From Kineosporia babensis (GTDB taxonomy: Bacteria > Actinomycetota > Actinomycetes > Actinomycetales > Kineosporiaceae), in contig NZ_JAJOMB010000012.1 of assembly GCF_021129305.1 (NCBI RefSeq), positions 62,001 through 126,000 of the forward strand: a stretch of DNA of 64,000 nucleotides, in the 5' to 3' direction. The notes beneath the pieces are model-generated. The model had not been told where the DNA came from. It ran no database searches and saw only the letters and a list, made by a program, of their open reading frames with translations. Positions 1 to 64,000 of this stretch are shown here, in pieces (position 1 is the first letter of the stretch; each line of letters begins with the position of its first letter). A program made the translations under genes and the position numbers.

Positions 1-1191
1 GGCTCGCTCCTGGCACTCCTCCAGATCGGCGACCACAGGGTAGTAGACCGCCTGGGTCACCAGAACGAACAGAAGCATGCCGCTGAGCCCGAGACCGAAC
101 ACGGTGAAAACCACTCCGCGCGCGCCCAGTCCAGCCCGGCGCATCTCGGCCAGACCGATCAGCACCTTGACCCCGACGAAGCCCGCGGCCAGACCCAGCC
201 CGATGCCGGCCAACCGGAACGGCAGAGCCAGCTCAGACACGATGAGCAGGCCGATCACCATGACGATGAACAGTCGGAGCCGGTCCCGGGTGCGCAGGAC
301 CGAGGCCTTCAACTCCTCGGGAGACTTGCGCTTGGCCTCCGGCAGATGCCAGCCCGGCTGACCGTGCGGCCCCTGCGGGCTCGGCGGCCCGGACTGTTCA
401 GGCCCACCGAGCGGGTACTGGCCCGGCGGGAACTGCCCCGGTGAGGATTGGCCGGCGAGGTGCTGGTCCGGTGGGAACTGTCCAGACGGGTGTTGGCCGG
501 CGGGGTGTTGGTCCGGCGTGAATTGCCCGGCCGGGAACTGCCCAGGCGGGTATGGGCCCGGTGGGTACTGGCCGGCCGGGGACTGGCCTGGCGGGAACTG
601 TCCAGGTGGGTATTGGCCCGGTGAGGGTTGGCCGGTGGGGTGCTGGCCGGGCCAGGGTGCCCCAGGCTCATTTGCTCCGTCCTGGTGCTGGGCGGACGGA
701 GTCTGGCCGGGCGGGGATACCGCTTGGGCAGAAGCGTTCGGCTTGGGCTCGGCCGGGCTCGGGCTGGCGGAGGTTCCCGGCCCGTCGCTCGCGGTTCCGT
801 GGTCGGAGGACTGCTCGGGCGAAGTCTGGTCGGGCGAAGACCGGCCGGGAGCGTCCGGGTTCACGGCGTCGTTCTGGGTGTCTGGCTGGGGGTTGTCCCG
901 GCTGGATTCGGGGTGCTCGTTCTCGGGTGACTGGGCCGGCTGGGCCGGTTGAACCGGGAGCCAGGACGCGGGGATCTCACCGAGGGAGAGCGGCGGACGG
1001 TGCGTGGCCCCGGTCTCGCCGGGCGGGATCGGGCTGGTCCCGGGCTCCGGCGGAACTGTCTCTGGGGCATGCGGGCTCCCTGCGGGGGCGCCGGCCACCT
1101 CGGTGCGGCGGTCGTCGTCCTGCGGCACCGGACGGTTCTCCGGTGCTTCGGGCCAGGTGTTACCCGGCCCGGGGTTCGGGATGCTCGGCAC
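1..1191 (-). CDS. Pro/Gln-rich membrane protein, C-terminus cut by window edge
   Basis: The reading frame runs from a GTG at 1191 to the window edge with no stop, so the last residues are missing. An in-frame stop lies two codons upstream of the GTG and GAGGAG sits just before it, which fixes the start. The first 170 or so residues are acidic and proline-rich. They are followed by about 80 residues of imperfect PGQ repeats (for example PPGQYPPGQFPPGQ). The last 110 visible residues hold a basic stretch (KRKSPEELKASVLRTRDRLR) and three likely membrane segments, ending in a soluble Glu/Cys tail (ADLEECQERA). This layout, a disordered cytoplasmic N-terminus followed by a small membrane domain, is common in actinobacterial proteins of unknown function. 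It is divergent from purN. I do not recognise a specific family. Confidence 0.75.
   Translation of the reverse strand, partial: MPSIPNPGPGNTWPEAPENRPVPQDDDRRTEVAGAPAGSPHAPETVPPEPGTSPIPPGETGATHRPPLSLGEIPASWLPVQPAQPAQSPENEHPESSRDNPQPDTQNDAVNPDAPGRSSPDQTSPEQSSDHGTASDGPGTSASPSPAEPKPNASAQAVSPPGQTPSAQHQDGANEPGAPWPGQHPTGQPSPGQYPPGQFPPGQSPAGQYPPGPYPPGQFPAGQFTPDQHPAGQHPSGQFPPDQHLAGQSSPGQFPPGQYPLGGPEQSGPPSPQGPHGQPGWHLPEAKRKSPEELKASVLRTRDRLRLFIVMVIGLLIVSELALPFRLAGIGLGLAAGFVGVKVLIGLAEMRRAGLGARGVVFTVFGLGLSGMLLFVLVTQAVYYPVVADLEECQERA
415..665 (-). repeat. Tandem PGQ-coding repeat
   Basis: About 250 bases of degenerate 12-15 base units encode alternating PGQ/PDQ/AGQ tripeptides plus Tyr or Phe (PPGQYPPGQFPAGQF and similar). 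The opposite strand shows long open frames rich in Gly, Trp and Cys that are only shadows of this repeat. Such repeats are prone to length change by slippage. Confidence 0.8.
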
Positions 1192-1352
1192 GGCTCCTCA
1201 TCGCTGACTCGGGGCCACCCGGGGGCAGCCGCTCTTCCAAGGTTCTCAAAACATCTTCTACCGGCAGTTCGTGACGGCTGCGCACCGTTCCCGGACCCTT
1301 GTGCGGGGTCCGGCGGGCCGGGACCGGCCCGACCTGGCTATCGTCTCCGTTC

Positions 1353-1997
1353 GTGACCGAGGATCCCCAGGTACCCGCCGACGCCGGAACCAAGGGCGCA
1401 GCCGCGCTACCGCGGGTCGCCGTCATCGTGTCCGGCAGCGGCACTCTGCTGCAGGCACTCTTGGACAACGCACAGGGTTACACCATCAGTTCCGTGCTCT
1501 CGGACCGTGCTGACGCGCTGGGCCTGGAGCGGGCCCGGAAGGCGGGCGTACCCACCGCGGTCGTCCAGCTGAAGGACTTTCCCGACCGCGCGGCCTGGGA
1601 CCGCGGCCTGCTGAAGGCCGTGGACGCGTTCGCACCCGATCTGGTGGTGCTGGCCGGGTTCATGCGGATCCTCGGCGAGCCGCTGCTGAACCGTTACGGC
1701 GGCAAGATCATCAACACCCATCCGGCGCTGCTGCCCGCCTTCCCCGGCGCGCACGGCGTGCGGGACGCGATGGCGCACGGGGTGAAGGTGACCGGCTGCT
1801 CGGTGATCCTGGTCGACGCGGGCACCGACACCGGGCCGATCATCGCCCAGCGGGCCACCGAGGTGCTGGACGAGGACACCGAGGAGACGCTGCACGAGCG
1901 GATCAAGGTGCTGGAGCGGGACCTGCTGGTGGACGTGGTGGAACGGATGGCCACCCAGGGCTGGACGGTGGACGGCCGTAAGGTCCGGCTGAACTGA
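1353..1997 (+). CDS. purN: Phosphoribosylglycinamide formyltransferase (GAR transformylase)
   Basis: Transfers the formyl group of 10-formyl-THF to GAR in the third step of purine synthesis, in the cytoplasm. The N-terminal Rossmann-like glycine loop is VAVIVSGSGTLLQALL. The catalytic Asn and His are in INTHPALLPAFPG and the catalytic Asp in VDAGTDTGPII. At 214 residues it matches the family. The frame is open further upstream, but I chose the GTG at 1353 because upstream residues are unlike the family. It lies 142 bases before purH on the same strand, a normal actinobacterial arrangement. The dedicated formate-releasing enzyme purU is also in this window. Confidence 0.93.
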   Translation: MTEDPQVPADAGTKGAAALPRVAVIVSGSGTLLQALLDNAQGYTISSVLSDRADALGLERARKAGVPTAVVQLKDFPDRAAWDRGLLKAVDAFAPDLVVLAGFMRILGEPLLNRYGGKIINTHPALLPAFPGAHGVRDAMAHGVKVTGCSVILVDAGTDTGPIIAQRATEVLDEDTEETLHERIKVLERDLLVDVVERMATQGWTVDGRKVRLN

Positions 1998-2139
1998 TCC
2001 ACCGCCCCGGTGATCCGGGAGTACCCGGAGGTGTCCCGGGCTGCCACCGGGGGCTGACCCGGAAACCGGCCCTGGAACCGGCCGGAGGGAGCCGACGCCG
2101 GTGCAGAACTGTCGGCGGTAACGGATATCGTCTGGTGCC

Positions 2140-3774
2140 GTGAGTGAAACCACTGCCACCCCTGATTCCGCCGCTGCGGCCTCCCGGCTGCCGATCCGCC
2201 GCGCGCTGGTCTCCGTCTACGACAAGACCGGCCTTGAAGAGCTGGCCCGCGGCCTGCACGAGGCCGGGGTGGCCCTGGTCTCCACCGGTTCCACCGCCGG
2301 GCGGATCGCCGCCGCCGGGGTGCCGGTCACCAAGGTCGAGGACCTGACCGGCTTCCCCGAGTGCCTCGACGGCCGGGTGAAGACGCTGCACCCCAAGGTG
2401 CACGCCGGTCTGCTGGCCGACCGCCGCCTGGACTCGCACGTGCAGCAGCTCGGTGAGCTCGGCGTCGAGCCGTTCGACCTGCTGATCAGCAACCTGTACC
2501 CGTTCACGGCCACGGTCGCCTCCGGCGCCACCCCGGACGAGTGCGTCGAGCAGATCGACATCGGCGGCCCGAGCATGGTGCGCGGCGCGGCCAAGAACCA
2601 CCCTTCGGTCGCCGTCGTGGTCGACCCGGCCCGCTACGCAGATGTTCTGGCCGCGGTCGCCGCGGGCGGCTTCACCCTGGCCGAGCGGCAGCAGCTGGCC
2701 GCCGCCGCGTTCCGGCACACCGCCGAGTACGACGTGGCCGTGGCCTCCTGGATGGGCAGCGTGCTGGCCCCGGCCGAGGACGGCTCGGGCTTCCCGGTCT
2801 GGGCGGGCGCCACGTACCAGCGCGAGGCGGTGCTGCGCTACGGCGAGAACCCGCACCAGAAGGCCGCGCTGTACAAGAGCGAGCGGCCCGGCCTGGCGCA
2901 CGCCGAGCAGCTGCACGGCAAGGAGATGTCGTACAACAACTACGTCGACACCGATGCCGCCTGGCGCGCCGCACACGACCACGGCGAGCTGCCCACGGTC
3001 GCGGTGATCAAGCACAACAACCCGTGCGGCATCGCGGTGGAGAGCGGCTCCGGCGGCGTGGCGGGGGCCCACCTCAAGGCGCACAACTGCGACCCGGTCT
3101 CGGCCTACGGCGGCGTGGTGGCCACCAACCAGCCGGTCAGCGCGGCCATGGCCGAGCAGCTGTCCGAGATCTTCACCGAGGTGGTGGCCGCCCCCGACTT
3201 CGAGCCGGCCGCCCTCGAGGTGCTCACCCGCAAGAAGAACATCCGGCTGCTGAAGGTGCCCGCTGCTTCCCCGGCCGTCGAGGCAGTTGAATCAAGGCCG
3301 ATCAGCGGCGGCCTGCTGCTGCAGAACGTCGACCGGATCGACGCCAGCGCCGGTGACGTCGAGGCCACCGGGGGCGACGAGCCCTCGAAGTGGACGCTGG
3401 TCGCCGGTTCCCCGGCCGACGAGGCCACCCTGACCGACCTGGAGTTCGCCTGGCGGGCGATCCGCGCGGTCAAGTCCAACGCCATCCTGCTGGCCGACGG
3501 CGGAGCCAGCGTCGGCATCGGGATGGGCCAGGTCAACCGGGTCGACTCGTGCCGCCTGGCGGTCGAGCGGGCTGGCACCGACCGGGCCAAGGGCGCGGTC
3601 GCCGCGTCCGACGCCTTCTTCCCGTTCGCGGACGGCCTGCAGGTGCTGCTCGAGGCCGGCGTGCGCGCGGTGATCCAGCCCGGCGGCTCGATCCGGGACG
3701 AGGAGGTCATCGCGGCCGCGCAGGCCGCCGGGGTGACCATGTACCTCACCGGTACCCGGCACTTCGCCCACTGA
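2140..3774 (+). CDS. purH: Bifunctional AICAR transformylase / IMP cyclohydrolase
   Basis: Catalyses the last two steps of IMP synthesis. The N-terminal MGS-like cyclohydrolase domain begins [20 protein letters not shown] and contains STGSTAGRI and [16 protein letters not shown]. The C-terminal AICARFT domain contains [12 protein letters not shown], the Lys-His pair in [11 protein letters not shown], and [10 protein letters not shown] near the end. Length is 544 residues, slightly longer than usual because of a Gly-Asp-rich insert near residues 390-425 ([18 protein letters not shown]). The start is GTG at 2140. It is followed after 19 bases by the DUF3017 gene, so the two are probably co-transcribed. 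Confidence 0.96.
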
Positions 3775-3793
3775 TCAGGACGGACGGGGCACA

Positions 3794-4090
3794 GTGAGCA
3801 TCGGGGAGCTGAACAGGGTGGACGGTCCGTCGCTAGCGGTTCGCCGGACCGCGTTCCTGGTGGTGCTGCTGCTGGTCGCGGCCTCGCTGCCGCTGACCCT
3901 GCTGATCAGTTTCAAGGTCGGTGGCTTCGTGCTCGCCCTGGCCGCGCTGGCCGGCGGCACCGCTCGCGCGGTGCTGCCGGACCACCTCTGCCTGGGCCTG
4001 CTGGTCCGCTCCCGTCAGCAGGACGTCCTGACGATGTATGTCCTGGGCGTCGCGATTGCGCTGTTGGCGTGGAAAGTTCCCGGTGGGTGA
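3794..4090 (+). CDS. DUF3017 family small membrane protein
   Basis: A 98-residue protein with three predicted hydrophobic helices: residues about 20-38, 43-60 and 78-95. The start is GTG at 3794, 19 bases after purH. A DUF3017 protein downstream of purH is a recurring actinobacterial arrangement, and the length and helix pattern fit. The function is unknown. Family assignment rests on context and general pattern rather than a diagnostic motif. Confidence 0.75.
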   Translation: MSIGELNRVDGPSLAVRRTAFLVVLLLVAASLPLTLLISFKVGGFVLALAALAGGTARAVLPDHLCLGLLVRSRQQDVLTMYVLGVAIALLAWKVPGG

Positions 4091-4265
4091 CCCCGCACCG
4101 GAGAGGTGAGCGCTTAGGCTGACCTGAGGGTCGCCGGACGATCCCGGATCGTGATGCAACGCCGGTCCGGGGTGGAGCGTTCTGCAAGGTGCGGGCCCTC
4201 CCGGGCCCGCGCAAAGCCCAGATGCCGGAGCGGCGTCCGGGGGGAACTGACGCGAAAGGGATCCG

Positions 4266-5522
4266 ATGAGCGAGCCTACGAGCCCCGGTTTTCAGGCTGC
4301 TGCCAGGCTGGAGCCGCCAGCCCCGGCCGCGCCCTCGCTGACCCTGTCCGCGCCCGAGCCACCGCCCGCCATCGCGCAGACCCAGGCCCCTGAGCTGGCC
4401 CCGGCCGTCGACCCGGCCGCCCTGCCCGGTCTGGACGCCAAGGTGGACGACTACATCGGCTCGCTGATGACCGCCGACCCCAAGTCGCCGGAGTTCGCCA
4501 GCCGCACCAACGACGTGCGGACCATGGGCGACACCGACATCCGGGAGGCCGCCGACAGCTCCAACCGGCTGCTCCAGGTGCCGGTGAAGGCGCTGAACGA
4601 GGGCGGGCTGTCGCAGGGCTCCAAGGTCGGTGCCACGCTGATCGAGCTGCGCCGCACGGTCGAGGACCTCGACCCCAAGGGTGCGCAGGGCAGCAAGAAG
4701 TTCCTCGGGATGATCCCGTTCGGCAACAAGATCCGGGACTACTTCCAGCGCTACCAGAGCGCGCAGGAGCAGCTCAACGCGATCATCCAGGCGCTGTACA
4801 ACGGCCAGGACGAGCTGCGCCGCGACAACGCCTCGCTGAACCAGGAGAAGCAGCAGCTGTGGACCACGATGGCCCGGCTGAACCAGTACATCTACGTGGC
4901 CGAGCGGCTGGACGCGCGGCTGTCCGCGCAGATCGCCGAGTTCGAGGCCACTGACCCGCAGCGGGCCAAGGCGCTGCGCGAGGACGTGCTGTTCTACGTC
5001 CGGCAGAAGCACCAGGACCTGCTCACCCAGCTGGCCGTCTCGATCCAGGGCTACCTGGCCATGGACATCATCATCAAGAACAACCTGGAGCTGATCAAGG
5101 GCGTCGACCGGGCCACCACCACCACGGTCTCGGCCCTGCGCACCGCCGTGATCGTGGCCCAGGCGCTGTCGAACCAGCAGCTGGTGCTGGACCAGATCAC
5201 CGCGCTGAACAGCACCACCTCGCGAATGATCGAGAGCACCTCGGAGATGCTGAAGGACAACTCGGCGCGGATCCAGGCCGGCGCCGCCTCGGCCGCGGTC
5301 GGCCTGCCCGAGCTGCAGAAGGCCTTCGCCAACATCTACGCCACGATGGACGCGATCGACACCTTCAAGGTGCAGGCGCTGGACACGATGGCCGCCACCA
5401 TCGGCACGCTGGAGACCGAGACCACCAAGGCCCGCGGCTACCTGGACCGGGTGCACGCCAACGATCAGCGCACCGCCCAGGCCGAACGCGGCGGCTCGCT
5501 GGACCTGGGCATCGGTCGCTGA
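4266..5522 (+). CDS. TelA-family toxic anion resistance protein
   Basis: A soluble, almost entirely helical 418-residue protein. After a Pro/Ala-rich tail of about 55 residues come the features typical of TelA/KlaA: KVDDYIGSL, the segment SKKFLGMIPFGNKIRDYFQRY, a long coiled coil around residues 150-240 (LNQEKQQLWTTMARLNQYIY), and alternating polar helices to the C-terminus. TelA proteins are linked to tellurite and envelope-stress resistance, but their biochemistry is unsettled. The start ATG at 4266 follows GAAAGGGA. It opens a same-strand gene run that leads into the PknG locus, suggesting a role in that signalling unit rather than tellurite resistance as such. Confidence 0.88.
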   Translation: MSEPTSPGFQAAARLEPPAPAAPSLTLSAPEPPPAIAQTQAPELAPAVDPAALPGLDAKVDDYIGSLMTADPKSPEFASRTNDVRTMGDTDIREAADSSNRLLQVPVKALNEGGLSQGSKVGATLIELRRTVEDLDPKGAQGSKKFLGMIPFGNKIRDYFQRYQSAQEQLNAIIQALYNGQDELRRDNASLNQEKQQLWTTMARLNQYIYVAERLDARLSAQIAEFEATDPQRAKALREDVLFYVRQKHQDLLTQLAVSIQGYLAMDIIIKNNLELIKGVDRATTTTVSALRTAVIVAQALSNQQLVLDQITALNSTTSRMIESTSEMLKDNSARIQAGAASAAVGLPELQKAFANIYATMDAIDTFKVQALDTMAATIGTLETETTKARGYLDRVHANDQRTAQAERGGSLDLGIGR

Positions 5523-5779
5523 GGAGAGCACAACGGCAGGGGCGGGGAAGCACGTGCGGACGGGAACAACGGACGCGGCGGGGTGGGCGCGGCGGTCCGG
5601 CGCCGGTGCCGTCCGGGCGAGCAGAGCAACAGAAGCTCGAAGAGCGGCTGGTGTGAGCAGGGTAGGCGGCGCACGAAGAACGGCCGGCGTGGGCAGGGGA
5701 GCCGACGCGGGCAGAGCGGCAGAGGTAAGCACCAGTTGTGGAGCTGAAGAGCTGATCATGCGTACAGAACGGGGCGGTC

Positions 5780-6445
5780 GTGGCCTTCGGTGACTGGCTC
5801 GGCCGGATGTTCGGCCGCGAGCCCGAGCCGGAGGCCCCCCGGCTGGAGCTGCCCAAGGTCAAGACCAGCGAGGAACTCCTGGTCGAGCTCGCCGAGTTCG
5901 AGCAGGAGATCGCCGAGCGGGTGCCCACCATGGTCCTGTCCCGGGTGGCCCGGGTGGCCTCGATCGTGCGTGACATCGTTCCCCGGCTCGACCAGCTCGG
6001 CGCCGGCAGCTACCAGGCGCACACCGTGGTCGCCACCGCCACCAGCTACCTGCCCGAGGCGGTCGGCGGTTATCTGCGGCTGCCCCGGTCCTGGGCCGAC
6101 ACCCGGCCGATCGCCAACGGCAAGACGGCGCTGCTCGTGCTGTGCGACCAGCTCGACCTGCTCGGCTACAAGATGGACCAGATCCTGGACGCGGTGGTCC
6201 GGGCCGATGCGGCCGCGCTGATCGCGCACGGCCAGTTCCTCGCCGAGAAGTTCGGCGCGGGATCGGGTCTGGAGCTCGGTGAGATCACCGCACCATCCCA
6301 ACCGGGCCAGGCGCCGCCGCCGTTGTCGCAGGCACCGCCCCCGGCCACCTCGTCCGTTGCTCAGCCGGATCTTGAGGACGAACCGACGGATCCGGGCCGT
6401 ACGCCGCCGGCGCGCCGGCTCGAACCACCATCGGGGACGGCATGA
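5780..6445 (+). CDS. Uncharacterised protein of the PknG-linked cluster
   Basis: A 221-residue protein starting with GTG at 5780. The N-terminus ([18 protein letters not shown]) is amphipathic and could touch the membrane. Residues 30-165 are helical without clear membrane segments ([38 protein letters not shown]). The last 55 residues are Pro/Ala/Gln-rich and probably disordered. Its stop overlaps the start of the AAA+ gene in ATGA, so translation is probably coupled. I do not recognise the family. Position next to TelA and an AAA+ ATPase suggests a partner of one of them. Confidence 0.8.
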
Positions 6446-8007
6446 ACGATCGCCACGAACTCGTCCCGGCGCTGCAGCAGCTCGCCGCCGTCGGCACAGC
6501 CGCCGGGCTGGACGAAGCTCAAGTGCAGTCCGAGGGAGCGGCTTTCGCGGCCGCCATCGCCGAATCGGCCACCGGCGCCGCTCAGGCCTGGGGTGCCGCG
6601 CTGGGCCGCACGGTGCAGGACTTCTTCGACGCGGCCAGCAGCGCCCGGCGCTGGCGCAACGCCCCCACCGCACTGCTGATCCAGCTGGTGCACAGCGGAT
6701 CCGATCGGGCCGGAGACTACGCCAAGGCGCTCACCGAAGTGGCCTCCGCCGCCTGCTCACTGGGCGAACCGGCGATGCGGGTGGTGGCCAACGCCTCGGC
6801 TGCCTCCGGCGCACAACTGGCGGGGGCCAATCTCCATCCGGGCAGCCAGCAACCACCTGGGTCCACGGCCCTCACGCCGGCGAGCCAAACGTCCCCAGTT
6901 CCAGGGTTTCCGCAGATTCCGACCCTGCCCGCACCGGCTCCGTTCGCCCCGGTCTCGGTCCAGGACCTGCCCGGCGGCTGGCGTTTCACCGGGGGCCAGG
7001 ATCCGAGCACCCCGCTCCAGCCGACCCCGGGCGCAACCTCTGCTCAGCAGCCTCAGGCACCCACAGCGTCTGCAGTTGAAGAACCGAAAGAGCCCGAGGT
7101 ACCGCCCAAGACGCTGGAAGAGCTGCTCGCCGAACTCGACGAGCTGATCGGCCTGACCTCGGTGAAGAACGAGATCCACCGGCAGGCCCAGCTGCTGCGG
7201 GTGGAAAAACTACGTGCCGAGGCCGGTCTGCGCAGTGTCACGATCACCCGGCACCTGGTGTTCAACGGCAACCCCGGCACTGGCAAGACCACGGTGGCCC
7301 GGCTGGTGGCGGGCATCTACCGCGCGCTGGGCCTGCTGGCTCAGGGGCATCTGATCGAGGTCGACCGTTCGGAACTGGTGGCGGGTTACCTCGGCCAGAC
7401 CGCGCCGAAGACCGCCGAGGTGGTCAAGAGCGCGCTCGGTGGGGTGCTGTTCATCGACGAGGCGTACTCGCTGGCCGGGGACGACTACGGCACCGAGGCG
7501 ATCGACACGCTGGTCAAGGAGATGGAGGACCATCGCGACGACCTGGTCGTGATCGTCGCCGGATACCCGCTCCCGATGGCCGGTTTCATCTCCAGCAACC
7601 CGGGTCTTTCCAGCCGTTTCCGAACCACGATCGAGTTCGGTGACTACACCGACGACGAGCTCGAGCAGATCTTCCTGATGCACGCCGGTAACGCCGACTA
7701 CGTGGTGGAGGAGGACGCCCGCCAGCGGTTCCGCGAACTGCTGCCGGACGAGCGTCCGGTCGGGTTCGGCAACGGACGCTGGGCCCGCAACGTGCTCGAG
7801 GCCGCGATCGGCCACCAGGCCTGGCGGCTGCGCGAGGTCGAGACACCCACCGTGGAGCAGCTGCGCCAACTGCTGCCCAGCGATCTGGACGGCAGTGAAC
7901 ACCCGGCGGACGAAACTGCCGGAACCGAAAGCAACGAATCGCCCGAGGCGGACGTCAACACGGATGTGAGCGCTCCCGAGACCACCGGCCAGGAGAGTGC
8001 GCAGTGA
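6442..8007 (+). CDS. CbbX/CfxQ-type AAA+ ATPase with extended N-terminus
   Basis: A 521-residue ATPase. Residues 1-120 are a helical Ala-rich domain and residues 130-225 a Pro/Gln-rich linker. From about 225 follows an AAA+ module: [18 protein letters not shown], Walker [10 protein letters not shown] near 276-284, Walker [14 protein letters not shown] near 335, a sensor region VIVAGYP, and the arginine-finger-like [14 protein letters not shown]. The CbbX family includes Rubisco activases and the EccA ATPases of type VII secretion; no Rubisco or ESX genes are near, so the substrate is unknown. It overlaps both neighbours by 4 bases (ATGA and GTGA), indicating a tightly coupled operon. Confidence 0.9.
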
Positions 8008-9302
8008 GCCAAACCGTCGTTCCGGCCCCCGTGTTCACGCGCAACGTCCCGGCCCCACCGCCCAGCCGTCTGGCCGAGGCGAGCCAGGCCATCCGGGCCT
8101 CGCTCTCCGGCAGCCCGGGCCGGTTGCGCCTGATCTCGCTGGGCGCCGTGGCCTGCGTGGTGCTCTCCGCCCTGCTCGGCGGGTGGGCCCTGCAGATGCG
8201 CGCCTCCGCGCTCGACCGGGCCGCCGCGTCCTCTGCTCATCTCTTGCTCCTCCAGGACGTGCAGACCAAATTGGCCCAGGCCGACGCGGCCGCGACGAAC
8301 TCGTACCTTGGTTTCGGGCTCGAGCCGCAGGAGCAGCGCCTCACCTATCTGGCTGCGCTGAGCGACGCCTCGATCGAACTGGCCGAGGCCGCCCGGCACA
8401 GCGGGGCCGACGCGCAGGCCTTGGGCCAGGCGAACGCCGCGCTCAACCGCTACTCGGCCTACGTGGCCTCGGCCCGGGCGAACAACCGGGAGGGCAATCC
8501 GGTCGGGGCGAACTACCTGGAGTCCGCCAGCAACCTGATGCGGGACAAGATCATCCCGCCGCTGCAGGAGCGCGCGGACGCCGATACGGCTGACGTGAAG
8601 AGCGCGTTCTCGCAGGGTGCGAACGCTCGCTGGTTGCTGCTCCTGGCCGCGGTGATCGGCGTCGGCGGCCTGGTCTACGCGCAGGTTCTCCTCACCCGGC
8701 ACTCGCACCGCTACGTCAATCTGCCCGCCGCGGCGTCCACCCTGGGGCTGGTCGTGGTGCTGATCGGGGCCGCGGTGGTGATGTCCTCGGCGCAGAGCGA
8801 GGCCAGCGATGTCCGGGACGGGCCGCTGAACCACGCGATCGGTCTGAGCACCTCCCGCGTGGCCGCCTTCGATGCCAAGGCTCAGGAGAGCCTCACCCTG
8901 ATCAACCGGGGCTCGGCCGATGAGGAGGACAAGGCCTGGAACGACGCCTTCGACAAGGCGGTCGACAGCCTGGACGAGCGGATCTACTTCACCGCCAAGA
9001 CACAGCTGGACGAGTACGGCACGGCGCACCAGGCGATCAACCAGACCGACGTGGACGGCGACTGGGACACCGCGGTCAAACAGGCGATCAGCACGGCCGA
9101 CGGTTCGGTGAACGACCTGTTCCAGAGTTATTCCGACACCACCCAGAAAGACCTGGAGACTCAGGCGACGGCCGCCTCGGACCGGCTGGGCGACGCGAAC
9201 GACCGGTTGCTGCCGGTGGCCCTGATCCTGCTGGTGGTCGGCCTGCTCTGCGCGGGCGGCGTCTGGTGGGGAGTCTCGCTCCGACTCGACGAGTACCGGT
9301 GA
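8004..9302 (+). CDS. GlnX-like four-helix membrane sensor protein
   Basis: A 432-residue protein with four predicted membrane helices (about 42-63, 209-229, 240-262 and 403-425). These create two large extracytoplasmic helical domains of about 145 and 140 residues, with a short cytoplasmic loop between helices 2 and 3. This topology, with a GlnH-like binding protein next and PknG two genes on, matches GlnX of mycobacteria and corynebacteria, which relays external Asp/Glu sensing from GlnH to PknG. The assignment is by topology and gene order. It starts GTG at 8004 in a GTGA overlap and ends overlapping the GlnH-like gene. Confidence 0.82.
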
Positions 9303-10279
9303 TGGTGATGAATCTTTCCAAGCGCGCTCTGACCGCCACTGCCGCCGGCGTTCTGCTGCTGGCCGGCTGCGGCGCGGCCCCGACGGCCACCATCCAGGCT
9401 CAGCCCGCGGCCGCGGTCCTGGCCGCCACCGAGGTGGAGACGTGCAGCCAGGACGGTCTGTCCGCCACTGCCTCGTTCGCTCCGGACGGCATCAGCACCA
9501 ACCCCAGCTCCTGGTCCGACGAGTCGACCATGGGCAAGATCCGCAAGTCCGGGAAGCTCGTGGTCGGCGTGGCCGGGGACGTGAAGCTCTGGGGCTCGCG
9601 CAACTCCCAGACCGGTCAGCTCGAGGGCTTCGACATCGACGTGCTCAAGCGGATCGCCACCGAGATCGGCCCGGGCCTCAAGATCGAGTACAAGGTGATC
9701 AACTTCGCCGAGCGCCAGCCCGCCCTGATCGACGGCGACGTGCAGCTGGTGGCCCACACCATGACGATGACCTGCCCCCGCTGGTTCGACGAGAACGCGA
9801 TCAACTTCTCCACCGAGTACTACCGGGCCGGGCAGAAGGTGCTGGTCCGCAGCGACTCCAAGGCCACCACCCTGGCCGATCTCGAGGGCCAGAAGATCTG
9901 CGCGGCAACCGGATCCACCAGCCTGGCCAACCTGAAGGAACAGGGCGGCGACCCGCTGGAGGTCAGCGACGTCGGCGACTGCCTGGTGAAGTTCCAGGAG
10001 GGCGAGGTCATCGCGATCACCAGCGACGACACCGTGCTGGCGGGCTTCGCCGCACAGGATCCGTACGCCGAGGTGAAGGGCGAGGCGATCACCGAGGTGC
10101 CCTACGGCGTGGGCATCGCCCCGGACGACGTCGAGTTCACCCAGTTCGTGAACGCGGTGCTGGAGGAGATGCGCTCGGACGGCACGCTGCAACGGCTCAC
10201 CGACAAGTACATGGCCGGCACCGGCGAGCTGCCGGCGGTGCCGAAGGCCGTCTACGGCCGTAAAGTCGACGGCCGGTGA
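9302..10279 (+). CDS. GlnH-like amino-acid-binding lipoprotein
   Basis: A periplasmic binding protein of the polar amino acid type, 325 residues. I chose the ATG at 9302, overlapping the upstream stop, because it gives a lipoprotein signal with lipobox LLAGC. The mature part has a type II binding fold: KLVVGVAGDVKLWGSRN, QLEGFDIDVLKRIA, then ICAATGSTSLANL and AITSDDTVLAGFA. There is no ABC permease or ATPase nearby; instead it sits beside the GlnX-like and PknG genes. This supports a sensory role, presenting bound Asp or Glu to the GlnX-like protein, instead of import. Confidence 0.88.
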   Translation: MVMNLSKRALTATAAGVLLLAGCGAAPTATIQAQPAAAVLAATEVETCSQDGLSATASFAPDGISTNPSSWSDESTMGKIRKSGKLVVGVAGDVKLWGSRNSQTGQLEGFDIDVLKRIATEIGPGLKIEYKVINFAERQPALIDGDVQLVAHTMTMTCPRWFDENAINFSTEYYRAGQKVLVRSDSKATTLADLEGQKICAATGSTSLANLKEQGGDPLEVSDVGDCLVKFQEGEVIAITSDDTVLAGFAAQDPYAEVKGEAITEVPYGVGIAPDDVEFTQFVNAVLEEMRSDGTLQRLTDKYMAGTGELPAVPKAVYGRKVDGR

Positions 10280-10325
10280 CCCTGGTGCAGCGCAAGCAGT
10301 GCGCAGCGTGGTCGAATTGCCCACG

Positions 10326-11447
10326 ATGACGCAACCGGAACACGCCATGGCCCCGGCCGCGCCCGGCCGCCTCGGCCAGGCCATCGGGGTGGACGAGCTA
10401 CGCACCTACCTGGGCGCGCTGGACTCCTGGCGGGCCTCGCGCAAGCGGGAGCTCGACCAGATCGACGCGGCCGCCCTGCGCTCGGACGAGGCCGACAGCT
10501 ACACCTCCGACCTGGCCCTGGCAATGAGCATGTGGCAGTCGGTCAGCGACCGCTGGGGCGAGCTCACCAAGATCTGGGACTCCGGCCGGGTCGGCCCGCA
10601 GCAGCGTGAAGAGATGTCCCGGGTGATCTGGGGCACCGGCGCCGGCAGTGGATCCACCACCATGACGCTCTCGCTGGTCGAGGCCTGCCGGCTGTCCGAC
10701 GCGCTCACCGCCACGTTGCGCGCCCGACTGTCCTTCGACCCGATGGCCGCCGACGTGGCCGCCCGGATCCAGGCCACCCGCGCCACCCTCGAGCGCTGCG
10801 CCGAGCAACTGGCCTCCAGCCGCGCCGCCCGCCCGGCTGCCCTGCCCGACATTGACGCCCTCACCCGGCGCCTGGACGAACTGGCCGCCAAGGCCCGCCG
10901 CGGTTCCGACGTGAGCGGGCCCTTCGCCGCGATCGAGGCCGCCGCCGCCAAGGCCGAACGCGACCTGATCGTGGCCGGCGCCGCCCACCGCGACCTGGGC
11001 CGCGACTACCGCGCCACGCTCTCGCGCCGTCGCGAACTGGAGGCCGAGGCCGACGAGCTGACCAAGCTCGTCGACAAGACCCGCGCGGCCGTGGTCCCGG
11101 CCCCGAAACTGGTGGTCCCAGACGTCTCCCGGCTCGGCAAGGTGCCCCAGACCCGGGAGGCGCTGGACGCGTTCCGGGCCCGGCTGGAACTGGTCGGCCG
11201 GGGCCTGCAGCAGGTCCGTGCCACCTACACCGGCGCGCTGGGCGAGCCCGAGGTCCTGCTCGGCCTGCTGCGCGCCTTCGCCGCCAAGGCCCAGGCCAAC
11301 GGCCGGGCCCAGGACCCGCTCGTCGCACTCGTTCATCAGCAGGCGCAGACGCTGCTGTCTGCCACGCCGTGTCACATCGAGGACGCCCGCAACTCGGTCG
11401 AGAACTACCAGCGGCTGATCGTCCCGGTCCCCGGGGGAGGAATCTGA
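10326..11447 (+). CDS. Uncharacterised coiled-coil protein of the PknG cluster
   Basis: A 373-residue, Ala/Arg/Leu-rich helical protein with no signal peptide or membrane segment. It has several coiled-coil stretches, for example around residues 170-270 (ALTRRLDELAAKARRGS, SRRRELEAEADELTKLVDKT). The frame is open from a GTG at 10299, but the ATG at 10326 (TQPEHAM) looks the more natural start; no strong ribosome site marks either. It lies between the GlnH-like gene and PknG, and the PknG start is one base after its stop. It could be a scaffold or a PknG substrate, but that is inference from position only. Confidence 0.8.
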   Translation: MTQPEHAMAPAAPGRLGQAIGVDELRTYLGALDSWRASRKRELDQIDAAALRSDEADSYTSDLALAMSMWQSVSDRWGELTKIWDSGRVGPQQREEMSRVIWGTGAGSGSTTMTLSLVEACRLSDALTATLRARLSFDPMAADVAARIQATRATLERCAEQLASSRAARPAALPDIDALTRRLDELAAKARRGSDVSGPFAAIEAAAAKAERDLIVAGAAHRDLGRDYRATLSRRRELEAEADELTKLVDKTRAAVVPAPKLVVPDVSRLGKVPQTREALDAFRARLELVGRGLQQVRATYTGALGEPEVLLGLLRAFAAKAQANGRAQDPLVALVHQQAQTLLSATPCHIEDARNSVENYQRLIVPVPGGGI

Positions 11448-11448
11448 A

Positions 11449-13698
11449 ATGCCTTCGACTCCGCTCGCCTGCACCCAGCCCGGCTGTACCGGAACGATCG
11501 AGGACGGGTACTGCAACGTCTGCGGGTCGCCCGCGGCGATGGGGGTGCCCGCCCAGGCCACCGGCGCCCAGTCGGACCCGGACTCCGGCCATGCGGTTTC
11601 CACCCGTACCGCCTCGTCCAACCGTCTGGCCAGCGCTCCGCTGGGCTCGGCCCGGGCGATGGGCGGCACGAACAGCACCCGCCGGGTGAACTCCACCTCC
11701 GCGCGTACCCGGGGAGCCCGGCTGGGCGCGGGCATCACCACCGTGCCCCCGGCTCCCGTCCCCGACCCGCTGGCCGCGGTGAAGGACGACCCGCAGGTAC
11801 CGGAGAGCCGGCGCTTCTGCCCGAACTGCGGCAACCCGGTGGGCCGGTCCCGGCAGGGCCGCGAAGGCCGTCCGGAGGGGTTCTGCCCGAACTGCCGCGC
11901 GGCGTTCTCGTTCACGCCCAAGCTGCGCAAGGGCGACCTGGTCGCCAACCAGTACGAGGTGGTCGGCGCGATCGCCCACGGCGGCCTGGGCTGGATCTAC
12001 CTGGCCAAGGACAAGAACGTCTCCGACCGCTGGGTGGTGCTCAAGGGCCTGCTCAACTCCGGTGACCCGGACGCCCTGGCCGCGGCGATCGCCGAGCAGC
12101 GGTTCCTGGCCCAGGTCGAGCACCCGCTGATCGTCGAGATCTACAACTTCGTGACGCACGACAGCGCCGGCTACATCGTGATGGAGTACGTCGGCGGCAA
12201 GTCGCTGAAGGACATCCTGAAGGACCGGATGAGAGAGGCCGGCGGGGTCTACACCCCGATCCCGGTGGACCAGGCGATCGCCTACATCCTCGAGGTCCTG
12301 CCGGCCTTCCAGTACCTGCACGACACCGGGCTGATCTACTGCGACTTCAAGCCCGACAACATCATTCAGGCCGGCGACTCGATCAAGCTGATCGACCTCG
12401 GCGGAGTGCGCCGGATCGACGACCTGGACTCGGCGATCTACGGTACCGTCGGCTACCAGGCCCCCGAGGTACCGGACGTCGGCCCGTCGATCGCCAGCGA
12501 CATCTACACCCTCGGGCGCAGCCTGGTCTCGCTGGCGATGGAGTTCCGTGGCAACACCACCACCTACGCCACCACCCTGCCGAACGTGGCCGACACGCCG
12601 CTGTTCCAGCAGTACGACTCGCTGTACCGGTTGCTGGCCAAGTGCTGCGCCCCCAACCCGGGCGACCGCTTCGCCACCGCCGACGAACTGCGCACCCAGC
12701 TGCTGGGCGTGCTGCGCGAGGTGGTGGCCGCCCACCGCGGCGAGCGCCCGGCCTCGCACTCCACCGCCTCGCTGCTGTTCGAGCCGCCGGTGGTCGAGGG
12801 CGACCGGCTGCAGTGGGACAACCTGCCCCGGCTCAAGGTCGACGACACCGACCCGCAGGCCGCCTGGCTGGCCTCGATCAGCGTCGACGACCCGCAGGCC
12901 AAGCTCGACCTGCTGGGCAACGCGCTGAACCCCTCGATCGAGGTCCGGCTGGCCACTGCCTACACCGCGGTCGAGGCCGGCGACCTGGCCACCGCCGACC
13001 GGGTGGTGGGCGAGATCCTCAACGACGACCCGTGGGAATGGCGGGCGATCTGGCTGGCCGGCCTGGCCGCGCTGGCCCGGCAGGACCCGACGAACGCCCA
13101 GGCCGCCTTCAACGCGGTCTACGGTCAGGTCCCCGGCGAGCTGGCGCCCAAGCTGGCGCTGGCGGTGGCCTGCGAGGAGGGCCACCAGCCGGACATCGCC
13201 GAGAGCCTGTACCTGACCTGCCTGCGCACCGACGCGAACTTCACCGCCGCAGCCGCTTTCGGCCTGGCCCGGATCCGCTCGCAGCGGCACACCGAGGGCC
13301 AGGGCGAGCTCGAGGCGGCGATCGCGGCGCTGGACATGGTGCCCACCACCAGCCGCAGCTTCGTCAGCGCGCGCCGGCAGAAGGCCGCTCTGCTGGTCGA
13401 CTCCGGCGCCGGGCTGGACGCCCTTTCGGCCGCCCTGGAGAGTGTCTCGGCGGTCCGGCTGGACCCGCGTGATCGGGCCCAGTTGCGGGTGGACGTGCTC
13501 TCCGCCGCGCTGAGCGACGTCAACTCCAGCGGTGAACGTCCCGATGTCACGGTCGGTGGGGTGCCGGCCCAGGCTCCGGGGCTGCAGGACGAGCTGGAGA
13601 CGGCCTACCGGGAACTGGCGCAGCTCACCGAGCAGCGTGACGAGCGGGTGCGGCTCGTCGACGAGGCGAACCGAGTACGCCGCTGGACGTGGCGGTGA
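11449..13698 (+). CDS. pknG: Serine/threonine protein kinase PknG
   Basis: A soluble kinase with PknG architecture in 749 residues. An extra N-terminal zinc ribbon (GCTGTIEDGYCNVCG) is followed by the SARTRGARLGAG motif and a rubredoxin-like module with CPNCGNP and CPNCRAAFSF (Cys near 124, 127, 146, 149). The kinase domain has a glycine loop AHGGLGWIY, catalytic Lys near 199 (VVLKGLL), the Asp in YCDFKPDNII, and DLGG in place of DFG. The last 280 residues form a TPR-like domain. In mycobacteria PknG regulates glutamate metabolism through GarA/OdhI and responds to GlnH-GlnX. GGGGGAGG upstream is a strong ribosome site. The phosphatase follows directly. Confidence 0.95.
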   Translation: MPSTPLACTQPGCTGTIEDGYCNVCGSPAAMGVPAQATGAQSDPDSGHAVSTRTASSNRLASAPLGSARAMGGTNSTRRVNSTSARTRGARLGAGITTVPPAPVPDPLAAVKDDPQVPESRRFCPNCGNPVGRSRQGREGRPEGFCPNCRAAFSFTPKLRKGDLVANQYEVVGAIAHGGLGWIYLAKDKNVSDRWVVLKGLLNSGDPDALAAAIAEQRFLAQVEHPLIVEIYNFVTHDSAGYIVMEYVGGKSLKDILKDRMREAGGVYTPIPVDQAIAYILEVLPAFQYLHDTGLIYCDFKPDNIIQAGDSIKLIDLGGVRRIDDLDSAIYGTVGYQAPEVPDVGPSIASDIYTLGRSLVSLAMEFRGNTTTYATTLPNVADTPLFQQYDSLYRLLAKCCAPNPGDRFATADELRTQLLGVLREVVAAHRGERPASHSTASLLFEPPVVEGDRLQWDNLPRLKVDDTDPQAAWLASISVDDPQAKLDLLGNALNPSIEVRLATAYTAVEAGDLATADRVVGEILNDDPWEWRAIWLAGLAALARQDPTNAQAAFNAVYGQVPGELAPKLALAVACEEGHQPDIAESLYLTCLRTDANFTAAAAFGLARIRSQRHTEGQGELEAAIAALDMVPTTSRSFVSARRQKAALLVDSGAGLDALSAALESVSAVRLDPRDRAQLRVDVLSAALSDVNSSGERPDVTVGGVPAQAPGLQDELETAYRELAQLTEQRDERVRLVDEANRVRRWTWR

Positions 13699-13701
13699 CC
13701 T

Positions 13702-14958
13702 ATGCGTGATTCATCTGGCAATGAGGTTGATGTGAACGAGAATCCTCCGACCGACGCTGCGGGGCAGCAGATCAACTGCCCCAACTGCGGGGAGGACGCC
13801 GAGCCCGGCGACCTGTTCTGCGAGGGCTGCGGTCAGGACCTGCCCGACGGCATCACCCCGGCCGCGGCGGTCGGCAACCGGCGCCCCGGCGGGATGGCTC
13901 ACCCCAACGCCAGTTCGCCGACCCGGCCGATGGACATGAACGCCCTGAGCCCGACCTGCCGCAACTGCGCCGGGACGACCTTCCTGGACGGCTACTGCGA
14001 AAATTGTGGGACGCCCGCGGTCAAGGTTCGTGATCACTGGCAGGAACGTCCGGCCACCTGGGTGGCGGGCATGTCCGACCGTGGCATCCGGCATCACCGC
14101 AATGAGGACGGGCTGGCCCTGAGCGCCCGCCCGGAGCCCGGCAGCCGCGCGATCCTGGTGGTCTGCGACGGGGTTTCCTCCTCCGCCGACTCCGACATCG
14201 CCAGCCTGGCGGCGGCCCGGGCCGCCCGCGACGTGCTCGAGCGGCCGCGCCCCGACGTGCCCTCGGTGGCCGGGCGGATCTCGGCCTGGAACGAGCGTCT
14301 GGCGATGGCCGGGGCCGAGGCCAACAAGCAGGCGATCGAGGCCGGCCGCGATCCCAGTGGCCGCGCCGGTGAGCGTCAGGACAGCCCGCCCTCGTGCACG
14401 TTCGCCGCTGCCGTCTTCGACTCCGGCGTGATCGTCGTGGGCTGGGTCGGCGACAGCCGGATCTACTGGATCCCGGACTCCGGCGAACCCGAGCAGATGT
14501 CCCGGGACGATTCGTGGGCCACCGAGCAGATCCTCGCCGGGGTGCCCCGCGAGGAGGCCGAGAACGGGCCCCGCGCCCATGCGATCACCCGCTGGCTGGG
14601 CCCGGACAGCCCGGACAGCGTGCCCACCCGTGACTCCCGGGTACCCGACCGGCCGGGCTGGCTGCTGGTCTGCTCCGACGGCCTCTGGAACTACGCCTCG
14701 CCCGCCCGGGATCTCGCCGAGGTGGTGCGGGCGCTGGCCGACGAGGTGCAGGGCGACCCGGGGCTGCTGGCCGGCCGCCTGATCGACTGGGCCAACTCCC
14801 GGGGCGGCCAGGACAACATCACCGTGGCCCTGGCCCGGATCGCGCCGATCCCGCCGCAACGCGGGCCTGCGGCCGAAGCTGCCCTGCAGCCGACCCAGCC
14901 GATGCCTGAGGGCTGGAACCTCTATCCGGACGCCGATTACGGCAGCCCGGAAACCTGA
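13702..14958 (+). CDS. PP2C-family serine/threonine phosphatase with zinc ribbons
   Basis: A 418-residue protein. Residues 20-110 carry two CxxC-CxxC ribbons (CPNCGEDAEPGDLFCEGCG and CRNCAGTTFLDGYCENCG). The PP2C domain begins near residue 122 with GMSDRGIRHHRNEDG. It keeps the metal-binding Asp residues in VVCDGVSS, LVCSDGLW and GGQDNITVALA, plus VGWVGDSRIYWI. It should remove phosphates from Ser/Thr and is the natural antagonist of the adjacent PknG. It starts ATG at 13702, three bases after the pknG stop; a GTG at 13732 is a possible alternative. Confidence 0.92.
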   Translation: MRDSSGNEVDVNENPPTDAAGQQINCPNCGEDAEPGDLFCEGCGQDLPDGITPAAAVGNRRPGGMAHPNASSPTRPMDMNALSPTCRNCAGTTFLDGYCENCGTPAVKVRDHWQERPATWVAGMSDRGIRHHRNEDGLALSARPEPGSRAILVVCDGVSSSADSDIASLAAARAARDVLERPRPDVPSVAGRISAWNERLAMAGAEANKQAIEAGRDPSGRAGERQDSPPSCTFAAAVFDSGVIVVGWVGDSRIYWIPDSGEPEQMSRDDSWATEQILAGVPREEAENGPRAHAITRWLGPDSPDSVPTRDSRVPDRPGWLLVCSDGLWNYASPARDLAEVVRALADEVQGDPGLLAGRLIDWANSRGGQDNITVALARIAPIPPQRGPAAEAALQPTQPMPEGWNLYPDADYGSPET

Positions 14959-15062
14959 CCGACCGTCCGGGCGTTTTCGCCACGACTGCACCACCCGCCC
15001 TTGAATCGGGCACGATGAACAGGGTCATCCGGCCGGTGACCCACCAACGATCGGAGAACGAG

Positions 15063-16346
15063 ATGCCCTCCTTCAGCGCCGAGGTGTTCCAGAACGAGTT
15101 CATCTCCGAAGGCAGCAGCGATGTGCACGCCATCGTCTCGGTGACCTGCACCGGCGCCGGCGAGGCGGGCCGTGGGGGAGGGGGTGACGCGGCCGAGATC
15201 ATCATCGTCGACACCTCCGGCTCGATGCTCGACGCCAAGATCGTCGCCGCCCGCCAGGCCGCCGCGGTAGCTGTCGACCAGATCCTGGACGGCACCTGGT
15301 TCGCGATCATCTCCGGCACCCACGTGGCTACCCGCGCCTTCCCGTACCCGAACGCCCGGGTCTCGATGGTGCAGATGGAGCCGGGCGCCCGGGCCGCCGC
15401 CAAGGAGGCCATCTCCCGGCTGGAGGCCGACGGCGGCACCGCGATGGGCTCGTGGCTGAAGCTTGCGGGGCAGCTGTTCGACACCGTGCCGCAGGCCACC
15501 CAGCGGCACGCGATCCTGCTGACCGACGGGCAGAACCAGAGCGAGCAGCCGCACCAGTTCCAGAACGCCATCGACTCGGTCACCGGCCGCTTCCAGTGTG
15601 ACTGCCGCGGGGTCGGCGCCGACTGGGACGTGGCCGAACTGCGCCGGGTCTCCACCGCGCTGCTGGGCACGGTCGACCTGATCGCCGACCCGGCCTCGAT
15701 GGCCGCCGACTTCGAGCAGCTCATGCAGAAGGCGATGGGCCGGGGCGTGGCCGAGGCCACGCTGCGGGTCTGGGCGCCGCAGGGCTCGCAGCTGCTGTGG
15801 GTGCGCCAGGTCTCGCCCAACGTCGAGGACCTGACCAGCCGCAGGGTCGAGGTCAACCCGCTCACCTCAGCCTTCCCCACCGGTGCGTGGGGCGACGAGT
15901 CCCGCGACTACCACGTGGCCGTCCGGGTACCGCCGCAGGCCGTGGGCCAGGAACGGCTGGCTGCCCGGGTGCAGCTGCTGGTCGGTCAGGAGACCGTCTC
16001 GCAGGGGCTGGTCAAGGCCAAGTGGTCAGGGGACGACGCACTCACCACCCGGATCGACCCGGCAGTTGCGCACTACACCGGTCAGGCCGAGCTGGCCACC
16101 GCGATCCAGGAGGGCCTGGCCGCCAAGGCCGCCGGCGACGCGGAGACCGCCACCACCAAATTGGGCCGTGCGGTGGCCCTCGCCGCCGAGACCGGCAACG
16201 ATGAGGCCACCAGCAAGCTGCGCAAGGTGGTCGACATCGACGATCCGGCCACCGGCACCGTGCGGCTGAAGCGTTCTGTCGACAAGCTGGACGAGATGGC
16301 GCTCGACACCGCTTCGACGAAGACGACAAGGGTCAACAAGCGATGA
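15063..16346 (+). CDS. vWA-domain protein of the PknG cluster
   Basis: A 427-residue protein with a von Willebrand A fold. The MIDAS motif DTSGSM lies near residue 50, then EADGGTAMGSWL and AILLTDGQN. The C-terminal half is a beta-rich domain followed by helices (AIQEGLAAKAAGDAETATTK). The open frame starts at 15015, but GGAG 6 bases before the ATG at 15063 makes that the better start. There is no signal peptide or membrane helix. Similar vWA proteins accompany TelA, PP2C and FHA genes in actinobacterial signalling clusters. The stop overlaps the FHA gene start (ATGA), so the two are probably produced together. Confidence 0.88.
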   Translation: MPSFSAEVFQNEFISEGSSDVHAIVSVTCTGAGEAGRGGGGDAAEIIIVDTSGSMLDAKIVAARQAAAVAVDQILDGTWFAIISGTHVATRAFPYPNARVSMVQMEPGARAAAKEAISRLEADGGTAMGSWLKLAGQLFDTVPQATQRHAILLTDGQNQSEQPHQFQNAIDSVTGRFQCDCRGVGADWDVAELRRVSTALLGTVDLIADPASMAADFEQLMQKAMGRGVAEATLRVWAPQGSQLLWVRQVSPNVEDLTSRRVEVNPLTSAFPTGAWGDESRDYHVAVRVPPQAVGQERLAARVQLLVGQETVSQGLVKAKWSGDDALTTRIDPAVAHYTGQAELATAIQEGLAAKAAGDAETATTKLGRAVALAAETGNDEATSKLRKVVDIDDPATGTVRLKRSVDKLDEMALDTASTKTTRVNKR

Positions 16347-17227
16347 GCTCACGCTGCCCGGACGGGCACGCCTCCGAATCGACGGACTACTGCGACGTCT
16401 GCGGTGTGCCGATGAACGCGGCCCCGGCGGCCCCGCCCGCGCCCACCCCGGCCGCCAACCCGCTCGACCTGGGCCCCGCGCCCACGTCCGGCGGTGCCGG
16501 TGGCTCCGGTGGTGCTGCGGACAAGGAGTGCCCCAACTGCCAGGCCGTGGTGCCGGTCGACGACCTGTTCTGCGAGGTCTGCGGCTACGACTTCACCACC
16601 GGCGTGATGCCGGAGCCGGTCACCGATCCCAACGCCGAGACGGAGGCCCCGGCCCCCGACGCAGTTGTGGTCAACGCCGCGGCGGCCGAACCGACCAACC
16701 CCCGGCCCGTCACCCCGCCCGCCTCCGGCTCACCCGCCGCGGCCGACCCGTCGGCAGCGGTCAACCCGCCTGCCGCTGGTGACCCGACCACGCCGGTCGA
16801 GCCCGCTGCAGCGGAGCCGAGCAAGCTCACCTGGGTGGCCGAGGTCTGGATCGACCCGGACTGGTACTCCACCCAGGAGAGTGACGAGCCCTGCCCTTCC
16901 GCGGGCATGCCTGCGGTGATTCCGTTGTGGGACAAGAGCATCCTGGTCGGCCGCAAGTCCACCAGCAGGAACATCCACCCCCAGGTCGACTGCGGCACCG
17001 ACCACGGCGTCTCGCGCAGGCACGCCCAGCTGACGACTGACGGCCAGCGCTGGTTCGCCGAAGACCTGCAGTCCTCCAACGGCACCTACATCGCCCCGGC
17101 CGGCGCCCCGCTCCCGGTCGACCCGATCGAGGCAGGCCAGCGCATCGAGTTCCGCGAAGGCGACCGGGTTTACGTCGGCGCCTGGACCAGAATCGTCATC
17201 CGCCGAGCCACCCCCGACGAGCAGTAG
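16343..17227 (+). CDS. FHA-domain protein with zinc ribbons
   Basis: A 294-residue protein. An N-terminal ribbon (CPDGHASESTDYCDVCG) is followed by a second (CPNCQAVVPVDDLFCEVCG) near residue 62, then about 90 residues of Pro/Ala-rich linker. The C-terminal 120 residues form an FHA domain with the key motifs GRKS, SRRHAQL and SSNGTY. FHA domains bind phosphothreonine, so this is the probable reader of PknG-dependent phosphorylation, comparable in role to GarA/OdhI but with a different N-terminus. It is the last gene of the cluster and ends 43 bases before a strong hairpin. Confidence 0.92.
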   Translation: MSSRCPDGHASESTDYCDVCGVPMNAAPAAPPAPTPAANPLDLGPAPTSGGAGGSGGAADKECPNCQAVVPVDDLFCEVCGYDFTTGVMPEPVTDPNAETEAPAPDAVVVNAAAAEPTNPRPVTPPASGSPAAADPSAAVNPPAAGDPTTPVEPAAAEPSKLTWVAEVWIDPDWYSTQESDEPCPSAGMPAVIPLWDKSILVGRKSTSRNIHPQVDCGTDHGVSRRHAQLTTDGQRWFAEDLQSSNGTYIAPAGAPLPVDPIEAGQRIEFREGDRVYVGAWTRIVIRRATPDEQ

Positions 17228-17269
17228 CCTCCCGACCGGCCGTCAATCATGCGCAGCCACGAGGCTCAT

Positions 17270-17324
17270 CGCTGATCGGGAAGACAAAGCGCGCTCCAGC
17301 GTTGCTTTGTCTTCCCGATCAGCG
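17270..17324. terminator. Bidirectional terminator hairpin
   Basis: A perfect 21-base inverted repeat: CTGATCGGGAAGACAAAGC pairs with GCTTTGTCTTCCCGATCAG across 13 bases. It lies between the end of the FHA gene and the end of the opposing secreted-protein gene, so it can serve both. Confidence 0.85.
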
Positions 17325-17334
17325 CGAAAGCTGG

Positions 17335-18219
17335 TCAGGCGGAACCGTCGGCCACCAGCCGGTTCTCGGCCGAGACGACTTCCAGGGTACTCCCCGGACT
17401 GGCCACCGTCGCCGTACCGTCGACCGGTAACCAGGGCCCACCATTCACGGAGTACTCCCCGCTGTAAACCGTGGTCAGACCCACCTCCTGCTCACCCGCC
17501 TTGCGATACGTGTAAGCGGTGCGAAGCTCCGGATAGGGTGCCCCAGCATCCTCCGTGGACAGGCCGTTGCCATCGCCGTACGTCCACCGAAACTCCTGCG
17601 GTGTAGCCCGAACCCGCACCGGCTGCCCAAGCACGGTCGTCGGCAGCGTGACAGTGTCCGCGTCGGCGTAAAGGTTCGTCGGAACATTAACCAGCGTGCG
17701 CCCATTCGCCGGCTGCACCACGATCGGAGAAGCAGGCAGAGGAAGCCGACGGAAGTCATCACCGGTAAGCACCGGAATCACCGGCGGCGGATCATCCGGA
17801 TCAGTCCCGCCGAGACAAAGGTATTCACCGGTAGGAGTCCAGCTCTCGGCCGTCGTCGGACCAGCCGGCGCACTGAACACCCAGAACCCAATGTCCTGCG
17901 GATCAGGAGTGTCCTGACACATGACGGTCGCACCGATGCAAGTGTTGGAGTTGCCCCGCTGAGGCCAATTCTCCGAGCAGGCGGGCAGATAAGTACGGAT
18001 GGTCGTGGGCTTGCTTGAAGCCGTTTTGGTTTCAGTGCTCGACGTCGACGAAGAAGATGTAGCGCCCCAAAGTTTCGCGCGAAGCTCTGCAGAGTCTTGG
18101 TCGGCAGTGGCGGAGATGCGACTGTTCGGCTCGTCTGCGTGAGCTTTGGGGGCGAGAAGCGTGACAGCGACTAAAGCGATAAGGAAGCTGCATGAGCGTT
18201 TTGCGGTCAAGAAGTCCAT
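17335..18219 (-). CDS. Secreted protein of unknown function
   Basis: A 294-residue protein with a Sec signal peptide (FLIALVAVTLLAPKAHA, likely cleaved before DEP). A Ser/Thr-rich spacer of about 30 residues follows, then a Cys-containing segment (CIGATVMCQDTPDPQD). The C-terminal part (EFRWTYGDGNGLSTEDAG, YTYRKAGEQEVGLTTVYSGEY) resembles PKD-like beta-sandwich modules and is a frequent pattern in actinobacterial exported proteins. Its start overlaps the end of the DUF6318-like gene by 13 bases, so the two form an operon. The enzyme role, if any, is unknown. Confidence 0.82.
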   Translation of the reverse strand: MDFLTAKRSCSFLIALVAVTLLAPKAHADEPNSRISATADQDSAELRAKLWGATSSSSTSSTETKTASSKPTTIRTYLPACSENWPQRGNSNTCIGATVMCQDTPDPQDIGFWVFSAPAGPTTAESWTPTGEYLCLGGTDPDDPPPVIPVLTGDDFRRLPLPASPIVVQPANGRTLVNVPTNLYADADTVTLPTTVLGQPVRVRATPQEFRWTYGDGNGLSTEDAGAPYPELRTAYTYRKAGEQEVGLTTVYSGEYSVNGGPWLPVDGTATVASPGSTLEVVSAENRLVADGSA

Positions 18220-18809
18220 GGCTGCCCAGACTTCTCGTTATTTGCGAGATCCCGAACTATCCACTGAGAATCGCGCCAGATGATCGCTATCTCGCTCTTC
18301 ATATTGCGAAAACCCTGCTGGCTTTTAACAGTGACACCATCGGCGTCAACAATCGTGCTGGGACGCTCGTTGAGGATGGTTACCACGATCAGGCCCTTGG
18401 ATGGATCTGAGGGCGGAGCGATCGCTGCCACTACTTCGACGTGTGCACCAGCAACCCTCTGGTTAGCGGCAGATAGTTTTCCCACTTTAGAGACTGTGTC
18501 TTCGCAGAAGACGCAGTCGCTGTCGCTAATTGCTGACAGTGGAGTGACATTTCCGGTGGAGTAGCTGTAGTCGTAGACCTCCCAGAAGTACCGAACGAAA
18601 TCTTCGGCTCCCTTCGCGCTCTTCTCCGCGGCCGGCGCCACAGGCGCCTCAACCGCAGGATCTGAGCTCACTGTTACCGCTGGCGTTGAAGTTTCACCTG
18701 GGACTGAAGTGCTGGGCCCAGGCTCCGGATCAGAACCAGACCCCGAACACCCAGCCACCAGCAAAAGGGCCCCGACCAGAACTGCTGCGCAAAAACGTCC
18801 CCCGTTCAT
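18207..18809 (-). CDS. DUF6318-like lipoprotein
   Basis: A 200-residue lipoprotein. The signal peptide ends in lipobox LVAGC, followed by a Pro/Ser/Thr-rich linker of about 45 residues. The globular part starts EDFVRYFWEVYDYSYSTGN and has a CVFC pair, a pattern I associate with DUF6318. The end (IIWRDSQWIVRDLANNE) is compatible with an NTF2-like or SnoaL-like fold. It is first gene of a two-gene operon with the secreted protein. The function is unknown. Confidence 0.82.
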   Translation of the reverse strand: MNGGRFCAAVLVGALLLVAGCSGSGSDPEPGPSTSVPGETSTPAVTVSSDPAVEAPVAPAAEKSAKGAEDFVRYFWEVYDYSYSTGNVTPLSAISDSDCVFCEDTVSKVGKLSAANQRVAGAHVEVVAAIAPPSDPSKGLIVVTILNERPSTIVDADGVTVKSQQGFRNMKSEIAIIWRDSQWIVRDLANNEKSGQPWTS

Positions 18810-18893
18810 GCGAACGAGAGTAACCAGCCCTCACCCCAAAAGCCCGTCTCGCGCAAAATCTGTGGATAACTTGCCGCCAGGATGGCCCAAACC

Positions 18894-18944
18894 AAGACCG
18901 GGGCAACAAACTCTGCCCCCAGCAGACTTTGTTGCCCCGGTCTT
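18894..18944 (-). terminator. Terminator after purU
   Basis: AAGACCGGGGCAACAAA pairs perfectly with TTTGTTGCCCCGGTCTT over 17 bases with a 17-base loop. It begins 11 bases beyond the purU stop. Confidence 0.82.
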
Positions 18945-18955
18945 CTTGGTCAGGC

Positions 18956-19912
18956 TCAGCCGAACACCACAGTCTTGTTGCCGTTGATCATCACCCGGTT
19001 CTCCGCGTGCCACTCCACCGCCCGCGCCAGCACCCGGCATTCCACGTCCCGCCCCGCCGCCGCCATCCGCTCGGCCGTGGTCGCGTGGGTCACCCGGTCC
19101 ACGTCCTGCTCGATGATCGGGCCTTCGTCCAGGTCGCTGGTCACGTAGTGCGCCGTGGCTCCGATGATCTTCACGCCCCGGGCATGGGCCTGCTGGTACG
19201 GCCTTGCTCCCTTGAAGCTGGGCAGGAACGAGTGGTGAATGTTGATCGCCCGCCCGCTCAGCGCCTGGCACAGCTCGGGCGAGAGCACCTGCATGTACCG
19301 GGCCAGCACCACCAGGTCGATCTGCTCGCGGTCCACGATCTCCAGCAGCTGCTTCTCGGCCTCGGGCTTGGTCGCCTTCGTCACCGGAACATGAATGAAC
19401 GGGATGCCGTGCGACTGGACCAGGTCCTCGAAGTCGCGGTGATTGCTCACCACCGCCGGGATGTCGATCGGCAGCGCGCCGATCCGGTGCCGGAACAGCA
19501 GGTCGTTCAGGCAGTGCCCGAACTTCGAGACCAGGATCAGAGTGCGGCAGCGGGTCGCGGCGTCGACCAGGCGCCACTGCATCTGGAACGAGTCGGCCAC
19601 GGCCAGGAACCCGGCCCGCAGGCGCTCCAGGGTCTCCACCGGGTCGAGCGCGGAGAACTGCACCCGCATGAAGAAGGTGCTGGTGCCCTGATCGGTGTCG
19701 GCGTCGTACTGCTCGCTGCGCAGGATGTTGCAGCCGTGCTGGATCAGGAAGCTGGAGACGGCGTAGACGATGCCCGGCCGGTCCTCGCACGCGAGCGTCA
19801 GGACGTACTGCCTGCGGTCGGCCGGAGCGGATCCGCCCGTGCCAAGAGGAGCAGGTGCGGATGTCGCGGTGGGATCGGCACCGGCTGTTGCGAAGGACGA
19901 AGCATCGGTCAC
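18956..19912 (-). CDS. purU: Formyltetrahydrofolate deformylase
   Basis: Hydrolyses 10-formyl-THF to THF and formate, balancing one-carbon pools. An N-terminal ACT domain (YVLTLACEDRPGIVYAVSSF) is followed by a formyltransferase-like domain with INIHHSFLPSFKG (catalytic Asn and His) and DLDEGPIIEQDV (catalytic Asp). The open frame extends to an ATG at 20008, but those residues are not family-like; the GTG at 19912 gives 318 residues, still with a low-complexity tail of about 30. With glyA, folD and purN also in the window, this is a local concentration of folate one-carbon genes. Confidence 0.9.
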   Translation of the reverse strand: MTDASSFATAGADPTATSAPAPLGTGGSAPADRRQYVLTLACEDRPGIVYAVSSFLIQHGCNILRSEQYDADTDQGTSTFFMRVQFSALDPVETLERLRAGFLAVADSFQMQWRLVDAATRCRTLILVSKFGHCLNDLLFRHRIGALPIDIPAVVSNHRDFEDLVQSHGIPFIHVPVTKATKPEAEKQLLEIVDREQIDLVVLARYMQVLSPELCQALSGRAINIHHSFLPSFKGARPYQQAHARGVKIIGATAHYVTSDLDEGPIIEQDVDRVTHATTAERMAAAGRDVECRVLARAVEWHAENRVMINGNKTVVFG

Positions 19913-20447
19913 TTCCGCAGCGTGCTTGGACGGGCACCGAACGGTCAAGAGCGGCGCCCCGGTAACCGGCGCCCGGGGCCGGTGAACCACCCGGAGTGCG
20001 GATGGCATAGCACAGTGTCAGGGATGGTCAGGCCATTCCAGAGTCGTCACGCTAAGCGAATGTTATGAGACCGGCAAAGATGCGCACGGCCCAGATTCGG
20101 GATATCGGGTGACGGCACATCAGCCGAACGTGAGAAGCCCTGGTCACAAGATCGTCGGGCGGTTTCAACACGCCGCGGCGACCTGCGCGGCGTCCGTTCT
20201 GCGAGGGTTATGAAACGGCTGCTTCGGGCAACCACTGAGCCTGCCCTGAGAATCCGCAATATGTTTTGAATGCCCTCTGACCAGCGCTGGTATGGTCTGG
20301 CCCACATTAGACGGTTGGGAGCGGGGACCCTTAGCATCACGATTCGATCTCGGTTGCGGCGAATGACCGGGATGCATCCGTACCGACCGGCCGATGGCGG
20401 CCCGAAGCTGAACCAGACGCCGGCGACCATGGGAGCGCAGAACCACC
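19913..20447. other. Intergenic region between divergent purU and GH26 genes
   Basis: About 535 bases with no convincing gene. Long frames on the minus strand are Arg-rich shadows. The region must hold both promoters. The first 100 bases could alternatively be an N-terminal extension of purU. I see no clear riboswitch. Confidence 0.5.
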
Positions 20448-22388
20448 GTGACGAGCAGACGTAAAGCTCAGGCCGACGGCGATTGGCAGATGGACCTGGC
20501 TGCGGAGCGTGAGGATTCCGCTTCCGGCGGCGAAGTGCTCGACACCCGTGGCAGCAGCCGTAAGAAGTCGGAGCCCGTTCCTGCCCGCCGCAAGCGCCGG
20601 TCCGCCGCCGGTGCCCGAGTCGGTGCCGCGGGCGAGTCCTTCTTCGCCGACACCCCCGGCTCGTCACAGACCCCGGACCAGCCGGGCACCACGAGCTCCC
20701 GGAGCCGCAGCCGAGGCGAATCGGTCCGCGTCGCCGCAGCCCGCGAAGAACCGCAGCTGAGCCGCTCCGAACTGCGCGCCCGCCGCGAGCGGATGGAGAA
20801 GCGCCGCAAGCGCCGCGCCCTGCAGCGTCAGCTCACCTTCGGCCTGATCGGCCGGGAGACCGACCCGCACGCGGCCACCGAGGCGCTCCCCCAGCTCGAC
20901 GAGACCCGCACCGGCTCGATCCGGGTGCGCTCGGGCCGTACCGGGGCGATCCCGCGGCACAGCACGGGTTCCATCCCCACCACCACCGGCTCGATCGCCA
21001 CCCCGGCGTTCGCCGAAGAAGACGTCATCGAGGCCGACGTCACCGTCGAGGACCCGACCCCGACCGGTGAGCTGTCCCGCCGCGACCTGCGCGGCAAGCG
21101 CCCGAAGACGGGCCGCCGCTCCAACCGGGGCCCGATCGGCCGCGCGGTCAGCAACAAGCGCGCCTGGCTCGGCGCTGTGGCGATCGCCCTGGTGGTCGCC
21201 GTGCCCGCCTCCCAGCTGATCGACCGCGACTCCGACCAGAAGATCGAGGACGCGGCGCTCACCACGGACAGCCTGGAGATGCCGCCGATCACCCAGACCC
21301 GGCCGCCCTCACCGACTTCGGAAGAGCTGAAGAAGAACCAGGAGCGCCTCGGCAAGGCCACCGCCACGGCCAAGGAAGCCGCCGAGAAGAAGGCCAAGGA
21401 GACGGCCAGCAAGTCTCCCGAGGCCAGTAAGAGCAGCTCCACCACCAAGAGCGCGGCGCCCAAGACCGGTGGCACCACCCAGATCGGCCTGGCCAACCTC
21501 AGCGACAAGGCCTCCGGGCTGGGCTGGGCCTCGGGTCTGTACATGCCGGGCAGCCTGGCCAGCAACGCAGAGGGCTTCGGCGACTGGCGCGGCCGCGACC
21601 TGGACGTCATCGTGGACTGGCCGGCCCGCTCCAACTGGGACGATCTGATCAACCCGGACTGGCTGTACCGCAGCTGGAAGAACACCTCCTACACCAAGTC
21701 GTTCGGTTTCCCGCCCTTCCCGGAGGACGGCAGCACCCTGCAGGCCTGCGCGGCCGGGGACTACAACGGCAAGTGGAAGCAGATCGCCCAGGGCATCAAG
21801 GACGCCGGCATCTCGGACAGCACGATCATCCGGCTGGGCTGGGAGTTCAACGGTGACTGGTACGACTGGCAGGCCGGTGACGCCGAGGCCTTCGCCGGCT
21901 GCTGGCGCCAGGTGGTCACCTCGGCCGAGTCCGTGGCCCCCGCACTGACCTGGGACTGGAACGTCAACCGGGGCGTCAGCGCCGGTCTGTCCGACCCGAC
22001 CAAGGCCTACCCGGGCAACGAGTACGTGGACATCATCGGTGTCGACTCGTACGACATGTGGCCCGGCGCCACCAACGAGGAGACCTGGAACCAGCACCTG
22101 AACGGCAAGCAGGGGCTGAAGTACTGGGCCAACTTCGCCAAGAGCCACGGCAAGAAGATCAGCGTGCCGGAGTGGGGCGTCTACCCGGGCACCGCCAACG
22201 CGCAGAGCAACGGCGGCGACAACCCGTACTACATCGGCAAGATGAAGGACTGGTTCGAGAGCCTGGGCGACCAGCTCGCCTACGAGGCCTACTTCAACGA
22301 GGACGACGGCTACTACGCGGGCTCGATCTACGGCAGCGGGCAGAACCCCAAGGCCGCGGCCAAGTACAAAGAGGTCTACGGCAACTAG
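20448..22388 (+). CDS. Membrane-anchored GH26-type glycoside hydrolase
   Basis: A 646-residue protein. About 230 N-terminal residues are highly charged and disordered, then one membrane helix near 236-256 (WLGAVAIALVVAVPASQLI), an Ala/Lys/Thr-rich stalk, and a C-terminal catalytic domain from about 350. Signature segments are SGLYMPGSL, RLGWEFNGDWYDW (acid/base Glu near 466) and ISVPEWGVYPG (nucleophile Glu near 575), as in GH26 beta-mannanases and related enzymes. The topology places the enzyme outside the cell, tethered. The GTG at 20448 has GGGAG upstream. The substrate cannot be read from sequence. The very long cytoplasmic tail is unusual for this family. Confidence 0.86.
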   Translation: MTSRRKAQADGDWQMDLAAEREDSASGGEVLDTRGSSRKKSEPVPARRKRRSAAGARVGAAGESFFADTPGSSQTPDQPGTTSSRSRSRGESVRVAAAREEPQLSRSELRARRERMEKRRKRRALQRQLTFGLIGRETDPHAATEALPQLDETRTGSIRVRSGRTGAIPRHSTGSIPTTTGSIATPAFAEEDVIEADVTVEDPTPTGELSRRDLRGKRPKTGRRSNRGPIGRAVSNKRAWLGAVAIALVVAVPASQLIDRDSDQKIEDAALTTDSLEMPPITQTRPPSPTSEELKKNQERLGKATATAKEAAEKKAKETASKSPEASKSSSTTKSAAPKTGGTTQIGLANLSDKASGLGWASGLYMPGSLASNAEGFGDWRGRDLDVIVDWPARSNWDDLINPDWLYRSWKNTSYTKSFGFPPFPEDGSTLQACAAGDYNGKWKQIAQGIKDAGISDSTIIRLGWEFNGDWYDWQAGDAEAFAGCWRQVVTSAESVAPALTWDWNVNRGVSAGLSDPTKAYPGNEYVDIIGVDSYDMWPGATNEETWNQHLNGKQGLKYWANFAKSHGKKISVPEWGVYPGTANAQSNGGDNPYYIGKMKDWFESLGDQLAYEAYFNEDDGYYAGSIYGSGQNPKAAAKYKEVYGN

Positions 22389-22400
22389 CCGACCCTGACG

Positions 22401-22438
22401 AGAACGGCTTCCGGGAAAACCTTCCTGGAGGCCGTTCT
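22401..22438 (+). terminator. Terminator after GH26 gene
   Basis: AGAACGGCTTCCGGGAA pairs with TTCCTGGAGGCCGTTCT (15 of 17 positions) across a 4-base loop, followed by TTGGTTTTGG. It starts 13 bases after the stop codon. Confidence 0.75.
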
Positions 22439-22580
22439 TGGTTTTGGAAGGACCAAGAATGGAAAACGTTTGTGGTCACCCCAAAGGCGACCAGAACGTC
22501 CGTCATTGGTGGCCTTTCAGATCCCGCCGATGCGCGTGGCGGCTCGCGCCGGCGGCGGGCAAATGAGGTGTGGTCGGGTT

Positions 22581-22967
22581 TTACAGAATCGCGTCCTCGA
22601 TCTGCTCCACGATCACGCACCAGTAGAGGTCTTTCGCGATCGCGGCCTCGTCCACCGCGGTGAGTTGCTTCTTCAGCAACCTCAAGCGCTTGCGGCGGGG
22701 CACCAGCGGCTCCTCACCCTCGGCCGCCGGCTCACCCGCGTAGAACTCGTCGAAGGCCTTCAGGAAACCGCGGAAGGTGTCCATCGTGGTGTTCAGCAGG
22801 CTGGGCGTGCTCGGGGTGGGATCCAGCAGGAACAACCGGCCTTCGGCGTCGATCCCGATCTCCTGGTAGGACGAGACCGCCCCGAGCACCGTGAAGTCCC
22901 GTCCGCCCATCTCCTGGACGCGGGCCGGGCGGTCGTCGAGGGTGATGCCGAAGCGCAGCTCTTCCAT
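22581..22967 (-). CDS. SUKH-like (SMI1/KNR4 fold) small protein
   Basis: A 128-residue cytoplasmic protein. The order of elements (FTVLGAVSSYQEIGIDAEGRLFLLDPT, then a helix DTFRGFLKAFDEFYAG, and a C-terminal LYWCVIVEQIEDAIL) resembles SUKH-4 immunity-type proteins that are common in actinomycetes. No polymorphic toxin gene is next to it, so an immunity role is not supported by context. It stands alone between two opposite-strand units. Family assignment is by eye and moderate. Confidence 0.65.
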   Translation of the reverse strand: MEELRFGITLDDRPARVQEMGGRDFTVLGAVSSYQEIGIDAEGRLFLLDPTPSTPSLLNTTMDTFRGFLKAFDEFYAGEPAAEGEEPLVPRRKRLRLLKKQLTAVDEAAIAKDLYWCVIVEQIEDAIL

Positions 22968-23069
22968 GCCCGGAGTTTATGGCTTTGACCAGCGAAGGCC
23001 GGATCCGCCCGAGGGCAGTACGCGGGCCGGGTGGCCAAGCTCTCGACTGCCCACCGGCACACGTTGGTA

Positions 23070-23160
23070 GGATGGTCGGCGCCGCAACTGGCGTTCGGGT
23101 GGGTCACCACCGGGAAGCGGTGAGTCGTCGTCTTCGGGTCGTTCGCCTGGGCCCGGGGTC
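23070..23160 (+). promoter_or_regulatory. ZTP riboswitch (pfl motif) upstream of glyA-folD
   Basis: The segment contains the conserved pieces of the pfl/ZTP aptamer in order: GCAACTGGCG at 23084, then CACCACCGGGAAGCGGTG at 23105, and GTTCGCCTGGGC at 23141. A further GGGGC/GCCCC hairpin follows before the ribosome site, a possible expression platform. ZTP riboswitches raise one-carbon gene expression when 10-formyl-THF is scarce, and glyA-folD is a typical target. Boundaries are approximate. Confidence 0.82.
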
Positions 23161-23219
23161 ACTGGGGCGCACCTGCCCCTGCCCGCCCGACGACCGCTAC
23201 TCGCTAGGAGCCCGAGCGC

Positions 23220-24512
23220 ATGACCGAAGCCACCACCAGCCGTGCGATCACGCAGACTTCGCTGGCCGACGCCGACCCGGAACTGGCCGCTGTTCTCGGC
23301 CAGGAACTCGGCCGCCAGCGGGGCACGCTGGAGATGATCGCCAGCGAGAACTTCGCCCCCCGCGCCGTGCTCGAGGCGCAGGGTTCGGTGCTCACCAACA
23401 AGTACGCCGAGGGTTACCCCGGCAAGCGTTACTACGGCGGCTGCGAGTACGTCGACGTCGCCGAGGAACTGGCCCTCAGCCGGGTCAAGTCGCTGTTCGG
23501 CGCCGAGTACGCGAACGTGCAGCCGCACTCCGGCGCGCAGGCCAATGCCGCCGCCATGCACGCCCTGATCCGCCACGGTGACGGCATCCTGGGCCTGGAG
23601 CTGGCCCACGGTGGCCACCTCACCCACGGCATGAAGATCAACTTCAGCGGCCGGCTGTACGACGTGGCCGCCTACGGCGTGGACCCGAAGACGTTCCTGG
23701 TCGACATGGACGTGGTGCGCGAGAAGGCGCTGGCCCACCGGCCCAAGCTGATCGTGGCAGGCTGGTCGGCCTACCCCCGCCAGCTCGACTTCGCCGCCTT
23801 CCGGGCGATCGCCGACGAGGTCGGCGCCTACCTGATGGTGGACATGGCGCACTTCGCCGGCCTGGTCGCCGCCGGTCTGCACCCCAACCCGGTGCCCTAC
23901 GCCCACGTCACCACCAGCACCACGCACAAGACGCTGGCCGGCCCGCGCGGCGGCATCATCCTGGCCAACAGCGACGAGCACGCCAAGAAGTTCCAGTCCG
24001 CGGTGTTCCCGGGCCAGCAGGGCGGCCCGCTGATGCACGTGATCGCCGGTAAGGCGGCCGCGTTCAAGATCGCCCACGGCGAGGAGTTCAAGGACCGCCA
24101 GGCCCGCACGCTGCGCGGCGCCAAGATCCTGGCCGAGCGCCTGACCGCCGAGGATGCCACCAAGGCGGGCATTTCCGTGCTCACCGGCGGCACCGACGTG
24201 CACCTGGTCCTGGTCGACCTGCGCGAGTCCACTCTGGACGGCCAGCAGGCCGAGGACCGGCTGCACGAGATCGGCATCACGGTCAACCGCAACGCCGTGC
24301 CGTTCGACCCGCGCCCGCCGATGGTTACCTCCGGCCTGCGGATCGGTACCCCCGCGCTGGCCACCCGGGGCTTCGGCGACGAGCAGTTCACCGAGGTCGC
24401 CGACGTGATCGCCGCCGCCCTGCAGCCCACCTGCGACGTGGACGCGCTGCGCAAGCGGGTAGACGCGCTGGCCGCCGACTTCCCGCTGTACGAAGGTCTG
24501 GAGAGCTGGTGA
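23220..24512 (+). CDS. glyA: Serine hydroxymethyltransferase
   Basis: A PLP enzyme interconverting serine and glycine with formation of 5,10-methylene-THF. The 430-residue sequence shows [51 protein letters not shown], and the PLP lysine in [15 protein letters not shown] near residue 237. The ATG at 23220 has AGGAG nine bases upstream. A ZTP-type aptamer lies in the leader. The last codons overlap folD (GTGA), so both one-carbon enzymes are produced from one message. Confidence 0.97.
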
Positions 24513-25387
24513 GCGCCAAGCTTCTCGACGGCAAGGCCGCCGCGGCCGCCATCCGGGCCGAGCTCACCGAGCGGGTCGCCGCGCTGCAGGCCAAGGGCAT
24601 CGTCCCTGGTCTGGGCACGGTTCTGGTCGGGGAAGACCCGGGCAGCGCCAAGTACGTGGCGATGAAGCACGCGGACTGCCTCGAGGTCGGGATCAACAGC
24701 ATCCGCGAGGATCTGCCCGCCGACGCCACCCAGGCCCAGGTCGAGGACGCGATCAAGCGGCTGAACGACGACCCGGCCTGCACCGGTTACATCGTCCAGC
24801 TGCCGCTGCCCAAGGGCCTGGACTCCGACCGGGTGCTCGAGCTGATCGACCCGGACAAGGACGCGGACGGTCTGCACCCGACCAACCTCGGCCGCCTGGT
24901 GCTCAACGTCAACGCGCCGATGACGTCGCCGATCCCGTGCACCCCGCACGGCATCGTGGATCTGTTGCTGCGCAACGACATCGACCTCAAGGGCAAGGAG
25001 GTCTGTGTGGTCGGCCGCGGCGTCACCGTCGGTCGCCCGCTGGGCCTGCTGCTCACCCGCCGCGAGCTCAACGCCACGGTCACGTTGTGCCACACCGGTA
25101 CTCGGGACACGGCCGAGCACGTTCGCCGGGCCGATGTGGTGGTTGCCGCCGCGGGTGTGGCCAACATGATCACTGCCGACATGGTCAAGCCGGGCGCCGT
25201 GGTTCTGGACGTCGGCGTCAGCCGTACGGTTGCGGACCCGGTCACCGGAAAGTCCAAGCTGGCCGGTGATGTCGCGCTCGACGTGCGCGAGGTGGCCGGC
25301 TGGGTGGCGCCCAACCCCGGTGGGGTCGGGCCGATGACCCGGGCCATGCTGCTGGCCAACGTGGTCGAGGCCGCCGAAAGGCAGTAA
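24509..25387 (+). CDS. folD: Methylene-THF dehydrogenase / methenyl-THF cyclohydrolase
   Basis: Bifunctional NADP-dependent enzyme converting methylene-THF to 10-formyl-THF. Diagnostic segments are [12 protein letters not shown] (catalytic Tyr and Lys), [22 protein letters not shown] and [16 protein letters not shown] (nucleotide loop), and [18 protein letters not shown] at the C-terminus. The 292-residue length is standard. It overlaps glyA by 4 bases and is followed by a strong hairpin. Confidence 0.97.
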
Positions 25388-25399
25388 GAGCGTAAGTGC

Positions 25400-25437
25400 A
25401 AATGGGGGACGTCGGTGACCACCGACGTCCCCCATTT
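25400..25437. terminator. Terminator between folD and the M20 hydrolase gene
   Basis: AAATGGGGGACGTCGGTG is exactly complementary to CACCGACGTCCCCCATTT, 18 bases with a 2-base centre. It sits between converging genes and can act in both directions. Confidence 0.83.
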
Positions 25438-25441
25438 GGGT

Positions 25442-26650
25442 TTAGCTCTGTTTGAGTTGGCGCAGAGCAAGTTCCGCGTAGAGCGCTGCCCCTTGCGGCA
25501 GCACCGAATCGTCGAACATGGCGTGCGGGGAATGATTGCTCGGCGCGGTTTCCGGATCGCGCCCCGGTGGGCAGGCTCCGATCAGAACCATTGCCCCCGG
25601 AACCCTTTCGAGAACCCGGGAGAAATCCTCGGTGCCGGTCAGTGGCCGGGGGAGCACAAACGTCCTTTGTTCGCCGAAAAGCTCAGCGGCCGTCTCGAAG
25701 GCGAAACTGGTTGCGCTGGAGTCGTTCATCGTGACCGGGCACTCGTCCAGGTATTCGATGCTCACCTCCACCCCGTGCGCGTCGGCGATCCCGTTGCAGA
25801 CCTGGTGCACCACCTCGCGCACCTTGCGCCGCACACCCCGGTCGAAAGTGCGCACGGTGGCCTCGAATCCGGCGGTGTCCGGAATGACGGTGTGCTTCGT
25901 ACCGGCCTTGAGCTTGCCCACGGTCAGCACCGCGGCCTCGAAAGCATCAATGCGGCGGGTGATCGCGGTCTGCAGCGCCATCACCATCTCGCAGATGGCC
26001 GGCACCGGATCATGCGCCAGATGCGGTGAGGCAGCATGCCCGCCGTACCCCCGCGCAGTAACGAAAAGCCCGTCCGCAGCGGCCATCACCGCGCCCGGCT
26101 TGGTGGCCACAACGCCTCGCGGTACCTGGTTCGGCAGCACATGCAGCGCGAACGCCTTGTCCGCCGCCCGGCCGGCCGCCCCCAGCACGCCACCCTGAAT
26201 CATCTTCGCCGCGCCCTGGTAACCCTCCTCGCCCGGCTGGAACATCAGCACCACGTCACCGTTCAGCTGATCACGCCGGTCGCACAGCAGCCGGGCCGCC
26301 CCTGCCAGCATCGCCGTGTGCAGATCATGGCCGCAGGCGTGCATCGCGCCGTCCACCGTGGAACGGAACTCGACGTCCACCTCTTCGTGCACCGGCAGCG
26401 CGTCCATGTCGGCCCGCAGCAGCACCACCGGCGCCTGCTCCGGCTCCGCCGCGGCCCCACCTCTCAGCACAGCCGTGACCGAGCCGATGTCCGCGCCCGC
26501 CGTGATCTCCAGGTCCAGCCCGTCCAGGGCCTGAAGCACCGCCTGCTGGGTGCGTTGCAGCTTCAGCCCGATCTCGGGGCGCCGATGCAGCCGATGCCGC
26601 AGCTCGGCGAGATCGCCACTGATCCCGGCCGCGTCCTCCAGAAGGCTCAT
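25442..26650 (-). CDS. M20 family amidohydrolase
   Basis: A 402-residue metallohydrolase of the IAA-amino-acid hydrolase/hippuricase-like group. It starts with LRHRLHRRPEIGLKLQRTQ. Zinc-site segments are HACGHDLHTAMLAG, VLMFQPGEEGYQGA and ALHVLPNQVPRG, and the C-terminal HSPHAMFDD. The lid domain contains ARGYGGHAASPHLAHDPV. It probably cleaves an N-acyl or amide bond of a modified amino acid; the substrate is not evident. It stands alone, converging with folD. Confidence 0.92.
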   Translation of the reverse strand: MSLLEDAAGISGDLAELRHRLHRRPEIGLKLQRTQQAVLQALDGLDLEITAGADIGSVTAVLRGGAAAEPEQAPVVLLRADMDALPVHEEVDVEFRSTVDGAMHACGHDLHTAMLAGAARLLCDRRDQLNGDVVLMFQPGEEGYQGAAKMIQGGVLGAAGRAADKAFALHVLPNQVPRGVVATKPGAVMAAADGLFVTARGYGGHAASPHLAHDPVPAICEMVMALQTAITRRIDAFEAAVLTVGKLKAGTKHTVIPDTAGFEATVRTFDRGVRRKVREVVHQVCNGIADAHGVEVSIEYLDECPVTMNDSSATSFAFETAAELFGEQRTFVLPRPLTGTEDFSRVLERVPGAMVLIGACPPGRDPETAPSNHSPHAMFDDSVLPQGAALYAELALRQLKQS

Positions 26651-26817
26651 GACAAGTTGTCTACCCTCTCCGGCGCCGCTGTGACAGGGGTTTCATGCAA
26701 AGCCGTATCGATCTGGTCGCCCGAGTGGGGTGACCGGTCGGTAATCCGCAGCTTTCGGGCGGCCGATTCGGGTGACAAGAGACGGCCGGACCGGCTGGAC
26801 CGGCGGTTCGGGCCGGC

Positions 26818-28593
26818 TCAGCCCAGGGCGTTCTTCTGCTGCTCCAGGCTCTTCTTCACCTGCTCCTCGTTGAACGGGACCATCGCCGCCGCCCAGCTCG
26901 ACGCCCGCTGGAACGGTTCGCCGAAGCCCTGCTGCTTGGCCCGCCTGAACTTCGCCCCGCCCTCCTTGCTCGAGCAGTCGATCGTGAAGACCTGGTCCAC
27001 CTTCACCGCGCCGGCCCCGAAGCAGTAGACCGGGTCGAAGTCCAGACCGACGGTGAAGGCCCCCTGCATCCCGATCCCGGCGATGTCGGAGGTACCGGCC
27101 TTGGTGGCCTTGGCGGTCGCCTTGACCTTCATCACGCAGGACTTGCTGGTGCACTTGCCGGACTCCGCAGACACCGTGACCGTGTACCGGGCGTCGAAGA
27201 TGCCGTTCATGTCGGTGACCACGTCGGACAGGTCGTCGTAGATCTTCTGGGCCTGGGACGCGTTCATCAGGAGCACGTCGGTTCCCTTGAACTCGCTTAC
27301 CCTGGGCACGTATTCGCGCGGGGTGTTGCTGGAGAAGGCCACGCCGTCGACCTTCGGCCGGGTGCCGAGCTCGTTGCCCTCCTCACTCTCGGGCGCGGGC
27401 GGCGAGCCTTCAGAGGCGATGGCGTCAGGGGCGAAGAACGTGGCGGGCAGATGCACGAAGGTGTACGGCGCGGTCGGGGTGATGTACATGTTTCCGTAGG
27501 AGGTACCGAGCATCATCACCTCCTGGCCGTCCCGCTGCACGATGGTGGGCTCGGCATCCGGATCGTTCTCCGGGGTGCGCAGGTCGGAGAGGCTGTCGTT
27601 GGCGTAGGGGTCCGGGGCGAAGTCGGTGGTCGGCTCCTCGAGCGTGTCCAGCAGACGCTGGCCGAGCGTCGCCGGGGTGGCCGGCAGCACGGTCTCCGTT
27701 TCCAGGTCCGCGAGATGGGCGTTGTCCACCCGGACCCAGGGATCCCGGGGGAAGTCGCGCATGGAGAAGGCGGTCGGCAGGAGCTTCTGCATCTCCAGGC
27801 TTCCCGCCTGCAGCAGAGTCTGGCCGTTGATCCGGGCGATCGGCCGGTCGAGCACGCCGTAAGTGCCGTTGAGCGTGCCGTCCTTGCCCATCCGGATGTT
27901 GTAGTCGTAGCCGCTCAGGGCGAGCCCAGGGGAGTTCTTGAGCGCGTTGGCAGCCTCCACGAAGGGCGCCGCCAGTTCCGACGACGCGGCGCCACTGACC
28001 AGTTGGCCGTCACCACCACCGCCACCGATGGGGCTGTCTGTCCCGGGGCGCACCACGATCAACGCCACCACGGCGATCAGCGCGAGCGCGACCCCGGCTC
28101 CGATGCCGCCCATGATCAGCTTCTTGTTCCGCGGCTTCCCGCCGGTGGGCTGATTCCCCGGGTTCCAGTTGCCCTGCGGGCCGAACTGCTGCGGTGGGCC
28201 CGACTGCCAGCCCGGAGCACCGGAATTGAAGGTCTGGCCACCGAAACCGTAGGGCTGCGGCTGTGCGTACCCAGCACCCTGGTCCGGGCCGGAGCCCTGG
28301 CCGAACCCGGAGCCCTGGCCGTAGCCTTGCCCGTAGCCGGAACCTTGTCCGTAGCCCGAGCTTTGGCCGCCGAACTGACCCATGCCAGAGCCCGGCGGCG
28401 GGGGAGCAGGCTGGTTCCACTGCTGCGGCGCGCCCGGCGGAGTCCAGCCCGGCGGCGGGGGAGTAGGTGACTGGCCAGAAGCGTTGGAACCCGAGGTGCC
28501 GGCGGTCTGCTGGTCCGGCTTGTCCTGTGCCACAGGTTCCCCACCGGTCACCGCCTTGGACTCCTGATCGCCCGCATCCTGCTGATTCGCCAC
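26818..28593 (-). CDS. Membrane-anchored protein, family member A
   Basis: A 591-residue protein starting with GTG. The N-terminal 150 residues are Gly/Pro/Gln/Tyr-rich repeats (GYGQGSGYGQGYGQGSG), then one membrane helix near 162-182 (LIMGGIGAGVALALIAVVALIVV) and an external domain of about 400 residues. The outer part (ALSGYDYNIRMGKDGTLNGT, RINGQTLLQAG, VLPATPATLGQRL, TDFAPDPYAND) matches the proteins at 57,745 and 59,176 segment by segment. A Cys pair (GKCTSKSCVMKVKA) near the C-terminus is shared. The fold may resemble LppX/LprG-type lipid-binding proteins, but I do not see a diagnostic motif. The function is unknown. Confidence 0.85.
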   Translation of the reverse strand: MANQQDAGDQESKAVTGGEPVAQDKPDQQTAGTSGSNASGQSPTPPPPGWTPPGAPQQWNQPAPPPPGSGMGQFGGQSSGYGQGSGYGQGYGQGSGFGQGSGPDQGAGYAQPQPYGFGGQTFNSGAPGWQSGPPQQFGPQGNWNPGNQPTGGKPRNKKLIMGGIGAGVALALIAVVALIVVRPGTDSPIGGGGGDGQLVSGAASSELAAPFVEAANALKNSPGLALSGYDYNIRMGKDGTLNGTYGVLDRPIARINGQTLLQAGSLEMQKLLPTAFSMRDFPRDPWVRVDNAHLADLETETVLPATPATLGQRLLDTLEEPTTDFAPDPYANDSLSDLRTPENDPDAEPTIVQRDGQEVMMLGTSYGNMYITPTAPYTFVHLPATFFAPDAIASEGSPPAPESEEGNELGTRPKVDGVAFSSNTPREYVPRVSEFKGTDVLLMNASQAQKIYDDLSDVVTDMNGIFDARYTVTVSAESGKCTSKSCVMKVKATAKATKAGTSDIAGIGMQGAFTVGLDFDPVYCFGAGAVKVDQVFTIDCSSKEGGAKFRRAKQQGFGEPFQRASSWAAAMVPFNEEQVKKSLEQQKNALG

Positions 28594-28972
28594 TGCGTCA
28601 CACCCCAGACAAACGACTTCCTAGCAGCCCTCAGAGGTCGGGCCCGGGCAAACCTTAAACAGGACTCAACAGCCCCAGAACACGCAGACCTGGGCCGATG
28701 CCGTACCCAGAGCCCGCGGTGCACACTCCCCGACAGCCGCCACCTAGGTCGCTCACAGGTTGATCGCGTGCTGCCGGAGAGAGCCTGCGAGGCAACGAGA
28801 ACCCGCATCCAACGCCCTCAGCCTTCTGTCGGCCGGGTCGTCGGCGCCCAGGTGACCTGCCCAGATGTACTTCCCAGAAAGAGTTCGTCCGGGCAATCCG
28901 GTCGGCCGTCCACATCCGCGACCTCGCGTGGCCAGGTCGGGGGGCATCGCCTCGATGCGGCAAGATGTCACG
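28594..28972. other. Intergenic region upstream of xthA
   Basis: About 380 bases between divergent genes. It must contain the host xthA promoter, which would now also serve the element-borne copy. I see no clear hairpin or small gene. Confidence 0.45.
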
Positions 28973-29692
28973 ATGAGGATCGCCACCGCCAACGTCAACG
29001 GAATCCGTGCCGCCGAACGCCGCGGTATGCCCGCCTGGCTGGCCGAACGGCAGCCCGACATCCTCTGCCTGCAGGAGATCCGGGCCGACGACCCCACCCT
29101 GATGAAGATCATGGGCGAGGGCTGGCACGGCGTGCACGAGGAGTCCGCCACCGCCAAGGGCCGCGCCGGCGTGGCCGTGCTGTCCCGCACCGAGCCCGCC
29201 GAGGTCCGCACCGGCCTGGGCTCCTTCCTGGGCGCAGGCCGCTGGGTCGAGGCTGACTTCACCCTGGCCGACGGCGGCCTGCTGACGGTGGTGTCGGTCT
29301 ACGTGCACACCGGCGAGGCCGAAACCCCCAAGCAGGACGAGAAGTACCGGTTCCTCGACGAGATCCGGGAGCGGATGAACAAGCTCGCCGCGGACGGCCG
29401 GCACCTGCTGGTCTGCGGCGACTTCAACATCTGCCACCGCGAGGCCGACCTGAAGAACTGGAAGGGCAACCTGAAGAAGTCCGGCTTCCTGCCCGCCGAG
29501 CGCGCCTGGATGGACTCGCTGTTCGACGAGGACGGCTTCGTGGACGTGCACCGCAAGCTGGCGGGGGAGGGGCCGGGGCCCTACACGTGGTTCTCCTGGA
29601 GGGGCAAGGCTTGGGATAGCGCAAGTCGTAAATCTACCCCGTGTATTAGTGCAGGTCAGAGCGTTACGAAGGGTGCTTACGCGTCGTGCTGA
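28973..29692 (+). pseudogene. xthA: 5' part of chromosomal exonuclease III gene, split by element
   Basis: Codons 1-214 (28,973-29,614) encode a typical XthA (RIATANVNGIRAAERRG, ILCLQEIRADDPTL, LLVCGDFNICHREADL, GPYTWFSWRGKAWD). The frame then enters element DNA and adds 25 unrelated residues, ending at 29,692. The product lacks the final catalytic Asp and the His of the SDHSP motif, so it should be inactive. The missing 48 codons lie at 48,228-48,374. Joining the two pieces at the shared GGA restores a 262-residue frame exactly. The fused frame's stop overlaps the start of the element's own xthA (GTGCTGA), so a ribosome ending here could restart on the intact copy. Confidence 0.92.
29595..29635 (+). 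other. attL junction
   Basis: Host sequence GGGGCAAGGCTTG meets the shared GGA (29,614-29,616) and then element sequence TAGCGCAAGTCGTAAA. The site was found by aligning the interrupted xthA frame with its 3' remainder. The element arm GTCGTAAA is a near mirror of TTAACGAC at the other end. Confidence 0.82.
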
Positions 29693-30495
29693 GGGTTGCT
29701 ACTGCCAACGTGAACGGTATCCGGGCTGCTGAGCGGCGGGGGATGCCTGCCTGGCTCGCTGAGCGTCAGCCGGACATCCTCTGCCTCCAAGAGATCCGCG
29801 CGGACGATGCGACGCTCATGAAGATCATGGGTGAGGGCTGGTACGGGGTGCATGAAGAGTCGGCCTCGGCCAAGGGGCGGGCCGGCGTTGCTGTGCTGTC
29901 TCGGACTGAGCCGGTGGCGGTGCGCTCTGGCTTGGGCTCGTTCCTCGGTGCTGGGCGCTGGGTTGAGGCTGACTTCGCTCTGACGCCTTCTGCTGAAGGA
30001 GAGCCTTCGCTCTTGACGGTGGTGTCGGTGTACATCCACACCGGTGAGGCTGACACACCGAAGCAGGATGAAAAGTACCGGTTCATGGATGAGATCCGGG
30101 AGCGGATGAACAAACTCGCTGCTGATGGTCGGCATTTGCTGGTGTGCGGTGACTTCAACATCTGCCATCGCGAGGTGGATCTGAAGAACTGGAAAGGCAA
30201 TCTGAAGAAGTCTGGGTTCTTGCCGCGGGAGCGAGCCTGGATGGATTCGTTGTTCCATGAGGACGGGTTTGTGGATGTCCATCGGAAGATGGCCGGCGAA
30301 GGGCCTGGGCCTTATACATGGTTTTCATGGAGAGGCCGCGCATGGGATACAGGAGCCGGTTGGAGAATTGATTATGCTATCGCAACCGACAGTCTTGCCG
30401 AAATGGTTGAATCTACTGAGGTTGATCTCGCTCCAACGTATGACCAACGTTGGAGTGATCATTCCCCTGTGATTTTGGATGTAGTGTTCAGTTAA
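29686..30495 (+). CDS. xthA: Element-borne complete exonuclease III
   Basis: A full-length 269-residue XthA: Glu near 36 (ILCLQEIRADDAT), CGDFNICHREVDL, and the C-terminal His in QRWSDHSPVILDV are all present. It should act as AP endonuclease and 3'-5' exonuclease in base excision repair. By eye it is about 90 percent identical in protein to the broken host copy, but the codons differ greatly, with many T- or A-ending codons and a marked GC drop in the last 150 bases. A GTG start at 29,686 overlaps the stop of the truncated host gene, with GAAGGG upstream. The GAC-codon region equivalent to the att site reads GCATGGGAT instead of GCTTGGGAC. It most likely replaces the gene destroyed by integration. 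Confidence 0.93.
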   Translation: MLRVATANVNGIRAAERRGMPAWLAERQPDILCLQEIRADDATLMKIMGEGWYGVHEESASAKGRAGVAVLSRTEPVAVRSGLGSFLGAGRWVEADFALTPSAEGEPSLLTVVSVYIHTGEADTPKQDEKYRFMDEIRERMNKLAADGRHLLVCGDFNICHREVDLKNWKGNLKKSGFLPRERAWMDSLFHEDGFVDVHRKMAGEGPGPYTWFSWRGRAWDTGAGWRIDYAIATDSLAEMVESTEVDLAPTYDQRWSDHSPVILDVVFS

Positions 30496-30585
30496 TTGGC
30501 CGAGCGCTTCTACGATCGGCTGCCAAGCCAGGATCGGCGGCTCCTAGTTGGGAAATGGGTTCTCCCGTGGTAACTGAATAACTTG

Positions 30586-31449
30586 TCAAGATTTTTCAAG
30601 TCGGCGCAAGAATCTGGAAAGAACGCTGTCCAACTCAATTGGATCGTGGACCGCTTCAGCCACGACTCGATCTACGAAGGCTACACCGGCCTCGTGTAGC
30701 AGATGTTCACGTGATGTGTCCAGAGCTCGGCGGGCATTGTGGTGAGGGCCGTCTACTTCCAACACGCCAGCTCGCCCTTTGTAGGTGACTAAAAAGTCCG
30801 GCTCCCATGTCCTCCCCAGCACTCGACCACCTGCGAGAGGGAAAACGGCGATCGTTTCTTGTTTGGGAAGGGCTTCCTGAAGCCTTTTCAAGGCGAGGTA
30901 CACTTTTTGTTCGCCTTCGTTAGTGAAGAACAGATAATCAGTCGACCATCGGGGCGGTCCTTGACGCAACTTTCGCCCCTGGTTGGTAGGCCGCTTTGGC
31001 GGCTCCAGTTCCCCAAGAAGTCGTGCACGCCAATCGGGACCAACTTCGGGCAGGATTTCACGGAGACCGACGTTGAAATCCCTGTACCTCAGGCGCTTGC
31101 TTACTTCGGCGCATGTATTGTGAAGTGCTTTAACCCATTCTCGGGGAATAGCTGACTGCTGCTCCGGCAAGACTTCGAGCCAAAGTTCGTACTCTTCGTA
31201 CTCATGGTCGTATTCAATCGCAAACGATTGAACCTCGAGAAAACGTAACGCTTTCTCTTTATCTCCTCGCTGTAGCAACAAGGTCAATGCGTGAGCCAAT
31301 ACAGCCTCTCCCATTGCCTCCATCCGTGAATCCCCTTGCAGTTTCGGATCTTCTAAGATTTCGCGGAACGTCAATGCACGTTTGGACTGCTCGTCACGAT
31401 CGCCTGACACTGCTGTTCGCTCCCATCGATCTCTACAGTCGGGTTGCAC
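30586..31449 (-). CDS. PD-(D/E)XK-like nuclease with helical N-terminus
   Basis: A 287-residue protein. Residues 1-165 are helical and unrecognised. The C-terminal 120 residues look like a restriction-endonuclease fold: NEGEQKVYLALKRLQEAL (helix with Glu), then EPDFLVTYKGRAGVLEVDG, which fits the Asp...Glu-x-Asp/Lys pattern, followed by RREHLL-like basic residues and VAFVDRVVAEAV. This resembles DUF559/DUF2726-type nucleases. The start is GTG at 31,449, with GTG at 31,410 as alternative; neither has a strong ribosome site. It converges with the element xthA and is divergent from the DUF4062 gene. A defence role is inference from fold and setting. Confidence 0.72.
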   Translation of the reverse strand: MQPDCRDRWERTAVSGDRDEQSKRALTFREILEDPKLQGDSRMEAMGEAVLAHALTLLLQRGDKEKALRFLEVQSFAIEYDHEYEEYELWLEVLPEQQSAIPREWVKALHNTCAEVSKRLRYRDFNVGLREILPEVGPDWRARLLGELEPPKRPTNQGRKLRQGPPRWSTDYLFFTNEGEQKVYLALKRLQEALPKQETIAVFPLAGGRVLGRTWEPDFLVTYKGRAGVLEVDGPHHNARRALDTSREHLLHEAGVAFVDRVVAEAVHDPIELDSVLSRFLRRLEKS

Positions 31450-31770
31450 ATCCTAGAGTCCGCCGACACTCACCGGAACAGTTCTCCAAGGCGGAGTGGA
31501 CCTAGCCAGGCATGCGGTCAAACTAAGAGTGACCGAAGGACGAGGTAAACAGCCCTTGGAGCGTCACTGATCTGCCGTTATGGACAGGATCCTGGGCGCG
31601 GCCTCGCCAAGGGCAAACAGGTGGGTCGTGTTGCTCCAGCCAGATAGGTCTTGGCGAGAGCTGTGGCATCGCACAGAGCGTTCTAAGTCCAACCCAGCTT
31701 GCCGACGCTAGTCGCGAACGCTGGCGAGTCAGCGTCTCGTCAACTCTCATGCTGAGGTACAGTCGGCCTT
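31450..31770. other. Divergent promoter region in the cargo block
   Basis: About 320 bases between the nuclease and DUF4062-TPR genes, transcribed away from each other. No convincing ORF. It should hold both promoters; I could not assign boxes with confidence. Confidence 0.4.
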
Positions 31771-33363
31771 GTGCCCATAGAGTTGTCATGCCGCGTGGTT
31801 TTTCTCGCGAGTCCGGGTGGCCTTGCGGATGAGCGGGAGGCATGTCGGCGTCTCATAACTGAGTACAACGAGCGGGACTCACTCCAAAGCAGGTCAAGTT
31901 TCTTCCTTCATGCTTGGGAAGACGCTCCAGGCGGAGTTGGACGACCCCAAGAACTTATCAATGCGAAGCTAGACGAGTGCGATTTTACCCTACTGTTGAT
32001 GGGGGATTGGTGGGGCAGTCCGCCAGATAATGAGGGCGCACATACGTCAGGCACTGAAGAAGAGTTTTATCGGTCCTTGGAATTACTCGCCAAGGAGGAT
32101 GCCCCGATGAGAGACATATTTGTCGCGTTCAAAGCGATTCCTCCTGCGCAACTTCGAGACCCGGGACCAAGCCTTCAGACGGTGCTGGCATTTCGCCAAA
32201 GACTAGAGGCGTCCAAGCAGATTATGTACGAAACGTTCGACTCTCTGGAGAATCTTGAGCACCGAGTCCGGCGAAGATTAGTCGAATGGGCAAAACCGCT
32301 TGAAACGAAAATTGCCAAGAAGGTGACTCTCCCCGGACCTGATACTGCAGGTTCTGGAACCGGAGCGAGTAAGGAGGATTACCTCAGATCTGCTCGCGAG
32401 GAAGCGAGAGCCAAACTACTGACGCAAGCTGACACGTCTTATGCCTTGGCAACTAGGGAAGGAGACCCGGATGCCCTGCTTGAGTACGCCAAATTCATGC
32501 GTCGCACTGGCCGGTTCGAACAGGCCCTGGACCTCAATCAGCAGGTGATAAGTAGTTCCACTACTGCGTCACTCCAAACACCCGCTGAGACTGCAGCGAG
32601 GGTCAGCGCCCTAGCGAATAACGGAGTGATAAGACGAAAGCAGGGAAAATTCGCAGACTCGCTCTTTGCCTTGACCGAGGCGGTTGCCACTTCCAAGCAG
32701 GGACATCTCGAAAAGAGTGACGAGTATTGCTATGCCCTGGACAATCTCGGCTATACGCTTCTTCAGCTAAACCGCCCAGATGAAGCGCTGCAAGCATTCC
32801 AGGAATCATACGAAGTGCGCGAAGCCCACGGCGACAGCGACAAGAAGGCCCAGTCTGCAGTAAATCTGGGCAGGCAGCTACTGATGCATTCCAAGTTCGC
32901 GGAAGCCTTGAGTCATTTCGAAGAATCGGACCAACTTTTGCTCAATAGTCAAGACCATCATCTTCGCGCAAACGCAAAGGCTGGTCTGGCCGAGAGTCTA
33001 ATAGAGCTAGGACGCGACGAAGAGGCAATGCCGGCAGTTCGCGAGGCGCTCGAACTGAATGAACGCCTTCAAAGTATCGACGGGCTCAGTATCGCGCATG
33101 GACTAATGGGTCGACTAGCTCTTAATGCTGAAGCATGGGATACAGCCGAGTTTCATCTGACACAAGCTTCTGATCTATCTGAAAGACTGGATAATCCACA
33201 TGGAAAAGGAGTTCTACTAGCATTCTTGGGAATACTGAAGCTGAAACAAGGAAAAACTGAGCAAGCTGCGACGGCTGCTCTAGCAGCCGAAGAGATACAC
33301 GCCAAGTTTCCCAATCAATCGCTCAGGCGGAAAATTGATAATTTAAATAGACTCTTTAGGTAA
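31771..33363 (+). CDS. DUF4062-like (TIR-related) domain fused to TPR repeats
   Basis: A 530-residue protein. Residues 1-150 have the DUF4062 layout: VVFLASPGGLADEREACRRLI, a central strand with DECDFTLLLMGDWWGSPP, and GTEEEFYRSLELL. DUF4062 is related to TIR/SEFIR-like folds. A linker of about 50 residues leads to a TPR array from about 205 to the end (repeats such as ALDNLGYTLLQLNRPDEALQAFQESYEV). There is no NTPase domain between sensor and effector, unlike STAND proteins. It starts GTG at 31,771. Such pairings occur in bacterial immune proteins, where TPRs sense and the TIR-like part acts. Its 3' end overlaps the opposing phosphoesterase gene by 8 bases. Confidence 0.8.
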   Translation: MPIELSCRVVFLASPGGLADEREACRRLITEYNERDSLQSRSSFFLHAWEDAPGGVGRPQELINAKLDECDFTLLLMGDWWGSPPDNEGAHTSGTEEEFYRSLELLAKEDAPMRDIFVAFKAIPPAQLRDPGPSLQTVLAFRQRLEASKQIMYETFDSLENLEHRVRRRLVEWAKPLETKIAKKVTLPGPDTAGSGTGASKEDYLRSAREEARAKLLTQADTSYALATREGDPDALLEYAKFMRRTGRFEQALDLNQQVISSSTTASLQTPAETAARVSALANNGVIRRKQGKFADSLFALTEAVATSKQGHLEKSDEYCYALDNLGYTLLQLNRPDEALQAFQESYEVREAHGDSDKKAQSAVNLGRQLLMHSKFAEALSHFEESDQLLLNSQDHHLRANAKAGLAESLIELGRDEEAMPAVREALELNERLQSIDGLSIAHGLMGRLALNAEAWDTAEFHLTQASDLSERLDNPHGKGVLLAFLGILKLKQGKTEQAATAALAAEEIHAKFPNQSLRRKIDNLNRLFR

Positions 33364-33955
33364 CTTGAAACCATTTTCGGCTTGGCCAGATGAAGCAGGT
33401 CAATGGGTATCCTGAGATAGAGCCGCACCCTGTATCAATGAGTGCATATTTATCTGTGATTAAAGGGACCCCCCTTGCCTGTACGGCATGGCCAAAGACT
33501 CCGTACAACGGCTTACCTTTGATCTCATTCAACATGGGGGCGTGTGCTGCTCGTAGATCAGCCTGCTGGTATACCTCTTCAAGGTCACGAAGAAACCGAA
33601 TGTGAGATGCGGGCATTCGGTCTGAGAGCGATTCGGAACTGGCCCTGCGTGGGTAGGCGCTTAGAGTCGCTGCCCCGCCAATTCGAATAAACCCGGCAGA
33701 GTTGTTTTCGTCAATAGCGCGGAGAAGCGCTTCTTCGTGGTGACCACGCAAGAAGTGAGTGTCTGGGAGATTGGCCTTCAGATCTATGAGAAAATCCAGG
33801 ACCTGGCGGGATTGATCACCCCGATTTATGTAGTCTCCAAGGAACACAAGCCTTTCGGCCTGGGTACTGGCTAGTGAAACTATTTTCACTAGCGGATCTA
33901 GTTGGCCATGGACGTCGCCGACAAAGGCAGTGACCATTCCATTTGCGGCCTTCAT
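33356..33955 (-). CDS. PPP-type (calcineurin-like) metallophosphoesterase
   Basis: A 199-residue enzyme with the two-metal motifs in order: AFVGDVHGQLD, VFLGDYINRGDQS, LRGHHEEALL (His replacing Asn of the usual GNHE) and GVFGHAVQ. This is the serine/threonine phosphatase or ApaH-like branch. Substrates in the family include phosphoproteins and dinucleoside polyphosphates. Its ATG overlaps the stop of the nucleotidyltransferase gene (ATGA), so the two are translated together. A pair able to attach and remove a nucleotide-type mark is an attractive reading, but this is inference. Confidence 0.85.
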   Translation of the reverse strand: MKAANGMVTAFVGDVHGQLDPLVKIVSLASTQAERLVFLGDYINRGDQSRQVLDFLIDLKANLPDTHFLRGHHEEALLRAIDENNSAGFIRIGGAATLSAYPRRASSESLSDRMPASHIRFLRDLEEVYQQADLRAAHAPMLNEIKGKPLYGVFGHAVQARGVPLITDKYALIDTGCGSISGYPLTCFIWPSRKWFQVT

Positions 33956-34782
33956 AGCACAACCTTATCGAGCGCATCGTAGTCAATCTCGTCGTCGAAT
34001 CCGTGAAGCGCGAATGCGGCGAAGTTTGAGAGGTCCCGATCGCTCGACCAGGTGCCCTCTGCGAGTTCCTCCAAGCTTCCAAAAGGATTGGATTTAAGGC
34101 CGCCGCAAAGCTCGTGCAAGCGCGAGCGCAGTTCAAGGAAAGTCTCCTCGGATGCGGGTAGCTGAACTTTTTTATGTGACGAGAGTAGCGGGATCAGATC
34201 CATGTCTCTGTTTCGGGTAGCGATCTCTTTTACCGAGAAACAGGGAGCGCCGTCTTGGAGTGCCTTGGTGTAAAGGGCAGATCGAAGTAGGTACCGGGCT
34301 ACCTTCGTTAGGCCGACGATGTGCTCGACAAGATCACGCCGCGAGGCATCTATTACCGGCGTTAGCCCTTTAATGCGGTATGCGACTTTGGTCGGGTCGG
34401 GCGAGTCGATTGAAGCGAGCATCTGGGCAAGATCGTTGTTTCTGTCTAACAGTATCTTGCCGTCGCGCTTCAAGTGGTAGCCAAAAAGCGTTCCAGAAGT
34501 TGCCCGCAACTGCGATTCGCTGTAGGAGGAGAAGCTGATGTTTTCGTGAATTGGATGTTTCCCTGGGGAAATATAGTTCAGGGCCAGTACATCCAGGTCG
34601 GAGTGCTCATCAACATCACCCCTGGCCCAACTTCCATATGCCAATAGGCACTGAAATTGCCCCGGAAGGCTCGCGCGAAGATCCGCTTGAACACTTCTAG
34701 GCACCTGTAGGGAGGTTAGCGACCTGCTGATTTCGCGCCAGTTGGTGGCGGTACGGTCACGGTCAACTGTCATGGCCACCAT
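33952..34782 (-). CDS. Pol-beta-type nucleotidyltransferase with helical C-terminus
   Basis: A 276-residue protein. The nucleotidyltransferase motif GSWARGDVDEHSDLDVL (GS then DxD) is near residue 52. The following 200 residues are mostly helical, with a block RRDLVEHIVGLTKVARYLLRSALY that looks HEPN- or KNTase-like. Family members transfer AMP or other nucleotides to proteins, tRNA or antibiotics. The ATG at 34,782 is followed by another at 34,773. It is the middle gene of a minus-strand operon, 75 bases after the Abi_C-like gene and overlapping the phosphoesterase gene by 4 bases. Confidence 0.82.
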   Translation of the reverse strand: MVAMTVDRDRTATNWREISRSLTSLQVPRSVQADLRASLPGQFQCLLAYGSWARGDVDEHSDLDVLALNYISPGKHPIHENISFSSYSESQLRATSGTLFGYHLKRDGKILLDRNNDLAQMLASIDSPDPTKVAYRIKGLTPVIDASRRDLVEHIVGLTKVARYLLRSALYTKALQDGAPCFSVKEIATRNRDMDLIPLLSSHKKVQLPASEETFLELRSRLHELCGGLKSNPFGSLEELAEGTWSSDRDLSNFAAFALHGFDDEIDYDALDKVVL

Positions 34783-34857
34783 CCGGACTCGAAAGGAGAT
34801 CGATCTACCGCTGGATGGTCTCCCTGGTCAGCGCACATTGCCCAGAATGATAGACCA

Positions 34858-35781
34858 TCAATTGGAGGACACCTCTTCGTTCCTCCACGGCGCATCAGGG
34901 TCTCCTAGGGTCTCGAGCATCAAGTTGCACCAGGTGGCTGCAGCGCCGGCTGCGAGGCGTGCATGCCTTGGTCGAATCCACCCCGGAACCGATTCCCGTC
35001 CATGACCGACACCGACTTGATTGCGAAGCTCCGTTACGCCCTGAGTTAGACGAGTAAGCGATCCAAGTATTGTTTTGAGGGCCTTCGCCTCTTCGGTCGC
35101 TCCATCCTTGACGCCTGCTGCATGCAACTTTAAGCATTGTTGCGCTTGCGTAACCAGAGCAGGTAAATCGCTTTTTGAATTGAACTCGATTCTCCGCTCG
35201 CGTAGGACAAGTTTAGCGGTGCTTTCGACTAGGTCCTTAGCAACACTGACGGCAAGCCGTGGATCAGAATCCACGCTAGCTGAGAGCCTTCGAAGGTTCT
35301 CAGTAATTGCTGCTGAGTCGGCTAGGGCGTTCATCGCGGGGGCAGCCATCTCGCCAGCTGGAATTTGATCCTGTAACCGATGGAAGTGTGCAAGGGTGGG
35401 TTCGAAAACGGCAGTCACCATGCTGCGCCTAGCGGCCCATGATCCTTGTCCGCCATGAGAAAGCCAATAGGTCCTGAACGTCGTGAAGTCCTGCCAAGGA
35501 CAAACAAATGAGATACCGAAACGCTTACAGATGGACTTGAGCGCGCGTAAGGCTAAGCGCGCCTCTTGATCGGTGATGCGTTCTCCGCCGCTCGTGCCGT
35601 ACGTGTTGAACTCACCGTGCAGCAAAAGAGATAGAGATTCGCCAGCATCAAGATCGGAAACGCCCGGCACCGGTGCTTGCCGCAACTCATCCAGCAGGTC
35701 GGTTTTCAATTGGAGGCGTGGCAAACCCCAAGGGTCTGAAACCGCCGACGATGGATGAAAGAAATCCTCTGGATCTAGCAA
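34858..35781 (-). CDS. Abi_C / HEPN-like abortive-infection protein
   Basis: A 307-residue protein starting with TTG at 35,781, with AAAGGGATGA eight bases upstream. The N-terminal 150 residues are not recognised. The C-terminal 130 residues match the Abi_C pattern: RLAVSVAKDLVESTAKLVLRE, then LTQGVTELRNQVGVGHGRES and ARLAAGAAATWCNLMLETL. The RN...GHG element resembles the conserved Arg-to-His motif of HEPN ribonucleases. Abi_C proteins occur in abortive phage-infection loci. It is first gene of the operon with the nucleotidyltransferase and phosphoesterase; HEPN plus nucleotidyltransferase is a known toxin-antitoxin logic, so the trio is suggestive. Confidence 0.8.
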   Translation of the reverse strand: MLDPEDFFHPSSAVSDPWGLPRLQLKTDLLDELRQAPVPGVSDLDAGESLSLLLHGEFNTYGTSGGERITDQEARLALRALKSICKRFGISFVCPWQDFTTFRTYWLSHGGQGSWAARRSMVTAVFEPTLAHFHRLQDQIPAGEMAAPAMNALADSAAITENLRRLSASVDSDPRLAVSVAKDLVESTAKLVLRERRIEFNSKSDLPALVTQAQQCLKLHAAGVKDGATEEAKALKTILGSLTRLTQGVTELRNQVGVGHGRESVPGWIRPRHARLAAGAAATWCNLMLETLGDPDAPWRNEEVSSN

Positions 35782-35920
35782 CCAAAATCATCCCTTTCGG
35801 ATTCGAGGACGTTCCGCGCCTGAGGCCGAATATAGCAAGAGTTGAACGTATGGAAGCTCGTTTGGGTTGACCCGGGAGGCCCCTTGCCATACATGTGCAC
35901 CCGAGGGCGTTTTCTGGCTG

Positions 35921-36457
35921 CTAGGGAGTGATTTTGCGTAGCTCGTCGGAGACTTGCTTCCAAGGAAACCGGACGGGGGCCGACTCGCTACCCCCGTCTG
36001 CAACTGTGCGATCGGTCAGAACTAGCGTGACGCCGTCTTCGCGCAGATGCGCAAGACTTCGCCTATAGGCTCCGTGCGAAGCGAGAGCGCGATTCATCCA
36101 AGGAGCAACGATGACAGGCTTGTCGGCACCGATCGCTTCGCAAACGATGCCAACGGCAAGAGTGTCCGATATTCCCTGTGCGATTTTATTTATGGTGTTG
36201 AAACTGGCAGGCGCAACCACGATCGCGTCTGCCATTGGCAAAACGTCGGGGTCGTCGGGATGTTTGTAGTGAGACCTGACGGGATGCCCGGTCAAGTCGA
36301 ACAGGTGGGTTGAATCGACGAAGCGTGAACCCATTGGAGTTGTGACTGCACAAAGGTCCCAACCATCGGCCTTCGCGCTTTTCACGAACTCATACGACTC
36401 ATCTGCGTTGCTAACTCCGCAGATGATCAAGTACAGAACCCTTTTGGCGCCGCTCAC
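35921..36457 (-). CDS. Flavoprotein (HFCD/PPC-decarboxylase fold)
   Basis: A 178-residue protein starting with GTG at 36,457, where AGGAG precedes; an open frame extends to 36,583 but would run over the divergent promoter. The sequence begins RVLYLIICGVSNADESYEFV and carries ADAIVVAPASFNTINKIAQG, typical of HFCD flavoproteins, and DKPVIVAPWMNRALA. The family includes phosphopantothenoylcysteine decarboxylase and lantibiotic decarboxylases. In actinomycete mobile elements such a flavoprotein is often divergent from an XRE regulator as here. Its role is unknown. Confidence 0.83.
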   Translation of the reverse strand: MSGAKRVLYLIICGVSNADESYEFVKSAKADGWDLCAVTTPMGSRFVDSTHLFDLTGHPVRSHYKHPDDPDVLPMADAIVVAPASFNTINKIAQGISDTLAVGIVCEAIGADKPVIVAPWMNRALASHGAYRRSLAHLREDGVTLVLTDRTVADGGSESAPVRFPWKQVSDELRKITP

Positions 36458-36544
36458 CTGGCAACTCCTGTCGATAGCGCTCGGGCAATGTCGATCCGTC
36501 GTTAGAATGTCACCCTCCGGTGCATCGATAGCGAGGGGGGTCGC

Positions 36545-37726
36545 ATGGGTGACGTCGAGAACACCGGTGCGCGCATCCGCCAATACCGCAGGGCACGCGG
36601 GCTGAGCTTGGATCAGGCGGCCGGGCTGGCTGGCATCAGCAAGGGGTACCTATCCAGGCTGGAGCGCGGGGAACGCTCGGTGGACTCGCGGGCTCGGTTG
36701 ACGTCGATCGCTCAGGCGCTGGAAGTCTCGGTGGCTGATCTGACCGGTCAGCCGTACGCCCCGCGCGAGCAGAAACATGCGGACGCTCATCGTGGGGTGC
36801 AGGCGACGCGGTTGGCGCTGCTCGATCCAGAAGGGCCGGGGCGGTCTGAGGAAGAAGTTGCCGCCATCATCGATGGCCTGGACCAGATCATGGCTCGGTG
36901 CGACCTCGTGGATGAGGCACGCATCGTGCCCAATGTCCTGCGTTGGACTCAGCAGCTTGCCGATGAGACGGGTTCGCCTGAGGCTCATCGGCGCGTGGCG
37001 ATAGCGGCGTACACGGCGATCTTCTACGCGCGGAACATGGGGGAGTTCGACCTCGCCTGGATGGCCGCGGAGAGGCTGCGGTCTGCGGCTGAGGCGTCGA
37101 ATGATCCGGCGACGCTGGGGCTTGCGGCGTACGGGCAGGCTCACGCGCTGACGCCTTCGGGAGCGTTGAGGCGGGCGGCTTCTGTTGCTCAGTCTGGTTT
37201 CGATGCAAGTGATCTGGGTGAGAGCGAGAGCCTTGCTGCTCGGGGTTCTTGCCTCTTGGTGGGCGCGGCGACCAATGCGAGCTTGGGCAACATCGATACG
37301 GCTCGGGCTCAGTTGGACGACGCGATGAGCCTGGCGGCCCGGGTTGAGGAGCCGACGATGGTCGCGCGGCACACGTCATTCAGTTCGTGGAACGTGATCA
37401 TGCATCGCGTGGCTGTCGAGGTGGAGTCGGGCAACCCGGCGGCGGCGCTGGAGACTGCGCGTCCGTTGGCATCTCGGCCGGTGAAGCAGCGCGAGCGGAT
37501 GTCGTACCTCTGGGTCGACATGGGACGCGCGTTCTCGCGGATGGATCGGCATCGCGACGCGATCGATGCGTTCCGGCGGGCTGAGCGCTCTGCGCCCCTA
37601 CGGGTTCGGCTGAGCCCGGTGGTCCGCGATGGCGTGCGGGATTTGCTCAACCAGAGTCACCGCAGGGTGGCCGGCGCTGAACTGCGTGGGCTGGCCGAGC
37701 GTTGCGGAGTCCTCGGCGAGGTATAA
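36545..37726 (+). CDS. XRE-family regulator with TPR-like C-terminus
   Basis: A 393-residue protein. The helix-turn-helix is at residues 8-65 (IRQYRRARGLSLDQAAGLAGISKGYLSRLERGER, split here only by family helix boundaries). The rest is helical and TPR-like, similar in plan to SMR/NPRR-type sensors. The ATG at 36,545 has GAGGGGGG upstream. The gene is divergent from the flavoprotein and is followed after 3 bases by a perfect palindrome that could be its operator. It probably controls element maintenance or transfer genes at 37.8-39.8 kb. Confidence 0.88.
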   Translation: MGDVENTGARIRQYRRARGLSLDQAAGLAGISKGYLSRLERGERSVDSRARLTSIAQALEVSVADLTGQPYAPREQKHADAHRGVQATRLALLDPEGPGRSEEEVAAIIDGLDQIMARCDLVDEARIVPNVLRWTQQLADETGSPEAHRRVAIAAYTAIFYARNMGEFDLAWMAAERLRSAAEASNDPATLGLAAYGQAHALTPSGALRRAASVAQSGFDASDLGESESLAARGSCLLVGAATNASLGNIDTARAQLDDAMSLAARVEEPTMVARHTSFSSWNVIMHRVAVEVESGNPAAALETARPLASRPVKQRERMSYLWVDMGRAFSRMDRHRDAIDAFRRAERSAPLRVRLSPVVRDGVRDLLNQSHRRVAGAELRGLAERCGVLGEV

Positions 37727-37729
37727 GGG

Positions 37730-37748
37730 GGTTGCCAATCTGGCAACC
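37730..37748. promoter_or_regulatory. Palindromic operator-like site
   Basis: GGTTGCCA-ATC-TGGCAACC is a perfect 8-base inverted repeat with a 3-base centre, just after the XRE gene and 34 bases before the next frame. A half-like copy, GTTTGCCAATTC, occurs at 39,534 upstream of the gene at 39,567. Confidence 0.65.
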
Positions 37749-37781
37749 TTTCGACCCTTGCGCGACTGCACCCTGTAGGGC

Positions 37782-38207
37782 ATGCGAGGGATTACGTGGG
37801 GACGCCGTCGCGGGGCGATCGTGACGGGGAGAGCGCAACCGGTCCAAGACGTGGGGACGAACCCGCGTCCGATGCTGTTCGGGTACCAGACGGTGCGGCC
37901 GGACTCGTCCGATGACGAAGTGACGAACGGGCGGCGGCTTCTGGTCGCGTACGCCGCTCTGGAGGGGTACACCCTCGGCGAGATCTTCTTGGAATGGACG
38001 CCGGGGACGTCCTTCTCGGCGTTGTCCGCGCTGGTGGTTACGGCTGAGCGGTGCAGGGTTCGAACGGTCGCGGTGCCTTCGGCGCTCGACCTGGGGCGTC
38101 TGCCACGTGTTCAGGAGCTGGTGCGGCGCAAGCTGGAGAGCGGTGGGTTGACCGTTCTCGTCCTCCAATCGATGGAGCCGCAGGCTGTGCGGCGGTGGTC
38201 CGCGTGA
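37782..38207 (+). CDS. Resolvase-like domain protein without catalytic serine
   Basis: A protein of up to 141 residues. From about residue 31 it follows the order of a resolvase N-terminal domain: MLFGYQTVRPDSSDDE, GRRLLVAYAALEGYTLGEIFLEW, SALSALVVTAERCRVRTVAV, and a C-terminal LVRRKLESGGLTVLVL. No serine appears at the usual active-site position and there is no arginine-rich catalytic set, so it is probably not a recombinase. Starts at 37,782, 37,821 or 37,872 are all possible and none has a clear ribosome site. It overlaps the next gene in GTGA, forming a small operon. Confidence 0.65.
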   Translation: MRGITWGRRRGAIVTGRAQPVQDVGTNPRPMLFGYQTVRPDSSDDEVTNGRRLLVAYAALEGYTLGEIFLEWTPGTSFSALSALVVTAERCRVRTVAVPSALDLGRLPRVQELVRRKLESGGLTVLVLQSMEPQAVRRWSA

Positions 38208-38599
38208 GCGAGGCGATTGCTGGTCCGCGCATTCCCATCCGTGGCCTTGTCCCCGGTTCCCTTCGGCGCCTTCGGCCGGCACTCGTGGCGAAGGGGTCGT
38301 CGAACTTGTGGACGGGGCGTCTCGAGTTCGCGGTCACGGATCGGCAGGGACGGCGGGTCGCCGATGCGTCGATCGTGGCCCGCCTCGATCACGTGATGAT
38401 CTGGTTCGGGCCGACCTGCCTGGCGGTCGTCGATCGGGATCGGCTCCGTCGTTGGCTCCATGCTCCGGCTCGTCCGCTGGAACAGGACGACATCGCGTTG
38501 GAGCGGACGAATGAGGGACGTTTGTCGCTGAGCATCGCGGGTCGGCTGCCGGAACTCGTCCCCACCGGGGTCGTCGACACCCTGTACCGCTGGGTGTGA
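38204..38599 (+). CDS. Small element protein, unknown function
   Basis: A 131-residue protein starting with GTG at 38,204 in a GTGA overlap with the gene before. It is basic in the first half (LVPGSLRRLRPALVAKG) and has a likely beta-rich middle (LDHVMIWFGPTCLAVVDRDRL). The end (LPELVPTGVVDTLYRWV) overlaps the next gene by 4 bases. I recognise no family; the codon overlaps on both sides support it as a real gene. Confidence 0.7.
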   Translation: MSEAIAGPRIPIRGLVPGSLRRLRPALVAKGSSNLWTGRLEFAVTDRQGRRVADASIVARLDHVMIWFGPTCLAVVDRDRLRRWLHAPARPLEQDDIALERTNEGRLSLSIAGRLPELVPTGVVDTLYRWV

Positions 38600-38877
38600 G
38601 CCGAGTGATCGAGCCCGTGGCAGTCGTCCTCAATCAAACCGCTCTGGTCAAGGCGTTGGAGCGCGTGAACGTCGTGGCTCTTGCGGTCACCGAGGAGCGG
38701 GAGGCCGGGCGGTTCACGGTCTTTCTGCACGGACCGGCCGGCCAATGGGCTCACGGCGTCGCGATGCGAAGGGTTGCTGCGATCCCCGGTGTCTTCGGCG
38801 TCGAGGAGGAGCCCGGGGTCCCCACCATCCTCCGCGTGACGGTCGCGGCGGTCGATCGAGGGGAGACGGCCGCATGA
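38596..38877 (+). CDS. Small element protein, unknown function
   Basis: A 93-residue protein starting with GTG at 38,596, overlapping the preceding stop by 4 bases. It alternates hydrophobic strands and helices (ALVKALERVNVVALAVTEE, RFTVFLHGPAGQWAHGVAM) suggestive of a small alpha/beta fold. It is third gene of a coupled set downstream of the palindrome at 37,730. No family recognised. Confidence 0.68.
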   Translation: MSRVIEPVAVVLNQTALVKALERVNVVALAVTEEREAGRFTVFLHGPAGQWAHGVAMRRVAAIPGVFGVEEEPGVPTILRVTVAAVDRGETAA

Positions 38878-39059
38878 GATGAAGCTGAGGCCGGGCCACC
38901 CCGTTTCCTATGCGGGGAGAAGGGTGGCCCGGCTGGAACGTGTCACGTCCCGGTGTCGGATGGTACCGGGGCGTAGTCGGCGTGCGTGATAAATCGGACG
39001 CGCGTGTCTGGCTCGCCGGTGCCTTGAGCAGAAATGTTCGGGGTAGGTGGGAGCGAGAG

Positions 39060-39494
39060 TTGACGAAGCAAGACGAGGACGACGGTCACGGGGACAGCAG
39101 CCCAGAGTGGGGCCGGCGCGAGGCGCCCAAGGGTGATGCGCGCACGGACCGGGACGCGATGAGCCCGCGTGACTGGGATTTCCTGGAGAACGAAGCATTC
39201 GCCGGTGGCGAAGAGAGCTTGACCGTGCCGTGGCAGTCGGTGCGTCCGGGGGAGTCGCGGGAACTGATGATGTCCTACCGCCGGGCGCGTCGGCTCGCTG
39301 CTCGCCTTCGTCGTTGCCTCGGGGACGTCGGCTTCACGGACACCGACTTTCCGGAACTTGGTGCGGGCGTCGCGCCCGATGGCCGGCCGGTGGTCGTCCT
39401 GGGAGCGGTTCCTGAAGCGACGGTCGTCCGCCTGATGCTGTTGCTGGAATCTCGGCGACTGCCGCCCGGTGATGAGGGACGCAGCGCGGCTTAG
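39060..39494 (+). CDS. Small element protein, unknown function
   Basis: The frame is open from 38,910, but the first 50 residues look non-coding. I place the start at the TTG at 39,060, preceded by GTGGGAG; an ATG at 39,159 is the other candidate. The N-terminus is acidic, and the C-terminal 85 residues (SYRRARRLAARLRRCLGDVGF, PVVVLGAVPEATVVRLMLLLESRRL) look like a folded domain. No family recognised. Element location and direction fit the surrounding set. Confidence 0.55.
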   Translation: MTKQDEDDGHGDSSPEWGRREAPKGDARTDRDAMSPRDWDFLENEAFAGGEESLTVPWQSVRPGESRELMMSYRRARRLAARLRRCLGDVGFTDTDFPELGAGVAPDGRPVVVLGAVPEATVVRLMLLLESRRLPPGDEGRSAA

Positions 39495-39566
39495 ATCTCT
39501 TCCCTCCGGTCCTGGGCCGGTTGGCCCGTCCACGTTTGCCAATTCACTGAGACGGGGGAACTTTCG

Positions 39567-39761
39567 ATGACCGGATACGAGAGGGCAGTCATGTCGGTAC
39601 CGCTGGAGTTCCGACGGCTGGCCCTAGTCGAGCGCGAGATCGGCATGTGCATGGCCTATCTCGCGGTCCTGGAACAGGGCCAGCGCAGCAAGGAGGCGAC
39701 GCTTTCGGACCTTCGCGTCTGCCTGCAACGCATCCAAGGGCTCGTGCTCGACGGATCGTAG
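39567..39761 (+). CDS. Small helical element protein
   Basis: A 64-residue protein. GGGGGAA lies 7 bases before the ATG at 39,567, a good ribosome site. The sequence is helical (LEFRRLALVEREIGMCMAYL, then TLSDLRVCLQRIQGLVL). It is followed at once by a run of three hairpins. Function unknown; a small regulator or excision factor is possible but not shown. Confidence 0.6.
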   Translation: MTGYERAVMSVPLEFRRLALVEREIGMCMAYLAVLEQGQRSKEATLSDLRVCLQRIQGLVLDGS

Positions 39762-39773
39762 CTGCGCTCGTAG

Positions 39774-39858
39774 TCACGCGGTCTGGCCGCCGCGTCGTGA
39801 CCGGCGTCCGCGCCGCACGCGCGGCGCGGACGGCCCCGGACCGCGCCAGCGGTCCGGC
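39774..39858. repeat. Three tandem GC-rich hairpins
   Basis: Three adjacent inverted repeats: GTCACGCGG...CCGCGTCGTGAC (39,774-39,802, with one bulge), GTCCGCGCCG/CGGCGCGGAC (39,807-39,832, perfect) and CCGGACCGC/GCGGTCCGG (39,837-39,858, perfect, 4-base loop). They may be a terminator after the 39,567 gene. A structured origin or transfer-related site is the alternative, since the element has a rolling-circle Rep. Confidence 0.6.
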
Positions 39859-39907
39859 TTGATGATGTAAGGGCAACTTTCTACAGCTCCCCGGGGGCTG
39901 CTCCCGG

Positions 39908-40075
39908 TTACGCGAGGTCGAGCTCGAGCTGCACGAAGACCGGCAGGGTAGGGCGGCGGACTCGGGGGCGGCGACGCTTGGGCGCAAGGAGCCTGCGAAC
40001 TCGCGCAAAGCGACCGAGTGCATCGCGCAGCAGGAGGACCGGGAACCAGAAGTGCGGGGTACGGCGGCGAGTCAT
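39908..40075 (-). CDS. Possible small basic protein
   Basis: A 55-residue, strongly basic frame starting ATG at 40,075 (TRRRTPHFWFPVLLLRDALG) and ending in an acidic VQLELDLA. It has the non-random amino-acid mix of a coding region in an otherwise empty 560-base gap, and a weak GAGGGCAAGG upstream. I do not recognise it and give it low confidence. The rest of the gap to 40,328 shows nothing else I can support. Confidence 0.4.
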   Translation of the reverse strand: MTRRRTPHFWFPVLLLRDALGRFARVRRLLAPKRRRPRVRRPTLPVFVQLELDLA

Positions 40076-40328
40076 GACCTTGCCCTCCCGATGGTGGTCT
40101 CGCGGTGGGGCCGGGTGGTTTTCCCTGCCCCGCTGCGGGCACCGTGTACCGCGCCCCGGGAGGCTCGCGATCAACCCCGCCCTGACTCGCCTCGTCTGCA
40201 GGCGCCTGTGCGGAGCACAGACCTGGACCGGGCTGGAACTGCGGGGTTTATCGGGAGTCGGGGCGTGGTAACGGAAGGTGAGCCGAACGCCTGAACTGCT
40301 GGGCTCCTACTGTCTTTCCAGGGTGGAC

Positions 40329-41174
40329 TCAGCTGGGACGGCTGATCAGAGTGGCTCGATCTGCTGGAATGCGGGTCTCTTCGACTAGCAGCGGCCGATC
40401 GTCTTGCCCGTGCGTGATCCGAACGTGGATGATCAGCGGGATTCCAGGGCTGATGTCGAGGGTGGCTGCATCGTCAGGACGGGGCATCTCGGCGCGGGTG
40501 CGGTCGGTCCAGGTGAGCGGATGACCGGCTTCGCTGAAGACCTGGTAGAGATCCGCCGGCAACCGGAACGGGTTGTCGTCCAGGTGGAGATCGTCGACGA
40601 CGGCGAACGGGAGCCAGACGCGGTGCATGACCTGCGTGCCGCCAACATGCAGGAGCTGGCGCTCCAGGACGAAAACCGGTTCTGAGGGCCGAATTGCAAG
40701 GGCCATGGCGTAAGATCCGGCCTCGGTGCGGTAGCGGGATGGCGTCTCGACCTCGGCCCAGCCTTGTGCATCCCACGTCTGATAGCGCGGCCCGTCAGAG
40801 GCGTCGGACAGGATGATGGACGGGTCGAACTCGAGGACGAGTCCCGCTGCGAAGGTGAAGGGTTGGCGTACGCGAGAGGCTCGGCCGTGTTCAGTGGTGA
40901 TGAGGCCGGCGGCGCGTAGGGCTGCGATGGCGTGGCGGACGGTGATCCGGGAAACGCCGAACTCGGCGATCATCGCGGTCTCGCTGGGGATGGCCTTGCC
41001 GGGGGGTAGGTCGCCGTTCTCGATGCGCTCTCGCAGGGTGAGGGCGATCTGTTCGTAGCGGGGCAGGCGCGCCCTGAGGGCTCGAGCCGTGCGGTCGGGC
41101 GCGCTGTCAGCGTGAAACGTCGGTGACGAGGTGCCGACGGTGGCGTCGTTCTCGTGCGCGGGCGGCTTGCCCAT
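40329..41174 (-). CDS. GntR/HutC-type repressor with UTRA domain
   Basis: A 281-residue regulator. After a 40-residue tail comes the winged helix: LPRYEQIALTLRERIENG, then IPSETAMIAEFGVSRITVRH and AAGLITTEHGRASRVRQP. The C-terminal UTRA domain includes VFVLERQLLHVGGTQVMHRVWLPF (in two stretches) and IIHVRITHGQDDRPLLVEET. In pSAM2 and related elements a GntR-type repressor, KorSA, controls replication and transfer. This gene is divergent from the SCO3933-tra-rep operon with palindromes between, so it is probably the equivalent control gene. Confidence 0.9.
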   Translation of the reverse strand: MGKPPAHENDATVGTSSPTFHADSAPDRTARALRARLPRYEQIALTLRERIENGDLPPGKAIPSETAMIAEFGVSRITVRHAIAALRAAGLITTEHGRASRVRQPFTFAAGLVLEFDPSIILSDASDGPRYQTWDAQGWAEVETPSRYRTEAGSYAMALAIRPSEPVFVLERQLLHVGGTQVMHRVWLPFAVVDDLHLDDNPFRLPADLYQVFSEAGHPLTWTDRTRAEMPRPDDAATLDISPGIPLIIHVRITHGQDDRPLLVEETRIPADRATLISRPS

Positions 41175-41287
41175 GGGCTCGGCCCCTCTCTTCCTGGTGC
41201 GATCTGCGGCTACGAACCTGATCGTCTGTGCTGGTGTCCGGTCCGGTTCGTGGTGTCCGGCTGTGTCCGGCGAGTTCCGACTCGTTC

Positions 41288-41359
41288 ACTCGTCATCATA
41301 AGTAGTTGACTCTCGGGCGTCCACGGCGTCTACTGATCACCGCACTCGTCATAACGAGT
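41288..41359. promoter_or_regulatory. Candidate GntR operators in the divergent promoter
   Basis: Two related sites: ACTCGTCATCATAAGT at 41,288-41,303 and ACTCGT-CATA-ACGAGT at 41,344-41,359, the second a perfect 6-base inverted repeat. They lie between the repressor gene and the transfer operon, where a KorSA-like repressor would bind. Confidence 0.6.
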
Positions 41360-41392
41360 TGATGAGTGGTCTACGGAGAGCCGGTGGTCTGG

Positions 41393-41785
41393 ATGAGGAC
41401 GATTCCTGTGAACGTCTCGGCGTTCGAGGCGTGGTTGTGCGTGATGCTGCCCGAACCGAGGGTGGCGAACCCCGATACCGGGGAGCTGCGTAAGGACCGG
41501 GAGACCGGTCAGACGATGTACTCGGTCGGGGTCTGCGCGATCCAGGGCCGCAACTCCTCGGTGATTCAAGTGACGGTCGTCGGGGAACCGCAGGGCCTGA
41601 TCTTGGGTGCTCCGGTGCGGGTTTCGGATCTGGAGGCGACGCCGTGGGACCGGGATGGTCGCTCGGGTGTGGCCTGGCGGGCCTCGGCTCTGGCGCCGAT
41701 GCAGGCTCCGGCGGGTGGTCGGCCGAGTAGCTCGAGTGCTGCATCGGCAGGTCCGGGTGCGACGAGCCGGGGTGAGGCCCGATGA
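41393..41785 (+). CDS. SCO3933-family regulatory protein (Pra-like)
   Basis: A 130-residue protein. The start at ATG 41,393 (RTIPVNVSAFEAWLC) was preferred over 41,366 because family members begin close to this motif. Further family-like text: DTGELRKDRETGQTMYSVGV, IQVTVVGEPQGLILGAPVRV and DLEATPWDRDGRSGVAWRA, then a Ser/Ala-rich tail. Proteins of this group sit upstream of the FtsK-like gene in actinomycete elements and have been linked to activation of replication and excision. It overlaps the next gene in ATGA. Confidence 0.8.
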   Translation: MRTIPVNVSAFEAWLCVMLPEPRVANPDTGELRKDRETGQTMYSVGVCAIQGRNSSVIQVTVVGEPQGLILGAPVRVSDLEATPWDRDGRSGVAWRASALAPMQAPAGGRPSSSSAASAGPGATSRGEAR

Positions 41786-43299
41786 GCTCCCTCCTGCTGA
41801 AAGTCGTTGCCCTGGTTGCAATGGTGTGGGTGCTGCGCCGGATCGCGGACGGCTTCACAGCGATCTTCGGTGCAGCTGCGCCAGTGGCTCTGCTGGCTCT
41901 GATCGTGCTCGGGATGCTGGTTTGGCGGATGGCGGGCCGGTTGCGGGAGGCACGGCCGTGGTCGTGGTGGCCGGTGTTCGGGGCGCCGGTTGCGGTGTGG
42001 TGGATGCTGCGTACCTGGTCAGCAGCCTGCGAGGAACTCGGACTGGCGGTCCCGGCGGCTCGATCGGGACGGTTCGGGCTGCTGGACGGTCCCGCTGGTG
42101 GGTTGATCGTGCGGGGAACACCTCTGAAAGTTGTTTCTCCGCGCCGGATCGGGTTGAAGATCCGGGCCAGTGGTCTGGAGGTTCGGGTGCGGCTGGCGCC
42201 GGGGCAGACTCCGGCCCAGTTCGAGCGGGCGGCCGAAGGTTTGGCGCATGCCTGGCGGGTTCACCGGGTCCGGGTGGAGGTGCCTCGTCCGGGGTTCGGG
42301 ACCCTGGTCGGGCTGGGTTTCGATCCGCTCCGGCACCCCAAGCCCCGGCAAGCTCAGGCGGTCGCTGCTGGTCCGGTTGATGTTCCGGCCAGTGATCAGG
42401 ATGGCCAGGAACGAGCCGAGTACCCCACTGATCTGGTTGTTCCTGATCAGATCGAGGTGACGCCGGCGGATCTGTCGGTGAGTGTCGGTATCCGGGAAGA
42501 CAGCCATCCCTGGCAACTGGATCTGACTCGCCGCCCTCATTACCTGGTGTGTGGGGCCACCCGCTCGGGCAAATCGACCCTGACGGTCCGGATGTTGTCC
42601 GAACTCGCGCGGCGCCCGGTCGGTCTGGTCGGTATCGACGCGAAGAACGGGATGGAATTGTCGCCGTTCGGTCCGCGCCTGTCAGCGTTGGCGGTTAACC
42701 GGGCTGAGGCTGTCGCGGCGATCGAGGGTCTGCTCGGGGTGCTCGAACTGCGGGCGATGACGTGTCAGGAACACGGCGCCCGCTCGATCTGGGAACTGCC
42801 CGTGCCGGTGCGCCCATGGCCGATCGTCGTCGTGGTCGATGAAGTCGCCAAACTGATGCTGTCGGTCGATCGGGCCGGTAAGGAGGAGACCACCCGGTGC
42901 ATCCAGGGCCTGGTGCGCCTGGGCCAACTCGGCGCGGCCCTCGGCATCCACCTGTGGATCTCCGGGCAACGGTTCGGCTCGGATCTCGGACCGGGGGCGA
43001 CGCTGCTGCGGGCGCAGCTGGCCGGGCGGGTCTGTCACCGGGTCGCCGACGCCGAAACCGCCGGCATGACCCTGGCCGGCCTTCCCGCTGAGTCGGTGGT
43101 GGAGGCACAGAAGATCCCGGCTGATCTGGCGGGGGTCGCGGTGTCCGGGGACGACTCCGGGGCCTGGCACCTGGTCCGCAGCGACCCAATGGACATCACC
43201 GAAGCTGCCGCGCTGGCCAGCCAGTACGCGAGTCTGCGGCTGGACCTGCCCGAAGTCGATGCCGCGGTACAGCGGGTGCGGTTGGGAGGTGCCTGGTAG
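41782..43299 (+). CDS. FtsK/SpoIIIE-type DNA translocase (AICE transfer protein)
   Basis: A 505-residue protein. Two or three membrane helices lie in the first 80 residues (VALLALIVLGMLVWRM, WWPVFGAPVAVWWML). The ATPase domain has Walker A GATRSGKST near 258-266 and Walker B PIVVVVDEVAKL near 347. The end of the ATPase region is ALGIHLWISGQRFGSD. In AICEs and Streptomyces plasmids such a protein (TraB/TraSA-like) moves double-stranded DNA between mycelial cells. It overlaps the SCO3933-family gene by 4 bases and the next small gene by 1 base, so it is in the core transfer-replication operon. Confidence 0.92.
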   Translation: MSSLLLKVVALVAMVWVLRRIADGFTAIFGAAAPVALLALIVLGMLVWRMAGRLREARPWSWWPVFGAPVAVWWMLRTWSAACEELGLAVPAARSGRFGLLDGPAGGLIVRGTPLKVVSPRRIGLKIRASGLEVRVRLAPGQTPAQFERAAEGLAHAWRVHRVRVEVPRPGFGTLVGLGFDPLRHPKPRQAQAVAAGPVDVPASDQDGQERAEYPTDLVVPDQIEVTPADLSVSVGIREDSHPWQLDLTRRPHYLVCGATRSGKSTLTVRMLSELARRPVGLVGIDAKNGMELSPFGPRLSALAVNRAEAVAAIEGLLGVLELRAMTCQEHGARSIWELPVPVRPWPIVVVVDEVAKLMLSVDRAGKEETTRCIQGLVRLGQLGAALGIHLWISGQRFGSDLGPGATLLRAQLAGRVCHRVADAETAGMTLAGLPAESVVEAQKIPADLAGVAVSGDDSGAWHLVRSDPMDITEAAALASQYASLRLDLPEVDAAVQRVRLGGAW

Positions 43300-43496
43300 T
43301 GGACCTGCCCACCCTGGCCGTCCTGGTGTTCGGCGCCGTCCTCTGGGCGATCTGGCGATCCGGTGAACTGCGCGGATTCCAGGTGTTCTGCAGCTTCCTG
43401 TTCGGGTTCTTCCTCGCAGGCTCCGTCATCGCCCCCTCAGTCTCAGAGGCGGTGCAGACCGTGTTCGACTGGATCAGCACCTGGAGCATCACGTGA
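43299..43496 (+). CDS. Small two-helix membrane protein (Spd-like position)
   Basis: A 65-residue protein starting with GTG in a TAGTG overlap with the translocase gene. Two hydrophobic helices (LAVLVFGAVLWAIW and VFCSFLFGFFLAGSVIA) indicate a membrane protein. Small membrane proteins next to the translocase, called Spd proteins, help spread transferred DNA in Streptomyces; position fits, but sequence similarity cannot be shown here. Confidence 0.75.
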   Translation: MDLPTLAVLVFGAVLWAIWRSGELRGFQVFCSFLFGFFLAGSVIAPSVSEAVQTVFDWISTWSIT

Positions 43497-43672
43497 ACCA
43501 CCCTCGCCCGAGCCAGCGCCCGACTTCGGCCCTGCGCGGGTTCGCTGACGTGGACTGCCCCGCCTGTCGCGGTATTGGCGACACCTGCGTTCCCAGCTGG
43601 GACCGGACCTGCAAGAACGAGAGCGGCCGGCAGTTGCGTTGCCGTCGCTGCCGGGGAACCGGACTCCTCTAA
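43493..43672 (+). CDS. 59-residue zinc-finger protein
   Basis: A short gene starting with GTG at 43,493 in a GTGA overlap. It has two CxxCxGxG units: CPACRGIGDTC and CRRCRGTGLL, like half of a DnaJ-type zinc finger. The spacing of Cys residues and the overlap with its neighbour support it as real. Small Zn-finger proteins of this type are common between tra and rep in actinomycete elements. Confidence 0.72.
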   Translation: MNHPRPSQRPTSALRGFADVDCPACRGIGDTCVPSWDRTCKNESGRQLRCRRCRGTGLL

Positions 43673-43707
43673 ACAACCCTCAGAACAGTTCATTTCAGGA
43701 GGTCATC

Positions 43708-43857
43708 GTGACCATTCACCGCGTTCCCGGCCGGCCCGTCCGCAGCGCTCACTCCGCCTCGGACGGGCCGGGCTCCCCGGCACCACACCAGCAATGGCGA
43801 ACATTAGGTAGGTGGTTGGATGGCGAAACAGGCTCCACGGAAACAGAAAAGCGCTGA
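43708..43857 (+). CDS. Small protein upstream of rep
   Basis: A 49-residue frame starting GTG at 43,708 with AGGAGG six bases upstream, one of the best ribosome sites in the element. Sequence TIHRVPGRPVRSAHSAS then QQWRTLGRWLDGETGS. It overlaps the first 38 bases of rep in another frame, so it may serve mainly to couple translation into rep. Function unknown. Confidence 0.55.
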   Translation: MTIHRVPGRPVRSAHSASDGPGSPAPHQQWRTLGRWLDGETGSTETEKR

Positions 43858-45283
43858 CAAGCACGCTGATCGGCAACTGACGCTTGGCCTGGGCCTGGCC
43901 CCCGAGTTGGCCGAGTTGATCGAGCAAGTCAACCGTCCCGATCACCGGGACTGGCTCAAGCAAGTCCAGCGCATCGGCGGCTGCTCCCACCCCCTGCACA
44001 TGCGCGGCTCCACCCGCATCATCGACAAAGCCACCGGCCGCGTCGATCACGAGTTCAGCAGCCGCAATGCCCCGGACGGCATCATCCTGATCCGCTGCCG
44101 CAACCGCCGCGCAGCCGTCTGCCCGTCCTGCGCCCGGATCTACCAAGGCGACCTGTTCCAACTGGTCAAGGCTGGACTGGCCGGCGGCAAAGGAGTCCCC
44201 GAAACCGTCGCCGGGCACCCCCGGGTGTTCATCACCCTGACCGCCCCATCCTTCGGCGCCGTTCACTCCTCCCGACCGGCCGGCCGCACGAAGGTCACAC
44301 GCGGCGATCACCGCGACGCACGCGGAATCTGCCGTCCTCGGCGCGGTCCGGACTGCGAACACGGGCGCCCCGTCGCGTGCTTCGCCCGGCACGCCGAAGC
44401 TGATCCGCAAGTCGGAACCCCGCTGTGCAGGGACTGCTACGACTACGAAGCTGCGGTGATCTGGCAAGCCAACCTCGGGCGCCTGTGGGAACGCTTCTGC
44501 ATCTACCTACCCCGTCACCTCGCCCGGCACGCGGGCGTTCCGATCACCCACCTGCGGCAAGTACTGCGACCTTCGTACGTGAAGGTGATCGAGTTCCAAC
44601 GGCGCGGCCTGGTCCACGTCCACGCCGTCATCCGCCTGGACGGACGCACCGACAACCCCACCGACCTGGCACCCGCACCCGCCTGGGCCACTGCAGCCGC
44701 GCTGAAAGAAGCCGTGCTGTCCGCTGCCAGTGCTGTCCTCATTACCCAGGAGGCCAGCGCCGGTCAGTCCTGGGCGCTGCGGTGGGGGCAGCAAGTTGAC
44801 GTCCGTGACATCGGCGAAAACCTCGAACGCGGCGAAAGCATCGCCAAAGTAGCTGCCTACGTCGCCAAATACGCATCCAAGGGTAGCGAAGAGACCGGCT
44901 GGAACCCCCAGAACTGGGACCAGACACCCCGCGGACGACACGCCGCCACGATGGTGCACACTGCCTGGGCCCTGGCCGAACGGCCCGAGCTGGAGCACCT
45001 GAAACTCCGCAAGTGGGGCAAGGATCTCGGCTACCGGGGCCATGTCTCATCCAAATCCCGCCGCTACTCCACCACCCTCGGCGAACTACGGGCCGCACGA
45101 AGCGCCTACCGCCGGCAGGACTCCGCCGATGCTGAGCAGCAACCCGCCCCCGATGTCGTAGTCCGGTCGTCCTGGAAGCTCGTTGGCCACGGATACAACC
45201 AGGGGCAGGCTCGGCTCGCGGCTGACGTGGCGCGTGACCTGAAGAACCGACGTGACGCAGCGCGAGACGAGCGAAACCTATGA
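43820..45283 (+). CDS. Rolling-circle replication initiator (RepSA-like, HUH)
   Basis: A 487-residue protein. A cysteine cluster (CRNRRAAVCPSCARIYQGD) near residue 95 and another (CRDCYDYEAAVIW) near 205 suggest zinc binding. The HUH metal motif is in RGLVHVHAVIRLDG near 265, and the candidate nicking tyrosine and lysine are in KVAAYVAKYASKGSEE near 345. This order matches the replication initiators of pSAM2-type elements. It makes a single-strand nick to start rolling-circle copying of the excised circle. It lies at the end of the transfer operon and overlaps a 55-residue gene (ATGA). Confidence 0.88.
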   Translation: MAKQAPRKQKSADKHADRQLTLGLGLAPELAELIEQVNRPDHRDWLKQVQRIGGCSHPLHMRGSTRIIDKATGRVDHEFSSRNAPDGIILIRCRNRRAAVCPSCARIYQGDLFQLVKAGLAGGKGVPETVAGHPRVFITLTAPSFGAVHSSRPAGRTKVTRGDHRDARGICRPRRGPDCEHGRPVACFARHAEADPQVGTPLCRDCYDYEAAVIWQANLGRLWERFCIYLPRHLARHAGVPITHLRQVLRPSYVKVIEFQRRGLVHVHAVIRLDGRTDNPTDLAPAPAWATAAALKEAVLSAASAVLITQEASAGQSWALRWGQQVDVRDIGENLERGESIAKVAAYVAKYASKGSEETGWNPQNWDQTPRGRHAATMVHTAWALAERPELEHLKLRKWGKDLGYRGHVSSKSRRYSTTLGELRAARSAYRRQDSADAEQQPAPDVVVRSSWKLVGHGYNQGQARLAADVARDLKNRRDAARDERNL

Positions 45284-45447
45284 GACAGCCACGGAAGGTG
45301 TCGGCCGAAGAGCCCAAGTACTGGCCATTCGCTGCGCGGGCTGTCGAACGCGGCGTAGCGCTTGAAGGCTTTGCTCTGATCGCAGCTGGGGAAGTTGCTC
45401 GATTGGCCCGGGACGGCCGCCTTAGCTCTCAGCTGCCGAGGCTATGA
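45280..45447 (+). CDS. 55-residue protein after rep, unknown
   Basis: Starts ATG at 45,280, overlapping the rep stop by 4 bases. The sequence (KYWPFAARAVERGVALEGFA, then AAGEVARLARDGRLSSQL) is helical and could form a small helix-turn-helix. In AICEs the gene after rep is usually the excisionase; here the integrase is of the serine type and lies on the other strand, so a recombination directionality factor at this position is only a guess. Confidence 0.58.
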   Translation: MRQPRKVSAEEPKYWPFAARAVERGVALEGFALIAAGEVARLARDGRLSSQLPRL

Positions 45448-45502
45448 GGGCGAAGTCCGTCCGTAGCAGGAGAGCGAGCTAAAACCCATTTCCAGTAGTA
45501 GT

Positions 45503-46372
45503 TTACGAAGATCCATTGGCTTCGCGAATGGTTCCGGCCTGGAACCACTGAACCAGTGTGACTGCTACGGTCACTGCGGCCACCGCCTGCTCTTCACTAG
45601 CTGGTTCCGGGGCAGCGCCATTCGGCGGAGCATGACGTTCTTGGTTGTCCCATAGCATGCGCAGCATTCCGAGAAGTGTTGCTGCAGAGTCAGACTTCTT
45701 GTCATCCAGGCCTGCTACGGTGTAGCGCTCAGGCTTCAGCGACAAATGCGCGATCGCTTTACCGAGGGTGCCCGCGCCATCCTTTGGGATGAACAGCTGC
45801 AGTGCTTCTGATTCGACCGCCGTGACAGCGTGCTGAAACGCCTTCGGGTAGTCCGGTTTCAGCCCAAAGGCGGCGGCCCACGCAAGGCCAATTTCTGAGC
45901 CAGCCGTCGTCCCGCTGGGCACAACAAGATCAGCTTGACTCTGAAGTTCGGGAGAGACCCGACGCATCAGCCGCCAGTAGGGTTCTGCGAGCGAGACCTT
46001 CCAGGCGGAACCGCTTTGCTCTAAGAGTTGAACCAATTCGGAGATCAGCTGATCTTCTTCGACCGTCCGTTCATAGTCGTCCATACCGTACCAGCGGTGG
46101 AGGATCCAATCTGCGGCGGCTAGCAGTAGATCGTCACGCCGGTCGGGATTTCTGAGTAGGGCACTGACAGCTGATGCCGAGCCGGAGTGCGGCTCGACTG
46201 CAACCCGCAACTCCCGGCCCATGATCTCGTAATCGTCTGCGAGAGCAGAGATAAGCCAGGATCGGAGTGACGAAAACAGGTGCTCGGGAACGCCTTCGTA
46301 GAGAGTCTCCCGATATGCCTTTACGCCGTCGTCGTCGCCTCGTGCCCACAACGGAACCCAACTCATTGCCAC
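45503..46372 (-). CDS. Unknown protein, possible abortive-infection-like C-terminus
   Basis: A 289-residue, helical, acidic protein starting at GTG 46,372 or ATG 46,366. The C-terminal part (KAFQHAVTAVESEALQLFIP, TLLGMLRMLWDNQERHAPPN, AAVTVAVTLVQWFQAG) follows the layout of Abi/HEPN-like domains in which an Arg-His pair precedes a long last helix. The similarity is by eye. It is located between rep and the integrase, another common cargo position in such elements. Confidence 0.62.
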   Translation of the reverse strand: MAMSWVPLWARGDDDGVKAYRETLYEGVPEHLFSSLRSWLISALADDYEIMGRELRVAVEPHSGSASAVSALLRNPDRRDDLLLAAADWILHRWYGMDDYERTVEEDQLISELVQLLEQSGSAWKVSLAEPYWRLMRRVSPELQSQADLVVPSGTTAGSEIGLAWAAAFGLKPDYPKAFQHAVTAVESEALQLFIPKDGAGTLGKAIAHLSLKPERYTVAGLDDKKSDSAATLLGMLRMLWDNQERHAPPNGAAPEPASEEQAVAAVTVAVTLVQWFQAGTIREANGSS

Positions 46373-46506
46373 AAGGAGTATCCAAGCAGATGAAGGCTAG
46401 CTGCGCTGGTCTTTTGGGATGGCCTGATTGTCAATCGGCGCCACGGGTGGGCTTTGGGTCGATCTGATGCGATGGTGAGCAGACATGGATCCGTTCTACC
46501 CGTCGT

Positions 46507-48171
46507 TCAGGCTCTCCTCGATCGCTGCCATTCGCGCGTATAGGCGGCGGTGCAGAGCTTGCATCTGGGCTTCATCTTCCGGGCCGGTCCATAGATCGTG
46601 AACTCACTCCGTGGCTTCCACTCCTGGCACTTGGTGCACGTCCGTCCCTGGCTGAAGTCCAGGTCCGGTGGTTCCGCGCGCGGAATCTTCTTCTCGCTCT
46701 CCCATACGGCCCGAGCGCTCATGCGGGGACGGGTACGGAACGGGTAGACGTAGATCCCTTCCAGAACTTGCTCCAAGAGAACGCTGGCCGTGGAAGCATC
46801 TGCGGCCTCCCAGTTCTGTAGGAGCTGCAGAAAGCCGTCTGAAGGTGTTTGGATGCGATCGCCTTGGCGTTTCAAGCTTGCGAGGACAATTTTCAGCCGT
46901 TCAATCTCCTTCTTAATCAGCCGCATCTCGTCCGCCACATCGGCAGCCTCGAACGCTCCCGTGGATACGGCTCGGACCAGGTTCTCGCGCCGGCGTTCTT
47001 CGGTGAGCAGTTGGCTTTGCACGGCATCGCGGTCGGTGTTGGCGTCCTGGCGCTTCATCTGCTCGGCGACCAAGGAATCGAAAGACTCGCCGTATTCGCC
47101 AGCCAGCGACCGAAGCCAGTCCTTGGTGAACTCGGTCGCCTCAGAGTTGCTCACACTGACGTGCACCGGGCACGGCGCCCCGTCCTTCGTGAGCTGGGAG
47201 CAACAAACCCACCGCGATCTCTCAGGCCGATAGAGCATTCGCTTCCCGCAACCTGCGCAACGCAGATGCCCGCTGAGGTGCTGCCGCGGATTACGCGAAC
47301 GCTTCGGCTTGAGCGCCTGGACCCGGCGCCGCTCCCGGTAGGAGAGCCAAAGATCTTCGGAGATGATCGGGTCCCAGCTTCCGGGCAGGAACACGGGCCG
47401 CTCGGTAGTACCGATCCCCAACTCCTCCATTCGATCCTCGGAGAAGAAGGTTTCTGGCTTGTTGAGCACGATCAGGCCTGCGGCAAAGCCGCTATCGAGG
47501 TAGCCGCGTAGCGCGCTCTCAGACATCGGATTGCCCAAGAGGCTGCGCACATCGCGGTCACGAAGATGAAGCACGAGGGCATGCATCGACTTGCCGTCAC
47601 GGTACATCTCATAGCACTCACGGAAGATCGGTCCGGTGACAGGATCGATGGTGTAGCGCTTGGCGGGCTTGTCGTACACATAGCCCAACCTCGGGCCACC
47701 GTGAGACGGCAGCCCCTTGGCGATCATCGCCCGGCGCGCGTCGCGCCACGATTCGCCGATCTGGTCAGACTGGAACTCGGCGATCGCGAGCATCTGGGTG
47801 ACGCTGAAGCGGCCGGCCGGGGTGCTGGCGTCGATGGGCTCGGTAGCGGATTCGAGGCGGCCACCCACCTGCTTCAGCTCCGCAATGCAGCGCAGCGACT
47901 CGACCAGATTCCGGCCCCAACGCGACCAGCGCCAGACGACAACCGTGTTCGCCTCGCCGTCGCGAACGCGGTCGATCAGTGGCTGAATCTTGCGCTTCGT
48001 GAACGTCCGCCCGGAGAGATCGAGGTCCATCACCGGCTCCCCAATGACCTCGTACCCCTCGCGTCGGCAGTGCGAAAGGCATTGCTCGATCTGAACTTCC
48101 GGCGAGATCGACTCTTCCTTGTACGTTGACTGCCGGACGTAGATCAGAGCCTTACGTGGTGCCCGAACCAT
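46507..48171 (-). CDS. Large serine integrase
   Basis: A 554-residue recombinase. The catalytic serine is in IYVRQSTYKEESISPEVQ (Ser near 15), with the resolvase core continuing through VVWRWSRWGRNLVESL and QMLAIAEFQSDQIGES. The recombinase domain (GGPRLGYVYD) follows, then a zinc-binding domain with CAGCGKRMLYR and WVCCSQ, a coiled coil, and an extra C-terminal CxxC pair (CTKCQEWKPRSEF and KPRCKLC). It should recombine the circular element's attP with attB inside xthA. It lies 56 bases from attR with a perfect inverted repeat between its start and the junction. Confidence 0.95.
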   Translation of the reverse strand: MVRAPRKALIYVRQSTYKEESISPEVQIEQCLSHCRREGYEVIGEPVMDLDLSGRTFTKRKIQPLIDRVRDGEANTVVVWRWSRWGRNLVESLRCIAELKQVGGRLESATEPIDASTPAGRFSVTQMLAIAEFQSDQIGESWRDARRAMIAKGLPSHGGPRLGYVYDKPAKRYTIDPVTGPIFRECYEMYRDGKSMHALVLHLRDRDVRSLLGNPMSESALRGYLDSGFAAGLIVLNKPETFFSEDRMEELGIGTTERPVFLPGSWDPIISEDLWLSYRERRRVQALKPKRSRNPRQHLSGHLRCAGCGKRMLYRPERSRWVCCSQLTKDGAPCPVHVSVSNSEATEFTKDWLRSLAGEYGESFDSLVAEQMKRQDANTDRDAVQSQLLTEERRRENLVRAVSTGAFEAADVADEMRLIKKEIERLKIVLASLKRQGDRIQTPSDGFLQLLQNWEAADASTASVLLEQVLEGIYVYPFRTRPRMSARAVWESEKKIPRAEPPDLDFSQGRTCTKCQEWKPRSEFTIYGPARKMKPRCKLCTAAYTREWQRSRRA

Positions 48172-48180
48172 GCGACCACC

Positions 48181-48207
48181 CCCAATGTACGATTCTAATA
48201 CATTGGG
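48181..48207. promoter_or_regulatory. Inverted repeat between integrase start and attR
   Basis: CCCAATGTA and TACATTGGG form a perfect 9-base inverted repeat with a 9-base spacer. It is 10 bases upstream of the integrase ATG, so it could be an operator for integrase expression or an accessory attP site. Confidence 0.62.
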
Positions 48208-48250
48208 TAGGTTAACGACGGCCCTTGGACACCGGAGCGGGCTGGCGCAT
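48205..48250 (+). other. attR junction
   Basis: Element sequence GTTAACGACGGCCCTT meets the shared GGA (48,227-48,229) and then host xthA sequence CACCGGAGCGGGCTGG. With the left junction this reconstructs an attP with TTAACGAC and GTCGTAAA arms around GGA, and an attB reading CTTGGGACACC inside codons 213-216 of xthA. Confidence 0.82.
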
Positions 48251-48374
48251 CGATTACGCCATCGCCAACCCTGGCCTGGCCGCTCTCGCCACTACCGCCG
48301 AGGTCGACCTCGCGCCGACCTACGCCGAGCGCTGGAGCGACCATTCTCCGGTCGTCGTGGACCTGGATCTTTAG
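48227..48374 (+). pseudogene. xthA: 3' remainder of chromosomal xthA
   Basis: The last 48 codons of the host exonuclease III from the Asp codon at 48,228: DTGAGWRIDYAIANPGLAAL to ERWSDHSPVVVDLDL and stop. It contains the catalytic Asp and His of the C-terminal half. There is no start codon or ribosome site, so it is not expressed as a protein. It keeps the host codon style (C/G-ending), unlike the element's copy. Confidence 0.93.
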
Positions 48375-48422
48375 ACGGCAGGTGGTTCATGGCCTCAGCG
48401 GGACCGTGCCATGGGCCCGGAT

Positions 48423-48685
48423 TCAGTGATCGTAGTAGTGGCCTCGCAGAAGGACGATCACGAGTTGTTTCTCGGTGAAGCTGTAGACCATACGGTCGCC
48501 CTCGGTCACGCGTCGGGACCAGTACCCGGCCCACTCGGCGACCAGGGGTTCAGGTCTGCCGATCCCTTCCTCCGGGGTGCGGCGAGTTTCGTCGATCATG
48601 CGGTTGATCCGCCGAAGCGTGGGCTTCTTGTGCCACCCAGGACTGGTAATCGTCCTTGTCCTGGGTGGTGAAGGTGAGGATGCGA
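48423..48685 (-). pseudogene. YoeB-like toxin gene, probably inactivated
   Basis: Two frames together give a YoeB toxin: RILTFTTQDKDDYQSWVAQ in one, then KKPTLRRINRMIDETRRTP, EPLVAEWAGYWSRRV and VIVLLRGHYYDH in the next frame. The shift lies near 48,630, in CACAAGAAG. The usual ATG after the antitoxin stop is also missing (GATCGC where ATGCGC would be expected). The full toxin therefore should not be made, unless a sequencing error is involved. It directly follows the intact antitoxin gene. Confidence 0.7.
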
Positions 48686-48940
48686 TCAGGTATCGGGGTC
48701 GATCAGCTCCCGCTCTTGGGCCAAGCCGGCCTCTGCCTGCGCAACGGACTTGCGGAGCCGGTTGGCGACCTGCGGGTCGGACATCAGGAACAGGGTCTCC
48801 TGAATGCGCCGCCACTGCTCTTCCGGCACGAGGAAGGCGGTGCCGCCCTTGGACAAGATCTCGACGACCTGCTGGTCGTTGTTGACTTCCTCGATCAAGG
48901 GGAAGAGGCGTTTGCGGGCTTCGGTTGCGGTGATGGCCAT
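48686..48940 (-). CDS. YefM/Phd-type antitoxin
   Basis: An 84-residue antitoxin starting ATG at 48,940 with GGAGAG upstream; the longer frame to 49,000 is not needed. Typical text: AITATEARKRLFPLIEEVNN, then VVEILSKGGTAFLVPEEQWR and helices that would wrap the toxin. It should bind its own promoter; ATTGGTGCC and ATTGGTACC repeats lie just upstream near 48,975-48,992. The partner toxin gene appears broken. Confidence 0.85.
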   Translation of the reverse strand: MAITATEARKRLFPLIEEVNNDQQVVEILSKGGTAFLVPEEQWRRIQETLFLMSDPQVANRLRKSVAQAEAGLAQERELIDPDT

Positions 48941-49177
48941 GGTGCTCTCCACTCGGCTTGACATCGAGAAAGTCATTGGTGCCAGATTGGTACCACTCAC
49001 CTGTGCTGTTTGCAGATGCCCACGCGAGGCCGGGGTGCGTAGGGGAGCGAAGCGAGAGTCAGCGCAGGCGGGCTCGGATAAGCCTGCCGTCGGTCATTGC
49101 CTGAGCGAAAATCTCCCGGAGGGATGTCCGCAGTTAGCCTGGGTCAGGCTGGCTGACCGGGTGTAAGGGGGATCGAC

Positions 49178-49474
49178 GTGACAGGCGCTCTTTTCCATGG
49201 ATTCATTGCCCTACAGTCGCGAGGCCTGTTCGCGCTGCCCAGCGAGCTTCGGCGGCGGTACGGGCTGGACAAGCCCGGTGCCCAGGTAGAGATCACGGAG
49301 CGTGCGGACGGTGTCCTAGAGGTGCGTCCGCAGGCGGCCATCCCCGCGTCCCAAGCTTGGTTCTGGGAGAGGGAGTGGCAGCAGCGCGAGCGCGAGGCCA
49401 CGGCTGATCTGCAGGCGGGCCGGTTCGCTGACCATGACAGCGCCGACGCGTTTCTCACGGACCTCGCCTCGTGA
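49178..49474 (+). CDS. AbrB/SpoVT-like antitoxin
   Basis: A 98-residue protein starting GTG at 49,178 with AAGGGGGA upstream. The N-terminal part (FIALQSRGLFALPSELRRRY, PGAQVEITERADGVLEVRP) is a swapped-hairpin AbrB fold, and the C-terminal part (FWEREWQQREREATADLQAG) is a helix that would contact a toxin. It overlaps by 4 bases the start of a RelE/ParE-like toxin frame that stops early. Confidence 0.78.
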   Translation: MTGALFHGFIALQSRGLFALPSELRRRYGLDKPGAQVEITERADGVLEVRPQAAIPASQAWFWEREWQQREREATADLQAGRFADHDSADAFLTDLAS

Positions 49475-49725
49475 AGTTCCGGACCCTCGACGGCCTCAAG
49501 CCGGACTACAAGAAGCTGAAACCGGGCGCAAAGACCCTTTTCTGAAGGCTGCCCTGAGCGAGTTCGCCCCTGCCTGTGGCGACCGAGCGCGGGCGCAAGT
49601 GGCCCGCTGCGCATACGCATGGCGCCGGCCTGGAGCCGATCCGGCTGGCCTGCACAGCGTGGCATTCGCGCGGTCCGGAGTTACTTGCACCATTTCGTGT
49701 ACGGCGTGCGCCGCGAGCGATTAGT
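49471..49725 (+). pseudogene. RelE/ParE-like toxin remnant
   Basis: A GTG in a GTGA overlap starts KFRTLDGLKPDYKKLKPGAK but the frame stops after 24 codons at 49,545. The next frame continues the expected text (FLKAALSEFAPAC), and later pieces appear in further frames (KWPA, LRIRMAPAW). This is what a toxin gene with at least two small indels looks like. The later segments are weak, so the right boundary is approximate. Confidence 0.5.
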
Positions 49726-49769
49726 GTCGCGTTCGGTTCTAGGCCCCGTCCAGCAGAAGGTCAGGAAAC

Positions 49770-51155
49770 ATGAGAACGCGCAGAAGCCGCGTCTTTACCA
49801 GGGTCGGCGCCACCGCGACGGTCACGGTCGGTCTGCTCGGCGTCACCCTGCTCACGCAGAGCGCCGAGGCAGCCGCGCCCAAGCCGACCCGGGTCTCGCT
49901 GGGGATCAACGGCAAGCAGGCCAACGCCTACAGCCTGCTCGGGGCAGTCACGCCCGACGGCCGCTACGTGCTTTTCCTTTCCAGCGCAACCAATCTGGTG
50001 AAGGGCGACAGCAACGGCAACCAGGAGCTCTACCGCCGCGACACGGTCACCGGGAAGACCGAGAAGGTCACCTGGTCCGCCGAGCGCGGCGAGGCCAGCA
50101 CGGCGATGTTCAGCGGATACAACGGCATCTCGGCGAACGGCCGGTACGTCGTCTTCGACTCCGCGGCGGACAACCTCGTCGCCGGTGACACGAACAACAA
50201 GGTCGACGTCTTCGTGCGGGACATGAAGACCGGTGTCACCAAGCGGGTCTCGGTCAAGGGCGGCGAGGGCGGCGGGGAGAGCCCGTCGATCAGTGCGGAC
50301 GGCCGGCTGGTGGCCTTCTCGTCGGGGAGCACAGAGTTCGTTCCCAACGACACGAACGGGACCAGGGACATCTTCGTCAAGGACCTGCGGACGAACAAGT
50401 TCACCCGGGTCTCCGTCTCGTCCAAGGGTAAGCAGTCCGACAACGCTGTGGTGTCGACCAACCCGGGCTCCCCGACCCACTTCGACGAACGCGGCAGTTC
50501 AGCCCCGCTGATCTCCGGCAACGGCAACGTGGTGGCGTTCTCGTCGTACGCCCGGAACCTGGTGCCGAAGGACACCAACAACGCCTCGGACGTCTTCGTG
50601 CACAGCCTGAGCACGGGCACCACCAAGCGGGTCAGCGTGAAGACCGACGGTTCCCAGGCCAACAACTCCAGTCGGGGCTACGGCAGCGTCCCGGTGTCGA
50701 TCTCCGCGAACGGCAAGGTCATCGTGATGTCCGGGGCGCAGGCCGACCTGGTGGACGGGCCCGCCGAGCAGCGGCACCAGTTCGACGCCTACGTGCGCGA
50801 CCTGAGCACTCGGATCACCAGCCGGGTGGTGTCCCGGGTGGACGGCGAGCGGACCAGCAGGTCGGCCGCCGACACGTCCGTCTCTTCGGACGGCCGTTAC
50901 CTGGCTTTCGCCAGCACGGACCCGAACGTGAAGAAGGGTTACACCGGGACGGTCCGGGACATCTTCATCCGGGATCTGAAGACCAACAAGCTCAAGGTCG
51001 TCTCCGTGACCGGCGCGAAGAAGATGCCCAACGCCGCGAGCTACGGCTTCGTCCTCACCACCAAGGCCAAGGCCGTGGTGTTCGAGAGCGACGCGAGCAA
51101 CCTGGTCGGTGGCGACACCAACAAGGTCAAGGACATCTTCAAGCGCAAGCTCTGA
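49770..51155 (+). CDS. Secreted PD40/TolB-like beta-propeller protein
   Basis: A 461-residue protein with a signal peptide (TVGLLGVTLLTQSAEAAA). Six or so repeats share the pattern SANGRYVVFDSAADNLVAGDTNNKVDVFVRD in two halves: a GRYVVF-type strand followed by NLVxGDTN and DVFVRDL. Such PD40/TolB-like repeats form a beta propeller. No enzyme motif is visible. It ends before a strong hairpin shared with the opposing gene. Likely an extracellular binding protein. Confidence 0.88.
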   Translation: MRTRRSRVFTRVGATATVTVGLLGVTLLTQSAEAAAPKPTRVSLGINGKQANAYSLLGAVTPDGRYVLFLSSATNLVKGDSNGNQELYRRDTVTGKTEKVTWSAERGEASTAMFSGYNGISANGRYVVFDSAADNLVAGDTNNKVDVFVRDMKTGVTKRVSVKGGEGGGESPSISADGRLVAFSSGSTEFVPNDTNGTRDIFVKDLRTNKFTRVSVSSKGKQSDNAVVSTNPGSPTHFDERGSSAPLISGNGNVVAFSSYARNLVPKDTNNASDVFVHSLSTGTTKRVSVKTDGSQANNSSRGYGSVPVSISANGKVIVMSGAQADLVDGPAEQRHQFDAYVRDLSTRITSRVVSRVDGERTSRSAADTSVSSDGRYLAFASTDPNVKKGYTGTVRDIFIRDLKTNKLKVVSVTGAKKMPNAASYGFVLTTKAKAVVFESDASNLVGGDTNKVKDIFKRKL

Positions 51156-51165
51156 CGTCCGGGCC

Positions 51166-51201
51166 GTAGAGCTGGCCTGCCCTCGAAAGGGCAGGCCAGC
51201 T
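51166..51201. terminator. Bidirectional terminator
   Basis: AGAGCTGGCCTGCCC pairs with GGGCAGGCCAGCTCT over 15 bases with a TCGAAA loop, between converging genes. Confidence 0.87.
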
Positions 51202-51202
51202 C

Positions 51203-52393
51203 TCAGTCCTCGTCCCGGCGGAACACGCTGCCCACCGAACGCGCCGCACCCACGGCGGTCCGGGCCACGGCAAAACCGGCCGCACCCAGCACCGCACCAG
51301 CAGCAACCGAAACTCGGTCAGCCGCACGCGGACTCACCACCGGCGTATAAGCGGCGGGCGGCACCGGAACCGCAGTACGAATCCCCGCCGCCGCCGGGTT
51401 GGCCGAGGCGGCCGGTCCGGAACGCCCGGCGACACCGGCGCGCACCCGCTCGACGGTGATGGTGGACTCCGGCAGGGCCAGCGTGTCGGCCAGGTGCCCA
51501 CGATCGATCGCCTGGGTGGCCCCCCAGGCCGCCGCCACCAGGGTCAGCCGGCAGACCAGGTTGAGCCAGACCAGCAGGATCAGTGCCACTCCGGCGGTGG
51601 CCAGGAACTTGTTGTTCGAGGCGCCGTTCAGCAGCACGCCGGACAGCAGTTTCAGGATGCCCAGGCCGATCCCGCCGAACAGCGCCGCGTCCCACAGGTC
51701 GTGGTTGGGCAGCCGCACCCCGGACAGCAGGCGGAACAGCAGGATGAAGATCAGGATGTCGACGCCGAGCACCAGCAGGGTCCCGGCGCAGCCCAGCACC
51801 ACCCGGCCGATGCCCGAGCCCTCGTCGATGCCGATCCAGCCCAGGATCACCCCGGTCGAGGCGCTGACGAAGATGCCGGAGATCGCCGAGAGCAGCATCA
51901 CCAGGCCGATGCTGACCAGCACGCCCAGGTCGCGGACCTTGGCCAGGACGAAGTTGGCCTCCTGGGTGGCCTGCCCGAACATCGCCCGGATGCCCTCACG
52001 CATGGCGTCCAGCCAGCCCAGACCGGTGAACAGGAAACCGACCAGACCGATGATGCCAGCGATGGTGAGCTCGCTGGAGCCGGTCAGGGTGTCGATCGAG
52101 ACGATGCCGCCGGAGCCGCCGACCGGGCTGATGATCACCGTGCCGACACCGTCGTTGACCGCCTCGACGACGCTGTTCTGCATGTCCACGTCGTCGCCGA
52201 CCACCAGGCCGAAGACGGTGAAGCCGACGGCCAGGGCGGGGAAGATCGAGAAGAACGCGGCGTAGGCCATACCGCCGGCCAGGATGCCGCCGCGGGCCTT
52301 GCCGTACCGCTGCCAGGCCCGCCACGCCACAGTGCGTTTGGCTCGTTCGAGGAACCCGGCCGGGGACTTGGAGGCAGTCGTCGTCTCGCTCAC
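51203..52393 (-). CDS. YihY/BrkB-family membrane protein
   Basis: A 396-residue protein; the GTG at 52,393 (SETTTASKSPAG) is a better start than the TTG at 52,411. It has a basic amphipathic N-terminus (RAKRTVAWRAWQRYGKARGG) and the YihY core beginning ILAGGMAYAAFFSIFPALAV with six predicted membrane helices, then a cytoplasmic Ala/Pro-rich tail of about 90 residues. The family was once named as ribonuclease BN but is not a nuclease; its function is not settled. The tail ends with an acidic RRDED. Confidence 0.9.
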   Translation of the reverse strand: MSETTTASKSPAGFLERAKRTVAWRAWQRYGKARGGILAGGMAYAAFFSIFPALAVGFTVFGLVVGDDVDMQNSVVEAVNDGVGTVIISPVGGSGGIVSIDTLTGSSELTIAGIIGLVGFLFTGLGWLDAMREGIRAMFGQATQEANFVLAKVRDLGVLVSIGLVMLLSAISGIFVSASTGVILGWIGIDEGSGIGRVVLGCAGTLLVLGVDILIFILLFRLLSGVRLPNHDLWDAALFGGIGLGILKLLSGVLLNGASNNKFLATAGVALILLVWLNLVCRLTLVAAAWGATQAIDRGHLADTLALPESTITVERVRAGVAGRSGPAASANPAAAGIRTAVPVPPAAYTPVVSPRAADRVSVAAGAVLGAAGFAVARTAVGAARSVGSVFRRDED

Positions 52394-52441
52394 GCGCCTA
52401 GTTTCCAGCAAACCGGGTCACCTGCGCGTCCGAAGATCGGA

Positions 52442-53020
52442 TCAACCGCGAAATCCGAAGCGCCGGCGCAGCTGCCAGACCCCGTCCCCGTCGTGTTCGT
52501 AGAAGTTCAGCCCGGTGGCCTCGAACTGCGCCTGGTAGTCGGCCAGCGCGCTCTCGGCCCGGTCCATCGCCGCGTCGTCCAGGTGGTGGGCCACCGTGAC
52601 GTGCGGGTGGTAGTCGAACTCCAGGGTGCGCTTGAGCGGTCCGGTGCGCAGCAGACGCTGCAGGTCGGCGCAGTGCTCGGCGCCCTCGCCGAGCTTCACG
52701 AACACCACCGGCGAGATCGGCCGGAACGAGCCGGTGCCGGACATGACGATCCGGAACGGCGCGGTCACCGCGGCCACCGCGGCCAGGTGGTCCTGGATCG
52801 CCTGGTCCTCGTCGTGCGGCACCGGGGTGGGCGGCAGCAACGTGATGTGCGGCGGGATCTCCTGCGCCAGCGGATCGCCGAAGTCGGCCCGGCAGCGGCG
52901 CAGGAAATCACCGTGCGGCTGCGGGATGTCCAGCACCACCCCGATGGTCACCACGTCGTCGGCCGGCGGCCTCAGCACCGCCATGCTCATCGTGGGAGGC
53001 GACTGCGGCATCTCACTCAC
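52442..53020 (-). CDS. 2'-5' RNA ligase / cyclic phosphodiesterase-like protein
   Basis: A 192-residue 2H phosphoesterase. Two HxT motifs, PPHITLLPP near residue 58 and HPHVTVAHH near 140, form the active site. The start is GTG at 53,020, overlapping the trpS stop in GTGA, with ATG at 53,011 as alternative. The family joins or hydrolyses 2'-5' or cyclic phosphate bonds in RNA; the physiological substrate is unknown. Coupling to trpS suggests co-expression. Confidence 0.88.
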   Translation of the reverse strand: MSEMPQSPPTMSMAVLRPPADDVVTIGVVLDIPQPHGDFLRRCRADFGDPLAQEIPPHITLLPPTPVPHDEDQAIQDHLAAVAAVTAPFRIVMSGTGSFRPISPVVFVKLGEGAEHCADLQRLLRTGPLKRTLEFDYHPHVTVAHHLDDAAMDRAESALADYQAQFEATGLNFYEHDGDGVWQLRRRFGFRG

Positions 53021-54036
53021 CGCTTCGGAGGCAGGAACCCGACCCGGTCGTAGACCTCGGCGAGCACCCGCGCGGTCGTCTCCTGGGCCCTCGCCGCCCC
53101 GTCGGCGAGGATGTCGTCCAGCGTGCCCGGATCGGCGATCAGGGCGTTGGCCTTCTCGGCGATCGGGCCGGCGAACTCCTCGTACGCGGCCGCGACCTCC
53201 TTCTTCAGGTCGCCGTAACCGGCCCCGGCGAACTTCTCCACCAGGGTCTCGACCGGCGTGCTGCTGAGCACCGAGAGGATGGTCAGCAGATTGGAGACAC
53301 CCGGCTTGCCGGCCGGGTCGAAGGTGACCTCGCGCCCGGTGTCGGTGACCGCGGAGCGGATCTTCTTGGCCGAGACCTTGGGGTCGTCCAGCAGCCACAG
53401 GCAGCCCGGGCCGCCGATGCTGCCGCTCATCTTCTTGTCCGGGTTCTGCAGGTCGACGATCTTGGCGGTGGCCTTGACGATGTGCGCCTCGGGCACCCGG
53501 AAGGTCTTGCCGAACCGCTTGTTGAACCGCTGGGCCAGGTCGCGGGTGAGTTCCAGGTGCTGACGCTGGTCCTCACCGACCGGGACCACGGCGGGCCGGT
53601 ACAGCAGGATGTCGGCGGCCTGCAGGATCGGGTAGGTGAACAGCCCGACGGTGGCGCCCTCGGTGCCGTCCTTCTGCGACTTGTCCTTGAACTGGGTCAT
53701 CCGGCCGGCCTCGCCGAACCCGGTCAGGCACTCCAGCACCCAGGACAGGCGCGGGTGCTCGGGCACGTGGCTCTGCGCGAACAGCACCGACTTGGCCGGG
53801 TCGATGCCCGCGGCCAGGTACTGGGCGATGTAGCGGTGCGAGCGGGCGCGCAGCGCCTTGGGGTCGTGGCCCATGGTGATCGTGTGCAGATCGGCGATGA
53901 AGAAGTACGCCTCGAACTGCTCCTGCAGCTCCACCCAGTTGGCCAGCGCCCCGATGTAGTTCCCCAGGTGCAGGGAGTCGGAGGTCGGCTGCATTCCGGA
54001 CAGCAGCCGAGGACGCGCGGGGGGAGTCTCAGGCAT
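53017..54036 (-). CDS. trpS: Tryptophanyl-tRNA synthetase
   Basis: A 339-residue class I synthetase; the ATG at 54,036 fits the family N-terminus, and the longer open frame to 54,210 does not. It shows LLSGMQPTSDSLHLGNYIGA (HIGH region), FFIADLHTITMG, ILQAADILLY, VGEDQRQHLELTRDLA, and the KMSKS-like loop PDKKMSGSIGGPG. It charges tRNA-Trp. The next gene in the operon overlaps it by 4 bases. Confidence 0.95.
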   Translation of the reverse strand: MPETPPARPRLLSGMQPTSDSLHLGNYIGALANWVELQEQFEAYFFIADLHTITMGHDPKALRARSHRYIAQYLAAGIDPAKSVLFAQSHVPEHPRLSWVLECLTGFGEAGRMTQFKDKSQKDGTEGATVGLFTYPILQAADILLYRPAVVPVGEDQRQHLELTRDLAQRFNKRFGKTFRVPEAHIVKATAKIVDLQNPDKKMSGSIGGPGCLWLLDDPKVSAKKIRSAVTDTGREVTFDPAGKPGVSNLLTILSVLSSTPVETLVEKFAGAGYGDLKKEVAAAYEEFAGPIAEKANALIADPGTLDDILADGAARAQETTARVLAEVYDRVGFLPPKR

Positions 54037-54276
54037 GGGGCCATTCTGGCACCATCTCGCAACCGCCCGGCCGTCCCCCTCCGGCCCGCGCACTGCGCAT
54101 TGCGTCCTGCTCACCACCAAGAACCAAATGGGGGACGAGGTGCGCGCCGGGCGTGCTCGGCCCGCCTTGATCTCCTGGTTGCGTCGCCGGGCAGGACGGG
54201 CCGGGATCATCTACGGTCGAGAGGCGTCACACCGACCACCCGACGCACGGGTGGATCACGGACCGAGGGGCGGACG

Positions 54277-55074
54277 ATGCCGGTCGAGCAGGGCACTTCC
54301 TCAGCAGTCCAGACGGTGCAGCTGATCGACGGCCCGGCCCTGGCGGTGGCCCGGATCGAGGCCCCGCTGCGGCCGTTCCTGCTGGTGCACGGCGAGTCCT
54401 CGGACTCCTCGGTGTGGGGGCCGGTGGCCGGCCGGCTGGTCGGGGCCGGGCACGAGGTCGCCGCGGTGGACCTGCGCGGTCACGGCCGCTCGGAGTCTCC
54501 GGCCGCCGGGTTCGACACCGACACCTGCGCCGACGACCTGTCCACCCTGCTCGACCAGCTCGGCTACACCGGCGCCCGCTCGCCGATCGTGGTCGGGCAC
54601 GGCTGGGGCGCCAACGTGGTGCTCTCGCTGGCCGCCCGGCGCGACGGGCTGAGCGGCCTGTGCTGCATCGACGGCGGCTGGACCCGCCCGGCCTGGCGTT
54701 ACCCCTCGTTCGAGGGCTACTGGGCTACCGAGAACCCGGACCTGCCGATCAACCCGGAGGACACACAGGACCCGGCGGTCCGGCAGCGCCAGTCCATCGC
54801 CCGCTCGGTCTTCCTGGGCGAGCCCCGGGCCTGGTACCCGCTGGTCGGGGTGCCCACGGTGCTCTGCCCGGTGGTGCCGCCCGACGGTGTGCCGGACCCG
54901 CAGGGCGGCGGTACGGCCACCCGCACCGGTATCGCCGAAGCACTCGGGGGTCTGCCCCGGGCCCGGGTGAGCTGGTACTACGGAGACGGCGGGCAGCTGC
55001 TCAGCGCCGAGCCCGGCCGGATCGCCGACGATCTGCTGGCTCTGGCCGCGGACGCCGAACCGTCCGTGAACTGA
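54277..55074 (+). CDS. Alpha/beta-hydrolase fold protein lacking the serine nucleophile
   Basis: A 265-residue protein with the fold's early motifs: LLVHGESSDSSVWGPVAGRL (oxyanion loop), VDLRGHGRSESP and DLSTLLDQLGY. The nucleophile elbow reads VVGHGWGANVVLSL, so the usual GHSxG serine is a glycine (codon GGC). A catalytic His near the C-terminus is also not obvious. It is therefore either a non-enzymatic member or uses another residue. The start at ATG 54,277 follows GGGGCGG. It stands between trpS and manA. Confidence 0.85.
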   Translation: MPVEQGTSSAVQTVQLIDGPALAVARIEAPLRPFLLVHGESSDSSVWGPVAGRLVGAGHEVAAVDLRGHGRSESPAAGFDTDTCADDLSTLLDQLGYTGARSPIVVGHGWGANVVLSLAARRDGLSGLCCIDGGWTRPAWRYPSFEGYWATENPDLPINPEDTQDPAVRQRQSIARSVFLGEPRAWYPLVGVPTVLCPVVPPDGVPDPQGGGTATRTGIAEALGGLPRARVSWYYGDGGQLLSAEPGRIADDLLALAADAEPSVN

Positions 55075-55086
55075 TCCTCAGGCGAT

Positions 55087-55115
55087 CCGGGCGCGAACCC
55101 GACGTTCGCGCCGGG
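55087..55115. terminator. Possible terminator hairpin
   Basis: CCGGGCGCGAAC pairs with GTTCGCGCCGGG at all but one position, loop CCGAC, shortly after the hydrolase stop. There is no T-run, so strength is uncertain. Confidence 0.5.
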
Positions 55116-55277
55116 GCCAGCCACAACGTCCTTTGTTTGATCCGACGGAACCACGAGACCACCGAGAGTGACCGAGGGATTCCGGCCGGGTGACATCGTC
55201 CCGAACATCAGGCTGGATCGGCGCTTTCGGCCGGTAGTCGCGTCAAAGCGGGCAGGCGGACGGGTAGGGTGACGCGC

Positions 55278-56525
55278 ATGACGGCCTGGACCGCTGATCC
55301 TTCGGCAAACGAGCACGCCCTGACCGCGGTTCCGGCCGTGACCGCGATGCGCAACTCCATCCGGGACTACGACTGGGGTTCCACCTCGGCGCTCGCCCTG
55401 CTGCAGAGCCGTACCCCCAGCGGCGGCCCCGAGGCCGAGCTGTGGATGGGCACGCACCCCTCCGCGCCGTCGGTGCTGGTGCTGCCGAACGGCCAGGAAC
55501 TGCCGCTGCCCGAGGCGATCGAGCGGTTCGGCGAGCAGGTGCTGGGCCGCGACGTGCTGGAGCGCTTCGGCGCCCGTCTGCCCTACCTGTTCAAGATCCT
55601 GGCCATCGCGCGGCCGCTGTCGGTGCAGGTGCACCCGACCGCCGAGCGCGCCCGGCAGATGTACACCCCCGGTCCGGACTCGCCCTACGTGGACGAGTTC
55701 CACAAGCCGGAGATGCTCTACGCGCTCGAGCCGATCGAGGCGCTGTACGGCTTCCGCCCGCCGGCCCAGGTCGCGATGCTGCTCAGCCGGCTGCGCGCGC
55801 CCCGCCTGCAGCCGCTGATCGAGGCGCTCGAGACCCCCGGCCAGGAAGAGGACGCACGCCTGCGGGCCGGTCTGGAACTCCTGGTCACCTGGCCGGTGGA
55901 GGACCGCGCGGCGCTGGTCGCCGAGGTCGCCGCCGGCAGCAGCCGGCTCACCGCCGAGGGCAGCCCGGACTACCCCGAGGTCTTCGGCTGGCTGGACCGG
56001 CTGATCGGCCTGCACCCGGCCGACCCGCTGGTGCTCGCCCCGCTGCTGTTCGACCTGGTGCGGATGGTCCCCGGCCAGACCGTCTTCGTCGACGCCGGGG
56101 TGCCGCACGCCTACCTCAGCGGACTCGGCGTGGAGATCATGGCCGGTTCCGACAACGTCCTGCGTTGCGGCCTGACCAGCAAGGAGATCAACGTCGGGGA
56201 ACTGCTCGACGTGGTCGACACGCACCCGCTGGCCTCCGGCGACAGCAACCTCACCGCGCTCGCCGACGAAGAGGTCGCCTGGCGTCCGCCGGTCGCGGAC
56301 TTCCAGCTCAGCCGGGTCGCGGTGAATGCCGAGCGCGGCACCGACGCCTCGGTCAGCGGCCCGCAGATCGTGCTGTGCACCAAGGGCTCGGTCACGGTCA
56401 CCGCCGGCGGAGTCTCGGTCTCACTGGAGAGTGGGCACTCCGCCTTCGTCACCGCCACCGCCGGGCCGATCACGCTCTCCGGTGAGGGCGAGGTCTTCCG
56501 GGCCGCTCCGGGCCTGGTGCGCTGA
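55278..56525 (+). CDS. manA: Mannose-6-phosphate isomerase, class I
   Basis: A 415-residue enzyme interconverting fructose-6-P and mannose-6-P, feeding GDP-mannose and mannosylated envelope lipids. Zinc-site text: LSVQVHPTAERARQMY (Gln, His), DEFHKPEMLYAL (Glu), and VDAGVPHAYLSGLGVEIMAG (His), with SDNVLRCGLTSKEINV behind. An upstream in-frame GTG at 55,269 is possible; I prefer ATG 55,278. It overlaps a tiny gene in TGATG. Confidence 0.93.
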   Translation: MTAWTADPSANEHALTAVPAVTAMRNSIRDYDWGSTSALALLQSRTPSGGPEAELWMGTHPSAPSVLVLPNGQELPLPEAIERFGEQVLGRDVLERFGARLPYLFKILAIARPLSVQVHPTAERARQMYTPGPDSPYVDEFHKPEMLYALEPIEALYGFRPPAQVAMLLSRLRAPRLQPLIEALETPGQEEDARLRAGLELLVTWPVEDRAALVAEVAAGSSRLTAEGSPDYPEVFGWLDRLIGLHPADPLVLAPLLFDLVRMVPGQTVFVDAGVPHAYLSGLGVEIMAGSDNVLRCGLTSKEINVGELLDVVDTHPLASGDSNLTALADEEVAWRPPVADFQLSRVAVNAERGTDASVSGPQIVLCTKGSVTVTAGGVSVSLESGHSAFVTATAGPITLSGEGEVFRAAPGLVR

Positions 56526-56620
56526 TGTTCGCCCTGTCCGCGGGCGAGATCGGCGTCCTGTTCGTGCTGGCCCTGCTCATCGGGGTGGTCCTGGCGCGCC
56601 GGTTCGGCGGGCGTCGTTAG
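56525..56620 (+). CDS. 31-residue single-helix membrane peptide
   Basis: ATG at 56,525 overlaps the manA stop in TGATG. The peptide is one hydrophobic helix (IGVLFVLALLIGVVLA) with a basic end (RRFGGRR), so the C-terminus should face the cytoplasm. Translational coupling with manA and a clean small-membrane-protein profile support it; there is no known family I can name. Confidence 0.55.
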   Translation: MFALSAGEIGVLFVLALLIGVVLARRFGGRR

Positions 56621-57519
56621 CCGATCGCCTCGACCGACTCGGCTTCCAGAGGTTCGCTGAACGCGCCGATCCGCACGGAGACCGGGATCGACGCACGGTC
56701 CAGGTAACGCACCCCGCTGCGGGCGCAGAACAGGATCCGCCAGGAAGCGTCCCCCTGGTCTGCAGGCGTCAGGTGTTCCAGCAGTTCCAGGTGCCAGTTC
56801 ACGTAGTACCGCGAGATCTCCCCGACCAGCTCGGGCGTGGTGGCGCAGCGGCAGCGCAAGTCGCGCTCGCTGCGCCGGCGCCGCCAGGAATCCATGTGAC
56901 GGGCCAGTGATTCGCCCAGCGGGCGCCGGTTGAACTTGGCGGCTTCCAGCGCCTGCCCGGCCGAATCGTGGCCGTGCAGCTTCAGCAGGTCGATCGCGCG
57001 GCGGTGCGGGTCGTCGCCCACATCGTTGCCGCGCGCCGCTTCCAGCAGGTTCTGTGCCTCGTCGGCCCGGCCCTCGGCCGCCAGCGCGGCGGCCCGCACC
57101 GCGAGCACGGTGTGCGCCAGGTAATCAGGTACCGACGCCGCCGCCTCGGCCGCACCGCGCAGGTCGTGCGGAGCCGCACTCACCGCGAAGGCCGTCCAGT
57201 CGCGGCTTTTCGGCTCCATCCGCTCCAGCACCGAGCGCGTGCTCTCCAGCGCCTCGGCGTGTCCGGAGACCAGGGCGATGCACCCGCGGATCAGGTCGAC
57301 CTCGCCGGTGCGGGCGTTCTTGGCCATCATTCGGCGGCCCAGGAACTTCGCCGCCGCCCGAGGGTCCCCGGCCAGCAGCGCGGACAGCATGCCGAGCTCG
57401 GCATCGGGGGTCTCGTCGATGCTGAGCAAGCTCTGCGCCTCGTGGTACAGACCGAGTCCGACCAGGCGTGAGGCTGCCTCGTGGCGGGCCTGCTCCGGCA
57501 GGCTCGGTCTGCGACTCAC
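56617..57519 (-). CDS. TPR-like helical protein of unknown function
   Basis: A 300-residue cytoplasmic protein starting with GTG at 57,519. Helical repeats such as ASRLVGLGLYHEAQSLLSID, AVRAAALAAEGRADEAQNLL and ALEAAKFNRRPLGESLARHM indicate a TPR or similar superhelix in the first 200 residues. The last 90 residues (WHLELLEHLTPADQGDASWR, CARSGVRYLDRASIPVSVRI) look like a separate beta-containing domain. Its stop overlaps the end of the 31-residue gene. No partner is evident. Confidence 0.8.
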   Translation of the reverse strand: MSRRPSLPEQARHEAASRLVGLGLYHEAQSLLSIDETPDAELGMLSALLAGDPRAAAKFLGRRMMAKNARTGEVDLIRGCIALVSGHAEALESTRSVLERMEPKSRDWTAFAVSAAPHDLRGAAEAAASVPDYLAHTVLAVRAAALAAEGRADEAQNLLEAARGNDVGDDPHRRAIDLLKLHGHDSAGQALEAAKFNRRPLGESLARHMDSWRRRRSERDLRCRCATTPELVGEISRYYVNWHLELLEHLTPADQGDASWRILFCARSGVRYLDRASIPVSVRIGAFSEPLEAESVEAIG

Positions 57520-57744
57520 GAGTCACTTATTCGGTCGCCAGGCGCGGCACATGAGCGGACAGCGGTCGCTCACCCTGCTGGCGGGCGGCCGTTCGGGGTG
57601 AGTGAGGTCGCCGCCCGGCAAACACTGTGATCTGTGACAGGTCTCGTGCCAAAAGACCTTTTTGACCAGTCTGGGCTGGTTAGTCTCGCTCCGGCGGTCC
57701 GTTCGGGGGGCGGGAACTGCGGATCAGTGTTTCTCAAGGCATGG

Positions 57745-59007
57745 ATGAGTGGGGTTTTGAAGAGTAACGACGCGAAGGTGGTGGCGATCGGCGGAGGGCT
57801 CGGGTTGCTTCTGATCCTGGCCTTCGGGGCGGTCGCGCTCATCGCGGTATCGCGCGGCGAGGACGGCCGCAGCGGCAGCGGTGTGGCCTCCGGGCCGGCT
57901 CCCTTCCAGGAAGCGGTGAACTCGCTGAAGGAGGCCGAGGGCATGGCGCTGGGCAGTCTGGACTACAACGTCCGGATGTCCCGGCACGGAGACCTGACCG
58001 GGACCTACCAGTACAACGACACCCCGATCGTCCGGATCGACGGCGCCACCTACCTGAACGCCGACCAGTCCGAGGCGTTCCTGCTGCTGCCGTCCCTGTT
58101 GAGCTACGAGGAGATGCCCGACGAGACCTGGACCCGGATCAGCGACGCCAGCCTGGAGCAGCTGCACACGCAGACCGTGCTTCCGGCTTCCCCTGCCGCG
58201 CTGGCCGAGCGGCTCGCGAGCGCGCTGGCCGATCCGGAGACGGATTTCGCCCCGGACCCCTTCGTCGACGACCGGTTCTCCGACCTGGAATCGGCCACCG
58301 AACCGGCCGCCGACGCCGAGAACACTGCCGTGATGGTCAACGACGTCGAGGCTTTCGTGGCCAGCACCCCGCAGGGCCGGATCTACGTGACCAAGGCCGC
58401 ACCGCACACTCTGCTGCACGTGACCGACGGTTTCCTGCGCCCGATCTCGCAGACAGCCGCCCCGTCGGCCGAGGAAACGCGGGTGGAGACGGCCTCGTTC
58501 CAGGCTGCAGACCTGCCGACGATCCCGACCACCGACGGCGTCGACGTGCTCGAGATGAACGCCGAACAGGTGGGCCAGAGCTACGCCGACCTGATCGGCC
58601 TTGCGCCGCAGCTGAAGACGACGCCCGACGCGCGCTTCGAGGTGATCACCGGCCGGCCGGACGAGAAGTGCTCGGCCACCAGTTGCTCGCTGGAGTCCGA
58701 GGTGAAGGTGCTCAGTTCGGATCCCGAGATCGCCGAGGACAAGGTCCGGGTCCGGCTGGACGGGCGGTTCATTATCGACTTCAACGACGTAGAGCCCTTC
58801 CCCTGCAGCTCTTTCGCCGAGATGACGGTGGGCAAGGCCAAGTCGCTGTCCTGCTCGAGCAAGGCCGGGGCCAAGCAGTACGGCCGGTCCGGGGGCGCCG
58901 GAACCTATACGCCGCTGCGCAGCCAGAGTTCGGCCGGCGTCCATGTCGAACTTGACGTCGAGAAGGCCCTGGGCACTCTGCAGCAGCGGCACAGCGAACT
59001 CGGCTAG
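57745..59007 (+). CDS. Membrane-anchored protein, family member B
   Basis: A 420-residue protein. I set the start at ATG 57,745 because both this and the next gene have the same GCATGGATGAGTGGGG context. One membrane helix (LGLLLILAFGAVALIAV) is followed by an external domain: ALGSLDYNVRMSRHGDLTGT, IRIDGATYLNADQ-like text, VLPASPAALAERL, TDFAPDPFVDD. This matches members A (26,818) and C (59,176) in order. A Cys pair (DEKCSATSCSLESE) is conserved. It ends in LQQRHSELG, like member C's LQQRQAELN. Function unknown. Confidence 0.85.
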   Translation: MSGVLKSNDAKVVAIGGGLGLLLILAFGAVALIAVSRGEDGRSGSGVASGPAPFQEAVNSLKEAEGMALGSLDYNVRMSRHGDLTGTYQYNDTPIVRIDGATYLNADQSEAFLLLPSLLSYEEMPDETWTRISDASLEQLHTQTVLPASPAALAERLASALADPETDFAPDPFVDDRFSDLESATEPAADAENTAVMVNDVEAFVASTPQGRIYVTKAAPHTLLHVTDGFLRPISQTAAPSAEETRVETASFQAADLPTIPTTDGVDVLEMNAEQVGQSYADLIGLAPQLKTTPDARFEVITGRPDEKCSATSCSLESEVKVLSSDPEIAEDKVRVRLDGRFIIDFNDVEPFPCSSFAEMTVGKAKSLSCSSKAGAKQYGRSGGAGTYTPLRSQSSAGVHVELDVEKALGTLQQRHSELG

Positions 59008-59175
59008 AACGATGCCGACCTATCTGCCGATTCGGCGTAAAAGGAACACGGTGGAAAAGATTTCGGTGTAGCTGACAACAAAACTCCAGGTTCTGGCGTC
59101 TGTGCATTGGCTGGTCCGGCTCGGCAGTTCCGGCTGAGTGGTGGGGACCGCGATCAAAGTCGCGTTGATGCATGG

Positions 59176-60510
59176 ATGAGTGGGGCGTTGGAGAGTCAGC
59201 AGCAAGAGCAGAGCCAGAGACCGGGGCCGGGCGTCCCCAGCTTTCCGCAGCAGCCGAAGAGCAGGCTGGTGATGCTGGCCTGGGCCGGGGGAGCCGTCGT
59301 GCTCGTCCTGCTCGCGGTGGCCGGCCTGGCCGCCCTGGGCGACAGACCGGTAGGCGGCCAGACAGAGGCCGCCGACCCGGCCGCGCCGTTCCACGAGGCG
59401 GTGAGTGCGCTGAAGGAGGCCGAGGGGCTCGGCCTGAGCGCTCCCGGGTTCAACGTCCGGATGTCGCGGCAGGGCGACCTGATCGGCACTCAGGTGGCCC
59501 TGCCGCTGAAGATCGCGCGGATCGACGGCGCCACCTACCTGCAGGGGCGCTCCCTGGAGGTGTCCCAGCTGATTCCGGGCCTGGACTATTCGGACATCGA
59601 GGCCCAGACCTGGCTGCGGACCGAGGACTTCACCGGCTTGGGCCTGAGCGCCGACGCTGCGTTGCCGGAGTCCCCGAAAGCCTTCGCCGAACAGATCGAG
59701 CAGGTACTGGCCGAGAAGACCACCAACTTCTCCCCGAGCCCGTACGGCGGCGACGAGTTCTCCGACCTGTACACCGGCACCTCCCCGGACGAGAACGCCA
59801 CGAACACCGTGATGAAGATGAACGACGTCGAGGTCTACGCGGCCAGCACTGTGCACGGCCGGCTCTACGTGACCAAGGCGGCGCCGCACCGGCTGGTGCA
59901 GGTCTCGACGGGCTTCCTGGGGCTGAAGACACCGGCGGCCGAACCGACCACGCAAGGTACAGCGGCCGGGGCGAGCAGCGCACGGGCGGCGTTCGCGAGC
60001 ATGTACATCCCCACGGTCCGGGAGTACAACGGCGTCAGTCTGCAGGAGATGAACGCCGAACAGGTGCGCAAGAGCTACGGCGATCTGGCCGCCACCGTGC
60101 CCGAACTCCAGACGGTGGTCGACACCCGTTACCAGGTGACCGGGCACCCCACCGGCGACTGCACCGCCAAGAGCTGCGTGATCAAGGCCAAGGCCAAGGC
60201 GCAGGTCAGGGCGAGCGCCGGGGTGAAGGGCGCTGACCCGCTCTGGCTCGGGATCAACGGCAAGTTCATGATCGATTACGACCGGGACCGGCCGGTCACC
60301 TGCCTCGGCCTGACCGAGACGGTGCCGGATGAGTTCACGGCCCTCTCCTGCACGACCAAGGACGGGGCCGAGTACTACCAGGAGCTCGCCCAGCAGGACG
60401 GCGCGGGTTCGGTCTCCGTGCGCACCGAGGGCTGGGTGGCTGCGTACAGCCGGCTCGACGTGGACAAGACCGTGAGCGCTCTGCAGCAGCGCCAGGCCGA
60501 GCTGAACTGA
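59176..60510 (+). CDS. Membrane-anchored protein, family member C
   Basis: A 444-residue paralogue of the upstream gene, about 170 bases away. The short Gln/Pro-rich cytoplasmic tail is followed by a membrane helix (AGGAVVLVLLAVAGLAALG) and an outer domain with GLSAPGFNVRMSRQGDLIGT, ARIDGATYLQGRSLEVS, TNFSPSPYGGDEFSDLY and the Cys pair DCTAKSCVIKAKAKAQV. Tandem placement and near-identical starts point to a local duplication. The fold is not recognised; an envelope lipid- or ligand-binding role is a guess. Confidence 0.85.
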   Translation: MSGALESQQQEQSQRPGPGVPSFPQQPKSRLVMLAWAGGAVVLVLLAVAGLAALGDRPVGGQTEAADPAAPFHEAVSALKEAEGLGLSAPGFNVRMSRQGDLIGTQVALPLKIARIDGATYLQGRSLEVSQLIPGLDYSDIEAQTWLRTEDFTGLGLSADAALPESPKAFAEQIEQVLAEKTTNFSPSPYGGDEFSDLYTGTSPDENATNTVMKMNDVEVYAASTVHGRLYVTKAAPHRLVQVSTGFLGLKTPAAEPTTQGTAAGASSARAAFASMYIPTVREYNGVSLQEMNAEQVRKSYGDLAATVPELQTVVDTRYQVTGHPTGDCTAKSCVIKAKAKAQVRASAGVKGADPLWLGINGKFMIDYDRDRPVTCLGLTETVPDEFTALSCTTKDGAEYYQELAQQDGAGSVSVRTEGWVAAYSRLDVDKTVSALQQRQAELN

Positions 60511-60529
60511 GCCCGGGCGGCTTTCGAGG

Positions 60530-61381
60530 TCAGAACAGGGTGGCGGGCTCGATCGGCTCGGGTTCGGGCAAGGGTTTCAAACCGGGGACGTGGACGCGCA
60601 CCTCTTCGTGGAAGCGGCGGGCCAGCCGGGGCGCGTCCACGTTGTCGGGCGTGTGCAGGAAGAACGTGGGGGAGCGGCCTTCCTGCAGCCAGGCCGCCAC
60701 GACCTCGACCCAGTACTGCCAGCCGGCCACGGTCGCGGCCTCGTCGTCCCGGCCCAGGTAGCGCACGGTCGGGCGGTCGGTCAGCGCAGCCGAGCGGCGC
60801 GGCAGCCGGGGTTTGCGCTCCCAGGCCTCGCGTTCGGCGTCGCTGGTCGGCGGCTTCTCGAAGAAGGCGGTGGTGTCGAACGGAACCCACTCGGCCCCCA
60901 CCCGGGCGCAGAGCCGCTCCAGCCGCTGGGTCTCGGCCGGGTCGGTGAAGAAGGCCGGGTGGCGCACCTCGACGGCGCAGCGCTGCTGCGGCGGAAGCTT
61001 TTTCAGGAAGTCGTACAGCGCGGTCAGGTCGCCTGGCCCGAACGAGTTCGGCAACTGGACCCAGAGCGGCTCCAGGCGCGGGCCCAGCGGCTCGATCACC
61101 TCGAGGAAGGCCCGCAGCTCGGCATCCACGTGGTTCAGGCGCCGGTCGTGGGTGATGGTGCGCGGCAGTTTGACTGCGAACCGGAAGCTCTCGGGAGTCT
61201 GCTCGGCCCAGGTCTGCACCGTGGCCTGACTCGGGACGGCGTAGAACGTGGTGTTGCCCTCGACCGCGTTGCACCACTGGGCGTAGTGCCGCAGCCGCTG
61301 CCCGGCGTCCGCCGACTTCGGCGAGATCCGGCCTGACCAGGACTTGTGGGTCCACATCGCGCACCCCACGTGCAGCTGCAC
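60530..61381 (-). CDS. DUF72 family protein
   Basis: A 283-residue TIM-barrel-like protein. Family text: HVGCAMWTHKSW at the N-terminus, HYAQWCNAVEGNTTFYAVPS, FAVKLPRTITHDRRL, VWVQLPNSFGP-like WVQLPNSFGPGDL, CAVEVRHPAFF, and FFLHTPDNVDAPRLA near the end. The GTG start at 61,381 lies 3 bases after the stop of the carboxypeptidase gene, so they form an operon. The biochemical role of DUF72 is unclear. Confidence 0.9.
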   Translation of the reverse strand: MQLHVGCAMWTHKSWSGRISPKSADAGQRLRHYAQWCNAVEGNTTFYAVPSQATVQTWAEQTPESFRFAVKLPRTITHDRRLNHVDAELRAFLEVIEPLGPRLEPLWVQLPNSFGPGDLTALYDFLKKLPPQQRCAVEVRHPAFFTDPAETQRLERLCARVGAEWVPFDTTAFFEKPPTSDAEREAWERKPRLPRRSAALTDRPTVRYLGRDDEAATVAGWQYWVEVVAAWLQEGRSPTFFLHTPDNVDAPRLARRFHEEVRVHVPGLKPLPEPEPIEPATLF

Positions 61382-61384
61382 GGT

Positions 61385-62683
61385 TCAGTACCGGCGGCGC
61401 GAGCGTTGCTGCCGGGCGCGCATCTTGCGAGCCCGGGCGCGCCGGCTGTTGGCGAGAACCGGCCGCAGGCCGAAGAACAGGGCCGCGGCGAGCAGCAGGG
61501 CACTGGCGCCGGCGACCGGCCAGAAGCGCAGCATCGGGTTCTGCGGATCGGTGGCGGCGGAGGCGGGCAGAGCGGCGTTCACGTCTTCGGACCCGCCTAG
61601 AGCCTGGACCGAGGGTTCGGGTGCCTCGGCGGCGGAAAGGGTTTTGGCCTCCGGGATGTCCGGACCGGTCATCGCGGTCAGCTCGCCGGGCTTGATCAGC
61701 GAGCCCACCGGGTTGGCCTTCTGGCCGTACTTGAAGGCCCACTCCAGCAGGTCGCCGGTGGGGGTGAAGACCCGGCCGTCGGCCCGCATGATGACCGCGA
61801 TGTAGTTGTGCCCCTTGTACTTGGCGCTGGCGACGTTGGAGGCCAGGGCCTTGCTGGTGTAGCCGTTCTTGATCCCGGTGACGCCTGGGATGTAGCCCAG
61901 CAGCCGGTTGTGGTTCTGGGTCTGGTAGCGCTTGCGCTTGGCGCCCAGCGACTTTCCCTGGTCCGGGAACGCGTACGAGGGGGTGACCATGATCTTGGCC
62001 AGCTGCTCGTCCTGCAGGGCGGCCGAGCCGGCCAGCGCCAGGTCGTACGCGCTGCTCACCTGGCCCTTGGCGTCCAGCCCGCTGGTGTTGCGGATCACCG
62101 TGTCGAACGCGCCCAGTTCCTGCGCCTTGGCCCGCATCAGCTCGATCGCCGCATCGTTGCCGCCGACCAGATTGCCCAGGGCGTTGGCGGTGTCGTTGCC
62201 GCTGCTCATCAGCAGGCCGTGCAGCAGGTCGTCGACGGTGTAACGGGAGCCCTCGACGATGCCGACCCGGGTGCCGTCGATGTTCGCGTCCTCGAAAGTG
62301 CCGGTGTAGACCTGTTCCGGATCCAGGCCGGGGGCCAGGGCCAGCGAGGTGAACACCTTCAGCGTGGAGGCCGGGGCCAACGGCACGTGCACGTTCTTGG
62401 CCGCGATGATCTCGCGCGAGTCCAGGTCGGCGACCAGCCACGCCGTCGCCTTGGGGGCGGGCGGCCGTGGAACCCCGGCGGGCAGGTTGGTGAGCACCTT
62501 GCGGCTGATCAGCCGCTCGCCACCGACCCAGGACCGGGCCGCCGGGGCCACGAACTTCTTCTTCGGCTCCGGGGAGGCCACCCGGGCCTCGGCGAAACCG
62601 GCTGTGCCCAGGGTCAAACCGGCGGCTACGGCGGTGGCGGCGAACAGGCGCAGCGGTCGCCGGGATCGGTAGGAACTGGACAT
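61385..62683 (-). CDS. D-alanyl-D-alanine carboxypeptidase (PBP5/DacB-like)
   Basis: A 432-residue peptidoglycan enzyme; the ATG at 62,683 gives a clear signal peptide (RLFAATAVAAGLTLGTAGFA). Penicillin-binding motifs: SxxK in APASTLKVF, SxN in LMSSGNDTANALG, and KxG in GIKNGYTSKALASN (KNG in place of KTG). A C-terminal membrane helix (FWPVAGASALLLAAALFFGL) and a very basic tail anchor it. It trims D-Ala from stem peptides. The longer frame to 62,752 has no better start. Confidence 0.9.
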   Translation of the reverse strand: MSSSYRSRRPLRLFAATAVAAGLTLGTAGFAEARVASPEPKKKFVAPAARSWVGGERLISRKVLTNLPAGVPRPPAPKATAWLVADLDSREIIAAKNVHVPLAPASTLKVFTSLALAPGLDPEQVYTGTFEDANIDGTRVGIVEGSRYTVDDLLHGLLMSSGNDTANALGNLVGGNDAAIELMRAKAQELGAFDTVIRNTSGLDAKGQVSSAYDLALAGSAALQDEQLAKIMVTPSYAFPDQGKSLGAKRKRYQTQNHNRLLGYIPGVTGIKNGYTSKALASNVASAKYKGHNYIAVIMRADGRVFTPTGDLLEWAFKYGQKANPVGSLIKPGELTAMTGPDIPEAKTLSAAEAPEPSVQALGGSEDVNAALPASAATDPQNPMLRFWPVAGASALLLAAALFFGLRPVLANSRRARARKMRARQQRSRRRY

Positions 62684-62779
62684 CGTGCGTCCGAGACTAC
62701 CTGCCGTTCCCAGCGGCCAGAAGGAAATCCCCTGCACTCTCGGTGTGGTCAACCCCTCACCGAAAGTACTCGGCGCAGC

Positions 62780-63994
62780 TCAGGAGGCGACCACGGCATC
62801 GGCGGCGAGGACACTGCGGTAGTGCCCGAGCAGTTCGTCGCCGAGCATCTCCCAGGTGTTGCGCTGCACGCCCACCCGGCCGGCCGCGCCCATCCAGCGG
62901 CGCTGCTGCGGGTCGTTCACCAGGGTCTGCACGCAACGGCGCAGGTCGTCGTCGTCCTCGGGGGCGTAGAGCATGCCGTTCGTACCCGGGGTCACCAGGT
63001 CGAGCGGTCCGCCGGCGGCCGGTGCGACCACCGGAACTCCGCTGGCCATCGCCTCCTGCAAGGTCTGCCCGAAGGTCTCGGCGGTACCGGTGTGCACGAA
63101 CAGGTCCAGCGCGGCGAAGGTGTCGGCCAGGCCGTCGCCGTCCTGCCAGCCGACGAACGTGGCGTTCTTCAGGGTGCGCTCCAGCACCTTGCGATGCGGG
63201 CCGTCGCCGGCGATCACCAGGCGCACGTTGGGCAGACCGTCCAGGGCGGCCAGCCGGTCCACCCGCTTCTCGGTGGCCAGGCGGCCGACATATCCGAGGA
63301 GAACCTCACCGTTCGGGGCGAGCCGGGCGCGCAGGTCCTGCACGGCCGGGCTCTGGCGGCGGTCGGGATGGAACCGCTCGCTGTCCACCCCGCGCTGCCA
63401 CAGCGCCAGCCGGGGGATCGCATGCTCGCGCAGCTCCTCCAGGGCCGGGGTGGAGGGGGCCAGGGTCAGATCGGCCTGGGAGTGGATCCGGCGCACCCAC
63501 CGCCAGGCGGTGCTGGCCAGCGCGCCCATGTGGTGACGGGCCGCGAAAGCCGGTACGTCGGTCTGGAACACGGCCACACTCGGCACTCCGAGCTGCCCGG
63601 CCGCGGTCACTCCGACGGCGCCCAGGACGAAGGGGGAGGCGAGGTGGACGATGTCCGGACGAAAACCCGAGAGCGTGCGCAGCACCTTGGAGCTGGGCAT
63701 GCCGACCGGGAACTGGCGGTAGCTGAACGAGGGCACGCCGACCACCGGGAAGCCGGCGAAGCTCTGCGGAGCCGGGCCGGGGCAGATGACGACGGCCTCG
63801 TGGCCACGCCGGGCCAGGTGCTCCAGCACCCGGCAGACGCTGTTCGTGACGCCGTTGCCGGTGGGCAGGAACGATTCGGCGACGATCGCGACCCGCAGCG
63901 GACCCGGTCCGGGACCGCCTGCGGCACAAGGGAGCACGGGGGCAGAGGTGGGCCGGTCCCGGTGGAGGAGGCTCAGCTCGGGGGTACCCGTCAC
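62780..63994 (-). CDS. GT4-family glycosyltransferase
   Basis: A 404-residue transferase starting GTG at 63,994, near the window edge. The N-terminal Rossmann domain has VAIVAESFLPTGNGVTNSV and VVICPGPAP. The C-terminal domain has LLGYVGRLATEKRVDRLAAL, LVIAGDGPHRKVLE and the E(x7)E motif in TAETFGQTLQEAMASGVPVV. This is close to the actinobacterial mannosyltransferase group (MgtA/PimB-like), which builds mannosylated lipids. A link to manA seven genes away is plausible but not shown. The start might be further upstream outside the window. Confidence 0.88.
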   Translation of the reverse strand: MTGTPELSLLHRDRPTSAPVLPCAAGGPGPGPLRVAIVAESFLPTGNGVTNSVCRVLEHLARRGHEAVVICPGPAPQSFAGFPVVGVPSFSYRQFPVGMPSSKVLRTLSGFRPDIVHLASPFVLGAVGVTAAGQLGVPSVAVFQTDVPAFAARHHMGALASTAWRWVRRIHSQADLTLAPSTPALEELREHAIPRLALWQRGVDSERFHPDRRQSPAVQDLRARLAPNGEVLLGYVGRLATEKRVDRLAALDGLPNVRLVIAGDGPHRKVLERTLKNATFVGWQDGDGLADTFAALDLFVHTGTAETFGQTLQEAMASGVPVVAPAAGGPLDLVTPGTNGMLYAPEDDDDLRRCVQTLVNDPQQRRWMGAAGRVGVQRNTWEMLGDELLGHYRSVLAADAVVAS

Positions 63995-64000
63995 AGTCTC

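Follow-up and report, generated by a model that had tools for sequence, protein, structure and literature searches.

Insertion into a conserved gene normally carries a cost that limits the sites open to a mobile element. The locus described here raises the question of how such a cost may be lowered, as an insertion has split the DNA-repair gene xthA of a Kineosporia species and a complete second xthA begins just inside the insert. The locus lies in a 64-kb stretch of DNA (the window) from a 9.4-Mb genome (G000), and six species genomes of the genus were compared. Copies of the gene are labelled h (truncated host xthA), e (element xthA) or i (intact xthA), followed by the genome number. We consider it likely that a serine integrase has carried an integrative element into xthA at codon 214/215, and that the left end of this element is a complete replacement xthA.

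Architecture of the interrupted xthA locus

The native codons of the host gene stop at the GGA core of attL, and the 3' remainder stands behind an identical core at attR (Table 1), in agreement with the split at codon 214/215 reported by the first-pass annotation. The element between them spans 29,614–48,229 (18.6 kb). The host part lost to the insertion is the last ~50 codons of xthA, including the WRID and WSDH motifs, and we take the WRID and SDH residues to have a catalytic role. In all three species found to carry such an element (3/3, that of the window included), a full-length xthA ORF results when the flanks are joined, and excision of the element would be expected to restore host xthA. 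The same annotation had proposed an alignment with the empty locus of related strains, but no clean empty site, free of any insertion trace, was found among the six genomes of the genus.

Table 1. Positions of host, attachment-site and element features in the window.
Feature	Position	Strand	Remarks
Host xthA 5' part	28973..29616	+	Native codons 1–214/215; truncated before the WRID and WSDH motifs of the C terminus
attL core GGA (crossover region), P' arm after it	29614..29616	+	Core and arm the same in three genomes
Read-through of host frame into element	29617..29692	+	24 codons past codon 215, ending at a TGA that overlaps the next GTG
Complete element-borne xthA	29686..30495	+	269 aa, GTG start; exodeoxyribonuclease III / AP endonuclease family
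attB-equivalent window within element xthA, recoded	30316..30372	+	Codon comparison with host copies
Variable cargo	30586..36583		6 ORFs: unnamed ORF, DUF4062-TPR protein, metallophosphatase, nucleotidyltransferase-like, Abi_C protein, flavoprotein
HTH-TPR regulator	36545..37726	+	94% identical in G002, without match in G004
GntR/UTRA regulator	40329..41174	-	69–74% identical in the sister elements
FtsK/TraB-type DNA translocase	41782..43299	+	Domain match
RepSA-type replication initiator	43820..45283	+	Domain match
Large serine integrase	46507..48171	-	Resolvase and Recombinase domains; PHROG integrase
attR core GGA	48227..48229	+	Preceded by P arm at 48,210–48,228
Displaced 3' part of host xthA	48229..48374	+	Intact reading frame once joined to 5' part

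Beyond the attL core, the host frame continues into the element and ends at a TGA (29,690–29,692), which overlaps the GTG of the complete xthA so that the two spell GTGCTGA. An intact xthA 70 bp inside attL, with its GTG overlapping the stop of the truncated gene, had been noticed in the first pass and is confirmed. A search of the six Kineosporia genomes found the trio of truncated xthA, full xthA and 3' remainder in three of them (G000, G002, and G004), with the full gene 60 bases on by match coordinates and the 3' remainder ~18–23 kb away. The corresponding elements are ~18.6, 19.2, and 23.0 kb long, and chance or misassembly can be ruled out because the same arrangement is present in 3/6 genomes. 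The 24-codon read-through to the overlapping TGA is found in 3/3 elements, and the interval is free of insertions and deletions. A read-through free of stops would probably not be unusual on chance alone, and a constraint on attP may be what has kept it.

By its predicted gene content the insert is an actinomycete integrative and conjugative element (AICE), carrying a replication protein (RepSA), an FtsK/SpoIIIE-type transfer protein, and an integrase with att sites. The replication protein matches PF20199 (E 3e-145), with an NCBIfam RepSA score of 389.8 bits that is under the cut-off of 700, and the translocase matches PF01580 (E 8e-17), with an NCBIfam TraB score of 42.5 bits that is far under the cut-off of 800. 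The integrase is over the cut-off for PF00239 and PF07508, and its score for the zinc-ribbon model (PF13408, 24.2 bits) is just under the cut-off of 25.3. The GntR/UTRA regulator is presumably KorSA-like. The cargo at 30,586–36,583 has a defence flavour (DUF4062-TPR, AbiJ-like Abi_C, nucleotidyltransferase-like, and metallophosphatase proteins), these genes having no match in the sister elements. A YoeB/YefM-type toxin–antitoxin pair is located just downstream of attR (48,423–49,000, minus strand).

In a survey of AICEs, 19 of 144 had serine recombinases, and Faln2929 of Frankia disrupts a putative endonuclease gene (PMC3218068). The serine-recombinase group shares with the present element RepSA, an FtsK/TraB translocase, a serine integrase, and insertion in a protein-coding gene, but in the account consulted no AICE is described as supplying a complete substitute for the gene that it breaks (PMC3218068).

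Codon divergence around the attachment site

In their 5' portions the host and element xthA share 88–89% of residues, 79% of nucleotides, and 51% of third codon positions, and GC3 upstream of attB is 0.96 in the host copy and 0.72 in the element copy of the window. The first-pass annotation had described a very high protein similarity with quite different codon choice, which these values bear out, and had called the element gene recoded. The latter term is right, but it should not be taken as a uniform change, since the divergence peaks at attB.

The peak was measured in an attB window of 57 nt around the crossover, with six hosts set against three elements (18 pairs). Host–element identity in this window averages 0.71, compared with 0.87 between hosts and 0.90 between elements, and 18/19 encoded residues are the same (17/19 for one element). 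Upstream of attB, host–element DNA identity is 0.79–0.82 for the three truncated hosts, 0.79–0.85 for iG001 and iG005, and 0.87–0.88 for iG003. None of 124 overlapping gap-free upstream windows shows an excess as large as that of the attB window. Synonymous codon differences fixed between the six hosts and the three elements account for 6/14 codons within 10 codons of the crossover, 3/145 upstream, and 1/13 downstream, an enrichment at the crossover with a Fisher P of 1e-5. Over the same distance (≤10 codons), the element xthA of G000 departs from the spelling of hG000 at 13 of 16 comparable codons, and from that of iG001 at all 16. The attB excess has P < 0.05 in 17 of the 18 pairs, which are not independent, and P = 0.08 in hG000–eG002. 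The GC3 of the element copies is 0.32–0.47 in the attB window, compared with 0.72–0.77 upstream.

Of the comparable codons pooled over host–element pairs, 232/279 (0.83) differ at attB, as against 0.39 of those upstream and 0.68 of those in the tail. The attB codons also differ more within the groups, at 0.44 vs 0.30 upstream for hosts and 0.35 vs 0.28 for elements, and since the hosts vary more at attB among themselves, part of the peak is a local rate. The tail value of 0.68 compares with 0.51 and 0.69 within groups. Once the within-group rate is subtracted, 0.39 remains at attB and about zero in the tail, and none of 185 upstream windows exceeds 0.21. Host–element synonymous divergence that peaks at attB, above the local rate, is the new observation made here.

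The proposed reason for this peak lies in the position of the replacement gene. If a functional attB lay 0.7 kb from attP in direct orientation, the integrase could delete most of the element's own xthA, and the attB stretch may have been recoded because such a site would allow this self-deletion (~0.7 kb). The element copy may then be safe from its own integrase. As in Cleave-and-Rescue, the target stretch of the rescue copy is recoded, the resistance to the integrase being a prediction from sequence. The key prediction is an inert site in the element xthA, which re-spelling to host codons would activate. The lower DNA identity would also slow homologous recombination between the two xthA copies. 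Judging from the codon pattern, we lean towards selection rather than neutral change as the source of the attB recoding.

The main competing explanation, which we regard as possible though rather doubtful, is a neutral mosaic in which gene conversion keeps the first ~200 codons alike and halts near the crossover, leaving the last stretch with an older divergence. Host and element xthA copies do appear to have recombined, as this explanation asks. In iG005, element-type sites at codons 77–119 lie between host-type stretches (switch test P = 0.0017, which overstates the result because 5/7 sites sit in two neighbouring codons), and codons 30–60 of hG004 are 92–95% identical to the element copies; the switch test is not significant for iG003 (P = 0.14) and hG002 (P = 0.20). 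The tail beyond attB is diverged from the hosts as well, and a neutral mosaic could therefore yield part of the attB peak, to which the above-upstream variation of the attB window within the hosts would also contribute. On the other hand, the element copies agree in the attB window (0.90) as they do upstream (~0.90), unlike their tails past WRID, which are 55–62% identical in DNA to one another vs 90% upstream; this places the attB window outside the swapped tail. The large excess over the within-group rate at attB, with next to none in the tail and lower values in all upstream windows, also argues against a neutral origin. In addition, the upstream divergence trend is not a smooth rise, and in hG000 and iG001, which are among the hosts least like the elements, the attB window still exceeds all 189 upstream windows. 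No close donor of the element tails was found, and the tail and the adjacent cargo may have been exchanged together.

The putative replacement gene as part of the element

The element xthA scores 203 bits with TIGR00633 (cut-off 99) and 196.5 bits with TIGR00195 (cut-off 182.6), two other exoIII models being under cut-off. It aligns over its full length with solved relatives including 2jc5 and has the C-terminal WRID and SDH motifs. The dN/dS among the three element copies is 0.024–0.050 (216 codons), compared with 0.06–0.17 among host copies, and the element gene is under purifying selection. The motifs, models, and dN/dS together predict a functional-looking protein. In the xthA tree the three element copies fall among the Kineosporia sequences as a single clade (bootstrap 100) whose sister is iG003 (100), the deeper nodes being weak (40–95).

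No terminator-like site was found in 28,500–31,500, including the interval between the two xthA starts. A scan for sigma-70-type promoters, which is weak in such DNA, gave none for either xthA copy with 0.8 expected in shuffles, and no structure emerged when the junction RNA was folded (z +1.6). By eye, a strong ribosome-binding site is absent before the element xthA, and translational coupling would therefore be needed. The arrangement is most simply interpreted as transcription by the host, with translation coupled at GTGCTGA. The replacement xthA would then be expressed from the host transcript, probably by termination–reinitiation, giving the insertion a low cost, and the host probably keeps a working xthA.

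The first-pass annotation had gone further in stating that the insertion pays for its own damage. This view is partly supported by the complete, selected xthA placed for the host transcript in three diverged elements, but the need for payment may be lessened by a diverged xthA relative that all six genus genomes have elsewhere, 27–30% identical. In the window's genome, where a family-model scan was made, this relative (G000:C1:517,671–518,447, L004; 29% identical) is an exodeoxyribonuclease III by family model. Its presence in 6/6 genomes suggests that loss of xthA may be tolerable and that the benefit of rescue may be partial.

The same diverged relative lends some support to a second alternative, that the carried xthA, as a captured repair gene, is cargo like any other or stands beside attP by chance, and plays no part in mending the damage; exoIII genes are also present in 331 plasmid and 14 phage records. 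We find this unlikely, as the insertion breaks the very gene that the element carries, the two copies point the same way, and the carried one begins 70 bp from attL with a start–stop overlap and is kept in 3/3 elements, with most of the adjacent cargo unshared. This contrast comes from a comparison of 18 window ORFs with the sister elements of G002 and G004, genes unique to the sisters lying outside it. Six ORFs are strongly common to all three elements, namely xthA (90% identity), one small ORF (87–88%), the GntR regulator (69–74%), TraB (84–85%), RepSA (78–80%), and the integrase (80–87%). Four small ORFs are 70–90% identical in G002 and ~40% in G004, while the HTH-TPR and flavoprotein ORFs match G002 only (flavoprotein 71%). 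The other six have no match in either sister, and five of them lie at 30.6–35.8 kb, right after xthA. Since xthA is common to the three elements and the adjacent cargo mostly is not, xthA is part of the element core. The integrase genes differ by a dS of 0.91–0.96 between elements, which indicates that the elements are not recent copies of one another.

Among 13 genomes of the family, a close integrase is present in the same three only, at 87% (G004) and 80% (G002) identity to that of the window. The first-pass annotation had proposed to look for xthA beside attL in other carriers of the integrase, and a full xthA occupies the same overlap at the same codon in 3/3 genomes. Two xthA genes in relatives without the element, which it had named as evidence to the contrary, were not found: none of the three integrase-free congeners has two full xthA genes at the locus. 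Among 396 genomes of the order and 394 of the class, both samples of larger groups, only the three Kineosporia genomes have an integrase of at least 80% identity, the remaining matches being ≤42% over part or ≤35% over most of the length. At 16 integrase loci examined, no convincing xthA match lies within ~1.5 kb (best E 0.13). A scan of viral_contigs gave no integrase relative, and the 450 plasmid records matched are all below 60% identity. Three Parafrankia/Frankia loci (L035–L037) have one xthA each in the stretch examined, and nothing relevant was seen with the plasmid-borne exoIII of Tsukamurella. In 35 genomes of another family, no truncated-plus-full xthA pair is present among the matches listed. 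In one of these 35 genomes, xthA occurs as two overlapping pieces in different frames (G647:C155:2,072–2,853).

Outside Kineosporia, 9–10 kb stretches from five other genomes of Kineosporiaceae were compared (G011 and G012 were outside the comparison). Four of the five have one xthA and no tail fragment, the contig of G008 reaching only ~1.6 kb downstream. In the fifth, G010, a broken second xthA fragment lies downstream of an intact xthA (L122 4,733–5,013); it is not an att scar because it starts at residue ~149 rather than at the crossover. Tandem duplication of the host xthA followed by decay, without insertion, might appeal to this fragment, but is highly improbable and was rejected, since there is an 18.6-kb insert with an integrase and att cores and arms, attB is reconstructed in three genomes, and the attB and attP reconstruction refutes it.

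Known systems and older traces at the site

Our judgement is evenly divided on the full reading of this locus as a natural 'disrupt and rescue' system, in which the integrase would target xthA, a core rescue copy would be positioned for co-expression, its attB would have been recoded by selection, and the host allele would be replaced over time, leaving scars. A close natural comparison is with prophage e14 in icd of E. coli, where the inserted element also supplies gene-preserving sequence and a displaced duplicate 3' fragment is left; as described there, e14 supplies the 3' end only, fused in frame (PMC6379469). At xthA, by contrast, the fusion stops at the TGA after 24 foreign codons, and the broken gene is accompanied by a whole gene that has a start of its own and is recoded at attB. 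In Streptococcus pyogenes, SpyCI at mutL is likewise a mobile element at a DNA-repair gene, and one decayed SpyCI rescues mutL with a promoter, but the insertion silences repair genes and a gene copy does not figure in the account consulted here (PMC3430984). The serine integrases of streptococcal IMEs also insert within genes, the relevant text treating such insertion as gene disruption (PMC5357655).

Cleave-and-Rescue gene drives are selfish, break a gene, and carry a tightly linked recoded copy resistant to their own enzyme, but they are engineered, nuclease-based, and used in animals (PMC7951863). The present system is natural and integrase-based, any drive by it being hypothetical. Among the open-access papers listed, none describes, by title or abstract, a natural integrative element that carries a complete replacement gene recoded at att, and this absence of earlier reports is weak evidence for its novelty. 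If the reading is true, a full, integrase-proof replacement would be a way round the limit that insertion cost sets on element sites, and a natural counterpart of the engineered rescue drives. Such an element also points to a way in which core host genes could be replaced by mobile DNA.

Recombination between the two xthA copies still seems to occur, and it may let host lineages keep an element-type xthA. The genomes without a close integrase (G001, G003, and G005, the last with only a 27% relative on another contig) each have one intact xthA and, 0.7–1.9 kb downstream, a 3' tail of xthA that starts at the crossover; G005 has two such tails. A P-like arm precedes the tail with 2 mismatches in G001 and with 3 and 5 in G005, and none is found at ≤5 mismatches in G003; such an arm is weak evidence alone, as 0.4–0.6 chance matches per locus are expected at 5 mismatches. 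The P' arm is absent beside the scars, with one 4-mismatch match ~5.7 kb off in L115. The case for these putative scars is that their xthA tails begin at the crossover and, in G001 and G005, directly follow the P arm. The presence of the scars in integrase-free genomes suggests that insertion at this site is old in the genus.

Simple crossing-over between the two copies does not fully account for the scars, as it predicts an element-type attB window and the intact genes of G001, G003, and G005 all have host-type windows. The scar tail of G001 matches the tail of its intact gene at 114/116 positions. The dS of the G003 xthA is 0.73–0.94 to the hosts of G000, G001, G002, and G004, 0.54 to that of G005, and 0.52–0.60 to the element copies, and the amidohydrolase next to it has a dS of 0.39–0.64. 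This suggests that the intact xthA of G003 may be a captured element gene, although donor and recipient could be reversed. The VLRV start of iG003 is found in an outgroup too, and other outgroups have VLRI.

Small gene modules lie between the intact xthA and the tail scars (L113 5,455–7,282; L114 6,140–7,150; L115 6,284–8,444) and resemble cis-mobilisable remnants. In G001 the scar is preceded by an HTH gene and the one after it, and genes similar to these by eye follow the scar in G003. A YoeB/YefM-type pair is also found in G005 (L115 6,523–7,087, minus strand), where it lies between the intact xthA and an att scar.
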